From Spinacia oleracea (lineage: Eukaryota; Streptophyta; Magnoliopsida; Caryophyllales; Amaranthaceae), in assembly GCF_020520425.1 (NCBI RefSeq), contig NC_079491.1, forward strand, positions 620,001-684,000: 64,000 nt of DNA, read 5' to 3'. A model generated the notes under the pieces. It ran no database searches and had not been told where the DNA came from. It saw only the letters and a list, made by a program, of their open reading frames with translations. Shown here in pieces: positions 1 through 64,000 of this stretch. How positions within the stretch are numbered: the first letter of the stretch is position 1; every line of letters starts with the position of its first letter. The position numbers and the translations under genes were made by a program.

Positions 1-235
1 CAAACCCACAAGACTCACTTGACTAGCATAACCCAGATTAGCCCTCAAAACACATCTTCAACCCATCAGACCCACCCGGACGACCCTCATAACCCACACC
101 AGCCCCCAAACCCATCTAAACCCATTGGATCCACTCGGCCCGTATAACCCACCACGACCCACGACTCAACACATACCGGTTTCATTTTAACCTACACAAC
201 CCACGACCCTACCAACCCTTATCTACACTGCCTCA
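1..235. repeat. ACCC-rich low-complexity stretch
   Basis: The first 235 bases are dense in AACCCA, GACCC and ACCCAC words and have no sustained reading frame. Similar GGGTC/GACCC-rich sequence occurs at 2019-2346, where it lies between inverted repeats of a DNA transposon. I infer that this is the cut-off end of a related element, but the other end lies outside the window. Confidence 0.3.
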
Positions 236-1017
236 GTCTTGTGCCATCCATCTCCGCCTCATTGGCCATCTCTTGTTACAAGGACATTCCACATTACCAA
301 ATGGATGAAGAAGGTTCAAACTTGTAACTTATTGGATACAGACATGCGATTTTTACCATTACGCATGCCAAATCTATTACTCGTAAATGGGCCAGAAGCT
401 TCATATCAAAAATTTATGTCACTATATCAAATCTATCAAATGTTAGGAGGTTTTTACATCATTGAAATTGAGATATCTATGGGCTATGGTTAATGACTTA
501 ATGGTCATACAAAATATTAGATGCAGATAAAGACTCGGTTACTTTTAATGGACCCACCATTAGAAAAAGTAATACGTGTATGAGTGAGTAATTAACAATA
601 ATAAGTTTAGATTATCCATTTGTCCTCCAAAATCTATGGTTGTCCAACGCCCAAATTGACTATCATGCAAAGATCAGTATCAGCCTGCCCAATTAAAGAA
701 CACTGGACTAGTTAGAGCAACATTTGCATGAACATTTTCTAATTCTAATTAAAATACGGCTAATTCCTAACCAACTAACTTTTCAATTAAATCATTTCCA
801 CTTTCGGTACTTTGTCCAAATTAATCACTACTGCATTCCCAAGTTTCTAACCAGAAACAACTTCTATTTTCCTCTTAATCACGATTAATTCAAAATTTGG
901 TTAGAAAAATAGCTAATCTTCAAATATTTATATGAGGGTTGTCAATTTGTCATACTGCATGTCATGCAATAACGAACAACATATTTCCTTAGAGGCTTTC
1001 CTAATTGTTTTACATCA
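236..1017. other. intergenic, nothing convincing
   Basis: AT-rich sequence without a supported gene. A short open frame at 239-493 has no similarity I recognise. An AT-rich TATA-like stretch near 924-933 could serve the small frame that starts at 1018. Confidence 0.4.
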
Positions 1018-1263
1018 ATGGCTTCGTTAGTCTTGTTAGCAAAAGCACTAATCACGTATCGCAAGGAAAACAACAACAACAACAACGACGACAACAACAA
1101 CAACAACAACAACAACTTGATAAGGATAACAATGGAGGATGTTGCTAGTAGTATTGAGGAGGAATATGTTTATGTGAAGGATGAAACTCCATTTTATATG
1201 AAGATGAAGGGGAATAGGTATGCCTCAACTTTCCTCAACCAAGAATTCTCTGTTCATGCCTAG
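1018..1263 (+). CDS. small asparagine-rich protein, unrecognised
   Basis: An intronless frame of 81 codons starts with ATGGCT in a good plant start context. Residues 18-33 form an Asn/Asp run encoded by an AAC microsatellite at about 1071-1116. The C-terminal half is non-repetitive, with acidic (SSIEEEY) and Tyr/Met-rich parts. A TATA-like stretch lies about 90 bases upstream and an AATAAA-type signal near 1377. I do not recognise the family. It may be a short stress-type or wound-type peptide gene, or a chance frame around a microsatellite. Confidence 0.4.
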   Translation: MASLVLLAKALITYRKENNNNNNDDNNNNNNNNLIRITMEDVASSIEEEYVYVKDETPFYMKMKGNRYASTFLNQEFSVHA

Positions 1264-2018
1264 CTTATTGTAATAAGTTTGTTGTTCTTTAGGTTATTAT
1301 TGTAATATTGGTATTATTGTTGGAAGTGTACTCATTTTTAATAGGATGTTGTGCTTAATTAAGAGATAATTCATTAAAATAAAGCAACATGTGATTCATG
1401 TGAACATACTAATACATGTACTGAAACTGCTGAAATCGACAGTATAATGCAGATATGAATTACTGATCGAAAGAGCTAATTCCGTCACTACATTTTCAGC
1501 AAAGGACTGTTTAGTGTACGTATTATTTGAAGGACAATTATAAGAAAACATAACTAGGACATTCACAGCTAGCTTCTTCATATTTTGAGGCTCTTAATAT
1601 AATTGTACGGAGTACTACGTTAAAATGAAACAACATTGCTATAACTATGATATGACTTATACCAGTATCAACCGTTGAAACTAAACAACATGTTAACGTA
1701 CTTGTGTACGGTGTACCTTCTTCATCTACTAATAATAAGACTTCAATGGTGCTGAATTTTCTAACAAAATCTTGTTGAGGAACAACTCAAGCCACAACTG
1801 CTTACGAGGTGACCGCCTTTTGGAATTGAATGGTGAGAAGATGTATCTGCAACATGTAGATTAAGACATACATACATAGGCTCCTTCAAACCTCAACAAA
1901 GTTAATTGTCAGTCTATACATTGTCTGTACGAAACAGAAGCAACTACATCTTCTAAGATTGAAACTTGAAAGCTTATATCAAGTTGTCGACCAATGATTT
2001 ATTGAGTTGGATACAAAC
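1264..2018. other. intergenic, no gene seen
   Basis: AT-rich sequence. The only open frame (minus, 1396-1581) lacks recognisable features. Nothing else could be supported. Confidence 0.4.
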
Positions 2019-2346
2019 TAGACCTGGTTAATGGATAGGTCGGGTCAGGGTCAATGTGGGTCGGGTCATGAAATGGTCAATTTTAGCGGGTCAATAATGG
2101 ACGGGTCAAAGCAGGTCGCGAGTCGATAGCAGACCGATAATGAATGGGTCGATAAACGAACAAGGAAAAATGAAAAAAAAGAGTCGTATTCGAATACAAT
2201 TACACCAGTGAATACGAAGCTATCCATATAAATTTTTACTATCATAACTATTTTAGTTTTCAAAATTATTGTGCTATAAGTTTGGCCGTATTAACATGAC
2301 CCAACCTCTATACCCATTGGGCTACCCTGTCCAATAACCAGGTCTA
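2019..2346. mobile_element. hAT-like MITE with TAGACCTGGTTA termini
   Basis: A 328-bp element bounded by inverted repeats: TAGACCTGGTTAATGG at the left end and its approximate reverse complement, CCAATAACCAGGTCTA, at the right end. The interior is rich in GGGTC words and encodes nothing. The flanking octamers ATACAAAC and ATACGAAA match at 6 of 8 positions and could be a decayed 8-bp target duplication, which would fit the hAT superfamily. The family assignment is inference. Confidence 0.6.
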
Positions 2347-2486
2347 ATACGAAAAGGTGAACGAAAAGAAAACACGAGCAGGACATAGCATTAATATCTT
2401 AGTACATGTCCAATAACCAGGTCTAATACGAACACGTGAACGAAAAGAAAACACGAGCAGGACATAGCATTAATATCTTAGTACAT
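2329..2486. repeat. 79-bp tandem duplication (two copies)
   Basis: The block starting GTCCAATAACCAGGTCTA at 2329 is repeated from 2408 with a period of 79 and only a few mismatches (for example GAAAAGGTGAACG against GAACACGTGAACG). The unit includes the last 18 bases of the upstream MITE, so the duplication happened after that insertion. Confidence 0.85.
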
Positions 2487-2873
2487 GTACTAGACTATCA
2501 AGTATTTGCAAGAACAAGAGAACGATTGCTGTTAAGCCTATAAATATGGCAAAATGTTATTACTGTACTTGATCCAACATGTGCCAACAAAGATAGCACA
2601 AACACAAGGTGTTAATACAAGTACTCTATAATTGCTATTTTGAGTATTTTCTAACAAAATTTTGTATCCCAGTCCAATGAAAAACGGGTCGGAACTGGCT
2701 CAGGAACCTATGGCTCAAGGCTCGAACTGGTCTCTGAGCCGATAAATATGTCGGCGAGGAATGTAGTTCGAGGATTACTCTGCGTCCGTTAGAAAGATAT
2801 TTGTTCCAACAAGGGCAGGAAAGTAATTGCTAATCAACCAAGAATTATCACCGGGGTAGCTAAGCTAACCATA
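2487..2873. other. 3' flank of the HSP70-17 gene
   Basis: No gene was seen. Around 2690-2760 there are GGCTC/GAGCC words resembling a decayed transposon fragment. The minus-strand gene's stop codon is at 2874, so the right part is probably its 3' UTR. Confidence 0.35.
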
Positions 2874-5800
2874 TCACAATTCATCACGAAGTTCAGCCTC
2901 TGTGTCGGCATTATCTGAAGCTCCCTTGCTGGTAGAGCTCCCCTCGCCAGCGCCTGAAGTAGAATCCTTTGAAGCATTTTCTGCCTTTTCACTGTTCGTG
3001 TCATTTTTAACGGGTTTCTCTACTTTGGGTTTTGGTTTTGGGATCCTGTTCACCCTAGCAACCTAGAATCAAAACTAGCCGTCATTGATAAGGTTCTTAC
3101 ACCACAAAATCAGGTTATGCTACTCACATTAATGAAAGATCAAAAGTACCTCAGCCTGAAGATCAGCTAACTTGTCAAACACTTCCTCGGAAGTATATAC
3201 AGGCACACTTGAAACAGAAATCCTGTCAAAATATTAACACCATCAGAATTTGTAGATTAAACTCAAAAATTTCCCTTATATACTATCAAAACAATGGGAG
3301 TATTTCCCTAGTACTATCAAAACAATACCTATGTTGTCAAAAAATAATAAAAAAATCAAAACGATTCAAGTGTTATGTAGGGGTACAACTAGACGAGGCA
3401 ATAAATTAGAAAAATCACTTTTGGTTCGCTATATTCAAACTTATCTGTCTATCAATAAGCTGCATACAGAAATGTGTCTGGTCAAACAAGATTAGATCCT
3501 GCAATATTTTATTTCACCAGGACAAGCACTAAAGACATTGCATATTAAACTGACTCATATTCAAGTTCAGCTTAAATTCACTTGATAAAACAATACGAAG
3601 TATTGACCAAACAGGACAGTCCAACATGGTCTTTCCAGCTTTTCAAAATAACTAGAGTTTCATGGGGACAAGTAACAAAGACATTGCACATTCAGCTTAG
3701 TATAAACAAAATAAAACACTCCAACATGGCTTCCAACTTTCCCAAAATAAACAAGTGTTTCAAGAGGCCAAGCAACAAAGACAGTGTAGATTGGATTGAT
3801 TTTCAAATTCAGCGTGGACTCATCTTAATATGATTGAATAAAACACCCCAAAATGGTACTCCCAGCTTAGCACAACATAGCACACACTACAGAGTTCTTC
3901 AAAAGGAGTATGAGAAAAAAAAAAACTCTGCATTACGTAGTACTCCTTTTGTCAGGGGGATAAATATTCTAAAGCATGGATACAACTATACAAGGGTTAA
4001 TAAATTTCTAAAACTGGACATATGAAAGATGCTTACTTATCCTGTTCAGTTTGCTTCTCATCTAACCACTTCCTAAACTTATCAGCGCGATTCAGAACCT
4101 GAAAAAACAGAAATTATCAACTAAAGATAATTGCAAGAATTTGTACAAATCAACCCAATAAAAATGCCAAAGGAGAACTTTAAGATTCAGATGCTAACCT
4201 CATCTATTTTGTCTTTTGAGATCCAGGATTTGTTCTTTTCCCAGCCACGTACAATCTGCAATTATGCAAAAATTAGGTTTGAGCATCCTTAATGTCAAAT
4301 ATTAAACATCCTTGCTATAGCCACATTCAAGCTAATTGCAAAACTCCGTAAATTCATTACAACCCACAAAGGAATACAATCACAATAGATAACTGCAAGC
4401 CAGATTACATACCTCTGCTAGCTCAGTAAGATATCTTTTAGCTTGTTTATTTGCTTCCGGACGAGCAGTCAATTCATCCATTCTAATGTGTGAACAAACA
4501 TTAGTAAGATATAGTCATTTAGCTAACAGAAATTCAAACTTTCTAGGCGCCAAACCAACCTGAAAAATATGGGTTCACCAATAGCTTTCAACATCTTTAG
4601 ATGTTCTTCAAATTCTCCAGCAGTAGCATCTTCCCCATCCATATACAGCCAATCTTGGATCTGAAACCACCAAAAGGTTTTTTAATTTTAGTTTCTTACA
4701 GAAATCACAAAGTGGAAGAACTGGCAGAGTAAAATCTTACCTCCTCAAGCTTTGCACTAAACGATTGTCGCTCCTCAGTAGTTGAAACTTTTTCGACTTC
4801 CCCAGATGATTCAATCTATTATACACAGAACAAAGGAAACTAAATAATCAGGATTTAATTAGATTAACCACATTATTGTGAACACCAAGTATCAAAAAAA
4901 AAAAGCAGACAGCAAACTTCTCCAAATACCCAGAAAAAGCAGCTAGATGTAAGCAACATCAACAAAATGACATCTGATATCAAGGTATCCCAACAGATTA
5001 ATCATCCTATCCTGGAAATATATACGGATTCACTCTTCTATGACCTAATGGGAGAATGCATAATAAAATTTACATCCAAAAAACATTCTAGCTTTTAGCT
5101 TCAAAATAACGTGGGAACCAGTAGAATGTTTCTCAAAGAAAACCAGGGCACTGCCACTGCAACAAAGTTTACCCCAGAAGGGACGGTGTTTCTAAATAAT
5201 ATATTCGGATGAAAATGTCAAGCAGAACCAAACAGAAGCAGGCCTTTGCATAGTCCAAAGAAACCCTATTGATGGTTTAACCAAATAGGCAAACCATATT
5301 CAAGAAGAAATGGAAGTACACCAGAAAGTAGCAGGCCTTTATTGTTCATGATGACACCTACATGGCTATCATACAGATATGGCCTATGAGAGCACAATTA
5401 TGTCTGCTTATATGATCCACCTAGAACCAGCCTATAAACACATAAGTATATGTTTCACTTTCCATTGTCATGAAAGAAAGCATCCCACTTTGATGCAACC
5501 ATGCAAATAAATTAACTAAAGACTTTTATTTTCAGCAACATGTAACAGGTCAAATTTAATAAGAAAGTTAGGAACCTTTTCTCTGGTTGAGTATATGTAT
5601 CCTTCCAGATTATTTTTCGACTCTGCTGTCCTCCTTCTCTCTGCATCTCTCTTGTTAAGTACTGCCAGCTTTTGCTTCGCATCAGCCAGAGACTCTTCAG
5701 AAAATGGCATTGCAGCTCCGATTGTCTTCTCAGCCACCTACATGTAAGCCAGAAACAGAGTCTAGAAAAAGAAAAGAAAAAACAATACAAACAGGACATA

Positions 5801-8795
5801 TTCTCGGATAGTGCTAAAGCAATTACCTTCAAGGTCACCCTGAAGGTCCGCTTCTTTAGTTTCTTTTCAGTAACCTCCAAAACATTTTCTTCTGTTGTTT
5901 TGGAGTTAGAGGAATCATTTTTGCTGCCATCATTCTGCAAGTTTTCTTTACCTTCTTCAGCAGAATCCCCACTCCCTGCTTCCGCAGATGAGTTCGCAGA
6001 TATATTTGCTGAGGTGGAGTTATCCACAGTCAGATTCTTTTTAGGAACTTCTACCCACTCAGTTATCTCAATAACAGCCTCTGCACGATCTAAGGTTAGC
6101 ACTCCACTTCTACTTAAAGAGAAATGTAGATTTGCCTTGATCGGAGCAGAGAGATTCCGAGATGCGTATCTGGAATAGAAAAAACAGCAGGAAATTATAA
6201 GATCTACTCAACAGAGCTTCTTAAGTTAGCAGAAAAGTTATCCAGCAGTAAATGGAAAGCAACAGCCAACAGATACTCATATCAGCATATGCTCATTAAA
6301 GCGCAAGCCCCTACCTTTCGGTGGCATTGGCCAAACCAGAGACTGTATACTGAGAAAATATGGGAGAAGAAACACCAGGTGGCATCGAGTCTTTGTTCTC
6401 ATAAGATAAAGACACATCAAAGTCTTTCTGATGAATAATTGATCGGAACATCTGCAACAAAGTAACACAAGATGCAAAAGACAGTAATTTAGGACATCAT
6501 CGGTTTGCATTCATCCTACATAAGTGCAAAGGAGAAAATGAATTACCTTACTAGGAACCTTCTTCATGCGCGGTACAAGGACTTGCTTTGTGGTTTCATC
6601 TTTCACGAGATCAAGACCATCCAATTCCATCACATAGCCATATGTAGAACCATCAATCATTCCCAATTTTCTATTCAGTTTTATTCCATCACTTAAATTA
6701 GCTGCATGCAATGCTGCACCTAGAACTATAGCTTCATCAGCATCCAAATGTTTGTCCAGCTGTTTCCTCCCAAGAAATTCTTGAAGCTTAGCCTATGAAA
6801 TTTCAAACCTTGGATCAGCTTTTGGAAAGACATATATCCAATGGTGGAGCAATTAGAAATAATTATTAACCTGCAATTTTGGAACTCGAGTGGCACCTCC
6901 AATTAGTTCCACAGCAGATATCTCATCAGCTCGCAAACCTGAATTCTGAAGGACTTCCTTTAGCGGGACAAGAGCTTTTTCCCACAGATCTTCACAAAGC
7001 TTTTCAAACTTCTCACGGCTTATAGAACTCCTGCAATAATATAGGTAAAAGGAGGTGAATCTATAGCAACTCCTAAGCTGGTTTATTATTGTTTGCATCT
7101 GCAAATACTTGACACCAGTCATTAACCCTCTGTAGCATCTCCTAATGCATTTTTTGTTTCAAGGAAATAAATGACATCAGAATGACTGTCTGACAGTAAA
7201 AGATAGGTTATAACAAAGACTCTGTATGCACATTGCAGAAATCATTCTTCAAAAGAACTAATGCAACCCATACTTTGAGTAAACACCTAAACTAATTTGA
7301 ATCATGGTCCTATTTCCTACCAGGTCCTCTAATGGTTAAATACAGCTTGAACAACCAGATACTCAGAGCCTAATGGTAGGAATTTCAATTCGATGGCAGT
7401 CTCATAGATGCAAAATGTCCATAAAAGGGTAAGTTTTCAAAACAAAAGTCTCTAAAGCTGACATAAATCAAATTAGTTACTAAGATTTTAGTGTTCCACA
7501 AACCTGAAGTCACGATCATCATGGATAGACTCAACTGATATTGGAGCCACTGTATTCGCGCTCAAAATTTCTTTAGTACGCTTGACTTGCTTCTTCAACT
7601 TAGCCATTGCTTTCGGATACATCCTTACATCAACCCCGCTTCCAAGCTGCTTATTAAACTCGTTAGCAAAGTACTCCACCAACCTCAATTCCATATCTTG
7701 ACCACCAAGTTCAGCATTCCAAACCACATCCTTAACCTGCACGAATAACAGCACAAGAGGGCACTATAGTATTACCAACAGATGCATCCAACAATCAAGT
7801 CTCAAATTCATAAAATAATTTCCTAATCCTTTTCCACTATGTTCTCTGTTTGCAATCATGAGAGCAATTCAGCACCAGTCATCACATAATTGAAACATTG
7901 ATCATAAATTTACAAACAAAATTCATTGGCATTGCCACCATTAAGTCATTAACTAATGACTACCACCTAACAAACGGTCCATAAATCATAAATGAGCTGG
8001 TTACATACATTAAAGCTAAATGCAGATGAAGGAATCGAATAATACCTGAAATTGATTGGCAGAAAGAGTCTTTCCATAGTCCTTAGTATCATAAGCAGAG
8101 AAATAAACCAGGGCAGCATAAGTACTAGTAGCACCCATATCATAAAACACAACATACTTTGAATCATTCGCAAACTTCTTGTCAATTCCATACTGCAAAG
8201 CAGCCCCAGAATGCTCATTAATCAAGGACAACACATTAACACCAGCCAATTGAGCAGCTTGAATCACTGCCTTTCGCTCCGATTGCCCAAAATACGCTGG
8301 CACACTAATCACCGCATCCCTCACCGCGACTTTAGAATGAAACTCAGCTAAATCCAACGAATAACTCAAAATCATCGCCAGCATTTCCTCCAGTGAATAA
8401 ACCTCGCCATCATCCGTCTTAATCGCCGCAACACCTCTAGAATCTTCCACAATTTGGTACGGTAGGTAGAAAGAATCGAACTTTTGTTTGGAATAGTTGT
8501 AAGGTTTGGCGATTAGGTCACGAATTTGGGCGTAAACTTTATCGGGATAACGAGCGATCAAACCAGCGGATTCTTCCCCGATCAACCGAATTCCAGATTG
8601 AAATGAGATCAAATTTGGGGATTTGCGCTTAGACATTTCATTTATTGCGATTGAAATCGGAGGTTGGCCTGGTTTAAGATTAACGACGGCAACTTTTAGC
8701 CATTCGGAACCTAGATCTATGCTTAACACTGCTGCTTGTGATTTAATTGGGATTAATGCGAGTAAGCATACAATTAACCCTAATCTAATCAACAT
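2874..8795 (-). CDS. HSP70-17: ER-lumen HSP70 (HSP70-17 / HYOU1-GRP170 type)
   Basis: Fourteen exons (minus strand order): 8795-8046, 7736-7504, 7030-6871, 6792-6547, 6451-6315, 6169-5827, 5737-5576, 4815-4741, 4660-4560, 4482-4413, 4255-4199, 4098-4037, 3222-3150, 3062-2874. They sum to 2658 nt, giving 885 residues, close to the Arabidopsis member as I recall it. All introns are GT-AG. Residues 1-22 are a hydrophobic signal peptide. The ATPase phosphate loop is DLGSE (27-31) instead of the classical DLGTT, as expected for the large GRP170 class. An acidic Ser/Asn-rich linker follows the substrate-binding part (exon 6), and a helical C-terminal lid follows that. The protein ends in RDEL, an ER-retrieval signal. 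The inferred role is a nucleotide-exchange and holding chaperone in the ER lumen, partnering BiP. A possible ER-stress element lies 175 bases upstream. Confidence 0.93.
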
Positions 8796-9277
8796 TGCAG
8801 CTTCTTTAGATCGAAATTATCCCCCCAAAAAGTATGAAATTCGACAGAAATGTTATTTGAAGAGGAAGAGTGAAGTATGATGGAGTGAATTTACAGGAAA
8901 TCTCCAAAGAGAAAGTTTAAGAGGGGTTTGGGAAAGGGGAAGAGAGAGAAAAGTGCAAGGTCATGGGAACCAATGAATTTAATACACGTGGAGGAAGTTA
9001 CACTTGGCAGAATATGAGACGGTATCTGTGTTGTTAATTCTGTAATACTCCGTACTCCGTAGGTGAGACAACGTGAACTCTACGGTTTCTAATTTGGGAT
9101 TGAACAAGTGAGACCACACATGACATATTTAAAGATCGATTTATAGCCCAAAGCCCATATGAATTATGGGCCATATGGCCATATGATATGTTGATTTGTC
9201 TTGGGCCTCCATCGATTTGGGCTAAGTCAATTTTCTATGCTATTTTCATATTCCCGAGGTCAAAAAAGCTTACAATA
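8796..9277. other. 5' flank / promoter region of HSP70-17
   Basis: No gene. It contains the 5' UTR and the proximal promoter with the ERSE-like site. The distal part, near 9140-9210, has repeated GCCCA/GGGCC words. Confidence 0.5.
8970..8988. promoter_or_regulatory. plant ER-stress response element (CCAAT-N10-CACG)
   Basis: CCAAT at 8970-8974 is followed by exactly ten bases and then CACG at 8985-8988, the plant ERSE-I arrangement bound by NF-Y with bZIP28/bZIP60. It lies 175-193 bases upstream of the HSP70-17 start codon, on the opposite strand to the gene; such elements can act in either orientation. CACG is also part of a CACGTG G-box. The spacing match is seen directly; function is inferred from the ER chaperone downstream. 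Confidence 0.6.
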
Positions 9278-9351
9278 CTTTATCCGTTTCAAAACAAGTG
9301 CAACACTTGAGAATGCATAAATTTTAGACAATTGAATTAGGTTGTTTATAT

Positions 9352-9770
9352 TAATGGCCCTGGTTGGCAATTGGTTGTTGGCTGGTGGTTGTTTTACTTG
9401 GCTTGTTTGACTGACTGTTTGTGTTGGCTTTTTATGTTGGATGTTTGACTGTAGATTTTCCAAAAATGGTTGGTAAGTTGGTTATTGACTACTAGTTGTT
9501 TCACAAAATGTACTTAATAAAATGAATAGCCAACGGACAATATAAAAAAGCTACTCTTCCTAGCTTTTGGGTTTTGGCGAAAAAGCCGGCTTTTTAGCCA
9601 GGGAAAAAGCCAACTTACCAAACATCTATGTTGGTTGTTTGACCACATGAAAAAGCCAAAATTCAAAAGCCAACTTACCAAACATCTATATTGGTTGTTT
9701 GACCACATGAAAAGGCCAAAAGTCAAAAGCCAATTGAAAAGCCAACAAAAAGCCAATTACCCCAAACAAA
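9352..9770. mobile_element. nested MITE with TTGGCAATTGG-type ends
   Basis: The left end (GGCCCTGGTTGGCAATTGG) and the reverse complement of the right end (TTTGGGGTAATTGGC and on into TTTTTGTTGGC) form imperfect inverted repeats. The interior repeats AGCCAACTTACCAAACA words. The same end sequence appears as a fragment at 22383-22425, so this is a dispersed family. It looks hAT-like from its termini; the superfamily is not certain. Confidence 0.45.
9601..9720. repeat. 60-bp tandem duplication inside the nested MITE
   Basis: Bases 9601-9660 and 9661-9720 are two adjacent copies of the same 60-bp unit with few differences (CATCTATG/CATCTATA, AAAAAGCC/AAAAGGCC). Confidence 0.85.
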
Positions 9771-10269
9771 TGTGGGTAAAGTCGAGGGTTGAATATGTTG
9801 ATAAAAGGTGAGTGGAGTAGTATTTTATTCACATATAGAGTAGAGGAAATAAAACAAAACATAATGGGGTAAATAGGAGGAGAAAGAAACAATAAAATAA
9901 TAGAAAGCGTGGTAAGTGAAATGAGATAGAGAATATAAAACAGTATTTAAAAGTTGCTAGAAATAAAATTGTTATACTTATTATAAAACGGTTAAAAAAG
10001 ATAAGTGTTGCACTTATTCTGAAACGAAGTGACTATAACTTAGGGTGTATTCTATTCGATTAAAATCTCTTAAACTAAGGCTGTCTGAATTTATTAAAAG
10101 TGATTGAAAATTATTGCAAGAGTATAAACTTATTATAAATGACTATAATTATTGGAGAAACAGAAAAGAGAGATCAAATAGAGCTCAATTTTCCTCTTCA
10201 CCTCTCAAGTTTTGGAGAGATGATGTTTATTACTAAGGCAAGGAAAATGGATCTTTTCATCAACCCCTA

Positions 10270-10381
10270 TTTTTTTTTTTGGTGCGAATGAGCCACAAAG
10301 GGCGGGGATGAGAATCGATCCCAGGATCACCTGGAATCGGGATGGAAGCTCTAACCAACTGAGCTATCCATCACTCTCTCC
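10270..10381 (-). mobile_element. tRNA-derived SINE with poly(A) tail and target duplication
   Basis: On the minus strand the element begins GAGAGAGTGATGG, then has a perfect pol III A box TAGCTCAGTTGG (10366-10355) and a B box GGATCGATTCT (10321-10311), and ends in a run of 11 A (10280-10270). The direct repeat TCAACCCCTA flanks it (10260-10269 and 10382-10391), the expected duplication of LINE-driven insertion. At 112 bp it is a short SINE. It is not a functional tRNA: the acceptor ends do not pair. Confidence 0.8.
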
Positions 10382-12323
10382 TCAACCCCTAATTAATAGT
10401 CTTTCACAACATCATACTCCGTACTTCATATGTAGTTTGATATTCAACCCGGCCCGTACATAATACGGGCCATAAAAAGTTGGATTGGGGAAATAGTTGG
10501 AGTGGGGGCAAAAGAGTGGCGAAAGATAGAAAAGGGGGTCTAAAAATGGCAAGAGAAACCTCCCCATGTGAGAGTTACCTAAAAGATGGAATTTTGTTTT
10601 GTTAAAAGGGGATGCGTAGAATGCGCTCGACACTTGCTAGTCCCCACAAAAAGTTGGCTATAAATATTATGAACTTCACGGGGTCCGGTAACTTATTCCC
10701 ACAAATTCCACGTTAATGAGTGTCAAAGGACATCATCATTGAGGAGAGGACTCCACCTTAATTTTGTCAACTTCACCTCATTGTACTACCCAAGGATAAC
10801 CCTTTTACCCCTAAATACTCTAACGGGGTGGAACATCGATAATCTCTCTGACTCTGAAAAATTGCTCTATTTGATTTTTTATAACATTGGTTTACTTTGC
10901 ATAAATAAAAACAAAATGATTTTTAAACTAAATGATTTTCTTCGTTTTGCAAGCCTAAATTACTCTTATGTTTTTATCAATACAAAAACTTATACTACTT
11001 CAGAAGACATTTTATGTATAAGATGCAAGATCAACTTTTTAATAGTTACACAATTTGATCAAATAATTAATAGTACATTTTAACCAAATAGTTCTAGTCT
11101 AATTTTAGTCAAAAAGTTATTCTTTTAAGGTTGGCATCAACGGTGTTTCACATATGACAGTGTGATAGAATACATAATCTTTTATCAATCAAACAATGTC
11201 ATCCGCATTCATACAATGAGTTAGAGATGATTATAAGAATTCAAACGCTAATAAGTCATGCCAGATATTATTCACTTATGTTGCGTGTTATTGACCTGAT
11301 TTTCACTTTTTTTGAACTTATCTTATTCGAAATTATCTGAAATTTACCAAACTTATTTTAGTTATTTCTTATGAACTTATGGAAACTTATTTTTTTTCTT
11401 CGAATTAATGTAATACTTCAACAAAGCCTTCCTCTGAAAACAAGGGAGTGAGTCGGCCCTAGGCCAATTCCACTTCATTAAAAGAGAGTAAGAAACATGT
11501 GTCCCCTCTTGTAAGAGACTATGTTGCTCTTAAGGAATAGCTAAATGACAAATATTTGCGCACCATGCGGCCCATACTCCATACCACCAACTTTTAAGGT
11601 CAATTACTATAAACACCTTCAATTATTTGAATAATACTCCATTGACAAAAACATAACACAAAAGATTAAAAAAATAAATAAATAATTGACAAAACATAAC
11701 GAAGCTCAAAGCATAAAAAGCTTCCCTCACAAAAACTCACACAATTTTCGTACTAAAAGCCACCTAAAATTCTGCGTTCCCTGCAAAAAGAAAACAACTT
11801 CTTTTATTCTTTCTCCCTCTTTTGTTATTTGCTTTGTTGGTCAACAAATTTGCCGCATTATACGGTAGGAACTTACATTATAGTCTTGTGTATGTGTTAC
11901 ATAGATCGAATCCTCCTCTAACCTCTTTTTCATTCGTAGAATTCGTAAACATACAAACAAACATGCATAGTAAAATACTACTACTATAACGTAGAAAATG
12001 TAAAATGGAAGTAACTAAAAAAATAGCAACTTGTATTAAACATACATACACTTAAATTCAATTAGTAGTAATTATTTAGCTCAGGAGGGATAGATAAGAG
12101 GTGAGATGATGAGTTGGAAGGGGATTCTAAACCCTAATCTCCTACTATTCCGAATTTATATTCAACAAAGAATACCTTATTCGGGTAGAAGTTAGGGTTA
12201 ATAAGTTCAGAGAAGGCCTTACAAAGTCAAGAAAAGGTCTTACAAGGTCAAGAAAAAAGGAAAACATGATTAGGTGAAAATTATACGGTAATAAAGCTCA
12301 GGTAGGATAGCACCGAGTAAAGT
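10382..12323. other. AT-rich intergenic region
   Basis: No gene could be supported. A perfect 8-bp inverted repeat, GGCCCGTA/TACGGGCC, sits at 10451-10471 with a 5-base loop. Around 11285-11400 are AACTTAT/ATTATCTG words that recur in introns at 18100-18240 and 59540-59600, probably decayed MITE pieces. The short frames here (10739-11083, 11686-11868) have no recognisable product. Confidence 0.4.
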
Positions 12324-12573
12324 TTAAAAGTCGATGACTAATAATAACAACGACGACGACCCGCCGCTTATTCTTTCATGAAACAGTGTTGTTGAGCTTG
12401 TTGTTAAGCGATTAACGGTGTACCGGAGTTCCCGTACATCTTGCCGGCGGTGATTGAGATTACCGGAGAAGCTCCTGTATATGCATGTCAATATATTAAT
12501 CAGTGGCCGGAAACAAAATACAAATAATATATATGGCAGATTGAGTAATTATATACTAATATATATACCTCAT
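12324..12573 (-). CDS. putative 51-residue basic protein, unrecognised
   Basis: Exon 1 holds only ATG plus AG (12573-12569), followed by a GT-AG intron (12568-12475) with a good ATACAG acceptor. Exon 2 (12474-12324) completes a 51-codon frame and a TAA stop. The protein starts MRSFSGNLNHRRQDVRELRY, is Arg-rich, and ends in a Leu-rich LLLLVIDF tail. A TATAAATA box lies 115 bases upstream of the start codon. I do not recognise the family. The TATA box, short 5' UTR and clean splice sites make a real small-protein gene likely, but the frame alone is too short to prove coding. Confidence 0.45.
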
Positions 12574-12687
12574 TTTCAGAGTTGAATGAAGCTTTTTCCT
12601 GGTTTTGTAATCAGATTTATTAATGGCCTGAGAGAAAGAAAGAAGAAGGGGATTGATTCAGGAGAGAACAGAGTTGAGAGACACGCA

Positions 12688-12695
12688 TATTTATA
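12688..12695 (-). promoter_or_regulatory. TATA box (TATAAATA)
   Basis: TATAAATA on the minus strand. It would start transcription near 12660 and give a 5' UTR of roughly 85-90 bases before the start codon at 12573. Confidence 0.55.
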
Positions 12696-12720
12696 CAGAC
12701 AAACAGAGTGCCACACACAT

Positions 12721-12750
12721 GGGTGAGGGTGAGGGTGAGGGTGAGGGTGA
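12721..12750. repeat. GGGTGA microsatellite
   Basis: Five consecutive GGGTGA units, immediately upstream of the TATA box of the small minus-strand gene. Confidence 0.95.
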
Positions 12751-13028
12751 CCACTATTTTTATCCATTTTTTTTATTACGTCATTATTTCCCTTTTCTTT
12801 GGGTTTCCTTTCCTACTCTTTTTCTTTTGTACTTGTGTTAATGGTGTTATTGAGGGTCGACTTTCCCAATTATTTGCATCTGTGTTGCTTCATGGTCAAT
12901 CCAATTTCTACTTTATACAATTTTTGTATCACTTGTTTGTTATTTTTTTCTATTACTGTTAATATTAATATGATTAATTATAGGTTACAAGGGTAAACTA
13001 AGTACGAATAACAACTAATATAAAAAAA
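12751..13028. other. pyrimidine-rich intergenic sequence
   Basis: T-rich spacer in which only overlapping low-complexity frames are open; no gene is supported. Confidence 0.4.
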
Positions 13029-13322
13029 ACATATAAATAATACGAGGTACACAAATTGTGGGACAGAAGATTCCGACTCCTTCACAGAAGAAGTGGCGAA
13101 TATTAGTGATAAACTTCTTATATAAAACGTATAAATAATACGAGGTACATAAATTGTGGGACAGAAGATTCAGACCCCTTCACATAAGAAGTGACAAATA
13201 TTAGTGGTAAACTTCTTATATAAAACATATAAATAATACGAGGTACATAAATTGTGGGACAGAAGATTCAAACTCTTTCACAGTAAAAGTGACGAATATT
13301 AGTGATATGCTTCATATATGCA
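13029..13322. repeat. 98-bp tandem repeat, three copies
   Basis: The landmark TACGAGGTAC recurs at 13041, 13139 and 13237, an exact 98-base period. Each unit also carries ATTGTGGGACAGAAGATTC and TTCACA..AAGTG. Point differences separate the copies. There is no coding frame. Confidence 0.9.
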
Positions 13323-14058
13323 GGTGGGATAATTAGGTTATTGATATCTTAAAAAACTACTGCATGTTAGATACATGAAATGAGACAAAAATTACCAAGA
13401 TCATGATAGGCGCTTGTAACAATAATTTGTTCATTGTGAAATTAAACAACTAAAGTGCGAGAGGTTTTCCCTGAGAGCACTAGTCATAGATTAGAAAGTT
13501 TCAATAATTGATTCCTCAATTGAATCTAAAGCTAGCTATTATCTTTAATTAATTTCGTGGTTGAATACTTCTCCTCACTTACCAACCCAGTTACTTAAGA
13601 TAAGTAATTGTGTCAAAATCATTTTTTTGAACCCCTCATCACTAGAAAGGTTAATTTTATATGAGTAGCTTCTTATCATGGATATTTCAGTGATCTTTCA
13701 GGGATAAATTTGTTAGGAGTATTTCCTATTTTGAGTCTTGGTAAACTTTATTTTTACTGCATTTAGTAAAAGGGTCGGATCTTTGGAGAGAAATCAGAAA
13801 TCCAGTCCACATTAATCCGGGTCATATGAGTATTATCGGTTCGTTGCGTTTTAGTATTTTCGCGCTCGAAACTCAGAACGAATCACAAAAAAAAGCCCTA
13901 ATTTCATCGATTTCCTTTCAATTGAGCGATAAAGAACCCTAATTTCAGTTCCAAATTGCTCCCGGAACGTAGAAAATCCCACAATTTGCAATAATAGATG
14001 ATCCCCCAATTTCTTAGGTCGTCAAAAGCCCTAATTTCGTGATCAATTGAAATCAAAG
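13323..14058. other. upstream region of SWC4
   Basis: No gene seen. The last 200 bases, with several CCCTAATTTC words, probably form the promoter and 5' UTR of the plus-strand gene starting at 14059. Confidence 0.4.
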
Positions 14059-17000
14059 ATGGACGCAAAAGACATACTGGGATTACCAAAAAATGCATTG
14101 CCATTATCTCAGGAGAAGAAGTCCAAGCCTCCCAAAGAACCTCAGAGGAAGCCCGATGGCATTTCTCGAGAAGTAATTTCCACTCTCTTCTCTCTCTTTA
14201 GTTTATTTGGGATGTTAGAGTTGTTGATTTTTGATGAATTACAAATTACAGGTGTATATGCTTACTGGAGGAGTTCCACCTCTTATGCCTGCAATTGATA
14301 CCTCTCAACTCAAGAGACGTCCCCCAACTGATGAGAAGGTCACTTTTTGCTTCTTATTATCCACAATTTCCCTGAATTTTGGTTGAGTTTTTATTTTATT
14401 CGAGTGGTACCTGATTATAGTCTTTGGTTTCTGGTGAATTGGTTTCTATTTTCACATGTTATGTTACTCAGAATCATGATTTCACCTCAAATACTCGTGT
14501 GGGGTGTTAGTTACTCACTTGATACCTTGATAAGTGTAGACATTTGACACTGCAGTTTGGCAAATAAATGCAATTTTTTCATGAAATGGTTGAGATTGAC
14601 TCTTGGACACTACTAGCTAAGTTTGAGTAGCATGGGCGATAGATTAAATGAGTGCTTCATCTTTGTGCTTGTCAACTGTATCAATGGCTTTTCTAGGAAT
14701 TACAATTTTGTATCCTTAGCCTTCTTGACAATTGGAGTTTGAGCTAGGTTTTTTCTTACACAGGGTGATTGTTTGGTCTTCTGTTTCATTTGAAATTTCA
14801 AAGATGCAACTTGATGAAGGCAGTTGACTGCCTTTCTTTTGGAGCATGTATGTTAAACTATTTTAAGTTACACATGTCCATGTTCTTAGCAGGTTACCTG
14901 GCAATGGCTTTCATTCTCAAATTCAGCTCGGAAAGATGATTTAAAGCTCTACCACTGGGTATCTGTTTCTTCCCTTTGATTTTCTTCTTTTTCTTTGGTC
15001 ATGAATGTGAAATGAAATTATTTGATCTCTTATTGAGTATTATCTGGTTTTCATTTCTCCTGTAGGTCAGAGTTGTAAATGGTGTGCCGCCAACGGGGGA
15101 TTACCCTTTCGCCAAATATAATAAGGTATGCATATTGCTGAAATTTATGCCTTTCAAGAGTTTCAACAATTCAACTTTTTAACATGTTACAACTAGAGAA
15201 CATACTGTCTTGCATTCTGAGTTCTTAATTGGCAGTGTTTTAAACCATATCCTTGTATATGTCTTTTATTGGGTTTGGGTGTTGGGGTGCTTGTGTGGGG
15301 GAGGCATATGAAGAAGTAGCCTTCTAAATCTTGATTGACCTAGCGGTTGTCCCATAGGGAAGACCAGCAGGGTGCCACCACGGGCTGCTCCCCCCAGCTT
15401 GAGGCTAGTTTAGACAGGGTTTCAGCAGCGTCATAGTCTGAGTTATAGACGCTTCTACCCCATGAACTCCCCATGTTATTCCTAATCATTTGAATTTTTG
15501 GCTTTTGCTATTTTGCTTCCTGAAATTACATGTTCTTTTATCTTATGTGTTCCAGTCAGTTGATGTTATCAAATACACAGACGAGGAGTACGAGAACTAC
15601 TTGACAAATCCTGTAGGTACCAATTCATAATTAATACATACATAACAAATTTGTTTTGATCTTGATATTTTTCCCTGATATGCATGATATATATGAATGT
15701 TTTAGGAGTCATTTCACTGGCTCATTTAGAGGTTTGGCTTTGAAAAAGCTATTTTTCACTAATCTCTATATTTATTTTCTGTTTCGTCATTTGAGTTTGT
15801 TGGGTTTTTCTGAAGATTTCACCCTGCAAACATTTTACTTCCAAGCATCTAAGTGTTTGCTTGAATGTTCTGGGGATTTCGTCTTGCATACTTTTTTATT
15901 TATTTTGCTAAGCATCCTCACTCTGGCACATTTAGTAATGTACACCAGCATCTTATTCATAAACTTTTTTGTTTCGGCAATTTTCTTCAATCTAGAAATG
16001 GAGTAAGGAAGAGACAGACACCTTGTTCGAGTTGTGTGAGAGGTTCGATCTCCGCTTCGTCTTAATAGCTGATAGGTTTCCATCATCTCGGACTGTGGAG
16101 GAGTTGAAGGATCGGTATTATTGTGGTACTTCTCTCTCCCCTCCTTTGCATTTTCTGAAGCTTTTTTCTTGGAAACTGTTTCGAAATGGAGGATACACGA
16201 GGTTTAACTTCTTCAGCTAATTCAATCATTTCAGTGTTTTACTTAACGCTGTATTTTCTAATTATTCAATATAGTGACTAGAGCAATACTGATTGCTAGA
16301 GCTCCATCTCCTGCTGATGTATCTGCGCATCAATTGATAAAGGTATGGCAAATTGATCTACAAATTGTTTTGACTGTCTAGAAAGGTTCATGTATCATTT
16401 TTCTGTATGATGCTGATGCAACCTGTATTCATGTTCTAGGAACCATACAATGTCAAACAAGAGACTGAGCGCAAGCGTGCTTTGTCAATGGTCCTTTCTC
16501 AAACAAAATATCAAGAACGCAAGGATGTTGAGGTCTGAACTTTACTGTGTTATCACTTAATTGCAAAAGTATATATTAGCCTCAGTGGTGATCTCATTAA
16601 AATTCTAGAATTAGTTGACTTGTTTAGTAATATTATCTCCATTTCAAAACAGTTGCACCATTTTACTTTTACGTTTGTCAATGCACAATTTTGACCATTA
16701 ATTTCTCTAGTTTTTTAATTTTGTAAAATTATAGAAGTTGATACTTTAAAAAATAAGTTGAGAATAATTCGAACTTCTTTTTACATAACCCTAATTATTT
16801 TAATATATATTAATATCAATATGTAGTCTAAGTTAGTAGATGAATATTGTCAAAAGTCAAACGGGTGCAACTATTTTGAAACAATGGTCGTATGCATCAG
16901 TTTGACTTCATACTGAATTACCGAGTTTTTTTCACCGTTTTGCAGGTTCTTGCTGAAGCTAAAAGAATCCATGAGTCACGTATATTGGCTAAGGTATGGC

Positions 17001-20000
17001 ATGGGTTGGTAGACTCTGTTAGCCTGTTAGCTTGATTATCTGTTTGTAACTACAATCGAAGAGAATACATTTAGTTTGTTTTCAGTCTCTACTCCTATGT
17101 TTGGTGAGAGACCTGGTGCTCTTTGGGGGTAATATTCAGTTTATGGAGGTTTTATCCAAAAATTGTCCTTATAATGATGTTGGAAGGGATTTATAAAGTC
17201 TTGTGATTTCAAGGAGGAGATAGTTCACAAGACTGAAAGCTACATTCAGATATCATTTTAGTGATTGATTTGGTCTTATTTTATTTAATTACTCCCTCCG
17301 TCCCGGAATACTCGACCCGGTTTGACCGGCACAGAGTTTAAGGTACTTGAATTGACTTATTTAATTTAATAGGTATTAGTTGATAGTGGGGTATTATTTT
17401 AATGTAGTTAGTGGGAAATGTGTTAAGAGGTGGGGTTGGGGAGAGTAGGGGTTGAATTTTTAATTATTTTTTGTATGGAGTAGGGGGTAGGTGGGTTAAT
17501 AGGGGTGGAGTGAGAAATAATATAATATTGTTAGAATATTTCCATTTTTAGAAACAAGTCAAGTATTAAGGGACGGCCCGATAAGGAAAACAGGTCAAGT
17601 ATTCCGGGACGGAGGGAGTATATATTTCTTTTATCTTTGACTTTGATGATCATTTTTCTTCACCTCCATTCATCCATTGTGGTTCTTATGTTTTTTGGTC
17701 TCACCTGTTCTCTTCCTCTTGTCTATCCCCATTTGGATGTGACTGAGCTGTCTGGCATTTGTTTTCAGCTTTCAAATGGCTCATTTAAAATGCTTCTAGT
17801 TAATAGATAAAATAAGACATTTTCTTCTTGCTCTGGTTATTGATCCAAGTTATGGTTGTTACTATGAGAAAGCCTTTTACTGTGATGGGCAGAAAACAAT
17901 ATTATGCAGACTGCTTAGTGTATTTCCTTTGGTCTTTGGGTGCTTATGATCATATCTTTGGCAAGATTTTGAACCACTATATGCTCAAATGACGTGATGT
18001 ATAATTCTGTTTTCGTGTGGTTGAAGGATCATGTGTAACATTGATGATTAAGCTCTTAGGCAGAGCTCTTTGTACCCAAAAATCCGTATCTAGAATTATT
18101 TCCCTTATCTGAACCTATTTTTCTGCAACTGAACTATTGACCTTGTTGAGCTAATTGGAACTTATTTTAGTTATGAATTGTACTTGGGTAGCTTCTATTT
18201 GAACTTATTTTTCCCAGAACTTATTTTGTCAAGATGAATTGAATAAATCCTAAGTTCTTATTTTCAGGTGCTAGTATGTTTGCTATTTGCCACAGCATTT
18301 ACGCTGTAACAAGGATAATAAATGTTCAGTCACACTTCAGTATTTTTCTTTGGTGCTTTGAGATCGTGTCAATAATTTTCTATTAGTTGTTGAATATCAT
18401 GTCTCCATATTGACTTGGATTGAATAGGTAACTGGACTTTGTACCTTTATTTGGCAACTTAAGAACAGTTTTTTGGATGTATAATTTTCACGCTCACCGG
18501 TGTGTAAATCAAAAAGAGGGAGAGTTGAAGGAACTGGCTTATGATTCTTGGATATGTATTACAGAGTGCAGAGGAGCCAGAGGTACCATCAACATCAGAT
18601 GTTGGCACAGAAAATGCTGATCGAACTGTTCTTCCTGGCTCTGTATCACCTGTCTCTGGAGCTGCGACTGCTGTAGCAGATAATGCTACTACCCTGGCTT
18701 CTCTTCGCATGGTAAGTTCCATAGCAACTGTCTCCCTGCACCTTTTTGTTGAGTCGCTCCTTCACCTAACAGTCAAATAGCTCTTTTATTCCTTGTCATT
18801 TGTCAAGTGATTTGATTATTGTAATATTTTAGATATAGTTTCCAGTCAGTTAGTCTTTATATGGCCTGTGAACAATTTGCAGATGCGCGTGTACTTGAGG
18901 ACGTATGCTCTTGACCAAATGGTGCAGGCTGTTAGCGCTTCTGCTGGCCTCAGAACCATCAAGCGTGTTGAGCAGACTTTGCAAGATCTCGGGGTTTGTT
19001 CTTTATCTTTTGTAAAAGTTGAATTATGTTATGTGTAATCTACTGGTTTATAGATATTGTATAGTATGTGTGAGGCTATTTTTTAAGCTGTTATAACAAT
19101 GTATCTTTAGTGTATATGGGGTTAACTTAATATAATAACCTAGCCAGTTCTCATGTTCCAGGAACTGAATTTCTTGAGGAATATCTGTTTTCGACACTTA
19201 TAAGTAATAATTCGTATATTGTAAAAAGTTGTCAGTTCATCTATTGGCAATGCAATGTTTTACAGTTGTAATCTTCCTGTACTCACCACTTCTATTTCAC
19301 TCATTTTCTGTGTGTATGTGTGAGTATTATTGGAGCTGAGCTTGTTTAGAAACCTGCTTCAAGATGCAAATCTAGTAGTTGAACCTGAAATATGTTCCTG
19401 TTCTTGAGGGTAGTTGAACCTGAAATATGCAAATCTAGAAGGATGTGGATGATTGTGCTTTATCCAAACGAGGGCAATTGCATTTTTAGCTGATGCTTTA
19501 CTCTAGAGCCAATGTTTTATATTATAGCATTAAACTGCCTATTTCTTTCAGGTAAATTTGAAGCCCAAGGTTCCAACAAAATCTGTATGTGGCGAACATC
19601 TTGAATTGAGAAAGGAGATCCTTACTTTACTGAATCTTCAAAAGCAGGTATTTTGCTCTCCGGGAATAGTTATAAGAGCGCGGGATTTAGTCTGTGTTGC
19701 ATATTTAACTCAGTTATTGTATTTGCCATTTTAGTTGCAGTACAAGGAGGCAGAGGGTTCTTCTTATCGCGAGGGATCATATAACACTGACACTCCAGAA
19801 ACCCCTAAGGTTTGTGATCCATGCTTCAATATTATCATTGTGTTGAATTTGGATTTCAAAGTGGCCTGAAATGACCATCAAATTTTTTCTTAAATCATTG
19901 CCTCATCAGTGTATATTAACCTTAAAAAAAATAACTTTTATATTGCCTTTCATTTGAAGAAGGGGCGCTTTCGTGTTTATAAACGGACTTTATATTTGTT

Positions 20001-20458
20001 AAACTGTAATACTTCGTACTAGAAACAAATTATGTCCTGTTTTTTACATGTTGAAACCTAAATGTTTCCGTGTCTGTCTGTTAACAGCGCTCCCATCGTG
20101 CTGGGGAACAGGACCGTCCTTTTGTTCCCGAGCCTTCAAGTTTTGGAGGTAAAAAATTTCGAACTTTTACTTCTGGTTTGTTTTCCAAGGCTTGATTAGT
20201 TAGATGGCTCACAATGTTCCTAAATTTATTTTTGATTACAGGGGATAGAATCGGCAAAAGGGACCAGAAAAGAAAGGTAAATGCAATTTCATTCTTTAAG
20301 ATTCATTGTACTTGTGATTTCCTATTGTTTTTGAGCTCCAAGTTTTCATTTTTTCTGAGAAACTTTGTGATTATAACTTGAAGGGGCCTGGAAGATCATC
20401 AGATGCTCCATCTTCACCGGCAACCAAAAGGGCTCGGAAGTTGAAAGCAGATGGATGA
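14059..20458 (+). CDS. SWC4: SWR1/NuA4 chromatin subunit SWC4 (DMAP1 homologue)
   Basis: Sixteen exons: 14059-14172, 14252-14338, 14893-14958, 15066-15125, 15556-15612, 15996-16125, 16275-16342, 16440-16532, 16946-16993, 18565-18711, 18883-18993, 19552-19647, 19735-19809, 20088-20148, 20242-20276, 20384-20458. They sum to 1323 nt, giving 440 residues, the family's usual length in plants. It opens with [11 protein letters not shown], contains a SANT/Myb-like domain from [10 protein letters not shown] (about residues 129-172), the conserved DMAP1 tail ([11 protein letters not shown] onward) and a basic KRARK end that could be a nuclear signal. It is expected to act in the nucleus as a shared subunit of the H2A.Z-depositing SWR1 complex and the NuA4 acetyltransferase. 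Introns 8 and 9 carry MITEs. Confidence 0.95.
15355..15480. repeat. GC-rich insert in SWC4 intron 4, origin unclear
   Basis: A block richer in GC than the surrounding intron, with words such as CCTAGCGGTTGTCCC and CCACGGGCTGCTCCCCC. The composition suggests a short retroposon fragment, but I could not place convincing pol III boxes or a target duplication. Confidence 0.3.
16636..16890. mobile_element. Stowaway-like MITE in SWC4 intron 8
   Basis: The left end TCTCCATTTCAAAACAGTTG and the reverse complement of the right end (CGACCATTGTTTCAAAATAG) are inverted repeats that share CAAAA.AGTTGCACC. TA lies on both sides (16634-16635 and 16891-16892). The interior is AT-rich and non-coding. Confidence 0.65.
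17292..17618. mobile_element. Stowaway MITE in SWC4 intron 9
   Basis: The termini are CTCCCTCCGTCCCGGAATAC and its inverted copy ending GACGGAGGGAG, the textbook Stowaway end, with TA duplicated at 17290-17291 and 17619-17620. The inverted repeat extends inward for roughly 30 bases (..ACTCGACC / GGTCAAGT..). At 327 bp it is in the normal size range and carries no transposase. Confidence 0.88.
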
Positions 20459-21645
20459 TTGCAATGCCATGTTTTATTTAAATTAGGGGCTTTAGTTTTT
20501 TGATGGTTGTAATCTGTCACTCATTAATATTTATTTCCCTCTTTGTACCACAAACTCATTTGTATCTTTTTTAGGGGGAAATTCATCTGTATCTTACTAC
20601 TTGCATTAAAGAAATTCAATGTTTTCTGTTCATAAAAGACTTGTCTATGTCACATTGTTACCTTTATACGAGGTACATCATGAGTAATTTTGAAGGGATA
20701 ATTACAGGTCTGAATAATATTGCTTACTCAATTGACGACTTACTTGAGTAAATTGCCAATTATTTAATTCCCCATATTATCATTGAATTGGTGAATTCAC
20801 ATGGCCATGTTTTTTGTTTTTTTGATGGAAATTCACATGGTCATGTTACTAATTTACTACTAGTATATCTTTGTTTCAACTCAGCAACAATACAACAGAG
20901 CAAGCTCCCCCTTTGCCTTCCACGCGTAACTGCTCCCTTTGCCGCCCACCATCGCTGGCCCTCACTGACCCTTTCTAACCCTCGCCGGACATCCTTGCCG
21001 CCTCTTGCCGCCCAACAACTCCTCCAGCAGTGGTGGCTGCAACAGTAAGGTAATTTCCCTATTTTTTAAAAAAAGTTGATGAATAAGTATTATATGAAAT
21101 TGCTAATAGAATCAAAATTGATACTTGTGTGTTAGACTTATGGATTAATGTTGATAATCTTCCACAATCCCAGCATCAAGAAAAGATGACTAACCATTTC
21201 CAACTGTGAAGTTGAGGAAGACTACAAGTTCTCTGCAATTATAAATGAAGATCTCTTCACAATGGTATGAAAGCATCGAATACATCTCTAACAATCATCC
21301 TCTTTTAGTGTCGAATTGTATGTTTTTTTGTTTGCTAATCTGGGTAATTCGACTTTGTCCAAAAGCAAATCACCAAATTGAATTTGCGAGTTTGTACTTA
21401 ACCAAGAAAAAAATTATTGTTTAAAAATGATTGAAGTGGACGGTAGATTTAGAATTTAATGAAAAAGTGACATATTTCGGAAAATTTGACTTATGTTAGC
21501 ATTTAAGCCGAAAATCGCTGCATATTATCAACAATATGTGGCTGAGAATTTTCTGCTGCACTTTGAGTTCAGTTCTGAGTTTGAGGTTGAAGCCTCAGCA
21601 AAAATCTCAATAACATAAACTGTGCATTTCTGAAACTTAACAGAA
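20459..21645. other. spacer and possible 5' UTR exons of the INSIG-like gene
   Basis: The first 200 bases are likely SWC4 3' UTR. A GC-richer block at 20900-21050 ends at AAG|GTAATT and a second block at 21172-21264 ends at ATG|GTATGA; both look like exon ends, so they may be upstream non-coding or transit-peptide exons of the gene starting near 21646. A frame at 20788-21048 covers the first block but has no recognisable domain. Confidence 0.3.
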
Positions 21646-22342
21646 ATGCTACTTCACATTGCTCTTTGCAGGCCTGTTTTGCCTTCCCTACAACGAAGGT
21701 CGATCTTCATCCCGAGCAAACTCCATTGCAGCAGCCTAAAGAAGAAGGACAATCCACGACTTAAAACTGATTGGATACCAATTTCTCTGTCACTATTTGG
21801 TTCGGGCTTCTTCTTAGGTCCCCTCATTGACGGTCTCCATTCGCGGGTCAATTTTGTTGTTTATCAAAGTGGTTCAGTTCACATTGGTCCTCTGCACACC
21901 AACATTTGGGTTCCTTTTCTACTGGGAGTATTCTACTGCACTGTTGGAATACTGCAACTCTATTTAGATGAAAGAGCTTTCCCCAATGGTACTAAAGAAG
22001 GAAGCTTTAAGAAAACAGTTGTCTCACTAATGTCAGTTTTTCAGAAACCATGATCTTATTTTGACAGGAAAACCATGATCATATATTCATATTGATGCAC
22101 AGATGAATATACATAAACACTGATTTTCTGATTTTGCTTTGTTTTACAGATCATTGGTGGCTTTTATCGAACTGAGTGCTGAGATGTATAGATCAGGTGT
22201 GCCAGCCAATGTAGAAGCCTATGTGTTGTTTGCAGCAGCAGAATTCATATGGTTTCTTGCTGATAGGACATGGTTCGGGTTTGCCCTTGCTTGCATTATA
22301 GGCACTGCTTGCCCACTAGCTGAGATACCAATAATGAAGTAA
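21646..22342 (+). CDS. INSIG-like multi-pass membrane protein, probably 3'-shortened
   Basis: Exons 21646-22031 and 22150-22342 (579 nt, 192 residues) join at a split Ile codon. The core has the INSIG layout: [10 protein letters not shown], then [12 protein letters not shown], a loop with LDERAFPN, then ELSAEMY and [15 protein letters not shown], which aligns by eye with the INSIG segment containing WWTFDRS. Four hydrophobic segments are visible. It stops right after [10 protein letters not shown] at TAA, whereas INSIG proteins continue with two more membrane segments; the stop overlaps a good donor (GAA|GTAAGG), so a last exon may have been lost. The 31 residues before LKKKDNP are basic and Ser-rich and could be an organelle signal. 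A TTGCTCTTTGCAG acceptor at 21660-21672 offers an alternative start from an upstream exon. Family call is by eye. Confidence 0.6.
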
Positions 22343-22382
22343 GGCTACTACAACTTGTTAGCATCTTTAACAAAAGTATATG

Positions 22383-22425
22383 GGAATGTTTGGCAATTGG
22401 CTGTTGACTCTTGGCGGGTGCTTAA
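22383..22425. mobile_element. MITE end fragment
   Basis: GGAATGTTTGGCAATTGGCT matches the end type of the nested MITE at 9352-9770. It lies just past the shortened INSIG-like gene. Confidence 0.4.
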
Positions 22426-22652
22426 ATTTCTCATCATCCAACTTGTTACATTCAATGGAAGAACTCGAGATATTAACAACTTTTCCCTGTTATGAAATGA
22501 ATGTATAATATCATGAATTAAGCAACATCAATAATCTACAAGATGTACCATGTATCATGTATGTACAACAGATTGTTTACAAAGATGTAGTGATGTAACT
22601 AACCACTTATATAGCAAACTGCAGACCTGAAAACACAGTTTAGCATGTGACT

Positions 22653-25054
22653 CTAACTAGTAAAGATCACATTTGAAATGTCTGGAAACTTCTCTTTGAT
22701 AGCTGCTTTTATTCCTGAGCCAATGGTCTCTGGTCCTCCATATCTAACCGTGCAATCCGCACCCTCGATGGCTAAAACTTCTACCTCTCCACCGTAGTTT
22801 CTGATAGCAGGTCTAAGTATATCTAGATGATTGTTCACCGCCTACAACACCAAAGTATTCTTAGATGGCTACTCGGAAATACAGGTTGATCTTGTATTTT
22901 GAATATTAAAGAAGATATATATACCTCAACGGTTGTTTCATTCACTTGTACTTCATTGACTTGACGAATATCCTTGACTGCATCTCCAAACTTCTCTTTC
23001 AGAACTTTTTCAATGCCCATTTTCATGGTGGTGGTTGAGCTCGGACAACTCTCACATGCTCCTGTCATGCAATATGAATTTACCAAATCAAATTTACAAA
23101 ACTTCAAGAACAGTATACTTTTAAATTACTATAATTGAAAAAACCATGATAATCCTCTTTTGCTTTCCATTAAAATCCCTTATAAATGAATGGTTCGAAT
23201 AGTACCGTTTCTCTCTCAATCATAAGACTTTCTCTTGATTATTTTATTCTTTACATCTACTGAAATCATAAGTGACGAAGACAAAGTCACCCGCGAAGTT
23301 TATTGTAGGGCGGCGGGAGTGGAATAAATTTAGGTGATTAAGACAAACCTAACATGTAATTTACAATTTTCAGTGCTGTGGTATGGAAATCTACATTGTA
23401 GAGGGTTCAAGAATGGGTAAAATTTTCAAATTTTTGGACAAGTACAGGCCTCAAACTTGATCAGAGCAGACGGAACATACAAATCAACCAAGTAGACAAA
23501 AAAAAAACTAAAGCCTTAATAAAGGCGAAGAAGGGAAGAAAAGGCGAAGGTAGAAAAAAAAAATCGAGCATAACTGAACATTTGAAGCCTATGTTCCTGT
23601 AAATTATCCAACAGATCCTAAATAGACCATAACCCCGTGTTTCTCTAGTTGATGAAGAAGATTGTCCAAGAAAGGTTAAAATCTCCAAGTTATTGGTCAA
23701 GAAAATGCAGCACACTGATTCATACAATTAGCATAAACAAATAGGACAAATTCACATCAAGCTTAATGATGCTCAAATGAGGTAATTAACAAAACAAATC
23801 AGTTGACATTCTGAAAATTCCGTATCACATAACAAATAGGACAATGTGACATCAATTAGGTTGTTAATCTGTTGCACTGTAGTCCCCCTGCAACAGTTAT
23901 ATATACATGTATATACTCATGTATTCATAAAGTAATCCGATTACAATTATTTTCTCCTTGTTCATGTTATGGGATCCAACCGCTTAATCACTCGTCCTAA
24001 TTGCTTGTCCATTGCATCTCACTACCATACTCTCAAATGTCAATGAGCACCATAGACTCTCCTCCTATAATTAACACCTCAAATCGCCAAGGTCACATAC
24101 CTTTTCATGAAATAGGCAGCCAAAAACAATATCACATTGACTGCAAATTATGGAATGCTTTCAAATAGCAGACGAATTTCGCACATATAAACCTAAATGA
24201 ACCTTGAATAGGCAAGTTCATTAACAAAAACCTAACACCATAACCTCTACTCAAGGAACTTGGATGAATTATTGAATTAACAACAGCAAACACATAATCA
24301 TGATCAAAGACTTCACCTTTGCTCACACCCATATATAATAGTATGACAACTTCAAAAACTATAAAGGCAATTAAATCAATGCTGATCAACAGCTTATCAA
24401 ATGGATTAAAAGAAAAATTGATAACCAAACCCAAATATGAACCTTGAATAGGCAAGTTTAGTTAACAAAAACCTAACAGCATAACCCCTAATCAAGGAAC
24501 TTTGATAAATTAACAACAGAAAACACATAACCATGATCAAAGACTTCACCTTTGCACACACCCATATGTAATGGTATGAAAATTCTAAAACTAAAAAGGC
24601 AATTAAATCAATGATGATCAACAGCTTATCAAATGGGATTGAACGAAAAAATTGATAATCAAAAACCAAATATGCAAAAAAGAAGAAGGTATTTCAATTG
24701 AAAATGAATAGAAGAGAAGAGGAAACCTAGAAGTTCAAGGGTTATGACTCCATCTTGAACGGACACAACATCAACATTTCCACCATCAGAAATGAGATAA
24801 GGTCGTACATCTTCCAAAACCAGGTCAACGTTCTTCACTGTTAACTCCAATTGCTTGGAAGAGTAAAGCCCTGGAGACCCATTTGAAGCTGCTGATGCTC
24901 TAATCACCCTTTTCAGATTGACCAACTTCAGAAATTTGGGGCTTTTCTGAGCAAAATTAGCAAATGATGGAGATTTATTGGAGTTGGCTTGGATTTTTGG
25001 GAAAGATATTGATGGGTTGTTCATCAATCCAGCTGAGGGTAGGGAAGAAGCCAT
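22653..25054 (-). CDS. plastid NifU-like scaffold protein (NFU1/2/3 type)
   Basis: Three exons, 25054-24727, 23061-22925 and 22841-22653, total 654 nt (217 residues). Residues 1-60 are Ser/Ala/Lys-rich without acidic residues, a chloroplast transit peptide. The NifU C-terminal domain follows (VLEDVRPYLISDGGNVDVV) with the cluster-binding motif C112-E-S-C115 at the start of exon 2. A second, degenerate Nfu repeat without CXXC follows (VNNHLDILRPAIRNYGG to the end), the arrangement of plastid NFU1-3. The protein should assemble and transfer [4Fe-4S]/[2Fe-2S] clusters in the stroma, for example towards photosystem I. Intron 1 is long and holds a tandem duplication. Which of NFU1, 2 or 3 it matches cannot be settled by eye. 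Confidence 0.92.
24189..24675. repeat. imperfect ~240-bp tandem duplication in NFU intron 1
   Basis: Copy A (about 24189-24436) and copy B (about 24437-24675) both run from ATGAACCTTGAATAGGCAAG through ATCAAAGACTTCACCTTTGC to AACAGCTTATCAAATGG. Small indels and substitutions separate them. The minus-strand frames over both copies are by-products of the repeat. Confidence 0.85.
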
Positions 25055-26289
25055 TGATAAAAGTTAAAGGCTTAAACGAATTCTAAAATCCCTCGCAAGT
25101 CGCAACACAACTGAATTGAAGGGAGTAGACAATTTGTTACTTCGTACATCATACTTCGTATTTGTATGGTTGTATTTACAAAAGTTTATACGGAGTAATT
25201 TTAAATGAAAATGTAGGTTGTATTTTACGGAGTATTTACCTAAAATCTTGTAAATTTGCTGGATCTTATTGAAATTTATTGGACATAATTAAAAGTTATG
25301 AAATACTTTTTATCAAAAAAAAAAAAAGTTATGAAATACTTATGGACTAGTAAGTCTTTTTAGGTCATTTGGTATGCCTTAAAAAATACGAAGTACAATA
25401 AATAATACTCCATAACATATTTATTCATAATTTAGCATTTTGCAATAAGAGAATCCAACATGATTTTTTTTAGCTTATGATCCTATGTTGTCATATTAAT
25501 TGTCATTTACCGCTAGATGTTTTTCCTAGGAACATTATAGGGTAGCTAGCTAGCTGTCAGTTTGTAAGGAGAATTCCAGTTGCATTTAAGTCTGTTCTTT
25601 GAAGTTGTAAACTTAACTCAAATGAATGCTTAAAATAGTAAATTGAGACATATGTGTTATGTTTTATTGCTTTGTTCAAATTGATTTTTGTCAATTGCTT
25701 TCTCCTCTCTTCAAAAGGAGATAGTAATGCTTCATTTTTGTATCACTCGTTTGTATTCTCAGACTATAAAAAGTAATAGAAAAACATAGATGTAAACTAT
25801 AGAGTCATGAAAGATGCGTACTAGTGCACATATCGTGTCGTGCTGCAACCTTCAAAAGAAACACAAGCATGGCCTAAATGCACATATCGTGTTGTCGTGC
25901 TTATTTGTATATGCCAAAATTTCAAGAAATTATGCAGTGTAGTGCAGATTAACCCAGTACCGTAGTTAGTCATATCATTAAGGATGATATTAACTTTCTT
26001 CTACACAATCACCTTTTCTGATACCCGAATCCTCAAGTACTCTCCATTCGTAAAATAACAACATAAACACATGTTAAAAGATCACTTAAACCTACTTATG
26101 AATTAGATAATCAAATCACTAAAACCTAGAAGTATACTCCACAAATTAACATCCCGCCAAAACCAAATGAATCAAAAATTAGCCAAAAATTAAGAAGCAA
26201 CAAAGCTAGTATGATGAAAATGAGGAAAGGAGAGAGAAAGAGTGACTAAATGACCCAATCACCCCCTCTTTTTTTCCCCCAAATTGAAA
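25055..26289. other. divergent promoter region between NFU and the DUF724 gene
   Basis: No gene seen. The two flanking genes point away from this 1.2-kb AT-rich spacer. It contains a short repeat (AAAAGTTATGAAATACTT, twice, around 25288-25342) and two copies of GCACATATCGTGT at about 25829 and 25880. Confidence 0.45.
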
Positions 26290-29200
26290 ATGCAACCTAA
26301 AATCAAAACCAAAGGTCTCGAAAATCAAACAAAACCCCCCACTTCTTCTACTCCATCCACATCTCTCCAAAATCACCCCATTTTCCCAATCGGATCCGAA
26401 GTCGAGGTTACCTCCGACGAAGAAGGTTTCAGTGGTGCCTGGTATTGTGCTACTGTTATTCAACCTTCTTCTTCAGAGCAGCAACAGCAAGGAGTAGACG
26501 GAAAGGTGTTTGTGGAGTACAAGAATCTGTTGAATGAACATGATCCTTCCCTTTTAAAGGAATTTGTGGATGTTGAGTTCTTGCGGCCTAAACCTCCACT
26601 TGATGAAGATGACAAGATTTCTTTCGACTTAGACGACGCCGTTGATGCATTTTACCAAGATGGGTGGTGGTCTGGGATTGTCACAAGTGTGGTTTCTAAA
26701 GATAAGTATAGGGTCACCTTCTATAATCCACCTGATGAGTTAGAATTTCACTCTTCTGATCTTAGGGTTCATAAGGATTGGGTCCATGGCATCTGGGTTC
26801 TCCCTCAATTTCAGGTATTACTTATTAGGGCTTTTCTTCCTTTCAAGAATTGGTGATTTTGTTAGCTCTTTCTTTTCAAAATTCTGGGGTTTTAATTAAT
26901 GGGTTTGTTTTATGTTCTCGTTTGTCGTTTTTATTTGAGATTCAGCTCTTTGTTGCTAATTATGGGTATAAAGATTCTCCCTTGACAGATTTCTGGAACT
27001 TTAGCTTAGTGAGTCTTCATTTATTGCATTCGTTTGGGGTTTCAGCCCGATTTCGAGTGGAAGTTTGTTGTTTTAGCTAAACTATGTGTTGGCAGCGCTT
27101 TGGTTGACAACTGTTGTGGAATATGTTGGAAGTTCAGCTTAGAGTTTTCATTTGCTAAATTCTAGTTGCAACAGGGTTTATGATTTGGTAGGAGGGGTTG
27201 GAAAAGTGAGGGCATTTCTGCTCTTTTGCTTGTCTTGGTTCACCAAATGCTTTATATTTTCTGTCTGGCATTCTCATCCATGTCGATTCGATTTCTAATT
27301 GTAGTCCACTCTATTTTGTATTGTGATTTTTGCACTTTAAAGTGCTTGTGATTAGAGGTTGTAAAACAAATGATTTGGCTATAAAAATATGTGGTTTCTG
27401 GGCTAAGTTCTGATGTTAGATATTAATTTCCTTGAATTCAGAGACCCCCCCCCCCTCTCCTCTGAAGTTGTTCATGGATGTTTGGATCATTGTCTTAGTT
27501 GTTAGTCTATAGGCTGGTTCTGCAGTCCTCTCTTGATTGATATAAAAGTGCCAATTTATTTTTGAATTCTTTATTGCATAGCCTCCTGTTAAATATTTTT
27601 CAACATTTTAGTTTTTTCTTTCACAAGCCTTCTCCTTCTGTGCAGCTCATTTCACAATTTTAAGTCTTCTCCTATCCATACATCTACAACATTGGTGGTT
27701 GATCTGGCCTTTTAATCTTATTCTTGACAGAGAATGAGGGATTTGAATTTTAGCCCAGGAACAGCTGTAGAAGTGAACACCGATCCAGATAGTTCGTCTG
27801 ATGTTTGGTTCCCTGCAACTTTTATTAAACAAGCCGCCAATAACTCCTACTTGGTGGAGTTTCAGAGTTCAAAAGAAGTCGGTCTTCAGAAAGTAGCCGT
27901 AGATTCTCTTCATATTAGACCTTCACCTCCTTGTTCGAGTAACAAAGCCTTTAACTTGCTGGAGAAAGTGGACGCATTCTACGATTTCCGTTGGTTGAGT
28001 GGGGTGGTGACCAAAATTCTTGCAGACGGAAGGTACATAGTTTATTTTAAGCGCACAAAGAAGGAGAAAGAGCTGTCTCATACAGATTTGAGGCTCCACA
28101 TGGAGTGGAATAGTGGCAAGTGGATTCATTTTTCCCAGGTATGCTTTGTATTTTACCTGAGTAGGTGTTTTTAATTAAGTGAATCAATTATTTTTTTTTA
28201 AATAATATTTGTGCAATTCCCTTATCCTCCTTTTCTTTGCATGTTGGCGGTTACATAGTTGATGTAGATGGTTCTATTTGAGGTCGTGATCGACAATTGC
28301 CTTTTAATCTTATGCTACTTTGCCTGTAATTTTCCGTTCTTATTGGTGATTGTTGTTTATTAGCAAAAAAGGTTTCCTATCCACACTCCTGAAATGCTGG
28401 ATTGAAAGTCTGTATATGGACAATCCGCTGATGCAATTTGATCTCCAACCAAATGCCAAATGCGGGGACCCGTCAAACCTCTAATTTGTATCTGATGAGC
28501 TAGATGTTGAAGAAAAATCTCATTACCAAACAGGGCCTTGTCTCATTCAGTGGCTTTAGTTGCCTTTAATGTTTGATGTTGAGTCTTCTATGTCTTTTCT
28601 TATAAGCTAGTATCTGAGCCATAAGAGCTTTATCTGAAACATATGGTATGAGCTGTGGGCTTCTTGCTGTTTATTTTTTTCTTTTTTCCGAAGGCTCTTA
28701 CCGTTCTTGTTAAGGTCTGTCCATCCTTCTGGTGCTTGCTTAATGTATAATTAAGCTCTTGTTTCTTTTTTAGGATACTTCAGTTACGTCAAACTCTGAA
28801 AAGCGTTCAAACTATGTTGTTAATGGTGGTAACAAGGACAAGACCTGTGTCCCATTCGAAGTTTCAGTTGTTGTGAAGAAAAATGCTGCATTGGATAGAA
28901 ATTCCACCGTAACTCTTAAGAGTTGTCAGAAAGAGTTGACACCTGGCAATGAAAAGGCCAGTTACAGCAGTGCAACACCTAGCAGCAAGAGAACTAAGCA
29001 GACAAGTGCAAATGGCGATAGTTATTCCAGGCCTTCAAGAAGATCAAATGAAGAACCTGCATCTAATGTGCTGTTATCTTCTGAGACGTGCAAATCAAAG
29101 ACGCAACAAATGGAGAATTCAAGTTATGGGACTCCTCTAAATCTTGACTCCCCACCACCTGGTCACTCTGTGCAGTTTAAAACGAAACAATTTGAAGACA

Positions 29201-32200
29201 GCAGTCAACCTTCTGATCCTACAGAAATGACGGTATGTCTTTGGGAGATTCTTTGTGTTTTGTGTATTTCTTTGCTCAGTTTTTTGTTTGTGTCTTTTTT
29301 GGGGATGAGGGATGGAAGGTTTTTGTGGAGAAATATAAGCTGATGTAATAGGGATGACCACAACTCCTGGTGATCTGTGCTGTTTGTGGTCAGATTAGCC
29401 ATTTGTGTTTGATCTTTGCTGCATCCAAGCTGGTCAACATAGTACGGTTGGCAATCCCTATGTCTACTGTCTCCAGACTCATCACTGAGACATTCATGTG
29501 TTTGTTTTACAATTACTGGCTTCTATTTGTTGATAATTTATTTTATCACTACAAAGCTTGAAAATCCTTTTCCCTGGCCAATCCTAGCTTATTAAGAAGA
29601 GTAATAAGACAAAGTGATAATCAGAAAAAAAAACAGTACTGCTGCTGTGCATAAGAATTCTTGAAGCTAATAGCCTCTCTGTGAAGTGCGAACAAGATTG
29701 ATGCTTGAAGGGCTTCCTCTATATTGTAATGTTGTCAATAAATAACTGGATCTTCCGAGGACACTAGGAAACACCTGTGAGCCCTTGTAAGTTTCAAGTA
29801 ACAATTTTGGATTGTTCTGAGGACGGCTGACCTGCTAGTGTCATGAGCAAGCCATTTCTGAAATCCAAGTCCCAGCTTAAAGCCTTTTCCATACCAAGTT
29901 CTCCATCGATATTGCAGATGTTTCCCATTCCCACCTTGAAGGCACTCTCTAGTCTACAATGTTTGCTCACTTTCATTGAGAAAACTCCTAGGAAACGAAA
30001 TTGTAGTCATGCTTTGTTTAAGAGCGGGGAAAAGAAAGAGAATAAGGACAGCAAGGTTGATATATTACCACCTACTCCTGATGAACTGTGTAAGCTCTAA
30101 CAAGTGCTGTATAGGCTGACAGTTTTCATTATGAAAGATAACATGTCTCCTTTTTTAGGATGCTCCATAGCAGAAGCAACCGTATAAGTATCACTTTTTG
30201 TTAGGACTCATAGAAAAAAGGCTCTTCATAGGACTGGGACTAATAAACTTACCTAAACAAGATTTGCATGTAGTCCCTATTTTAATTTTATACATGAAAG
30301 GTTGTGATGAGTTGCCTGGAATCTTAAATGCACTATTGCTGTACTATCAGAAGCTGAATGATTCACATGGCATTGATTTTTTAGGTGCCTGGACTCCTAG
30401 AGGCCTCTGATAATTGTTAATTTATACCCTAAAACAGAAGGGTAAGTCAGAATAGTCTGGTTCTGTACATTGATGCAATAGTTTTTAGGAAAAATTGCGG
30501 GGAACTATCTGCTGTATACCACTTACAAATAATTGTTTATTGATTTTCTAAGAATTACTTTATAAAACAATTTGTCTATCAACACTACCATTTGATTGTT
30601 TCTGTGTACATTGTATGGCCCACAAAACAGTCCCAGGCCTTTTCCCCCTTACTTCACGTGGGCGAACATTGTTTTGTTGGTCATACTTCACATTTAAAAC
30701 TCACGAAATCCAGCAGATGTATTACATATCAAACAAATGGTCTTATAAGGTAGTTGTTTTGCTTGTTTGTAATGATAGCTTCCTTCAATTTTTTCATGAA
30801 TTTACTCCGAGTTACCTTTTAGGCTCATATTCATGCCAAAGGATAACTTGTGGTTGAGAAAGTTAAATATTGCTGAAATCCGAATGCTTGCTTTACTGTC
30901 TTTTTTACTTTCCCCAACTTCTGTTTATGTGGCTAGATATTGCATACATCTATTCCAATTGTCATTAGAGATTTTATAAATATTTGATCTTGCTTATTAG
31001 GTGGACTACGATAAGCATTCTGCCTCACGAAAGAGAGGAAGACCACCAAGACAACGAGCTTTGCCGTCAGGTTTATTTCTTCTTCATATAAACTCAACAT
31101 CTTTCCTGATGAAATAGTTGATTGAGCGCAGCTTTCATAATATTTCAGAAGATGTAGATGGAGAGACTATCGACCAAACACCAATTTCAAGTGATGTGAT
31201 GAAACCATTTGGAACTATAGTTATGGGGCTGACACATGATGGCAAAATGGTTGATTCATTAGGTGAGAGTTCAAGTCAGCATAGGAAGGCTGTAGAGGAT
31301 GAAGAGAAAAATGCGGATTCTTCAGCAGACCATGAAAGCATAGTAAGCAATGTAATTAGACAGTACTTCCATACCATCTGTTCATTACAAACCATTTAAT
31401 TCTTCTTTCTACGTTTTTTTGAGTTACCTGATTTCCTTTATTTTTTTCATTATTTTGTTTTTTTTTCCCACTCTTCGGGGTGGGAAGGGGGGTTTATTCT
31501 TTCTCTCGTTAGGGGATGCTAATAAAGCAGCATAATTTTCTTTTCTGGTAGGGGAGTGAGCAACAGAAAGAAGGCGAAGTCACCAATCTGAAGAGGAAGA
31601 GAGGCCGGCCACCTAAAGTATTGTTCCGACTTGGTAGTCCACAGACCAAAGAAGCAGGTATACTTGTATATAGGTTATAAATAATAATCTGCAGTTTGCT
31701 ATTTGGTTGCTGTTCTTTCTCATATCTTTCTCTTATTGGTTGTTAATTAACCTGGTTCCAGAGTTCGCAGAAGAGGAGAAGAAAAACGATGCTTCTGATG
31801 CCAAAGGTGATGAAAGACACTCTCCAACAAATGAAGTTGAGAAACCTGTTGCTATGGTTGAGCCCTCTGGGATTAACGATTCAACACCTGCTGATTATGA
31901 TGCTAGTGTGAGGAAATTTACTGAACAAATTAAGCTACTAAGTGACATACGTAGGCTGAACACGAGAAGTACTTCAAAAAAGACAGGGAGAAAACAGAGG
32001 AAAGTCCCAACAGAATCTGTTATGGTAGATATAAATGAACCTGTTAAACCTATTATATTGAGGAAAGGAAGGAAACAAAAACCAACGAAACTGGTTGAAA
32101 CTCAAATTGAAGGTATAAATCATCTTTGCACAAGTTAAATTTGGCACACAAACCTTATTTTTGTGTGTTTCTGTGTGTGTGTCGGGGGGGGGAGGGTTTG

Positions 32201-33601
32201 TTGTGTTGGTATCTGGTTCAAGTTTTTAGCTGAAACATATGCTAAACACACCACAAAGTCAACTCTAGCCATTATTCAATCCCGTCTTATAACTTTATGA
32301 GAAGTGATAAGTTCATCAAACAACGACTATAGCCTACAAGCAATACTTTTTCTGTTACTAAAAGAGATGTGTTAGAGATCTTTGCAGTTAGTTTAGTTGT
32401 AGTTATTAGATTTACTTTGTCTTGAAAATGATTTTGCCTTTTTGCCCACAAACCCTTTTCTAGTTTTTTGTTATGCAAGTTGCTTCTTTTTTTCTTTTCT
32501 TTTCTTCCCTCCCTTTCTTGGGATGATCTTTTTCAAACTGCGTTGGGATGTGATTGTTGTTGTGGAATTGGCAGATGGTGTAGACAACTCTAGAATGAGA
32601 GTCATTGAGGTTTTTAACAATGGCGTAGCCAGAGATGTTGATAGAGACAGAGTTATTGCTGGAACCTCAAGCAATGCTTCTGATGATGATAGGCCATTAT
32701 CAGCCTGGTTTGAAGGTACACACTCTCCCACAACAGATGCAAACAAGCAAGCTACAGCACTTAAAAGGCAGTGGTTTCATTTTTATTATTGTTAAACAAA
32801 GTTTTTTTTCTGTTAAAATTTGCAGGAATTCCTCCAGGTGGAACTGCCGGCCAATCCAGTGAGAGCGGAGAAAGAGGAGAAGAAATCAGGACAGCAGCAG
32901 TTGGTCAACTGGAAGAGAAGGAACAAGACAAGTCTACTTCCACTGAAAATGGCAGCCGAGAACAAGACAAAAATGACGAGATTCCAATACAATCACAGTC
33001 CACTGCAATTGTTGTCCCCGTGGAAGAACAAGACTTACCCTTTGTAAAGAATTCCCTCATTTGGGAATTGATTGAGAACATGGAAGTTTTGAAGCGAATT
33101 CCACAAAAACCACATTTCTGGCCTTTGTATAATTGCAAGGAAGAATGTCGTGAAGGATTAGCCATAGGCAGTATGGTAACTTTCACCAGTTTAGTGGAGA
33201 GAATATCAAAGTCCCGGTTTAGTGACCCTATAACCCAATTAGATGGGTATCTTGAAGCTCTAGTTGACTTGGAAGAACTAGGTTTTAGTGTATCACCCGT
33301 AAGAGACCAGTTGAAGAGGATGATGTCCATAAAATTCAGGTGTGAAAAAGCTGAAAGTTCATCTAAAGAGATCGAAACCAAGATCTTGGAACGCAGATTG
33401 GAGCAGTCAAAGATCAATGAGGAAGTTGCAGAACTAGATAAGAAGATAGCTGAGTTAAAGGAGAAACGGGCCTTAGTAGTGTCAAAGAAAGAGAAAAAGG
33501 ATGCTGAGGTCACATTGTTGCAGACAAACATCGATGCTGTTAAGTACTCCATTGAACAGGCTGAAAGGGAGTTTGAGAAAGAAACAACCTCACTTTGGTA
33601 A
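26290..33601 (+). CDS. DUF724 protein with four Agenet/Tudor-like repeats and two AT-hooks
   Basis: Nine exons: 26290-26814, 27731-28138, 28774-29232, 31001-31070, 31149-31342, 31552-31657, 31762-32112, 32575-32715, 32826-33601; 3030 nt, 1009 residues. Exon 1 encodes two Agenet units (VEVTSDEEGFSGAWY, then VDAFYQDGWWSGIV) and exon 2 two more (VEVNTDPDSSSDVWFP, then VDAFYDFRWLSGVV). The middle is low-complexity and Ser/Lys-rich. Two AT-hooks, KRGRPPRQ (about 475-482) and KRGRPPKV (about 567-574), lie in separate short exons. The last 190 residues (LPFVKNSLIWELIENMEV onward) are the DUF724 domain, ending in a Lys/Glu coiled coil. The start is the first ATG of the Agenet frame. Family knowledge suggests nuclear binding of histone or DNA and a possible link to polar growth or RNA transport; the exact role is unknown. 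Confidence 0.9.
29233..31000. other. long intron 3 of the DUF724 gene
   Basis: This 1.8-kb intron has small open frames on both strands (around 29794-30100) but none with recognisable domains. I see no clear transposon ends. Confidence 0.4.
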
Positions 33602-34587
33602 CTGTATTGTATACATGTTTGTAACTCTTGTTGTGTGTACAGAGCCATTAGCGGGTCTAGCTTGTTGTTCGAATGCAACTAACTGTTATGCTAAAATCTG
33701 GGTAGGTTTAGGAAGTAGTAAAAGACCAGGAAACTGAGCCTGTCCTGAAAAAATGAGGTCAATTTAGAATTGGTCTATGCTGCTGCAATATCGCGGTTGC
33801 AATTTGCTGTTTGTAGTGCTGTCTACAAGACCAGCTATTGTAATTGTTTGTTTTGAAAAATGTTGTTCTTTTTTTACCGATTTAACCAGATGTCCTAGGT
33901 TTTGTTGCATGGATATGGTGTTTGAATGCCATTTTTCCATAGTTGGCTCACACCAGTTCATATTTGTTGGCTTTTGAGTTCTTTTGGTACCTGTCTCTGC
34001 AGACTTATATGCCCTTCGAACAGGGTTGATGTTTGATGAGCCCCAGATTTCTATCGTGTACAATGAGTTGTTCTACATCGTTACGGAGTAATACATTTCA
34101 TTATTGTCTCATGTACCATTTTTGTGCCACCCTGTATATCTTAATGGACAGGATCCCTTACTACTTAATCCATGTACTTTAAAACTGAATTGAATCGAAT
34201 GTTCATAAACTGAATAGAACTGCGAAATAAATCCTGAAATTACAGTTAAGTAAAAAAGAACAGGGTCTTAGACTCTTAGTCTACTAATTAGATGGTGGGG
34301 TTGGTAAGTCACTAAAAATGGCAAGTGTATCTCTTAAATAAATACGATCGGAAAAAGGTAAATGTATCCCTTAAATAAATATAGAGGGAGTAAGAATTAA
34401 GAACGAGTCGGCATCTCTCACACGAGTATTCGACACTCCTCTAATAAAGTTTGATCTCGAAAATTGCATATTACATGATTGAGTTAGTATATTCAAGATT
34501 TATTAAATACATATTATGTAATAACTTTAGGGGATAAATATTTTACTTAAATATTTTTATAAAATAATGATCAAATAATAAGTATTT
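33602..34587. other. 3' flank of the DUF724 gene
   Basis: No gene; likely 3' UTR at the left, then AT-rich spacer up to a MITE. Confidence 0.4.
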
Positions 34588-34994
34588 CAAAAGCTTTTGT
34601 GTAAGACCGCCTAACGGTTATACCACTTTTTTGGTACTAACTAAACTAATGTAAAACATAACTAAAAGTAATAAAATCATAACTAATTGAATAACAAAAT
34701 AGTTAAGGTATAAAGACAAATAGTTAAATGTATGAGTCGAATTATTTTTGAACAAACTTATTATTAACTAAACTCATAAAATCTTAACTAAATGATCTCA
34801 TTCTTAACTATTCAGTTTCATTGTTTAACTAATTGGTTCGGTAGCATAACTAATTGGTTTCTTTGCTTAACTAATTGAATTTCAGATTTAACTAATTGGT
34901 TTCAGTGGTTAACTAATTAATTAAAATACATAATTAATTGGTTCTAGTGAATAAAAGTGGTCTAGCCGTTAGGCCGTTTTACCTAAAAATTTGT
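34588..34994. mobile_element. Mutator-type MITE with 10-bp target duplication
   Basis: The inverted ends contain AAGACCGCCTAACGGTTATA (left) and AAACGGCCTAACGGCTAGAC (right, reverse-complemented). The direct repeat ATAAGTATTT occurs on both sides (34578-34587 and 34995-35004). A 9-10 bp duplication points to the Mutator superfamily. The interior repeats AACTAATTGGTTTC several times and encodes nothing. Confidence 0.7.
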
Positions 34995-35319
34995 ATAAGT
35001 ATTTTAATATCTGTGAGTGCACGAGATCTTTTGAAAGATTTATAAACTTATACGGAAAATTATGATAAATTTGGTAAAAAATTAAGGGTTCTTTTAGATA
35101 GTTGTATGAGGTAATGTCATTATAATTCATATGAAGTAAAATAGAAATTTAAAAATTTCCCCAAATATAGGGTGAAAGAAAAAGACATAAATCAAAATTA
35201 AGTCCACTTTCCTTCTCCATAATCCTTTCCAGTTTTCACACCCTGATTAATACAACCCCCCTTTCCTTCTCCCTCTCTCTCCCGAATCGTCACTCGTTTT
35301 CTCTCTCCTAAACTCAACA
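34995..35319. other. promoter region of the second Agenet gene
   Basis: No gene. A CT-rich stretch at 35263-35310 lies directly before the start codon, typical of a plant 5' UTR. Confidence 0.4.
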
Positions 35320-37416
35320 ATGGCGGACGATGAATCAGAGTACGAACAAATCTTCAAGAAAGGCACCATTGTTGAAGTCAGTTCTGAAGACGAAGGTCTT
35401 CGAGGTTCTTGGTACACTGCCACTGTTCTCCGCACCATTTCTCGTAAATCCCACCAAATCTTCGTCGAATACCACAATCTCATGGAAGACGACGCCGGTT
35501 CGAGGCATCTCTGTGAATACGTTGACGCTCTCCTTGTCCGGCCCATTCCTCCTCGTGAACCGAACCGCCTTTACTCTCTAATGGAAGATGTTGATGCTTA
35601 CCACAACGATGGCTGGTGGGAAGGTGTTGTCACGAAGATTGTAGAACCTTCTAGTTCTTACTCTGTTTTCTTCCGTTGTTCTCGTGAGCAGATCGATTTC
35701 TCCCCTTCCGATCTTCGGTTGCATCGTGAGTGGGTTCGGGGAAATCTTTGGGTCCCGCCTTTGGAGCAACATGCATCTCCTCCTCCTAGGTTTGCTACCT
35801 GTTTTCACTTGATTTCTCCTCCCTTTTGAATTTATGACCACTTTTAATCAATTTCTCATCAATTTCTGTGTTGTTTTTATGATTCCTATTTATTATTAAA
35901 CTGCTTCATTAGTAAGATTTGATTAGCTGTGTTTAATTCTGGGATTTTATGTTTCAATGTTGTGTGCTAGCTGCCAATAATTCCCCAGTTCCTGAAAAAG
36001 AAAATGTTAATTTTTGAAGTGTACTCCGTATTATATTGGTACATTCACGTTTCGCGTACGGTTTCTTTTGATGGTACATGTTAGCTGACCCCAAATCATT
36101 TAGGGATTAGGGCTTTGTTGTTGTGGTTGCACTGTACTTATTACATTAATTTTGGAAATCAAGTAAAACCCCAAACTTTATAAAAGGGAAGGAATGTTTA
36201 ATTGGAAAGAAAGGCCATAAACGTTTTATGAATTGTCGATGCCCACTAGCTTAGTTGGTTAAACTCTAAGGGGGCGTTTGGTTCGCAGGGTGGTATGGGT
36301 TTGGAATTAGGAATGAAACCATGGTGATATGGGGTAACATTGGAACTTGATTTCCAATACCATATGTTTGGTTATATCTGGGAATGGGTATTTTTCTTTT
36401 ATTTGATACCTAAAGGTTTGTTATGAGTCATACCCACCTCTCCCCTTGGGTTTCTAAACCCCGTACCTTGTGGGTTTGAGGTATGGATTTAGAAAATGAT
36501 TTTTTCTAAACTAAACACAAGGTATGGGTTTTGCTCATCTCATACCAAAACTCCACGAACCAAATGCCCCCTAAAATCTTGGGGGTGGTACTCGGGATCG
36601 AATTCCGTTTACATTATTTCCCCAGTGGCTGTCTCTACACCTGGGGAAAAGAATAAATTTGAAGAACTTTTTTGGGTTTTTGTATTTTTTCTGATAATTA
36701 GTGTACTTGTACTGTTGTACATTAATTTTGGTAAGTTATAATAATAATCCCATAAGCTAGTTGTGTGAGAGAAGTAAAGTTTGGTTAGTCATATTCCTGT
36801 GTGGCTGTGTCATCATGTTAATTATTGTTGGTGTATGCTATGGATAACAACAATAAGGCGAAAATAAAGAGAACGAAATAATGCTTATTAATTATATGCT
36901 GATTGGCAGCCAGAGGAAAAGGAGTGGGGAAGATGGGAGAAATGGTAGGGGTACAAGGGGTGGAGGAGAAAGAGACATAGGAAGGAGAAGTGCTAATACT
37001 TCAACTAAACAAGATGGTTTTGTGACGAATGGAAGATGCACGGAAGAAAGAAGGAGAAGCAATCGATCCATTAGTAATGACAGGGAAGCCAGGAAAATAA
37101 AGGATGGTAAACTAGGGATTAGTAGCAATGGTGCATGCAAGAAACATGAAAATGGTAAATTAAAAGAACCAAGAAGGAGAGCTAGCAAAAATGCAGGTAT
37201 AGTTGTTTCCAATTTGAAATTCACTATGGTATATATGATGGCGTTACCGAATACTGAATCTTATGCCTGATATTACACCCTCTATCTCATTTGCATAAAA
37301 TTAGGGATTAGTAGGATGGAAAACTGGGATTAGTAGTAATGTTTTGTTTATGCATTATGTTCCTGAGTCATTTTTCGTCCAAAACAGGTCGCCAACTAGC
37401 ACCACTACCAAGATGA
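35320..37416 (+). CDS. short Agenet-domain protein, paralogue of the upstream DUF724 gene
   Basis: Exons 35320-35789, 36910-37196 and 37388-37416 sum to 786 nt, 261 residues. Exon 1 encodes two Agenet units: GTIVEVSSEDEGLRGSWY and VDAYHNDGWWEGVVTKI, then DLRLHREWVRGNLWVPP, closely matching exon 1 of the neighbouring gene. Exon 2 encodes a very basic, Arg/Lys/Gly/Asn-rich tail with several RRR or KKH patches. Exon 3 adds nine residues and a stop. There is no AT-hook and no DUF724 domain. The last splice join is the weakest part; more exons could follow (see 38680-38797). Intron 1 carries a SINE split by a Tourist-like MITE. A nuclear reader of chromatin or RNA is inferred from the domain only. 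Confidence 0.75.
36239..36660 (+). mobile_element. tRNA-derived SINE interrupted by a MITE
   Basis: An A box TAGCTTAGTTGG (36247-36258) and a B box GGGATCGAATTCC (36594-36606) lie too far apart as they stand, but are about 42 bases apart once the 302-bp MITE and one TAA copy are discounted, a normal tRNA spacing. The 5' piece is about 36239-36269 and the 3' piece runs to about 36660. No clear target duplication was found, so the outer limits are approximate. Confidence 0.55.
36270..36571. mobile_element. Tourist-like (PIF/Harbinger) MITE
   Basis: The left end GGGGGCGTTTGGTTCGCAGG and the right end, reverse-complemented, GGGGGCATTTGGTTCGTGGA, are inverted repeats, with the 3-bp duplication TAA at 36267-36269 and 36572-36574. 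Length is 302 bp. The interior repeats GGTATGGG words and encodes no transposase. Confidence 0.8.
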
Positions 37417-38989
37417 CGAAGAATTTCCCTCAAAAACATAAAACAACATGACGAAGGATGATCGCCACTCTAGCATTTGATATATCTTTTTTTACAACTT
37501 ACAAGAGCTTTCTAACTATCCTATAAGTTATGGCCTCACCAATTTTATTTTTTTGGAGCTTTTGAAGGTTCTTCCATGCACTCTTAGGGTAAGCTGCCTT
37601 TAGAGTTTGTCTTATTTGACAAGCTTCAAGTTCCTTAATTCTTATTGTCTGCTGTTTTATTTTGCTTTTGACTTGATCCTTTTGTTATGTGATGTAGTTT
37701 GTCTTGAGGGCCGAATCTTAGGATATGCCATATGCTGATATGCATGATTGCATCTTGTAGAGAGGCCTCGAGGCTAGAGGACCTAATTTATTTACACATT
37801 TTGAAAAGAAAGAGAAGTTAGCCCCCTCTAAATATTTTGAGCAAATGAATGATTAAATATGAATTATCTAAGTGGTTTTTTCCCTTTATAAGAGGGCCTA
37901 AATTTTCAATGTGACTGGTGGAACTTTTACATTTTAGGGAGTAAAAAACTGAAGTCAATCATTATTTTGGAAATTTATCAGTTATACATCTATTCGTTTT
38001 TTAAGGGTCCTAATCAAACTAATTGAGGCAGCAGGTTTCTGTAGGAATAGACCTTGTACGGAGTATATTTTATCTTATCACTTTTGAGAGTTAGTGCAAA
38101 TTTAAGAATGTTATATCGAGTTCATTTTCTAGTGTAATGTAGAATACTGAAAGATGTTGATTGTCTCTGTTCATGATATACTTTCGTACTTCCCAGGCAA
38201 CCTTTTAAAGTCTAGCTAGATAACCTGCATTTTCATGATATAAGATTATAATCTCAATAGTGTTCTAATGTTGAAGATTAGCGTGCTCACTGCAAAAGAG
38301 TTGCTTATTACTGCTAATATACCACATGATCTTTTACTACATAGATTATTGAGATCTAATGAAAATGTATTGGTTATGGAGAGAGCATATAATACATTTT
38401 AATTTCTGTGCTTCACTTTGGAGGATTTGTCTGTGTGCATCATTTTAGTCTTGAAAACCAATAGAACGGATAGGCTTCCAGCTTCCTTCTGGCAAGAAAC
38501 GGTTGGTTTTGAATGTAATCTTCCTTTAGTTATATTTGGCTCTGTTCTTTCCTGTGAAGAGGAAGCGAAAGCTAAGGTTGTTTTCATCCCTTGTTTTGGA
38601 GAATGCTTTTGAAGAGAAGGTTTTAGTACAGTTATCTTACAAAGGTTACTTGAAGTTGCTTTACCAGAAAAAAAAAACAGGTTAGCCGAGTAGCTGTTGG
38701 TGGTGATGAAGAATGTGATTCGGTTTTGAAGGTTGTTTTCAGCTGCCGGGGTCGTGGTTGCAAGTGGTTTTGGAACACTGGTGCTTGTGATCAGGTTTTC
38801 TTTTGGATAAATTAAGGTTTCTCTTAGTTATTAAAATGTTGGAGCTTAGAAGAGATTGTATAAACTAATGAAACTTGATCTATACATGTCTTAGGAACTT
38901 AATTACTTTTTATGTATGGAAATTATTCTGGCAAAAGGTAGACCTCTTGAAAGTGTGATCACTTTTATGGTGCTTATCAATAAAGATGG
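37417..38989. other. intergenic, with one orphan exon-like stretch
   Basis: Mostly AT-rich with no gene. At 38680-38797 an open stretch reading VSRVAVGGDEECDSVLK lies between AACAG| and CAG|GTTTTC, like an internal exon. It is not joined to any gene here with confidence. Confidence 0.35.
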
Positions 38990-39300
38990 TTGTGGGCTGG
39001 CCCGACCCGACATATAAAAGCCTGGCCAGGCACGGGCATGAAAAAAAGCAAAGCACGACCCGTCATGAAGCCGTGGGCTGGACTTGGGCCGTATTTTTTG
39101 AAAAAGCACAAGATACGTCACGACCTGACATATAAAAGCCTGGCCAGGCACAGGCATGAAAAAGCACGACCCGGTACAAAGCAATGGGCCGGGCTTGGGC
39201 AGCATTTTTTTTGGAAAAAGTACCACAAGGCATGACTCGACTCGGCACACTAAATATGTAAAACTAGGCTTAGGCATGATGGCCCGGCCCGGCCCAACCA
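38990..39300. repeat. GC-rich dispersed repeat, copy 1
   Basis: Much more GC-rich than its surroundings, with repeated GGGCTGG, GGCCAGGCA, GCACGACCC and a GGCCCGGCCCGGCCC end. The unit AAGCCTGGCCAGGCAC.GGCATGAAAAA occurs twice inside. Copies of the same family lie at 41515-41765 and 62640-63430. Likely a non-autonomous DNA transposon; the class is not determined. Confidence 0.6.
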
Positions 39301-39403
39301 AAATCCTCTATACAATATTCTGCAGAGGATCTCAAAACGACAATACAGGCTCTCTTATCCAGATTACTACAGTCTACAGGTTACTGTGAACCACAACCGC
39401 AGC

Positions 39404-41344
39404 ATGAACATCACCACCTTCAAACCTCCTGTACATCTCACACTCACTTCTACTCCAAATTTCCCAGAAATCTCAAACTGCAAAACCATTAAACAATTTA
39501 GGCAAATCCATGGCAAATTAATTAAAACTTCGCAAATCCATGACCCTCTTATGTCTGCTGAACTCGTTAGGTGTTCCGCCTTTTCACTCCGAGACCTCGA
39601 CTATGCTCGTCTTCTGTTCTACCGCATGAACCAACCAAACCCCTTTTCATACAACACCATTATCAGAGCCATTTCTGAGGATGAAGATGATCCAGTTGAG
39701 GTTTTGTCTATTTTTACCCTTATGTTGTGTGATGAGTTTCTCTCTCCTAATAAGTTCACTTACCCTTCTGTTCTCAAAGCCTGTGCTAAATTAAGAGATT
39801 TGGTAGTGGGTAAGCAGGTTCATGCCCAGTTGGTGAAACTGGGATTGGAAGATGATGAGTTTGTTGTTAGCAATCTTTTGAGGATGTATGTCTTGTGTGG
39901 GATCATGGATGATGCTCAATTATTGTTTTTTCAAAGAACTTTGCATGATAATCGTACTGTAAATCGTGATGGGTTTCTGGGTATGGATGGTGTTAGTAAG
40001 AGGAGACAAGAAGGTGATGTAGTTTTATGGAATGTAATGGTTGATGGGTATATCAAACTCGGGGATATGAGAGCTGCACGCCAACTGTTTGATAAAATGC
40101 CTAAGAGAAGTGTGGTTTCATGGAATGGAATGATTGCTGGCTATGCTCAACGCGGTTGGTTTAGCGATGCAATTGGGGTTTTTAGAGAGATGCAAATGGT
40201 GGATGAGAATGTTAAACCAAATTATGTGACATTGGTTAGTATTCTTCCAGCAATTTCTCATTTAGGTGCACTTGAATTAGGCAAATGGATTCATTTATAT
40301 GCTGATAGAAATGGTTTTAACATTGATGATGTTCTTGGTTCTGCACTGATTGATATGTATTCCAAGTGTGGTAGTGTTGACAAAGCACTCCAAATCTTTG
40401 AAACCCTTCCAAAACAGAGTACCATTACATGGAATGCTGTTATTAATGGGCTCGCTATCCACGGCCGTGCAACCGAGTCTATTCAATACTTCACAGAAAT
40501 GCTAGAAATGGGGATCAAACCTAGTGATGTCACCTACATTGGTGTTTTAACTGCATGTAGCCATGGTGGAAAGGTGAATGAAGGTAAAAGGTTCTTCAAT
40601 CATATGATAAAGGTAGCTGGTTTAAACCCTAGGATTGAACACTATGGTTGCATGGTTGATCTTTTAGGCCGTAACGGGCTCTTAAAAGAAGCCGAGAAAT
40701 TCATACGCGACATGAACATGAAACCCGATGCTGTCATTTGGAAGGCCTTGTTAGGTGCTTGTAAGTTACATAACGACATCGAAATGGGAAGAAGAGTAGC
40801 TAAACATCTAATGGAAATGGCTCCTTCTGATAGTGGATCATATATTGCTCTTTCAAATATGTATGCAAGTTTAGGAGAATGGGATGAAGTTGCTCGAATT
40901 AGGTTATTGATGAAGGATAGAGACGTGAGAAAAGATCCCGGTTGTAGCTGGATCGAGCTCGATGGAGTTATCCACGAGTTTCTCGTAGAAGATGACTCGC
41001 ACCCTTGTGCTAAGGAAATCCATTTGATGTTGAAGGAGGTTTCTGACAAATTACAGTCAATAGGTCATCAGCCTAATACTACACAGGTTTTGCTTAATGT
41101 GGATGAAGAAGCAAAAGAAAGTGCCTTGTATTATCACAGTGAAAAGATTGCTGTTGCATTTGGGTTAATCAGTACAAAGGCTCAAACACCACTTCAGGTG
41201 GTTAAGAATCTTCGAATATGTGAAGATTGTCATTCATCGATGAAACTGATCTCGAAATTGTACAACCGGAGGATTGTTGTCAGAGATCGGAAGAGGTTCC
41301 ATCATTTTGAGGATGGATTGTGTTCTTGTAATGACTTTTGGTAA
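39404..41344 (+). CDS. LPA66: DYW-class PPR RNA-editing factor, LPA66-like
   Basis: Intronless, 646 residues starting MNITTFKPPVH. A longer frame runs upstream, but the first ATG is at 39404. PLS-type pentatricopeptide repeats fill residues of about 30-480 (for example VVSWNGMIAGYAQRGWFSDA, ITWNAVINGLAIHG). E and E+ motifs follow, then a DYW deaminase domain with the zinc and catalytic signature H578-S-E580 and C606-E-D-C609-H. It ends in DFW instead of DYW. Length and wording of most repeats match Arabidopsis LPA66 (At5g48910) as I remember it; that protein edits the plastid psbF transcript and supports photosystem II assembly. The psbF site was first described in spinach. N-terminal targeting to plastids is expected but the peptide is not distinctive. 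GC-rich repeats flank the gene on both sides. Confidence 0.8.
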   Translation: MNITTFKPPVHLTLTSTPNFPEISNCKTIKQFRQIHGKLIKTSQIHDPLMSAELVRCSAFSLRDLDYARLLFYRMNQPNPFSYNTIIRAISEDEDDPVEVLSIFTLMLCDEFLSPNKFTYPSVLKACAKLRDLVVGKQVHAQLVKLGLEDDEFVVSNLLRMYVLCGIMDDAQLLFFQRTLHDNRTVNRDGFLGMDGVSKRRQEGDVVLWNVMVDGYIKLGDMRAARQLFDKMPKRSVVSWNGMIAGYAQRGWFSDAIGVFREMQMVDENVKPNYVTLVSILPAISHLGALELGKWIHLYADRNGFNIDDVLGSALIDMYSKCGSVDKALQIFETLPKQSTITWNAVINGLAIHGRATESIQYFTEMLEMGIKPSDVTYIGVLTACSHGGKVNEGKRFFNHMIKVAGLNPRIEHYGCMVDLLGRNGLLKEAEKFIRDMNMKPDAVIWKALLGACKLHNDIEMGRRVAKHLMEMAPSDSGSYIALSNMYASLGEWDEVARIRLLMKDRDVRKDPGCSWIELDGVIHEFLVEDDSHPCAKEIHLMLKEVSDKLQSIGHQPNTTQVLLNVDEEAKESALYYHSEKIAVAFGLISTKAQTPLQVVKNLRICEDCHSSMKLISKLYNRRIVVRDRKRFHHFEDGLCSCNDFW

Positions 41345-41514
41345 TTTCTCTATAAATGTGTGATAAAAAGCATACACAGATCATTGAGGTCTGAGATACA
41401 GAAAGTTGGTTATACATGGTAGTAATCTTCGTACTGTTTATAGAAGCATTGGTGAAGTAGTCTTTTACAGTGACCTAAACCTCAATTATTTTGGGATGTA
41501 AGTACAGTTATATG

Positions 41515-41765
41515 GATTGGCCGAGGCCCGGCCCAGCTCGAAAAAACCCGGCCTGAAACGAACACGAAACAAGCACGGACCTTTACGTAATCATGGGCTG
41601 TGGGCCCGGCTGTGCCGTTTTTTTTTGGGGGGAAAAAACACGACAAGGCTCGACTCGACCCGGCACGACAAATCACGCTAAATTTAGTAAAATTAGGCTT
41701 AGACATGACAGCCCAGCCTGGCGCCATTTTCGGCCTGAAGTCCGACTCGGCTCGGACCACAGCTA
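41515..41765. repeat. GC-rich dispersed repeat, copy 2
   Basis: Same family and orientation as 38990-39300: shared words include CATGGGCTG, GAAAAAACACGAC, CTCGACTCG..CCGGCAC and AAAATTAGGCTTAGACATGA. No coding frame is supported. Confidence 0.6.
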
Positions 41766-42786
41766 CGCCCATTGAAACCAGTATTTCAGTGTTTCTTGTT
41801 TCCGTAGTCCAGTAGAAAGGGCAAGGAACAGCCATGGATCCTTTATGAAGCATATTGCATTGTAAAAATGAGGCCAGACCTGAAGGCCCATTTTGTTCCT
41901 TACTCTGCTCATTCCTAGGCACCCTAGCTACTCAGAAGTGCATGAATCATTGGACCTGGCTTGGACACTATGGCTCTGTTTGGCACTAAGCGGTTAGATG
42001 TTAGCTTTTAGCTCTTTGTGTTAGGTGGTTTGATCGGCAATAAGCCTGTACATTAACTTATTGAATGATGGGTTCGAATGAGTAAGTTTAACCCCTTGTA
42101 ATTAAGTTCACTTTTACTCTTAACATCACATTTGTCCTTAATCAGGACCCTTTTTTTCGAGTAAAGTCACGTTTATCCTTTGTTATTAGTGATCTTTGAG
42201 TAAGATTACTTTTTCCTTGACCAAGATCACTTCGGGTCACCATTACCCTGAGCGGCTTAGATAAGGTCCCTTTTATCTTTAATCAGTGTCGCTTTACCCT
42301 TTTAGGTTTACCTTGAGCGATACGTTATTAAAATTGATGTCATGTGTTAGGCACATGATGGCATCCCAATTGGAGTAAAAATACTCACATGGACAAGCAC
42401 ACAAAACCTTTTGGAAAAGAATTGTGAATTGTGGCCCAACATGAGTGAACTTAAGCAAAGATTGATTGACATTATATGAGAGGCAGGGTATTGAGAATTT
42501 GAGAGGGATGACATTAGAGACATATGCCACGTGGTACCTTAAACTCTTAAAGAAGAAGAGAGATAGCTGCAACTGCAATTGTACTACTGCTACTCTGCTA
42601 GTGCACTAAATGATTCTAAATAAGATAACTGCAATCCACTTCACTTGTGAACCGAATTAGACCATACTCACCACACCACCATCTCCAATTCAATAGCAGT
42701 GGTCCAATAATCATGGTCCAATGACACTTTCTGCCTACACTCTTCTAAATTTGGGTGCACAATACACCACGTACTACCTACTTATT
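41766..42786. other. intergenic, transposon debris
   Basis: No gene seen. GGCTCTGTTTGGCACTAAGC near 41970 looks like a hAT-type MITE end, and 42080-42320 repeats TTTTACCCTT/GATCACTTT-like words. Nothing else could be supported. Confidence 0.35.
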
Positions 42787-43222
42787 ACGACCTCTGTCTC
42801 TAAAAGATTGTCCTAAATGTTTGTATTCACTTTATTTGTAAGAATTAGATATACTCAAAAGCAAATTGGTAGATAGATTTGTCTTTTAGTTAGATGAAAT
42901 AATCGTGTATGAAGAAGATATGTAAGGACCATAAACCAAAAAAAGGTACGAGAAATTATGATATAAGAGCATGAGCATTGAGCATTGAGCAATGGTCAAG
43001 CTACAACCTCTCCCAATGCAAAGTTGCAACTTTTTGTAATTTGGTCATGACTCACATGCGAATCATTTCAATCTTTACTCTCACAACAAGATCGAGTAGT
43101 TGGTCCCACCTGAAATATTACCAAGTTTGTAGCTCCACAAAGCTACATGGTTTTGCAAAAAGTTGAAACTTATACCCAACTACTGCTACTGTTCTAAGAC
43201 AATCTTTTAGGGGCAGAAGGAG
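42787..43222. mobile_element. MITE with TCTAAAAGATTGTC ends
   Basis: The left end CGACCTCTGTCTCTAAAAGA and the reverse complement of the right end, CTCCTTCTGCCCCTAAAAGA, are inverted repeats that continue into TTGTC. TA dinucleotides flank (42785-42786 and 43223-43224). Length 436 bp, non-coding. Stowaway-like by its TA duplication and CTCC start. Confidence 0.65.
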
Positions 43223-43438
43223 TATATCCGAGTCTCAGTGGCCATACACATAATATAAATATATTTCTTGTGAGTTGTTGGAGTTATATCAATGTATCCC
43301 CACCGAGTTAGGCAAGAATAGTCCCCATTTTGTTATATTGAAGAACACAACTTATTTGACATTTACTTCAATTCAAGAAATTGGAGTGCATTAAGAAATT
43401 TCCAATGAGGAAGTCGAAAGCAACATGTAACTACTAAA

Positions 43439-43443
43439 ACAAG
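43439..43443. repeat. target-site duplication ACAAG, left copy
   Basis: The pentamer ACAAG directly abuts the left LTR and recurs at 55019-55023 after the right LTR, as expected from integrase. Confidence 0.9.
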
Positions 43444-43868
43444 TGTTCCGGTGTTGTAAAGATGGAAACAATGGGCTTCGAATGAAGGCCCTTTTGTATG
43501 TGTTGAAGATCTTGCTTGTTTGAATGAGTGGAATCCGAATTCACCTGCACAAGAGCAAAGTCACTAGCCTCGGGGGTGTTTCCGAGGAAAGCCCCTCCGA
43601 TGCCTAAGTAAGAATGATGCTCGGATTCTAGAGAGAAGTTCTCTAGAAGAGTAGTCTTAAGGCGGTAAATTCGACGTACCTTGAGGTGTGAGCCTTGGCG
43701 GCCTATTTATAGTGTTTGCATAATAAATGCCCATAGGTCATTTATTGTTATTGGGCCTTGGGCCTTAATGGATGGCTGAATAGCCATTGGTAGGTTTGAT
43801 GTTGTTGTTTAGAGCCATTGGGCTTTGGACTTAGTGGCCCAATTGAGAATCAATTGGGAGCCCAAACA
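43444..43868 (-). repeat. LTR (3' LTR in the element's orientation)
   Basis: A 425-bp terminal repeat starting TGTTCCGG and ending CCCAAACA (TG...CA). It matches 54594-55018 at every base I compared. Confidence 0.95.
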
Positions 43869-43870
43869 AC

Positions 43871-43880
43871 ATGCCCCCCA
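43871..43880 (-). other. polypurine tract
   Basis: On the minus strand TGGGGGGCAT lies two bases before the downstream LTR, the usual site for plus-strand DNA priming. Confidence 0.7.
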
Positions 43881-44046
43881 GACCCGGTCCATTTAGAATT
43901 AAATGGGTGGGTTTCCAGCTGTCAGAAGTCTGAAAGTTCCCTCTCTTTTTTGAAAAGGGATGATTTGCATTGATGACAAGTGTTGGGAGTTGTATTGTGC
44001 CGTGGAGATCGTGGGTTGAGGAAGTTGATGCGCCCCTTTTCTTTTC

Positions 44047-44054
44047 TATAAATA
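44047..44054 (+). promoter_or_regulatory. TATA box of the antisense gene
   Basis: TATAAATA on the plus strand, 255 bases before the start codon at 44309. A likely 5' UTR intron (44227-44291, AAG|GTAATT...CCCTAG|) lies between. It is separate from the LTR TATA, which faces the other way. Confidence 0.6.
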
Positions 44055-44308
44055 CGGGGTGCATTGCTCTTTTCGAACTTTTTACTCCTTCTTTCAGACC
44101 CTTTCTCTCTCTAAATTCCGGCGATCGCAGTGCAATTTGCTTCTTCAGATCTACGAAATTCGGCCAACTTTAGACTTCGGGAACTTGTGTTGTTCGTTTT
44201 ATCGGCGAATTCCGCTTCGGAAAAAGGTAATTTGTTTCTGAATTCTCCTTTTTTCTTCGTTTTTCCTTCTACCCCTCAATCTCAACCCTAGACCGAGAAT
44301 TCGCGGCC

Positions 44309-47300
44309 ATGGCAAAGAATAGGGGCAAGAGCAAGTTCGTCGTTGGCTCCTCTAGTGAGAGGGAGAACGTGCCCTGGGGAAGGTTACCGAAAACTTCGAG
44401 GGGTCGGCCTTCAGAGAGGCCAGTGGAGAGGCGTTCGACTGGTTGGGATGCTTCGAAAGATGATGTTGTTGGCGGGTCTAGCGTGTCTGAACGCGCAACT
44501 TCTGGTAAAAAGGCTGGCTCTTCGGGTGTGCGCCGCTCCTACCCTGAGTTTCCAGTTCATTGGACTGAAGCTGATCCGCAGGGCAAGTATGCCCCGATTC
44601 TGCATGAGACCACTAAGATCGATGGTCCCTTGGAAAAATCGGTCAGTGGTGACTGGTTGGTGGAGGCGAAGCTGGGGCATTACCATCGGAGGGCCGAAGA
44701 GTTATACGGAATCCAGCACGCCTTGGGGTACTGGTGCGAGCTTCCCGACCAGGAGCGTCCTCGGGTGACTCATCCGCCGAGGGGGTTCATCTCTGTGTAT
44801 ACTCATCATTTGGAGAACGGCCTCCGCTTTCCTTTGGATCCCTTCGTATCCGAGCTCCTGGTGTCGTACAACATCAGTTTGGCCCAGCTTACCCCCAAAT
44901 CTATGAGGCACATCATCGGATTTAGATGGGTGTGCGATTTTATTAACTTTCCATGCTCTGTTGCCGTGTTTCGGGATCTGCACGATCTGTCTTTCAACCA
45001 CGCTTCCAAGGGGGATGGGTATGGTTGGTGGACCATTATCAACAAAAGATCCCGAAGAAAGGGGGAGCCGAACTATATTACGGCCTACCCTTACCTCAGC
45101 TCTGATCATAACTGGAAGACGGAGTGGTTGTTCGTCCGTGTGCCGACAGATCCGAAGCATCCACATTTTTACCGCCCTCCGAAGTGGTTTGTGACTCCTG
45201 ATCCTGATATGCGAAGCGTGGCTGCTCCGGATCGGAACCATCACCACTACGTGGATCTCCTCCAGTGGTTTTTGGCTCGGGAGGACAACTACAAATTGCC
45301 GTCGAACTGGCTCCCGAACCTCAACTATATCTTGCGGGAGGACATTCTTGCTGTTGCCGGTCTCAGCAGGATTTTTGACAGGGGTAGGTGTCTTTCGGCT
45401 GGGACCGTGCTTTTAGTAAGTTTGTCCTCCTCCTTTTTGGTCTCGTTTTACTGATTTCGTTTTGTGCTTTGTTTCTGCAGAGTACGGCTTTAGCTGCGTT
45501 GATCCTGTGGTCTTGGGTATTTCTTTGGATCTGAAGACCATTCACGACTCGGCCCCTGATTATAAGTTCGGGAAGGAGAATCCTCGTAATCCTCGTTTGA
45601 AGGATTACGTGCTGTCTCCGTCGGGTGTTGCTCGGATATCTGAAGTTCGAGCTGATCCGTGGGATTCTGCCTCTTCTCCCGAAGCTGTTCCAGTGAAAGT
45701 CGTGCTCCCTGATTTGAGGACAACCTCGGATCCGGTGAGTGTTTCTAATCTCGAAGTCTTTTGTTTGTCTTTCTTTTTGGTTGGCCGTCGGCTAACGTCT
45801 TGGTCCTGGACCATCTTTTTAGGGTCCTGGGACTGACGCTGTGCCGCGTGCCGTTCCCTCGGTTTCATCTCCGGCTCGGATAGATATCTCTTTATCTAGG
45901 AACCGGGTACTTCGCGATTTTTCTTTATTCCTTCCTTTGTCTTGTTTTACATTTATTGACCCTTGGTTTCTTCTGTTTAGGATCAGCGCAAAAGGAAGAG
46001 CAGCACTCTTTTGAGGCCTTCTGCGCATCCGAAGAAGGCGAAAGCTGATCAGTCTTCGGAGAAGGTATTTGTTTTGACTTAGAGCTTTTGTGGTCTGTTC
46101 TCTCTTTTTCTGAAACTGACCTTTGAGCGTTTGCCCTGTAGGAAGTGGTTTCGGAAGTCATGCCTCCTCCCAAAAACCTCCTTCACTTCATGCCCTTGCC
46201 CGGGCAGAAGTTGAAGAGTGTGGTGGTTGTGGAACCGCCTCCCGTGGACCAACCGCTGGCTGAGGAAGATACCATCCCTTCTCCGCTGAAGCCGTCTGCT
46301 GCTTTAGGGATCGAGATCCAGGATATAACCAAGGTGATGGAGGCAATTGAAGCCGACCTTGTTCTTGGCTCGGATGTCCCTATTGTGGCCGAGCAGAAGG
46401 AAGAAGCTGCTGACGTTTCTCTCGAAAGGGAGAAAAGTCCGGATAAGGAGATGGTGGATCTCACCGAAGCTCACGTAGAGGTTCCCGAAGCTGAGAAGGA
46501 GGAACCCGAGCAGGGTCTGACGAGGAAGAGGCGTCATTCGACCTTGGGCTCCACTTCGACCTCGGCCCTGGATAGACTGATCCACGCTGACCCTTGCTCG
46601 GATGTTCCGCTGAAACGGATCCCCGAGGAGGTAAGGGAGGCGATGGCTCGCTATGCCAGAGCTCCGGTTTTGGGGGAGAACCCCATGGCTCACGTGGGAT
46701 CTTTGGTGGGTCCCGAAGCTGCACGGGAGAATCTTCTTCGGGCCAACCCGCAGTGGAGGGTTCCTGGAGCTGAGGAGAGGAACCCAGCTATGATGGCCCA
46801 ATATTATCTGAATGAGGTAAGTGTTGGAAATTTTGTTTTGAGTTCCGTTTTTTTTTTGGTTTGTTGTTTTCTTCTTTCCTCATCTTTTCTCGTCCTTTCT
46901 TCTTTCCCAGGCTGTTTTCTGGTCCTCGTTCGCTTCCGAGTGTAGCTCGGTTGAGGAAAGGCAGCTGAGGAGGTATCAGGAGGCTTATGCTCGTGATATC
47001 CCTGTCTTGGACCAGAAGGCTGGGCAGCTCATGGCCGAGATGGTGGACCTCAAGCAACTGTACCTTCAGTACAGTCGTGAGGCTAGGGAAGCGGCGGAAC
47101 AGATCGGGGCCGAAGTTGGGAAGCTCACTTTCCAAGTTGAAGAGGATGCTGAAAAGATAGCTTCCTTCGACAGGGAGAGGAGAGAAATGGCTGCCAAGTT
47201 TGCGAGCGAACTTGAAGAAAAAGACAGTCTTCTCAAGGAGATGACGTCTAAATTTGAGGCGGCCATTAAGCAGAGCCAGGAAGCGGAGGCGAGGCTTCAG

Positions 47301-47711
47301 CAGTTTATCAAGCACCGGGAGATTGTTCAGAATCAAGCTGACAAGGTGCCCGTTCTCCAGCTGAAGATCCGAGAGAAAGATGCTGCCATTCGGAAGTTGG
47401 AGCAAGAGAGAGTTGACCTCTACACTGCTGATCAGTGTAGAGAGCAATACTGGAATGGCATCCTGGGTGCTCGGCGGATGTTCGCGAAGCATATGCCTCA
47501 TTTCCCTTGGAATGAGAAGGTTCCGCTCTGGATGAGGGCCCAGGATCACTTGGTGGAGTGCCAGGCCGATCGAGACGAAGCTGAAGCTGAACGCCAAGCT
47601 GCTCTTGCAGAGGCTCGGGCCCAGAAGGCGGCTTCCGAAGGTGATACTACTGCTGGGGGTTCTTCGAAGGATGCTCCTCTGGGGGATGCTCCTGAGACTC
47701 CCAAGAGCTAG
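44309..47711 (+). CDS. antisense gene of the Tat element (gypsy-type transposon / Transposase_28-like protein)
   Basis: Six exons on the strand opposite gag-pol: 44309-45383, 45481-45734, 45823-45906, 45981-46064, 46142-46816, 46911-47711; 2973 nt, 990 residues. All five introns are 74-97 bp and GT-AG. ATG sits in GGCCATGGC. Residues 1-75 are basic and Ser-rich. Exon 1 then carries the conserved region with FPLDPFVSELLVSYNISLAQ and IIGFRWVCDFINF, typical of plant proteins annotated 'putative gypsy type transposon' (Transposase_28). The middle is acidic and Pro-rich with KRKSS and RKRRHS basic patches. Exon 6 is a long Glu/Lys/Ala coiled coil. No catalytic motif was found. Such antisense ORFs are known from Tat elements; their role is unknown. 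A gag-like or regulatory DNA/RNA-binding role is speculation. Confidence 0.8.
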
Positions 47712-47944
47712 GGATTCGGGCAGTCGTCTTCTTCAGAGTCGGTCGGTTCCAGTTGAGGACTTCCGAACATGTGCTTGCCTTTCCCCCTTTTGCCTCGGCG
47801 CTGCGTTGTACTTATTTCTTTTTTGTTTTCTTTAGTACTTCGGTAGGCCGGTATTGTCTGTTGATGGCTGCCGATTTTAACTTGTTTCATTTTGTTTTCA
47901 ATTTTTGAGGTTTTTCGATGTATTTGTACTTCCCCCAAATATTG

Positions 47945-47950
47945 AATAAA
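47945..47950 (+). terminator. poly(A) signal of the antisense gene
   Basis: AATAAA on the plus strand, 234 bases after the stop codon at 47711, in a T/A-rich context. Confidence 0.5.
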
Positions 47951-48009
47951 AAATGAATGTTTGTTACTTGGCTGCTTCTTTTCAACTTGTTCTTTCGCAA
48001 TTTTTAGGT

Positions 48010-48405
48010 CTTTAAATCCGTAGATTTCTCGAGCTCCTCTTTCTGTAGACTTGCTAAAAACCTTTTGATCTTGCGAGCTCTTTAAATCCGTAGATCTGTT
48101 AAGAGACTTTTTAACTTTTGCGAGTTCTTCAAATCCGTAGATCTGCTAAGAGGCTCTTTGACTTTGTGAGTTCTTCAAATCCGTAGATCTGCTAAGAGAC
48201 TCTTTAGTTTTGCGAGTTCTTCAAATCCGTAGATCTGCTAAGAGACTCTTTAGTTTTGCGAGTTCTTCAAATCCGTAGATCTGCTAAGAGACTCTTTAGT
48301 TTTGCGAGTTCTTCAAATCCGTAGATCTGCTAAGAGACTCTTTAGTTTCCAGACTCTTCAAATCCGTCGATCTGCTCAGAGGTTTGGATTGTTCTTCCGA
48401 TCTCT
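48010..48405. repeat. 46-bp tandem array between the converging genes
   Basis: The word TTCAAATCCGTAGATCTGCT recurs with an exact 46-base period at the four central steps (base before AAATCC at 48130, 48176, 48222, 48268, 48314), then 45; outer copies are more diverged. About seven to eight units. It lies between the stop of the antisense gene and the stop of pol. Variable tandem arrays in this position are known from Tat/Ogre elements. Confidence 0.92.
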
Positions 48406-48769
48406 TGTGGTTCGGAAACCTGGGCAAGAGATCGCTAGTCTGCCTCTTTAGTTATGCCTTCGGCGATCCGTGGATCTGAGCCGGAGTTTTATAACTTGAT
48501 TCGAGCGACTGTTTGTTGCGAACAAATTTTATTAGGGTACCGCGAATCCGAGGATTCTGGACGGTTCCCTGAAGTGTATGATTTGGTCATTTCTTGCATT
48601 TTATCAAGGAATGGGCAAAGTCAACCTGTTTTTAGTCTCGGATTGATCAGATCCGAGGCTGCAGATATATATAAAGGGACAATAATTATAGAGATAAGTT
48701 TAATGAAACACATGGTGCCAATGGCTTTCCTCTTCTCATTAAACAACTTACTTGGTTTACAGACAGAGA

Positions 48770-51700
48770 TCATACAAAATATTTCTTGAGAACATCGGTA
48801 TTCCAATGGTTCTTCAGGATTGTTCCATCTAACTGTTTCAGCATATACGTGCCTGGCCTTTTTTCGGAATGGATGATGTATGGTCCTTCCCAAGTGGCTG
48901 AGAGTTTGCCATGGATTTGTCCTTTCTGAACCGAGGCGGCGTTTCTGAGTACTAGATCACCGACTTTTAGAGGTCTGGCGTTGACTCTTCGGTTGTAATG
49001 CTTGTTGACCCTCTGCAAATAGGCTGCGTTGAGTGTCCTTGCATCGTTCCGAGCTTCGTCCAGTAGATCGAGAGCTTCGGATAGAAGTTGATTGTTGCTT
49101 TCTCCTTGGAGCCCATCATATCTGTTGTATGCCTGGATCCTCAGGCTTTCTGTTCCGATTTCCACAGGAATTACAGCTTCGGATCCGTATACAAGGTGGA
49201 ACGGTGTTTGTCCGGTAGCTTCTTTTTCAGTGGTCCGAAGGGACCATAGCGTTCCGGGTAGCTCTTCTAACCATTTGTTTTTGTCATCCTCGACTCTTTT
49301 CTTGAGTGCGTTGAGGATGAGTTTGTTAGCAGCTTCGGCTTGCCCGTTGCTTTGTGGGTGACAGACTGCCGAGTACGCTAGGTGTATGCCGAACTGTTTG
49401 CACCACTTTTGCAACGGGGTGTTGTCGAACTGTTTCCCGTGGTCGAAGACCATCAGTCTTGGTATGCCGAACCTTGTGATGATGTTCTGCCATATGAACT
49501 TGCGGACCTGAGGTTCGGTGATGGAGGAGACAGCTTCGGCTTCGATCCATTTGCTAAAATAGTCGACTCCTACAATCAACCACTTCTTCTGGTTCGTCGC
49601 TGAGGGGAAGGGACCAATGATGTCTAACCCCCACTGTGCGAATGGTAAGGGATACAGTGTTGATTGTAGGGTTTGAGCTGGTTGATGGATGGCTGGTGCG
49701 AACTTTTGGCATTTCTCGCATTTCCTTGCCATCTGCTTTGCCTCGGAAACCATAGTGGGCCACCAGTACCCAGCCCGAAGGGCTTTATGTGCTAATGTCC
49801 TACCTCCAATGTGGTTTCCGCATATCCCGAGGTGGATTTCCCTTAGGATGTAGTCAGCGTCTGTTGGACCCACACATTTTAGCAGCGGAGCAGAGAATGA
49901 TTTCCTCATGAGCTCTCCTTCGGCGCTGATGATGAACCATCTGTTGAATCTTTTCAGTTTTCTCGCTTGCAGCTTATCTTCGGGAAGTTCTCCCCTTTCT
50001 TTGTATGCAACTACTGCGTCCATCCAGCTAGGTTCGGTACGTAAGCTGCATACTGTGGTGGGTAGCAAGTCGATGCTTCTCTTTTGGTGAACTTCCACGT
50101 GGACCGACCTGTTTAGGTCGATGAGTGTTGAGCTTGCGAGTTTTGACAGTGCGTCTGCTTGCGTGTTCTGTCCTCGGGGAATGAGGATGACTTCAAAGGA
50201 TCTTAACTTTGACGTTAAGGATTTAATTTTTGCTAAATAGGCTGTCATGCTGGGCCATTTGGCCTCATACTCCCCTCGGATCTGGTTGGCTACAAGCTGG
50301 GAATCAGTTTTGAGGCGAACATGTTCGGCCTCCAGGGATAAACAAAGCTCTATCCCTGCGATTGCGGCCTCGTATTCGGCCTCGTTGTTGGTTGCTTTGA
50401 AGCCGAACTTCAATGCATACTCTATGCTTTTCCCCGTCGGGGGGATCAGTACAACTCCTGCCCCTGAGCCGTTTATTGTGGAAGATCCGTCAGTGAAGAC
50501 CTCCCAAGTGCTTTTCGTATCATCCAACATTTCCTGGTATGAGCATTCGGCCAAGAAGTCTGCCAATGCTTGTGCTTTGATTGCTGTCCTCGGCTGATAT
50601 TTGATGCCGAACTCTGATAGTTCGAAAGCCCAGGCAGCCAATCTTCCTGACCTCTCTATTTTGTCGAGTACTTTTTCGAGCGGTTGGTCAGTTAGCACCG
50701 TGATCTGGTGGGAGTCGAAGTATGGCCTCAGTTTTCGTGCAGCTACCACTACTGCATATGCGACTTTCTCGATGAGTGGGTACCGGGTTTCGGCCCCTGT
50801 GAGTGTTCGGCTGGTGAAGTAGATTGGCTGTTGCTTCTTTTCTTCTTCCCGAAGAAGCACTGCGCTGACGGTTCCAGGGCTAACTGCGACATATAGGTAC
50901 AGGGTTTCCCCCTCTTTTGGTCTGGCCAGTGTCGGCAGTTGAGCTAGGTGGGCTCTGAGTTGCTGAAAAGCTTCTTTTTGCTCCTGTTCCCATATCAGTT
51001 CGGGATCCACTTTCCTCGGGACCCCTTTTTTCTTGACTGGTTCTGTTTCTCCTCCGGGGAGGTTCTTTGGTTTCAGTGCTTTGAAGAAGGGGGCTCCCTT
51101 ATCCGAGGCCTTTGATATGAACCTTGTTAGTGCGGCTAACCTGCCGGTTAGCCTCTGCACATCTCTCTTGGTCTTCGGCTCGGGTAAATCCAATGCCGCT
51201 TGGACTTTGTCCGGGTTCGCATCAATTCCTCTTTCGCTCACCATGAATCCGAGGAATTTACCTGACTTCACCCTGAAGACGCATTTTTTTGGGTTCAGCT
51301 TCATGTTGTGCTTCCTCAGGTTTCCGAAGGTCTCTGCCAAGTCTTTGACATGGTCTTCCTCCTTGATGCTTTTTACGATGGTTTCATCCACGTAGACCTC
51401 CACATTCCTCCCTTTCTGGTCGGCGAAGACGTGGTCAACTAACCTCTGGTAGGTGGCTCCGGCATTTTTCAAGCCGAAAGGCATCATTTTGTAGTTGAAC
51501 ACTCCTGCGCTTGTGATGAACGCTGTCTTTGCCCTGTCATCGGGGTGCATGAATACTTGGTGGTAGCCTGAAAAGGCATCCATGAAGCTGAGCAGTGCAT
51601 GGCCGCTGGTGGAGTCAACCAGTTGATCTATCCTTGGCAGGGGATAGCAGTCTTTGGGGCAGGCTCGGTTCAGATCTGTGAAATCTACGCACATTCGCCA

Positions 51701-54523
51701 TGAGCCGTTCGCTTTCTTGACCATCACCACGTTGGCCAGCCACTTCGGATACATGCATGGTTCGATGAATCCGGCCTCTTGCAACTTTTTAACCTCCTCG
51801 GCGATGGCTTTGTTTTTCTCCGAGGAGTAATTTCTCTTTTTTTGCTTGATTGGCCGAGCTTCAGCGTTGACATCCAGCTTGTGACAAATCAGCTTCGGAT
51901 TTATCCCTGGCATATCTGCTGCTGACCATGCAAAGATGTCTTTGTGATCCCTGAGTAGTCGGATCAAATCGATTCGGAGCCCCGAGCTTAGGCCCTTGCC
52001 TATTCGGACGCTCCTGTCTGAATTATCTTCGAGGAAGATATCCTCCATTTCTTGATCTGGTTCGGGAGATGGGGTTTCGGGGCGGGCATCAACTTCTGCG
52101 GGAGACAAGCTGCTCGTGCTTGCTCTTCTCCTTTTTGCCTCGCTTTCCTCTCCCTTAGCTCCCTTTCCTTCCTCGGGGCCGTCCTCCAATTTGGGTTTTC
52201 GGACAGCAGTGTGGCAGGTTCTTCTCGCCACTTCTTGATCACCTCTGATTCGTTCGGCGAATCCTGCATCCGAGACGTATATCATCAGCTGGTGGTATGT
52301 GGAGGGGACTGCTTGCATCTTGTGAATCATGGTTCTCCCCATGATTACGTTGTATACGGAGTCGCAGTCCATCACCAAAAATTCGTCCCGAAGGGTTTTT
52401 GCTGCCTGGCCTTCGCCCACTGTGACTGGCAGGGTGATCTTTCCTCGAGGGATAGCTGCGGATCCGTTGAATCCGATCAGAGGATAACTGACTTTCGTCA
52501 GTGCTTCCTCTGGTTCTTCGAGGATCAGCTGCTCGAAGCAGTTTCTGAAGATGATGTTGACGGCACTTCCTCCGTCGACTAACACTCGATGTACGTTGTG
52601 GTTGTTGAGGTCCATGGAAATGACCAGAGGATCGTCATGTTTGTACTGGACTCCGAAGCAATCATCAGCAGTGAAGGTCATGTTCGGGGGGTGTGGTTGG
52701 TTGTCTCCAACCGCGCTGAAGTTGACCCGATGGGAGAGGGCTCTTAGGTGTTTTTTGCTGGCCTGGCCAGACTTCTGTCCCCCGAACACCACTAGGATGT
52801 CATTTTTCTTGTGCCCTGTTGCTTCGTAGACCCTTTTCTGGGGTTGCTCGTGTTGTTTGCCGCTTGCGGCCTTTTCTTTTTCCTCCCTTCGGTCTAACAA
52901 GTACTGTTTCAGGTAGCCTCGGCGAACGAGGTCCTCAATGTTGTCTTTCAGCGAGTTGCACTCTTCGGTATGGTGACCGAAGTCATCATGGAACTCGCAC
53001 CACTTGTTCTTGTTTCTCCGAGCTGGGTTGGACTTGAGCTTCCCCGGTAGTTTCCACTTTTCATCATTTCTGTTGAGGCTAAATATCTCTTTTCGGGGCA
53101 GAGCTAGTGGAGTGTAGTTGGTGTATTTGGGTTGAAGTTCACCCCTTCTCCCGTCTTTCTTCGGGCTCATCTCTCTAGCTCCTACTTTCTCTTTCCCTTT
53201 CCTTGAGCCGCCCTCGGGCTTGCTCTGGTTATTCTTTGTGTCTCTCGGATCTGACGATCCCTTCAATCTTGCAGCGGCCTTGTTGAACTCTTCGGTTCTG
53301 ATGAACGCATCGGCCATTTGGAGCACGTCAGCTATTTTGGAGGGGTTCTTCATTGAGAGTTCGTCACGGAACTTCCCTTCCTGGAGCGCGTGCTTCAAGG
53401 CGAAGATGGCCACGTCTGGCTGCAAGTTTGGTATGTTTGTTGATTCCTTCATGAATCTGGCCATGAATTCTCTCAGACTTTCGTCTCTTTCTTGTTGGAT
53501 TGAGGTCAGTTCTGCTGTGGTTCGCTCGGGGCGATTGTTGCTCACGAACTGTGTGCAGAATCTCTTTTTCAGCTTTTTCCAACTCTTGATCGATCCCTTC
53601 GGCAGCGATCTAAACCACTCTCCCGCCACTCCGGTTAGCGTGGTTGGGAAATATTTACACCAGCATGCTTCGGAGTAGGGACTCAAGAACATCTGCTGCT
53701 CGTAGGAGATGACATGATCCCTCGGATCTGTGATTCCGCTGTAGGTTAGGTGAGCTGGCAGTCTTACCTTCGGTATTTCTTCCATGATCAGCTCGTCCGA
53801 GAAAGGGGATGACGTAGGAGTCATGATTCTTTTCCCGAGTCTAGCCCTGATGCCTTCGTTTGCCGAGGCTCTGTGATTAGAACGTTCGGGCGTACGATGG
53901 GGGCTAGGGGTTCGATCATGCCTCCCGTCTCTTCTTCTTTCTCGGCTACTGACCTCGGGTCGCTCGCCAGATCTGCTCGACTCACCTACCCCGAGTCTCG
54001 TATGGATCGAAGGTCTTAACCTTGAGTGGACCGAGGGCCTCAACCTGCTGAGTACCGAGCTTCGGATCCGAGGATTACGAGTAGTTGATTCGCTTTGGAG
54101 AGCTGTTGGAGTAGGCGATGGTCTCGCAAACCAATCTGGTTGCTGTTGTGCCCTTTTTTGGGTGTCCCACGTGCTTTCCATCCACCTCGACGTCAAGTGT
54201 GTACCTGTCAAGGGAAGGAGTTCTCGTTCGGGTCTGGACACTTCCACACTGGGTGGCTCGTTCAGCCTTCGCCTGGTCCTCCTCTCTTCTCTGCGGTCAT
54301 TTGCCAGTCCTTGCTGCTTCTCATTGAAGAGGAAGTTTTGCATGATGGTCATGGCCGCAGTGAGCTCTTCCCTAGTTGGAATCGGAGGTCCTGCATTTGT
54401 GGCGGTCGTAGCTCTGCTTGGCTGTGACCTCGCCATCGATTGAGGGTGCCCCTCTTGGTCAGATTCTGAATCTGACCGCACCATCATATCGTCGTCATTG
54501 TTGTTAACAACATCGTTCACCAT
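48770..54523 (-). CDS. gag-pol polyprotein of the Tat element
   Basis: One frame of 1917 codons without interruption. The open frame extends further into the LTR, but the first ATG after the primer-binding site is at 54523. Order: gag core (WFRSLPKGSIKSWKKL, about 300), a Cys/His knuckle-like CEFHDDFGHHTEEC (about 510), aspartic protease (VLVDGGSAVNIIF, about 645), reverse transcriptase (about 880-1150), LTR-type RNase H (YFTSRTLTGAETRYPLIEK), a second RNase H with FTDGSS, NEAEYEA, TDSQL and QADALSK (about 1340-1470), integrase with a zinc-finger H-H-C-C region (about 1565-1610) and D, D, E positions in GLDIIGPF, VFDHGKQF and GQAEAANK. The RT active-site motif reads Y-V-D1046-E1047, where YVDD is expected. 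All other catalytic positions looked for are present. Confidence 0.93.
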   Translation of the reverse strand: MVNDVVNNNDDDMMVRSDSESDQEGHPQSMARSQPSRATTATNAGPPIPTREELTAAMTIMQNFLFNEKQQGLANDRREERRTRRRLNEPPSVEVSRPERELLPLTGTHLTSRWMESTWDTQKRAQQQPDWFARPSPTPTALQSESTTRNPRIRSSVLSRLRPSVHSRLRPSIHTRLGVGESSRSGERPEVSSRERRRDGRHDRTPSPHRTPERSNHRASANEGIRARLGKRIMTPTSSPFSDELIMEEIPKVRLPAHLTYSGITDPRDHVISYEQQMFLSPYSEACWCKYFPTTLTGVAGEWFRSLPKGSIKSWKKLKKRFCTQFVSNNRPERTTAELTSIQQERDESLREFMARFMKESTNIPNLQPDVAIFALKHALQEGKFRDELSMKNPSKIADVLQMADAFIRTEEFNKAAARLKGSSDPRDTKNNQSKPEGGSRKGKEKVGAREMSPKKDGRRGELQPKYTNYTPLALPRKEIFSLNRNDEKWKLPGKLKSNPARRNKNKWCEFHDDFGHHTEECNSLKDNIEDLVRRGYLKQYLLDRREEKEKAASGKQHEQPQKRVYEATGHKKNDILVVFGGQKSGQASKKHLRALSHRVNFSAVGDNQPHPPNMTFTADDCFGVQYKHDDPLVISMDLNNHNVHRVLVDGGSAVNIIFRNCFEQLILEEPEEALTKVSYPLIGFNGSAAIPRGKITLPVTVGEGQAAKTLRDEFLVMDCDSVYNVIMGRTMIHKMQAVPSTYHQLMIYVSDAGFAERIRGDQEVARRTCHTAVRKPKLEDGPEEGKGAKGEESEAKRRRASTSSLSPAEVDARPETPSPEPDQEMEDIFLEDNSDRSVRIGKGLSSGLRIDLIRLLRDHKDIFAWSAADMPGINPKLICHKLDVNAEARPIKQKKRNYSSEKNKAIAEEVKKLQEAGFIEPCMYPKWLANVVMVKKANGSWRMCVDFTDLNRACPKDCYPLPRIDQLVDSTSGHALLSFMDAFSGYHQVFMHPDDRAKTAFITSAGVFNYKMMPFGLKNAGATYQRLVDHVFADQKGRNVEVYVDETIVKSIKEEDHVKDLAETFGNLRKHNMKLNPKKCVFRVKSGKFLGFMVSERGIDANPDKVQAALDLPEPKTKRDVQRLTGRLAALTRFISKASDKGAPFFKALKPKNLPGGETEPVKKKGVPRKVDPELIWEQEQKEAFQQLRAHLAQLPTLARPKEGETLYLYVAVSPGTVSAVLLREEEKKQQPIYFTSRTLTGAETRYPLIEKVAYAVVVAARKLRPYFDSHQITVLTDQPLEKVLDKIERSGRLAAWAFELSEFGIKYQPRTAIKAQALADFLAECSYQEMLDDTKSTWEVFTDGSSTINGSGAGVVLIPPTGKSIEYALKFGFKATNNEAEYEAAIAGIELCLSLEAEHVRLKTDSQLVANQIRGEYEAKWPSMTAYLAKIKSLTSKLRSFEVILIPRGQNTQADALSKLASSTLIDLNRSVHVEVHQKRSIDLLPTTVCSLRTEPSWMDAVVAYKERGELPEDKLQARKLKRFNRWFIISAEGELMRKSFSAPLLKCVGPTDADYILREIHLGICGNHIGGRTLAHKALRAGYWWPTMVSEAKQMARKCEKCQKFAPAIHQPAQTLQSTLYPLPFAQWGLDIIGPFPSATNQKKWLIVGVDYFSKWIEAEAVSSITEPQVRKFIWQNIITRFGIPRLMVFDHGKQFDNTPLQKWCKQFGIHLAYSAVCHPQSNGQAEAANKLILNALKKRVEDDKNKWLEELPGTLWSLRTTEKEATGQTPFHLVYGSEAVIPVEIGTESLRIQAYNRYDGLQGESNNQLLSEALDLLDEARNDARTLNAAYLQRVNKHYNRRVNARPLKVGDLVLRNAASVQKGQIHGKLSATWEGPYIIHSEKRPGTYMLKQLDGTILKNHWNTDVLKKYFV

Positions 54524-54572
54524 TTTCGCGGAAAGAGGTGATTGATGTCTTTCAAAGGCTTTGAAGTGTTCT

Positions 54573-54590
54573 TCCCCACAGACGGCGCCA
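54573..54590 (-). other. primer-binding site
   Basis: On the minus strand TGGCGCCGTCTGTGGGGA starts three bases after the LTR. TGGCGCCGT is complementary to the 3' end of plant tRNA-Asp (ACGGCGCCA); the rest matches imperfectly. Confidence 0.75.
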
Positions 54591-54593
54591 AAT

Positions 54594-55018
54594 TGTTCCG
54601 GTGTTGTAAAGATGGAAACAATGGGCTTCGAATGAAGGCCCTTTTGTATGTGTTGAAGATCTTGCTTGTTTGAATGAGTGGAATCCGAATTCACCTGCAC
54701 AAGAGCAAAGTCACTAGCCTCGGGGGTGTTTCCGAGGAAAGCCCCTCCGATGCCTAAGTAAGAATGATGCTCGGATTCTAGAGAGAAGTTCTCTAGAAGA
54801 GTAGTCTTAAGGCGGTAAATTCGACGTACCTTGAGGTGTGAGCCTTGGCGGCCTATTTATAGTGTTTGCATAATAAATGCCCATAGGTCATTTATTGTTA
54901 TTGGGCCTTGGGCCTTAATGGATGGCTGAATAGCCATTGGTAGGTTTGATGTTGTTGTTTAGAGCCATTGGGCTTTGGACTTAGTGGCCCAATTGAGAAT
55001 CAATTGGGAGCCCAAACA
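54594..55018 (-). repeat. LTR (5' LTR in the element's orientation)
   Basis: A 425-bp copy with no difference seen from 43444-43868. On the minus strand it contains TATAAATA (54861-54854), the likely promoter for genomic RNA. TSD ACAAG follows at 55019-55023. Confidence 0.95.
54854..54861 (-). promoter_or_regulatory. LTR TATA box
   Basis: TATAAATA, then GG, on the minus strand inside the upstream LTR; it faces gag-pol. Confidence 0.6.
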
Positions 55019-55023
55019 ACAAG

Positions 55024-56219
55024 TAAAGGAGCTGAATACATAATTGGATCCCTCAAATCATATGGTACGGACTACGGAGTTCACAAATGAGTGGAAGAGA
55101 AAGGTTCATATCAATGACCCAGGAGATCACACCATACACCGTTGTCCACGAATTCAGATTCTAATTAATATACCCACTAATTCTTTTGGTGTACAGAGAA
55201 TTGCAAATAATACTGACAAGATTTGGTCGATCTCAGGTCTTGGATACCAACTCCCTAACAGAATAATAAGCCAATTACACGAACTAAGGACATACTTTGA
55301 CTCACATTTAAATCCAAATAGATTTCCTCGAAATTAATTTCATGTTCGAAGTGTAAAACTGTAACGTGACAACTAATTCTGGACAGATATATCGGAGATA
55401 GTACATTACAAATTAAAGAATCTAAGTCCATTGCTTGAGCCAGCTTTTGTTGTTCTAATAAATTGATGAAAAACTTACAGAACCGACTAAGGAGTCAGCA
55501 GATGGTATATGTATTTACATTTAGCAGTATGTAGTTTTAATGCATCCTCAACCAACCTGTCATTTTCTTCTTCAACTATCTTAATTTCATCAACTATAAC
55601 AAATACCAACATTTATATCTCATTGCCTTTTTAAGTCATTATTATTACTTCATTTCTATTTCATCAATATATATATATGTATATCCCATACTTTTTATAT
55701 ATGTTATTACTTCATATAGTAGTAGTTCATACTTCATACTGTCCACATTCATCCCACTTCTTGTAAACTTTTGATCCTTCTCTTTGTCTTTTGCTTCTTT
55801 TAGGATGGTTTTTTTTTAATTTATCTGTATTTTCGCTTGTTTGTTACTCCGTAAATGGTTTCATGCATTGCTATATCAGTATAGTTGGGTTTTTGTTGAT
55901 TATTATATGTATCCTTGTTGATTAGCTAAAACTGTAAACCAAGAAAAGACGGAGGAAAATAAGGTTAAGCAAAATGTGTATGATAATGGATTAAATATTT
56001 TAGCTTTAAATTATGTATTGCTCAAATACCATCAACCTTTCAGACTTTCACCAACTCCATTAAATGTTCATAATTAAAATGTTAGTCTGTATTCTCCACT
56101 GCAATTATTTATTATCATAATTATGGCTACATATATAAATTTTGATTCTTTATAGAAGTAGTATGTTTCTTGTGATATAGTAACATAGTTAAGGTTATTG
56201 ATATACAGATAATATAACA
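55024..56219. other. intergenic / upstream region of the LACS gene
   Basis: No gene could be supported. One open frame at 55044-55337 has no recognisable domain. The rest is AT-rich and probably holds the LACS promoter and 5' UTR. Confidence 0.4.
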
Positions 56220-59200
56220 ATGAAGAAATTTTCAGCACAAATTGGTAGTGGAAGAGATGGACATGACGGCAATCCGGCCGTGGGCCCCATCTATCGGAAT
56301 CTTCTCTCCAAGAATGAATTTCCACCTCCTCACCCTGATTTGTCTACTGCTTGGGATTCCTTCAGGTACTTTTTTTCGTTTTGTTCATACTTTAATTCTC
56401 TGTTTTTTTTACTCTGAAGTTTCTCAATTATGTTAGTTTTTGAATTTGATGCAACCTTTTGCAGTCATTTTAGTAGTATATCTTGTACTCAGTATAAGAT
56501 TGTTTTATGGTACGGAGTAAGACATACAAGTATTTGTTGTGTCACGATACATTTAGCTTAGTTTTATGGTACGGAGTAAGACATATTTGTTTGTGTCACG
56601 ATACACTTAGCTTAGTTTTATGGTACGGAGTAAGACATATTTGTTTGTGTCACGATACACTTAGCTTAGTTTCATGGTACAGGGTAAGACATATTTTGTG
56701 TCACGATACATTTAGCTTAGTTTTATGGTACGGAGTAAGACATATTTGTTTCTGTCACGATACACTTAGCTTAGTTTTATGGTACGGAGTAAGAGATATT
56801 TGTTTCTGTCACGATACATTTAGCTTGAATCTTATGAGACGACTTTTATTGAGAAATGACGTGACAATAATTCGGCTTTGGTTATGTAGGCTCTCGGCTG
56901 AGAAGCATAAAGGAAATAAGATGTTGGGTTGGCGTGAAATGGTTGATGGCAAGGTGTGTAACATTTCATAGAAGTGCATAATTTGATGGATTTATTACTT
57001 ATTAGTGCCTTGTATACTAATTGTTTTGGGTGAAAATGTTAATTAGTGGGGGCCTTATATCTGGAAAACATACAAGGATGTCCATGATGAAGTTCTTCAC
57101 ATTGGTTCTGCTTTAAGAGCATGTGGAGCTCATCCTGTAAGCTAGCAAATCTATATACTTCATATATTAATTTGACTTAATTTTACATGAAAAGTTCAAC
57201 ATTCTTGATTACAATTGTACTTTTTTGGTATAGGGTGCAAAGATAGGAATATATGGTGCTAATTGTCCTCAATGGATTATGGCTATGGAGGTTTGTTGTA
57301 TATATAACAAAAAAGAATTTCCTTACAGTTTTCAGTAGTTTGTTTATGAGTATTATATTTGTAACTAAATGATTTCATATGTGTATGTATAGGCTTGTAA
57401 TGCTCACAGTTTGATATGTGTTCCTCTCTATGATACCTTAGGTAACAACTCTTCTTTTACTCGAATATAGTTTCTTGAAAGATTACACAATTGATCATGC
57501 TGAAATTAAAGTATTGTTATGGTCATTAAATCAGGTGCTGGTGCTATTGATTACATAATTGATCATGCTGAAATTGATTATGTTTTTGTCCATCCCCTTA
57601 AAGTTAAAGAAGTAAGTACATCTTCCTCCTATACTCATATGTGTTTGTTCTTTGTTTAGAGGTTAAATTTCATATGTTGCCTGTGTTTTCTGTACAGTTA
57701 CTCAACCCTGATTGTTCCTCCACTAAACGGCTAAAATGTGAGGATGCATTCTTCTAACTCTGGATTAATTTGTCTGTTTAAACGAAATGAAACACGTTAA
57801 CCAATTAACATGTTGGATTTAATATGACATTGCAGCGATTATTTGTTTTACATCATTCACTGAGGAAGCAATTCAGGAGGCTGGTAATGCAGGGATAGAG
57901 GCGTACTCATGGAATCAGTTCCTTCATATGGTCAGATTATATGTACTAGAACCTTGTTTTTCACCTGTGTTCTTAATTTTCAGCTGTTCTGATTATTTTT
58001 CTTGTGTTTAAATAGGGCAAGGAAAATCCATCAGAAACAGCTCCTCCACAACCAATCAATATTTGTACAATAATGTACACAAGTGGCACGTGTGGAGATC
58101 CGAAAGGTGTTGTTCTAACACATGAAAACATGGCAATGTTTATAAGTGGAATGAACGTTTTCATGGACCAATTTGAAGACAAGGTAACCAACCCAACAAT
58201 GCTATTACTGGAATATTTGCTACTTTATCATATAAATGGAGTAATTAACTATGTATCTTGAACAGATGACGGTTGATGATGTGTATCTATCATTCCTTCC
58301 TTTGGCTCATATATTAGATCGCGTAATAGAAGAGTATTTTTTCCATAAGGGTGCTTCTGTTGGCTTCTTTCATGGGGTATTTTCCTGTTTTTTCATACAA
58401 TATGAAAAGATTTTCTGCTATAATATTGCACTTTTTCTGATTGTTGTTGATTTGTGCAATGAAGAATGTAAAAGAAATCAGTGAAGATCTAATGGAGTTA
58501 AAGCCAACTTTTTTCGCTGGTGTACCTAAAGTTTTTGACCGTGTATATGAAGGCATGTCCTTAATTATACTTTGTCTTCTCTGTAAAGTTACCAATGTAT
58601 TTCTGCTAATAGTGTGTTTATCAGGCATACAGAAGGCTATTGAAGATCTTATTCCTCGAAGGAGGAAGATTTTTCACCTTCTTTACAAATAGTAAGCTGT
58701 TCATATTTTAGCTTCCTGTCAAAAGTTTCAAAAAATAACATGTGATGAGAGAATAAGAAACTCATAAATTACAGTACTAAATCTTTATCTTTGTTGAAAT
58801 GCAGCAAATTATTCTGGATGAATCGAGGGTACGTCAACAAGCATGCATCCCCTTTAGCCGATTTCCTAGCTTTCAGGAAGGTTATTACCTAACTTTGATC
58901 TCTATTTCACATTCTAATCTTATTTGTGTTTCAACTTTGATCTTCAGAAAACTCTCCATCATGTTATTACAGTGCTTCATGTGTTTTAACCTGAAAACAG
59001 CTGTATTTATAGTTAATTGTGATACTAAATTACTAATTATAATGCTGCCTTGCTCATAGTGCAATGTTTACACTAAATTTAGGTAAAGAATAAGTTAGGT
59101 GGTAGAGTTCGGCTAATGGTATCAGGAGCTGCACCTTGGAGCGAAGAAGTGGAGGAGTTTTTGCGCGTTACTTGCTGTTGCTATGTACTTCAAGGCTATG

Positions 59201-60546
59201 GTAAAATGAAGTTTTTGTGCAAATTTCATTTTCAGTTTTTGTACCAATCAGATTCCTGGTTTTTTTTTGTGCAGGATTGACAGAAACCTGTGGATTGTCC
59301 ACAATTTGCTTCCCTGATGAAATGTCGATGGTAGGAGCTGTCGGTGTTCCATCTTTATACACAGAATTGCGCCTTGAAGAGGTTCCAGAGATGGGTTACC
59401 ACCCATTTTCTGACCCGCCACGCGGGGAGATATGCTTGAGGGGCAAAACACTGTTTTCAGGATACTACAAAAACCCCGAGTTAACAACCGAATCTATCAG
59501 AGATGGATGGTTTCATTCAGGTTAAGACTCTGTTCTATTCGACTTATCTGAACTTATATTATCTGAACTTAACTGAGCTTATTTTGTCTAAAATAAGTCA
59601 AAATAAGTCGGAACAGAACAAAGTTCAGATATTGGCAAAGTTCATTTCTTATTATAAACTTTGTCTAAAATAAGTCTCTTGTTGGTTCCTGTTTATGTCA
59701 AAGTTCATTTCCTATTATACAACGCTTGATTATTTCCTTTGATGTTTGCAGGTGATATTGGAGAGATGCTTCCTAATGGAGCAATAAAGATCATTGATAG
59801 AAAAAAGAATCTGATAAAACTCTCACAAGGAGAGTATGTCGCGCTTGAGTATTTAGAGAAAGTATACATTATTACTCCCATTATCGAAGATGTAAAACCT
59901 CTGCCTTTGTACTTATTAGTGTGATTTATGTAGTTTCTGTTCATTACAATTAAGAATCTAAGCTAACATTTTGGTTTCCTTTTGAAGATTTGGGTGTATG
60001 GAGACAGTTTCAAATCGATGTTGGTTGCTGTTGTGGTGCCAAATGAAGAAAACACCAAGAAATGGGCTGATCAAAATGGATATAAAGGCACATTCACTGA
60101 CTTATGCTCCCTTAAAGAACTCAGAACTCATATCTTCTCTGAACTTACAATTGCTGGAGAAAGAAACAAGGTGCATACAGCATACTATTACTACCTTGTT
60201 GATCTGAGTTCTGTAACATTTTTATATCTGAAATCTGAAATCTGAAATCTCAACTTCTTTATCTTTGTTTATATCAGTTGAGAGGTTTCGAACAAGTAAA
60301 GGGAATCGTTTTAGAACCTCAAACCTTTGAATTAATACCAGGTTTGCTAACACCAACCATGAAGAAGAGGAGGGATAAAATGCTAAAACATTATCAGGTT
60401 ACATTCTTATTTAACACTCTTCTCATTCCACAGTCCACAGTCTGACATTATCAGGTGAATTCGTGCGATATTTGATGTTGAATCCTTTAAACCTTTTGCA
60501 GGAAGAAATAGATGATTTGTACTGCAACTTGGCTAAATGGAAGTGA
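56220..60546 (+). CDS. LACS4: long-chain acyl-CoA synthetase, LACS4-like
   Basis: Nineteen exons: 56220-56365, 56890-56953, 57047-57136, 57234-57290, 57393-57441, 57535-57611, 57698-57737, 57836-57930, 58016-58183, 58266-58376, 58465-58552, 58625-58691, 58805-58880, 59083-59200, 59275-59520, 59752-59891, 59988-60170, 60278-60397, 60502-60546. Total 1980 nt, 659 residues, the usual LACS4/5 length. It activates long-chain fatty acids with ATP and CoA. Motifs: phosphate loop [11 protein letters not shown] (residues 227-237, Cys232 where Thr or Ser is usual), [37 protein letters not shown] and [18 protein letters not shown]. It has no clear membrane segment or peroxisomal tail, which fits the ER/cytosolic LACS4 group. 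The exon 11 donor is GC. Several introns hold repeats. Confidence 0.93.
56503..56830. repeat. ~54-bp minisatellite in LACS intron 1
   Basis: About six copies of a unit with TTTTATGGTACGGAGTAAGA, TTTGTTTGTGTCACGATACA and TTAGCTTAG. Spacing is mostly 51-54 bases. Because 54 is a multiple of three, one frame stays open and repeats a peptide; it is not a gene. Confidence 0.9.
59525..59625. mobile_element. small hairpin MITE in LACS intron 15
   Basis: CTCTGTTCTATTCGACTTAT at the left pairs with AATAAGTCGGAACAGAACAAAG at the right. Related AACTTAT/ATCTGAAC words occur at 11300-11400 and 18100-18240, so the family is dispersed here. No clear target duplication was found. Confidence 0.45.
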
Positions 60547-60766
60547 TGAACAACAATTGTTACTTGTTGATAAACTTTAATGATTCTGCAGATTGTTACT
60601 GTTTGTGTTCCTGTTTGCTGCAATTGATTTATCATGTGTATTTTTACTAAAAATGCAGTGTTTTATTTATTAATTTTTTTTTTATAATCATATGGTGTGG
60701 GCTGATATAATAGTGAGGCCATGCTTGAAGCCCATAAAAGGCCCACAAGTAGAGGGATAAGAGATA

Positions 60767-61022
60767 CTTCCTCCATTTTTTTTAATTGCACCATTTGGGA
60801 TTTCACGCTTGCCAATACACTATTTTAACTACTAATATCTCTCATTATACATTTTAAAAAATTATAAAAATTTGATAATTTGAGAGTATATTTCGAGACG
60901 CATCTAACAAGATCCCACATGAGTATATTTTTCCTTACATATAAATCACAAAAAATAACTATATAAGAATAAGCGAATACTGCTAAAACCAAGGTGGTGC
61001 AATTATAAAAAAATGTAGGAAG
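60767..61022. mobile_element. Stowaway-like MITE
   Basis: The left end CTTCCTCCATTTTTTTTAAT and the reverse complement of the right end, CTTCCTACATTTTTTTATAA, are inverted repeats that both run into TTGCACCA. TA flanks (60765-60766 and 61023-61024). 256 bp, non-coding. Confidence 0.7.
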
Positions 61023-61032
61023 TATAAAAATA

Positions 61033-62463
61033 CGGATTTTTCATGAAATGACCCCGAGGTTTGCGTTAATGTACCAAATACCCCTAATGTTTGCCGAATG
61101 CACCAAATACCCCCGACGTATAAAACAATAACACCAAATGCCCATAATGACCATTTTCCGTCCATTCCGTTAAGTCTCCGTTAGCGTGAATTTACTTTTT
61201 TGCCCTTACTCGACCATTTTCTCTACTAATCCTAATATTAACACCTAATTATATTAATTAAACCCAAAAAATTAATTACCTACTATTATTTTTAAAAAAA
61301 AATAAATTGGGCTCATCTTCTTCCCTTCACGACTTCACACCATCAATCATCATCATCATCATCTTCTTCTTCATCTCATCAAATTGCTTCACAATCCTAA
61401 CAAAACTCTCAGCAAATCCCCTCATTTGAGCAACCAATTCACCCATCAAATTCACTCATTTTTCTCTCTCCTCCACAATCTCCTCCTCTTCTTCTTCTTC
61501 TTCCTCCTCCATTTCGTACCCTTCATCCCCTTCTCAATAAATCTTCGTCTTCTTCACCATTTTAGCCAAAAAATGCGGCAAAAATCCCAAACCCTTGTTT
61601 TCTCTTTCATTCCACTCCCACTACAAGCCTGCAAGATGACTCTGACGGCACCAGATCCGCCGACTCCACCGTCTCGCTTTGAGTTCTCTTTGCTCCACTC
61701 CCTCTCCTCTTTAGTCTCTCTCCTTCGACACTTCATTCAAATCCCTCAAATTTCTTAAATTCCAACCTTCAAATTCACTTCCTCTTGTATAACCATTTTC
61801 AATTTCCCTGATTTGGAAAACCCAACTCTCAAATTGAGCGATGTTCTCGCCTCGCAATTTCCCTAAACTCGCGAATCAGACTCCAACTTGTTCTTCGTAG
61901 CTGCACATCATTATTGTTGTTTGTCGTCGATGTCCATTATTATTGGTGTTATTGTTGTTAATGTTGTGGTTGATATTGTAGTTGTTGTTGGTAATTGAAA
62001 TTGGGGGCAACGGATGGATTGGGTTTTTTGAGAGGGTTGTAAGAGAGGGCTTGGATGATGGGAGGGGGTTGCAGTGGTGGGGGGTTGGGGTTTCTGTGGT
62101 GGCGGCGGTAGGGTGGGGGAGAGGGTGGTGTTTGGGGAGGAGAGGATATGGTGGTTTGTTGTGAAGGAATGGGAGAGGAGAGGAGAGAGATTGGGATAAA
62201 AGAGAGGTGGCGGTGAATAGTGGTGGGTGAGGTGAGGTTAACAATGGAGATTGAAAAAGGAAAGAGAAAAACAGAGAGAAAGATAAAGGGAAAAAAAATA
62301 AAAAATAATGTTAACGGAAAAGTTAACGGAATGGACGGAAAATGGTCATTATGGGCATTTGGTGTTATTGTTTTATACGTCGGGGGTATTTGGTGCATTC
62401 TGGAAACATTAGGGGTATTTGGTGCATTAACGCAAACCTCGGGGTCATTTGATGAAAAATCCG
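61033..62463. mobile_element. Mutator-like element with ~150-bp inverted repeats
   Basis: The left arm (61033 to about 61180) and the right arm (about 62315-62463) are near-identical inverted repeats starting CGGATTTTTCAT and including GACCCCGAGG and CCGACGTATAAAACAATAAC. A perfect 9-bp duplication ATAAAAATA flanks it (61024-61032 and 62464-62472). Long arms plus a 9-bp duplication identify a Mutator-like element. The 1.1-kb interior is CT-rich on the left and GA/GGT-rich on the right; it shows open but low-complexity frames and no transposase. It could be a captured gene piece (Pack-MULE), which I cannot confirm. Confidence 0.85.
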
Positions 62464-62639
62464 ATAAAAATATGCACAGTGGCCATTTAGGAAGGGTATT
62501 GTTCAAACTGCCAACCAAAAACTAAGTCCACAACATTCTCATTCAAAATTATCAAAATGGCTTGTGCAAATATGATTCTTGTGATTTCTGGTTCTATACG
62601 AAACCCATGATACTTCCTCAGTAGTTCCCCATAATTATG

Positions 62640-63430
62640 GGCATCGGGCTGGATTGGGCCAGCCCGAAGCACAAAACGGCCCAACACGAAAACAAAAAAA
62701 AGCATGGCACGGGAATAGCATGCCTTAACGTGGGCACGAAGTGGTCTGCTTTGTGTTGTGCTAGGTCGCATATCAATCAATATCTAGTCTAATATTTAAA
62801 AAACATAACCATCTCCATTTCAAGGACACATAAGCAACATCATTTGAAGACATGTGGCTGGAAGGGACCATGTTAAACAAGGGGATGGTGAGAGACTGCT
62901 TTAAATTTTTGGAAAATGGTTTCAGTTATGAGAGAATATTTTCTACAATTTTAGACAACAAAATTATTGATCCATCTTAGATAAAACCATTCTTTTGCGG
63001 GTTTAAATTGGCATTCTCTTTGTAAATATATGCATTCGTAGGTAGATTGTCGTTATTTTTTATTTTAAGCTTTATTATAGCAGCTTGTGCAATTGTGCTT
63101 CATGTAACTTATCATTTGTTTGAAAACTGTAGTTTCTTCCTCAAAAAAATAATTTCAAGTTTTAAGTGAGTAAAAATCCGTGCGAAGAACGGGCCCAACA
63201 GCTAGTTTTTTTGAAAAAAGCACGACATGATTCGCCATAACAAAACTCGTTTAATTGAGTAAAATTAGACTTATGTGCGAAAGCACAGCACGAAGGCACG
63301 TGAGCTCGGATCGTGTTTGGGCCGGTCTTTTGAAATTTCAGGCACGGTATGACGCAAAATAAAAGGTGGGCTTAGCGTGGGCCGGACTATTCGGTACCAA
63401 AACACACGGAGTAGATTAAGCCACGGCCCA
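62640..63430. repeat. GC-rich dispersed repeat, copy 3 (interrupted)
   Basis: GGGCTGG, GGGCCAGCCCG and AGCATGGCACGGG words at 62640-62730, then GAAAAAAGCACGACATGA, AGTAAAATTAGACTTATG and GGGCCGG words at 63210-63390, belong to the family seen at 38990 and 41515. The middle (62783-63205) looks like a later insertion. Confidence 0.5.
62783..63205 (+). mobile_element. candidate non-autonomous Helitron
   Basis: It begins TCTAGTCTAATATTTAAAA directly after an A and ends GCTAG directly before a T, the A|TC...CTAG|T insertion pattern. A short hairpin CCGTGC-GAA-GAACGG lies about 10 bases before the end. The 423-bp interior is AT-rich and non-coding. Helitron ends are short, so the call is tentative. 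Confidence 0.4.
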
Positions 63431-64000
63431 TGTCCATCTTTACTTTCCCCCTACCCAAATAGATACTACAAAGGCCCATGCTCCTTGATGTTGGACGAAG
63501 AGTACCATGCATTTCCTTAAATTTTGCGTACTACACTTTCATTCTTCAAATAACCTACAGTAACTCGTTAATATCCTAATAATAATAAAATGCATGCAAT
63601 AATAAGTGATTATCGTACCTAATTAGTAAGCATGATTGCATGACATACACTCTCGACATAAGTAAACGTTAGTGTAAATGCACGCGATGCAACTATGCAA
63701 GTATGACATTTCAAGATCGGCAATGATTCTTATTATTTATTTGACACTTTTTTTTTTTAAAAAAGAAGCTTATTAATTTGTTTGAAAAAATATCAAGTGC
63801 ATGAATAGAACAATGATGATATTTTAGTGGACGCTAAATTTTCCAATAGTTCATTTTTCTTGTCATAAAGAAGCTTATGTACCTTTATTTTTATTTCTAA
63901 CACTCTATATATCCCGTGTTTATGCACGGGCACATTCTTGTAGAAGTAATTTTTTTGTTAAGATTTAGGCCATGTTATTTTGAGCTGAATTGAACTAATT
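63431..64000. other. AT-rich intergenic end of the window
   Basis: No gene seen. A perfect 6-bp hairpin CCCGTG-TTTATG-CACGGG lies at 63913-63930, of the sort found near Helitron 3' ends, but no CTAG follows at the right distance. The final bases (GTTATTTTGAGCTGAATTG) resemble a MITE start that runs off the window. Confidence 0.35.

Follow-up and report, generated by a model that had tools for sequence, protein, structure and literature searches.

A conserved six-exon antisense gene with a Transposase_28 domain in a Retand-type retrotransposon of Spinacia oleracea

Inside a Ty3/gypsy retrotransposon of Spinacia oleracea, an interrupted open frame runs against gag-pol. Is it a genuine spliced gene, and if so, what might its product do for the element? 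We analyzed this locus in a 64,000-nucleotide stretch of contig NC_079491.1 (positions 620,001 to 684,000; the window), for which a sequence-only reading had proposed a spliced gene with five in-frame GT-AG introns. We are nearly certain that this is a real spliced protein gene. Its exon-intron structure is conserved and its protein is under purifying selection.

The host element is an 11.6-kb Ty3/gypsy LTR retrotransposon with gag-pol on the minus strand and the gene on the plus strand, the arrangement already recognized from the sequence. Its main features are as follows.

43444..43871, minus strand: 3' LTR, 428 bp, identical to 54594-55021
43872..43885, minus strand: polypurine tract GGGTCTGGGGGGCA, adjoining the 3' LTR in the expected place (label by eye)
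48064..48381, no strand: 46-bp tandem array of 6.9 units, between two convergent 3' ends
48770..54856, minus strand: gag-pol open frame, 2028 codons stop to stop, with gag, RT, RNase H and integrase
Immediately inside the 5' LTR (54594..55021), minus strand: PBS-like TTGGCGCCGTCTGTGGGG in the expected place (label by eye)
54594..55021, minus strand: 5' LTR, 428 bp, identical to 43444-43871

The two LTRs are identical over 428/428 bp, as demanded of PRAREs, the recently active Retand elements (PMC11963269), and the element is young. The LTR length and the POL-3'LTR distance of 4,898 bp fall within the ranges given for Retand elements (315-1,194 bp and 2,933-6,566 bp, respectively), and an antisense Transposase_28 ORF (PF04195, E 6.7e-10, plus strand) lies between pol and the 3' LTR, as in Retand (PMC11963269). 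Of the Retand domain set of gag, AP, RT, RH and INT (PMC11963269), gag, RT, RNase H and integrase were matched, and the aspartic protease family gave no match at E <= 1 in the two scanned pieces. The gene is the antisense TRP28 gene already known from Retand elements.

The window family is probably 'Spinacia oleracea 1' in Table 1 of Vicient 2025 (PMC11963269), as matched by dimensions and features. The published and present values are 425 and 428 bp for the LTR, 10,719 and 10,722 bp for the internal region, and 4,850 and 4,898 bp for the POL-3'LTR distance, and both have an antisense TRP28 and one tandem array. That survey demanded identical insertion-site repeats, another PRARE criterion (PMC11963269), whereas no identical pair was found at the ends of the window copy (left ACAAG, right AGTAA).

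The gene extends from an ATG at 44309 to a stop codon ending at 47711 and comprises six exons that encode 990 residues plus the stop. The five GT-AG introns are 97, 88, 74, 77 and 94 bp long, with phases 1, 0, 0, 0 and 0. These coordinates and the product length agree with those first proposed. The features of the gene, with conservation among 35 aligned copies described below, are as follows.

44047..44054, plus strand: TATAAATA, probable core promoter judged from its sequence, kept in 35/35 copies
44227..44291, plus strand: possible 5'UTR intron (GT 44227, AG 44291), both dinucleotides in 35/35 copies
44309..45383, plus strand: exon 1, Transposase_28 (PF04195) at protein residues 163-225, gene-frame omega 0.17
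45384..45480, plus strand: intron 1, phase 1, donor at the same codon offset in 24/28 other-family loci
45481..45734, plus strand: exon 2, omega 0.12
45735..45822, plus strand: intron 2, GT/AG in 35/35 copies
45823..45906, plus strand: exon 3, changes too few for a selection test
45907..45980, plus strand: intron 3, GT/AG in 35/35 copies
45981..46064, plus strand: exon 4, basic clusters RKRK and PKKAK (from residue 474), changes too few for a selection test
46065..46141, plus strand: intron 4, GT/AG in 35/35 copies
46142..46816, plus strand: exon 5, RKRR cluster at residue 627, omega 0.30
46817..46910, plus strand: intron 5, 76-106 bp across copies
46911..47711, plus strand: exon 6, probable coiled coil, stop TAG, omega 0.30
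47945..47950, plus strand: AATAAA poly(A) signal, kept in 34/35 copies

The promoter-like and poly(A) signals named in the sequence-only reading are thus present and conserved; of its probable 5' UTR intron, the conserved dinucleotides stand, and nothing further supports it.

No in-frame stop occurs in the CDS, whereas 500 mononucleotide shuffles of the CDS contained a mean of 42.8 and a minimum of 25; therefore, the open frame is not due to chance. A simple spliced-gene search, with a coding composition trained in part on the same CDS, arrived at this six-exon model under each of three penalty settings. A 925-aa model from an earlier, looser search was superseded by this stricter search. An alternative in-frame intron 1 (45416-45482) was rejected, because 34 of the 35 copies have 31, not 32, bases in 45384-45415 and would lose its frame. 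A codon-usage test with gag-pol as the training set did not clearly single out the gene frame.

Conservation was evaluated by aligning 35 copies from the genome that contains the window; they are the closest matches and have ancestry in common, and 4 of 38 stretches were excluded. All ten splice dinucleotides were retained in every copy, and the gene model was intact in 26 and broken in 9. Variable columns made up 3.4%, 3.3% and 8.7% of codon positions 1, 2 and 3, and 8-16% of the five introns, which formed the most variable column class (49/430). In introns 1, 2, 4 and 5, some copies differ in length by a number of bases not divisible by three. Variants shared between copies were 47 silent and 18 replacement in coding sequence (omega 0.145), and singletons were 44 silent and 39 replacement (omega 0.335), two of them stops. 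In exons 1, 2, 5 and 6, the gene frame had the lowest omega of the six frames. The opposite-strand frame that shares its wobble position gave 0.29, 0.19, 0.42 and 0.34 in these exons, barely above the gene frame in exon 6 (0.34 vs 0.30), and contains 15, 3, 6 and 11 stops.

Pairwise omega was 0.086-0.126 for the gene (7 copies) and 0.067-0.124 for a pol piece (4 copies), so that selection on the antisense gene is close in strength to that on the reverse transcriptase of pol. Neutral rates are uncertain, because the 3' flank varies as little as the coding positions do (15/352 variable) and the single-pair intron divergence (0.022-0.027) does not exceed the gene dS (0.021-0.056). Purifying selection and splice-site conservation across copies were two of the observations on which the sequence-only reading had staked the gene, and both were found. 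No intronless copy was found: none of the matches listed (40 scored of 524 candidates) crosses a splice junction, and a search for the exon 5-6 junction sequence at up to 3 mismatches found nothing. This fits the earlier suggestion that antisense orientation preserves the introns, which would be kept because the RNA that is retrotransposed comes from the opposite strand, without their splice signals.

Three other families in the genome are 22-27% identical to the window family. Because gene searches gave unreliable models in them, cross-family splice evidence was restricted to the intron-1 donor, which needs no gene model: the loose search over-spliced these families, and the stricter one gave poor models for L048, L050 and L054 and preferred an intron-1 donor later than the conserved one in F1 and L051. 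In 24 of 28 loci, the conserved donor has the same codon position and phase as in the window gene. Among these 24, an acceptor was present in 18, and 19 would reach a stop within 40 aa if unspliced. Exon-1 omega medians were 0.205, 0.128 and 0.07 in the three families, and homology of the last exon between them and the window family was not detectable. The shared donor, the splice and frame conservation and the silent-biased changes bear out the proposal of one spliced protein-coding gene.

The Transposase_28-like domain known from antisense ORFs of Tat-lineage elements was confirmed in the product by the PF04195 match above, and no other domain, including any retroviral replication domain, was found in the same scan at E <= 1. 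The N-terminal 90 aa are basic (18 K+R vs 11 D+E), and the heptad pattern of the last exon was matched by 2 of 300 shuffles, suggesting that this exon probably forms a coiled coil; both properties had been predicted. NCBIfam matches to the last exon, the best of which (E 0.0006) fell far short of its model's cut-off, were taken to be coiled-coil background. A PDB sequence search with the product gave nothing below E 0.35 and hence no solved-structure relative, and structure prediction of residues 82-358 without an alignment gave a useless model (mean pLDDT 34).

Antisense TRP28 ORFs have been described in 97% of the recent Retand clusters, and DNA binding by their proteins is a prediction only in print (PMC11963269). 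In maize, Grande gene23 (Gomez-Orte 2013) is reported to have its own promoter and a nuclear product, as cited in PMC7264820. It resembles the window gene, by description only, in being antisense and between pol and the 3' LTR; the window gene has the conserved TATAAATA and basic clusters where a promoter and nuclear product were reported for gene23. With these ORFs and the Grande case published, the gene is less new than the sequence-only reading implied. ORF2 of 15 Ty3-gypsy families of common bean is likewise antisense between pol and the 3' LTR, in some cases with an SMC-like domain; the text of that paper gives one size per family (211-939 aa) and does not contain "intron" (PMC4093653). 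The Vicient 2025 survey used ORF Finder, and "intron" is absent from its main text (PMC11963269); it treated unspliced ORFs, whereas the corresponding stretches of the window element are joined as exons into a single 990-aa gene. The conserved multi-exon structure of the antisense TRP28 gene appears to be new relative to the papers cited here.

With some reserve, we favor the explanation that a Retand-type Ty3/gypsy element of the Tat lineage here carries an accessory gene on the strand opposite gag-pol, which forms its own transcription unit and encodes a nuclear regulator of the element. The gene would be transcribed by RNA polymerase II from a promoter just inside the 3' LTR, with five, perhaps six, small introns and a poly(A) signal ahead of the tandem array. 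The product, with its N-terminal Transposase_28 domain, mid-protein basic clusters and putative C-terminal coiled coil, would enter the nucleus, oligomerize and regulate the element through its own DNA or chromatin. For that regulatory role taken alone, we see even chances. We infer the promoter, the nuclear location and the regulation from the sequence and the Grande precedent.

Other roles were weighed against this accessory regulator. Chance open frames and splice-like sites without a gene are extremely improbable: the opposite strand too has long frames (236, 191 and 314 aa), but the selection and the frame and splice conservation in the copies and other families argue against chance. An effect at the RNA level is very unlikely; here the protein would be incidental, and the transcript, by pairing with genomic RNA, would supply siRNA or reduce reverse transcription. 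Genomic RNA must extend to the 3' LTR for reverse transcription. Reaching 43444-43871, it holds the complement of the whole gene, and the mRNA and genomic RNA can therefore pair; the earlier view that pairing needs overlapping 3' ends does not hold. Antisense Ty1 RNA offers a precedent (PMC12786077). However, it is the amino acids that are under selection, and no class of columns varies more than the introns. It is also unlikely, though less so, that the protein serves replication or the particle and, rather than controlling transcription, accompanies the virus-like particle or preintegration complex, for instance to help with nuclear entry or the choice of target. Selection about as strong as on pol and the basic clusters favor this role, and nuclear entry is raised in PMC7264820, but the product is separate from gag-pol, has its own promoter-like signals and carries no recognizable retroviral replication domain.

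The product could also be an anti-silencing factor that recognizes a family-specific array behind the gene, like VANC of VANDAL DNA transposons; we regard this as doubtful. Tandem arrays lie 231-517 bp past the predicted stop in all four families surveyed (one locus each), with units of 46, 101, 103 and 174 bp, and the unit number of the 46-bp array differs between copies of the window family. Exon 1 is conserved and the last exon divergent between families. VANC is, according to PMC5735166, an element-encoded accessory protein from an intron-bearing gene, associated with fast-changing tandem repeats in non-coding DNA; the window element also has such non-coding repeats. VANC differs in belonging to a DNA transposon and in having binding and methylation loss demonstrated, whereas the window gene is known from sequence. 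Against array recognition, array words elsewhere in the elements were within 30 shuffles in 5 of 6 scans and exceeded them only in L052, with 4 sites where the shuffles reached at most 3; one of these sites lies next to its array. In addition, the F2 array consists of just 2.0 units, roughly half of the recent Retand elements in print lack an array (PMC11963269), and PF04195 is the sole domain at E <= 1. A 2-mismatch match to the array motif at 44146 was accordingly rejected as a sign of an element-wide recognition site. It is similarly improbable that Retand elements encode a spliced, nuclear, array-recognizing protein through which each family protects or regulates itself, an LTR-retrotransposon counterpart of VANC. 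If so, every family would combine a Transposase_28 head that is conserved, a tail that changes fast and a tandem array of its own, and the antisense orientation would have kept the introns in the gene over long periods.

In print, TRP28 is present in nearly all recently active Retand clusters. If these ORFs are spliced genes, counting ORFs without splicing may break a single protein up into a TRP28 ORF plus coiled-coil ('Smc') ORFs listed on their own, and constructs cloned from genomic ORFs would yield truncated proteins. The likely full-length product can be read from the exon map. None of 14 pattern matches in viral contigs was confirmed. In the window's genome, antisense TRP28 domains are abundant: 150 of 2,698 first-look candidates were scored, and all of these were above the cut-off.

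The antisense gene has six exons and lies within an element of the opposite strand.

43444-55021, minus strand, Ty3/gypsy LTR retrotransposon (LTR pair and gag-pol domains)
44309-45383, plus strand, exon 1
45481-45734, plus strand, exon 2
45823-45906, plus strand, exon 3
45981-46064, plus strand, exon 4
46142-46816, plus strand, exon 5
46911-47711, plus strand, exon 6

The joined exons encode 990 residues, and the introns (97, 88, 74, 77 and 94 bp) are T-rich, have GT-AG borders and lie in phases 1, 0, 0, 0 and 0. The exons, GT-AG introns and frame of the six-exon, five-intron, 990-residue model proposed in the sequence-only reading were confirmed; the coding sequence (CDS) has no in-frame stop, against a mean of 42.8 (minimum 25) in 500 mononucleotide shuffles. 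A spliced-gene search using its own splice-site weights returned the identical six exons at all three penalties, as a consistency check because its coding composition was partly trained on the same CDS. An earlier, looser search gave a 925 aa model, and when frames were scored by the codon usage of gag-pol, the antisense-gene frame did not stand out clearly.

We searched 894,210,420 bases of the same genome for copies using a 992-bp piece of exon 1. Among 749 first-look candidates, 40 were scored (identity 98-100%), and the 38 stretches taken cover 39 scored places besides the window. L010, L033, L036 and L045 were left out because the gene was not covered in one piece, and the alignment comprised the window and 34 copies (n = 35). 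All five donors and all five acceptors were kept in all 35, so the loss of splice-site conservation named earlier as a refuting result was not seen. The six-exon model was intact in 26 copies (window counted), encoding 990 residues in 20 and 997 in six. Each codon position had 991 columns, of which 34, 33 and 86 varied at positions 1, 2 and 3. Introns had 49 variable columns of 430 and the 5′ flank 34 of 409; the 3′ flank, a region with many gap columns, had an unexpectedly low 15 of 352. Introns 1, 2, 4 and 5 showed length differences not divisible by three, and the length of intron 3 was constant. An additional T in intron 1 (within 45384-45415) is found in the window copy alone. L036 is rearranged, with the same first 1.5 kb present in both orientations.

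Omega was calculated with mutation rates drawn from non-coding columns. Single-base variants found in two or more copies, which are related by ancestry and thus not independent samples for the selection figures, comprised 47 silent and 18 replacement changes (omega 0.145). Singletons, which include post-insertion changes, comprised 44 silent, 39 replacement and 2 stop changes (omega 0.335). Shared and singleton variants differed (Fisher p 0.018), with six variants having more than one change per codon left uncounted. The gene frame had the lowest omega among the six frames (0.17, 0.12, 0.30 and 0.30 in exons 1, 2, 5 and 6; changes in exons 3 and 4 were too few for the comparison). The second lowest (0.29, 0.19, 0.42 and 0.34) belonged to the opposite-strand frame with the same wobble position, which contains 15, 3, 6 and 11 stops in these exons of the window. 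Pairwise omega was 0.086-0.126 when the window was compared with seven of its 34 aligned copies. For four copies, a pol piece that spans RT and some of RNase H (324-499 codons; a stop in one copy) gave 0.067-0.124. Because these ranges are alike, the antisense protein is kept about as strictly as pol. Purifying selection, another check proposed beforehand, was found in both shared variants and pairwise comparisons. Single-pair intron divergence (0.022-0.027) was not above antisense-gene dS (0.021-0.056). In the same four copies, pol-piece dS (0.06-0.10) was about two to three times antisense-gene dS (0.02-0.05), which may reflect mosaic copies or locally different mutation.

The Pfam run suggested for the product identified Transposase_28 (TRP28, PF04195; residues 163-225) as its sole domain. 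Basic clusters occur at residue 474 (RKRKSSTLLRPSAHPKKAKA) and residue 627 (RKRR), and the heptad pattern of the last exon was equaled in 2 of 300 shuffles. No relative was found among the solved structures searched, and single-sequence folding gave no usable model (mean pLDDT 34).

Searching the genome with PF04195 yielded 2,698 first-look candidates; 150 were scored, all over the cut-off, and 28 of these places were fetched. Twenty-four formed three families, F1 to F3 (7, 10 and 7 members), and four with a stop were excluded from grouping. Identity to exon 1 of the window was 22-27% (20 of 28 places aligned). Of the 28 loci, 24 match the window in the distance of the intron-1 donor GT from a shared Gly-Leu motif and in its phase; they count as three independent families and not as 24 independent cases. 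The donor was changed in one of the remaining four, and the motif was not found in three. Of the 24 matching loci, 18 have an acceptor of compatible phase 60-170 bp further on, and in 19 the unspliced frame reaches a stop within 40 residues. Exon 1 had a median pairwise omega of 0.205 in F1 (4 copies, 6 pairs), 0.128 in F2 (8 copies; 27 pairs after dropping one) and 0.07 in F3 (7 copies, 21 pairs), the last uncertain as dS is near 1; ranges reached 0.43, with four untrimmable loci and L054 left out. Under stricter models, six of eight loci have a long last exon (exceptions L048 and L054), and last exons are clearly similar between F2 and F3 only. In predicted proteins of these families, too, lysine/arginine clusters follow the domain and precede the part encoded by the last exon. 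All five F1 loci with enough flank share the layout of the window, where the antisense gene is followed by the end of pol on the opposite strand. In F2 (L051 3947-4792, and L050), the other strand past the antisense gene matches gag-pol residues 604-888, which lie between gag and RT; the pol end is not matched there. F2 may lack RT and integrase yet retain the antisense gene.

Antisense TRP28 genes are already known as a kind; TRP28 is described in antisense ORFs of 97% of clusters, with DNA binding predicted (Vicient 2025, PMC11963269). In the freely accessible literature searched, we found no paper on introns in antisense Retand/TRP28 genes, and term searches of PMC11963269, PMC6317226, PMC4093653 and PMC11728184 returned no description of them. 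The introns described for Ogre are in the sense transcript (PMC6317226), whereas those of the window family are in the antisense gene. From sizes and layout, the window family is probably "Spinacia oleracea 1", a row with 54 copies in PMC11963269.

The antisense orientation had been proposed to shield the introns, which agrees with the lack of an intronless copy among scored matches. With joined exons 2-5 as the query (158 matches, 40 scored of 524 candidates), no listed match spanned a junction beyond a few bases, the best listed covering 95 of 288 bases. The exon 5-6 junction was not found with up to three mismatches. The missing processed copies fit an mRNA differing from the retrotransposed RNA, and are not proof of splicing.

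The LTRs of the window element are identical (428 bp each). A PBS-like sequence (TTGGCGCCG...) directly follows the 5′ LTR and a purine tract precedes the 3′ LTR, both labeled by eye. The gag, RT, RNase H and integrase domains all lie within a single 2028-codon open frame at 48770-54856 on the minus strand. From the pol end (48770) to the 3′ LTR (43871) are 4,898 bp, whose plus strand reads as the antisense gene. The sequences beside the LTRs do not match as a target-site repeat (43439-43443 ACAAG; 55022-55026 AGTAA), for which aberrant integration or recombination is one reading; reading the 5′ LTR as ending a few bases short would place AACAAG at both edges.

The comparisons of copies and families show that the exon-intron structure is conserved and that the protein is under selection. 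A putative promoter at 44047, next to the inner edge of the 3′ LTR, would drive transcription, with polyadenylation near 47945. The product would most likely enter the nucleus via its basic clusters, self-associate via the probable coiled coil of the last exon and act on DNA or chromatin of the element itself. The Grande antisense gene is reported to have its own promoter and a nuclear product, as cited in PMC7264820, whose authors call for examining antisense and spliced transcripts. Pairing with gag-pol RNA had been thought to need overlapping 3′ ends, which is wrong: genomic RNA has to extend to the 3′ LTR and so holds the complement of the whole gene, and therefore both RNAs can pair across the full exon length. 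Such pairing might carry a built-in risk of small-RNA silencing, which an anti-silencing role of the protein would speculatively counter.

Tandem arrays lie 231-517 bp after the predicted stop codon in all four families (one locus each).

48064-48381, window family, 46 bp × 6.9
F1, one locus, 101 bp × 7.7
F2, one locus, 103 bp × 2.0
F3, one locus, 174 bp × 6.2

VANC proteins, the anti-silencing proteins of VANDAL DNA transposons, are described as recognizing quickly changing tandem motifs in the transposons that encode them (PMC5735166; PMC10398659). By analogy, the antisense protein might recognize the array of its own family. The position of the arrays behind the gene and a unit number that differs among window-family copies favor this, but in five of six scans array words elsewhere in the elements were no more frequent than in 30 shuffles (L052 was the exception), and we consider such recognition improbable. 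The units of the four families have nothing but short words in common. Overlapping 9-mers common to the window-family and F2 (L051 3304-3508) arrays imply GTTTTGCGAG, an overlap that may be chance. A further array (54 bp, six units, 56502-56826) lies about 1.5 kb outside the element.

Elsewhere in the window, a 696-codon open frame (39254-41344, plus strand) has PPR repeats and a DYW deaminase domain, the composition of plant organelle RNA-editing factors. Open frames at 8016-8816 (minus strand) and 32765-33601 (plus strand) have HSP70 and DUF724 domains. An inverted repeat (61033-61173 and 62323-62463; 141-nt arms, 97% complementary, 1,149 nt apart), whose arms contain short internal repeats, looks like a small DNA transposon.
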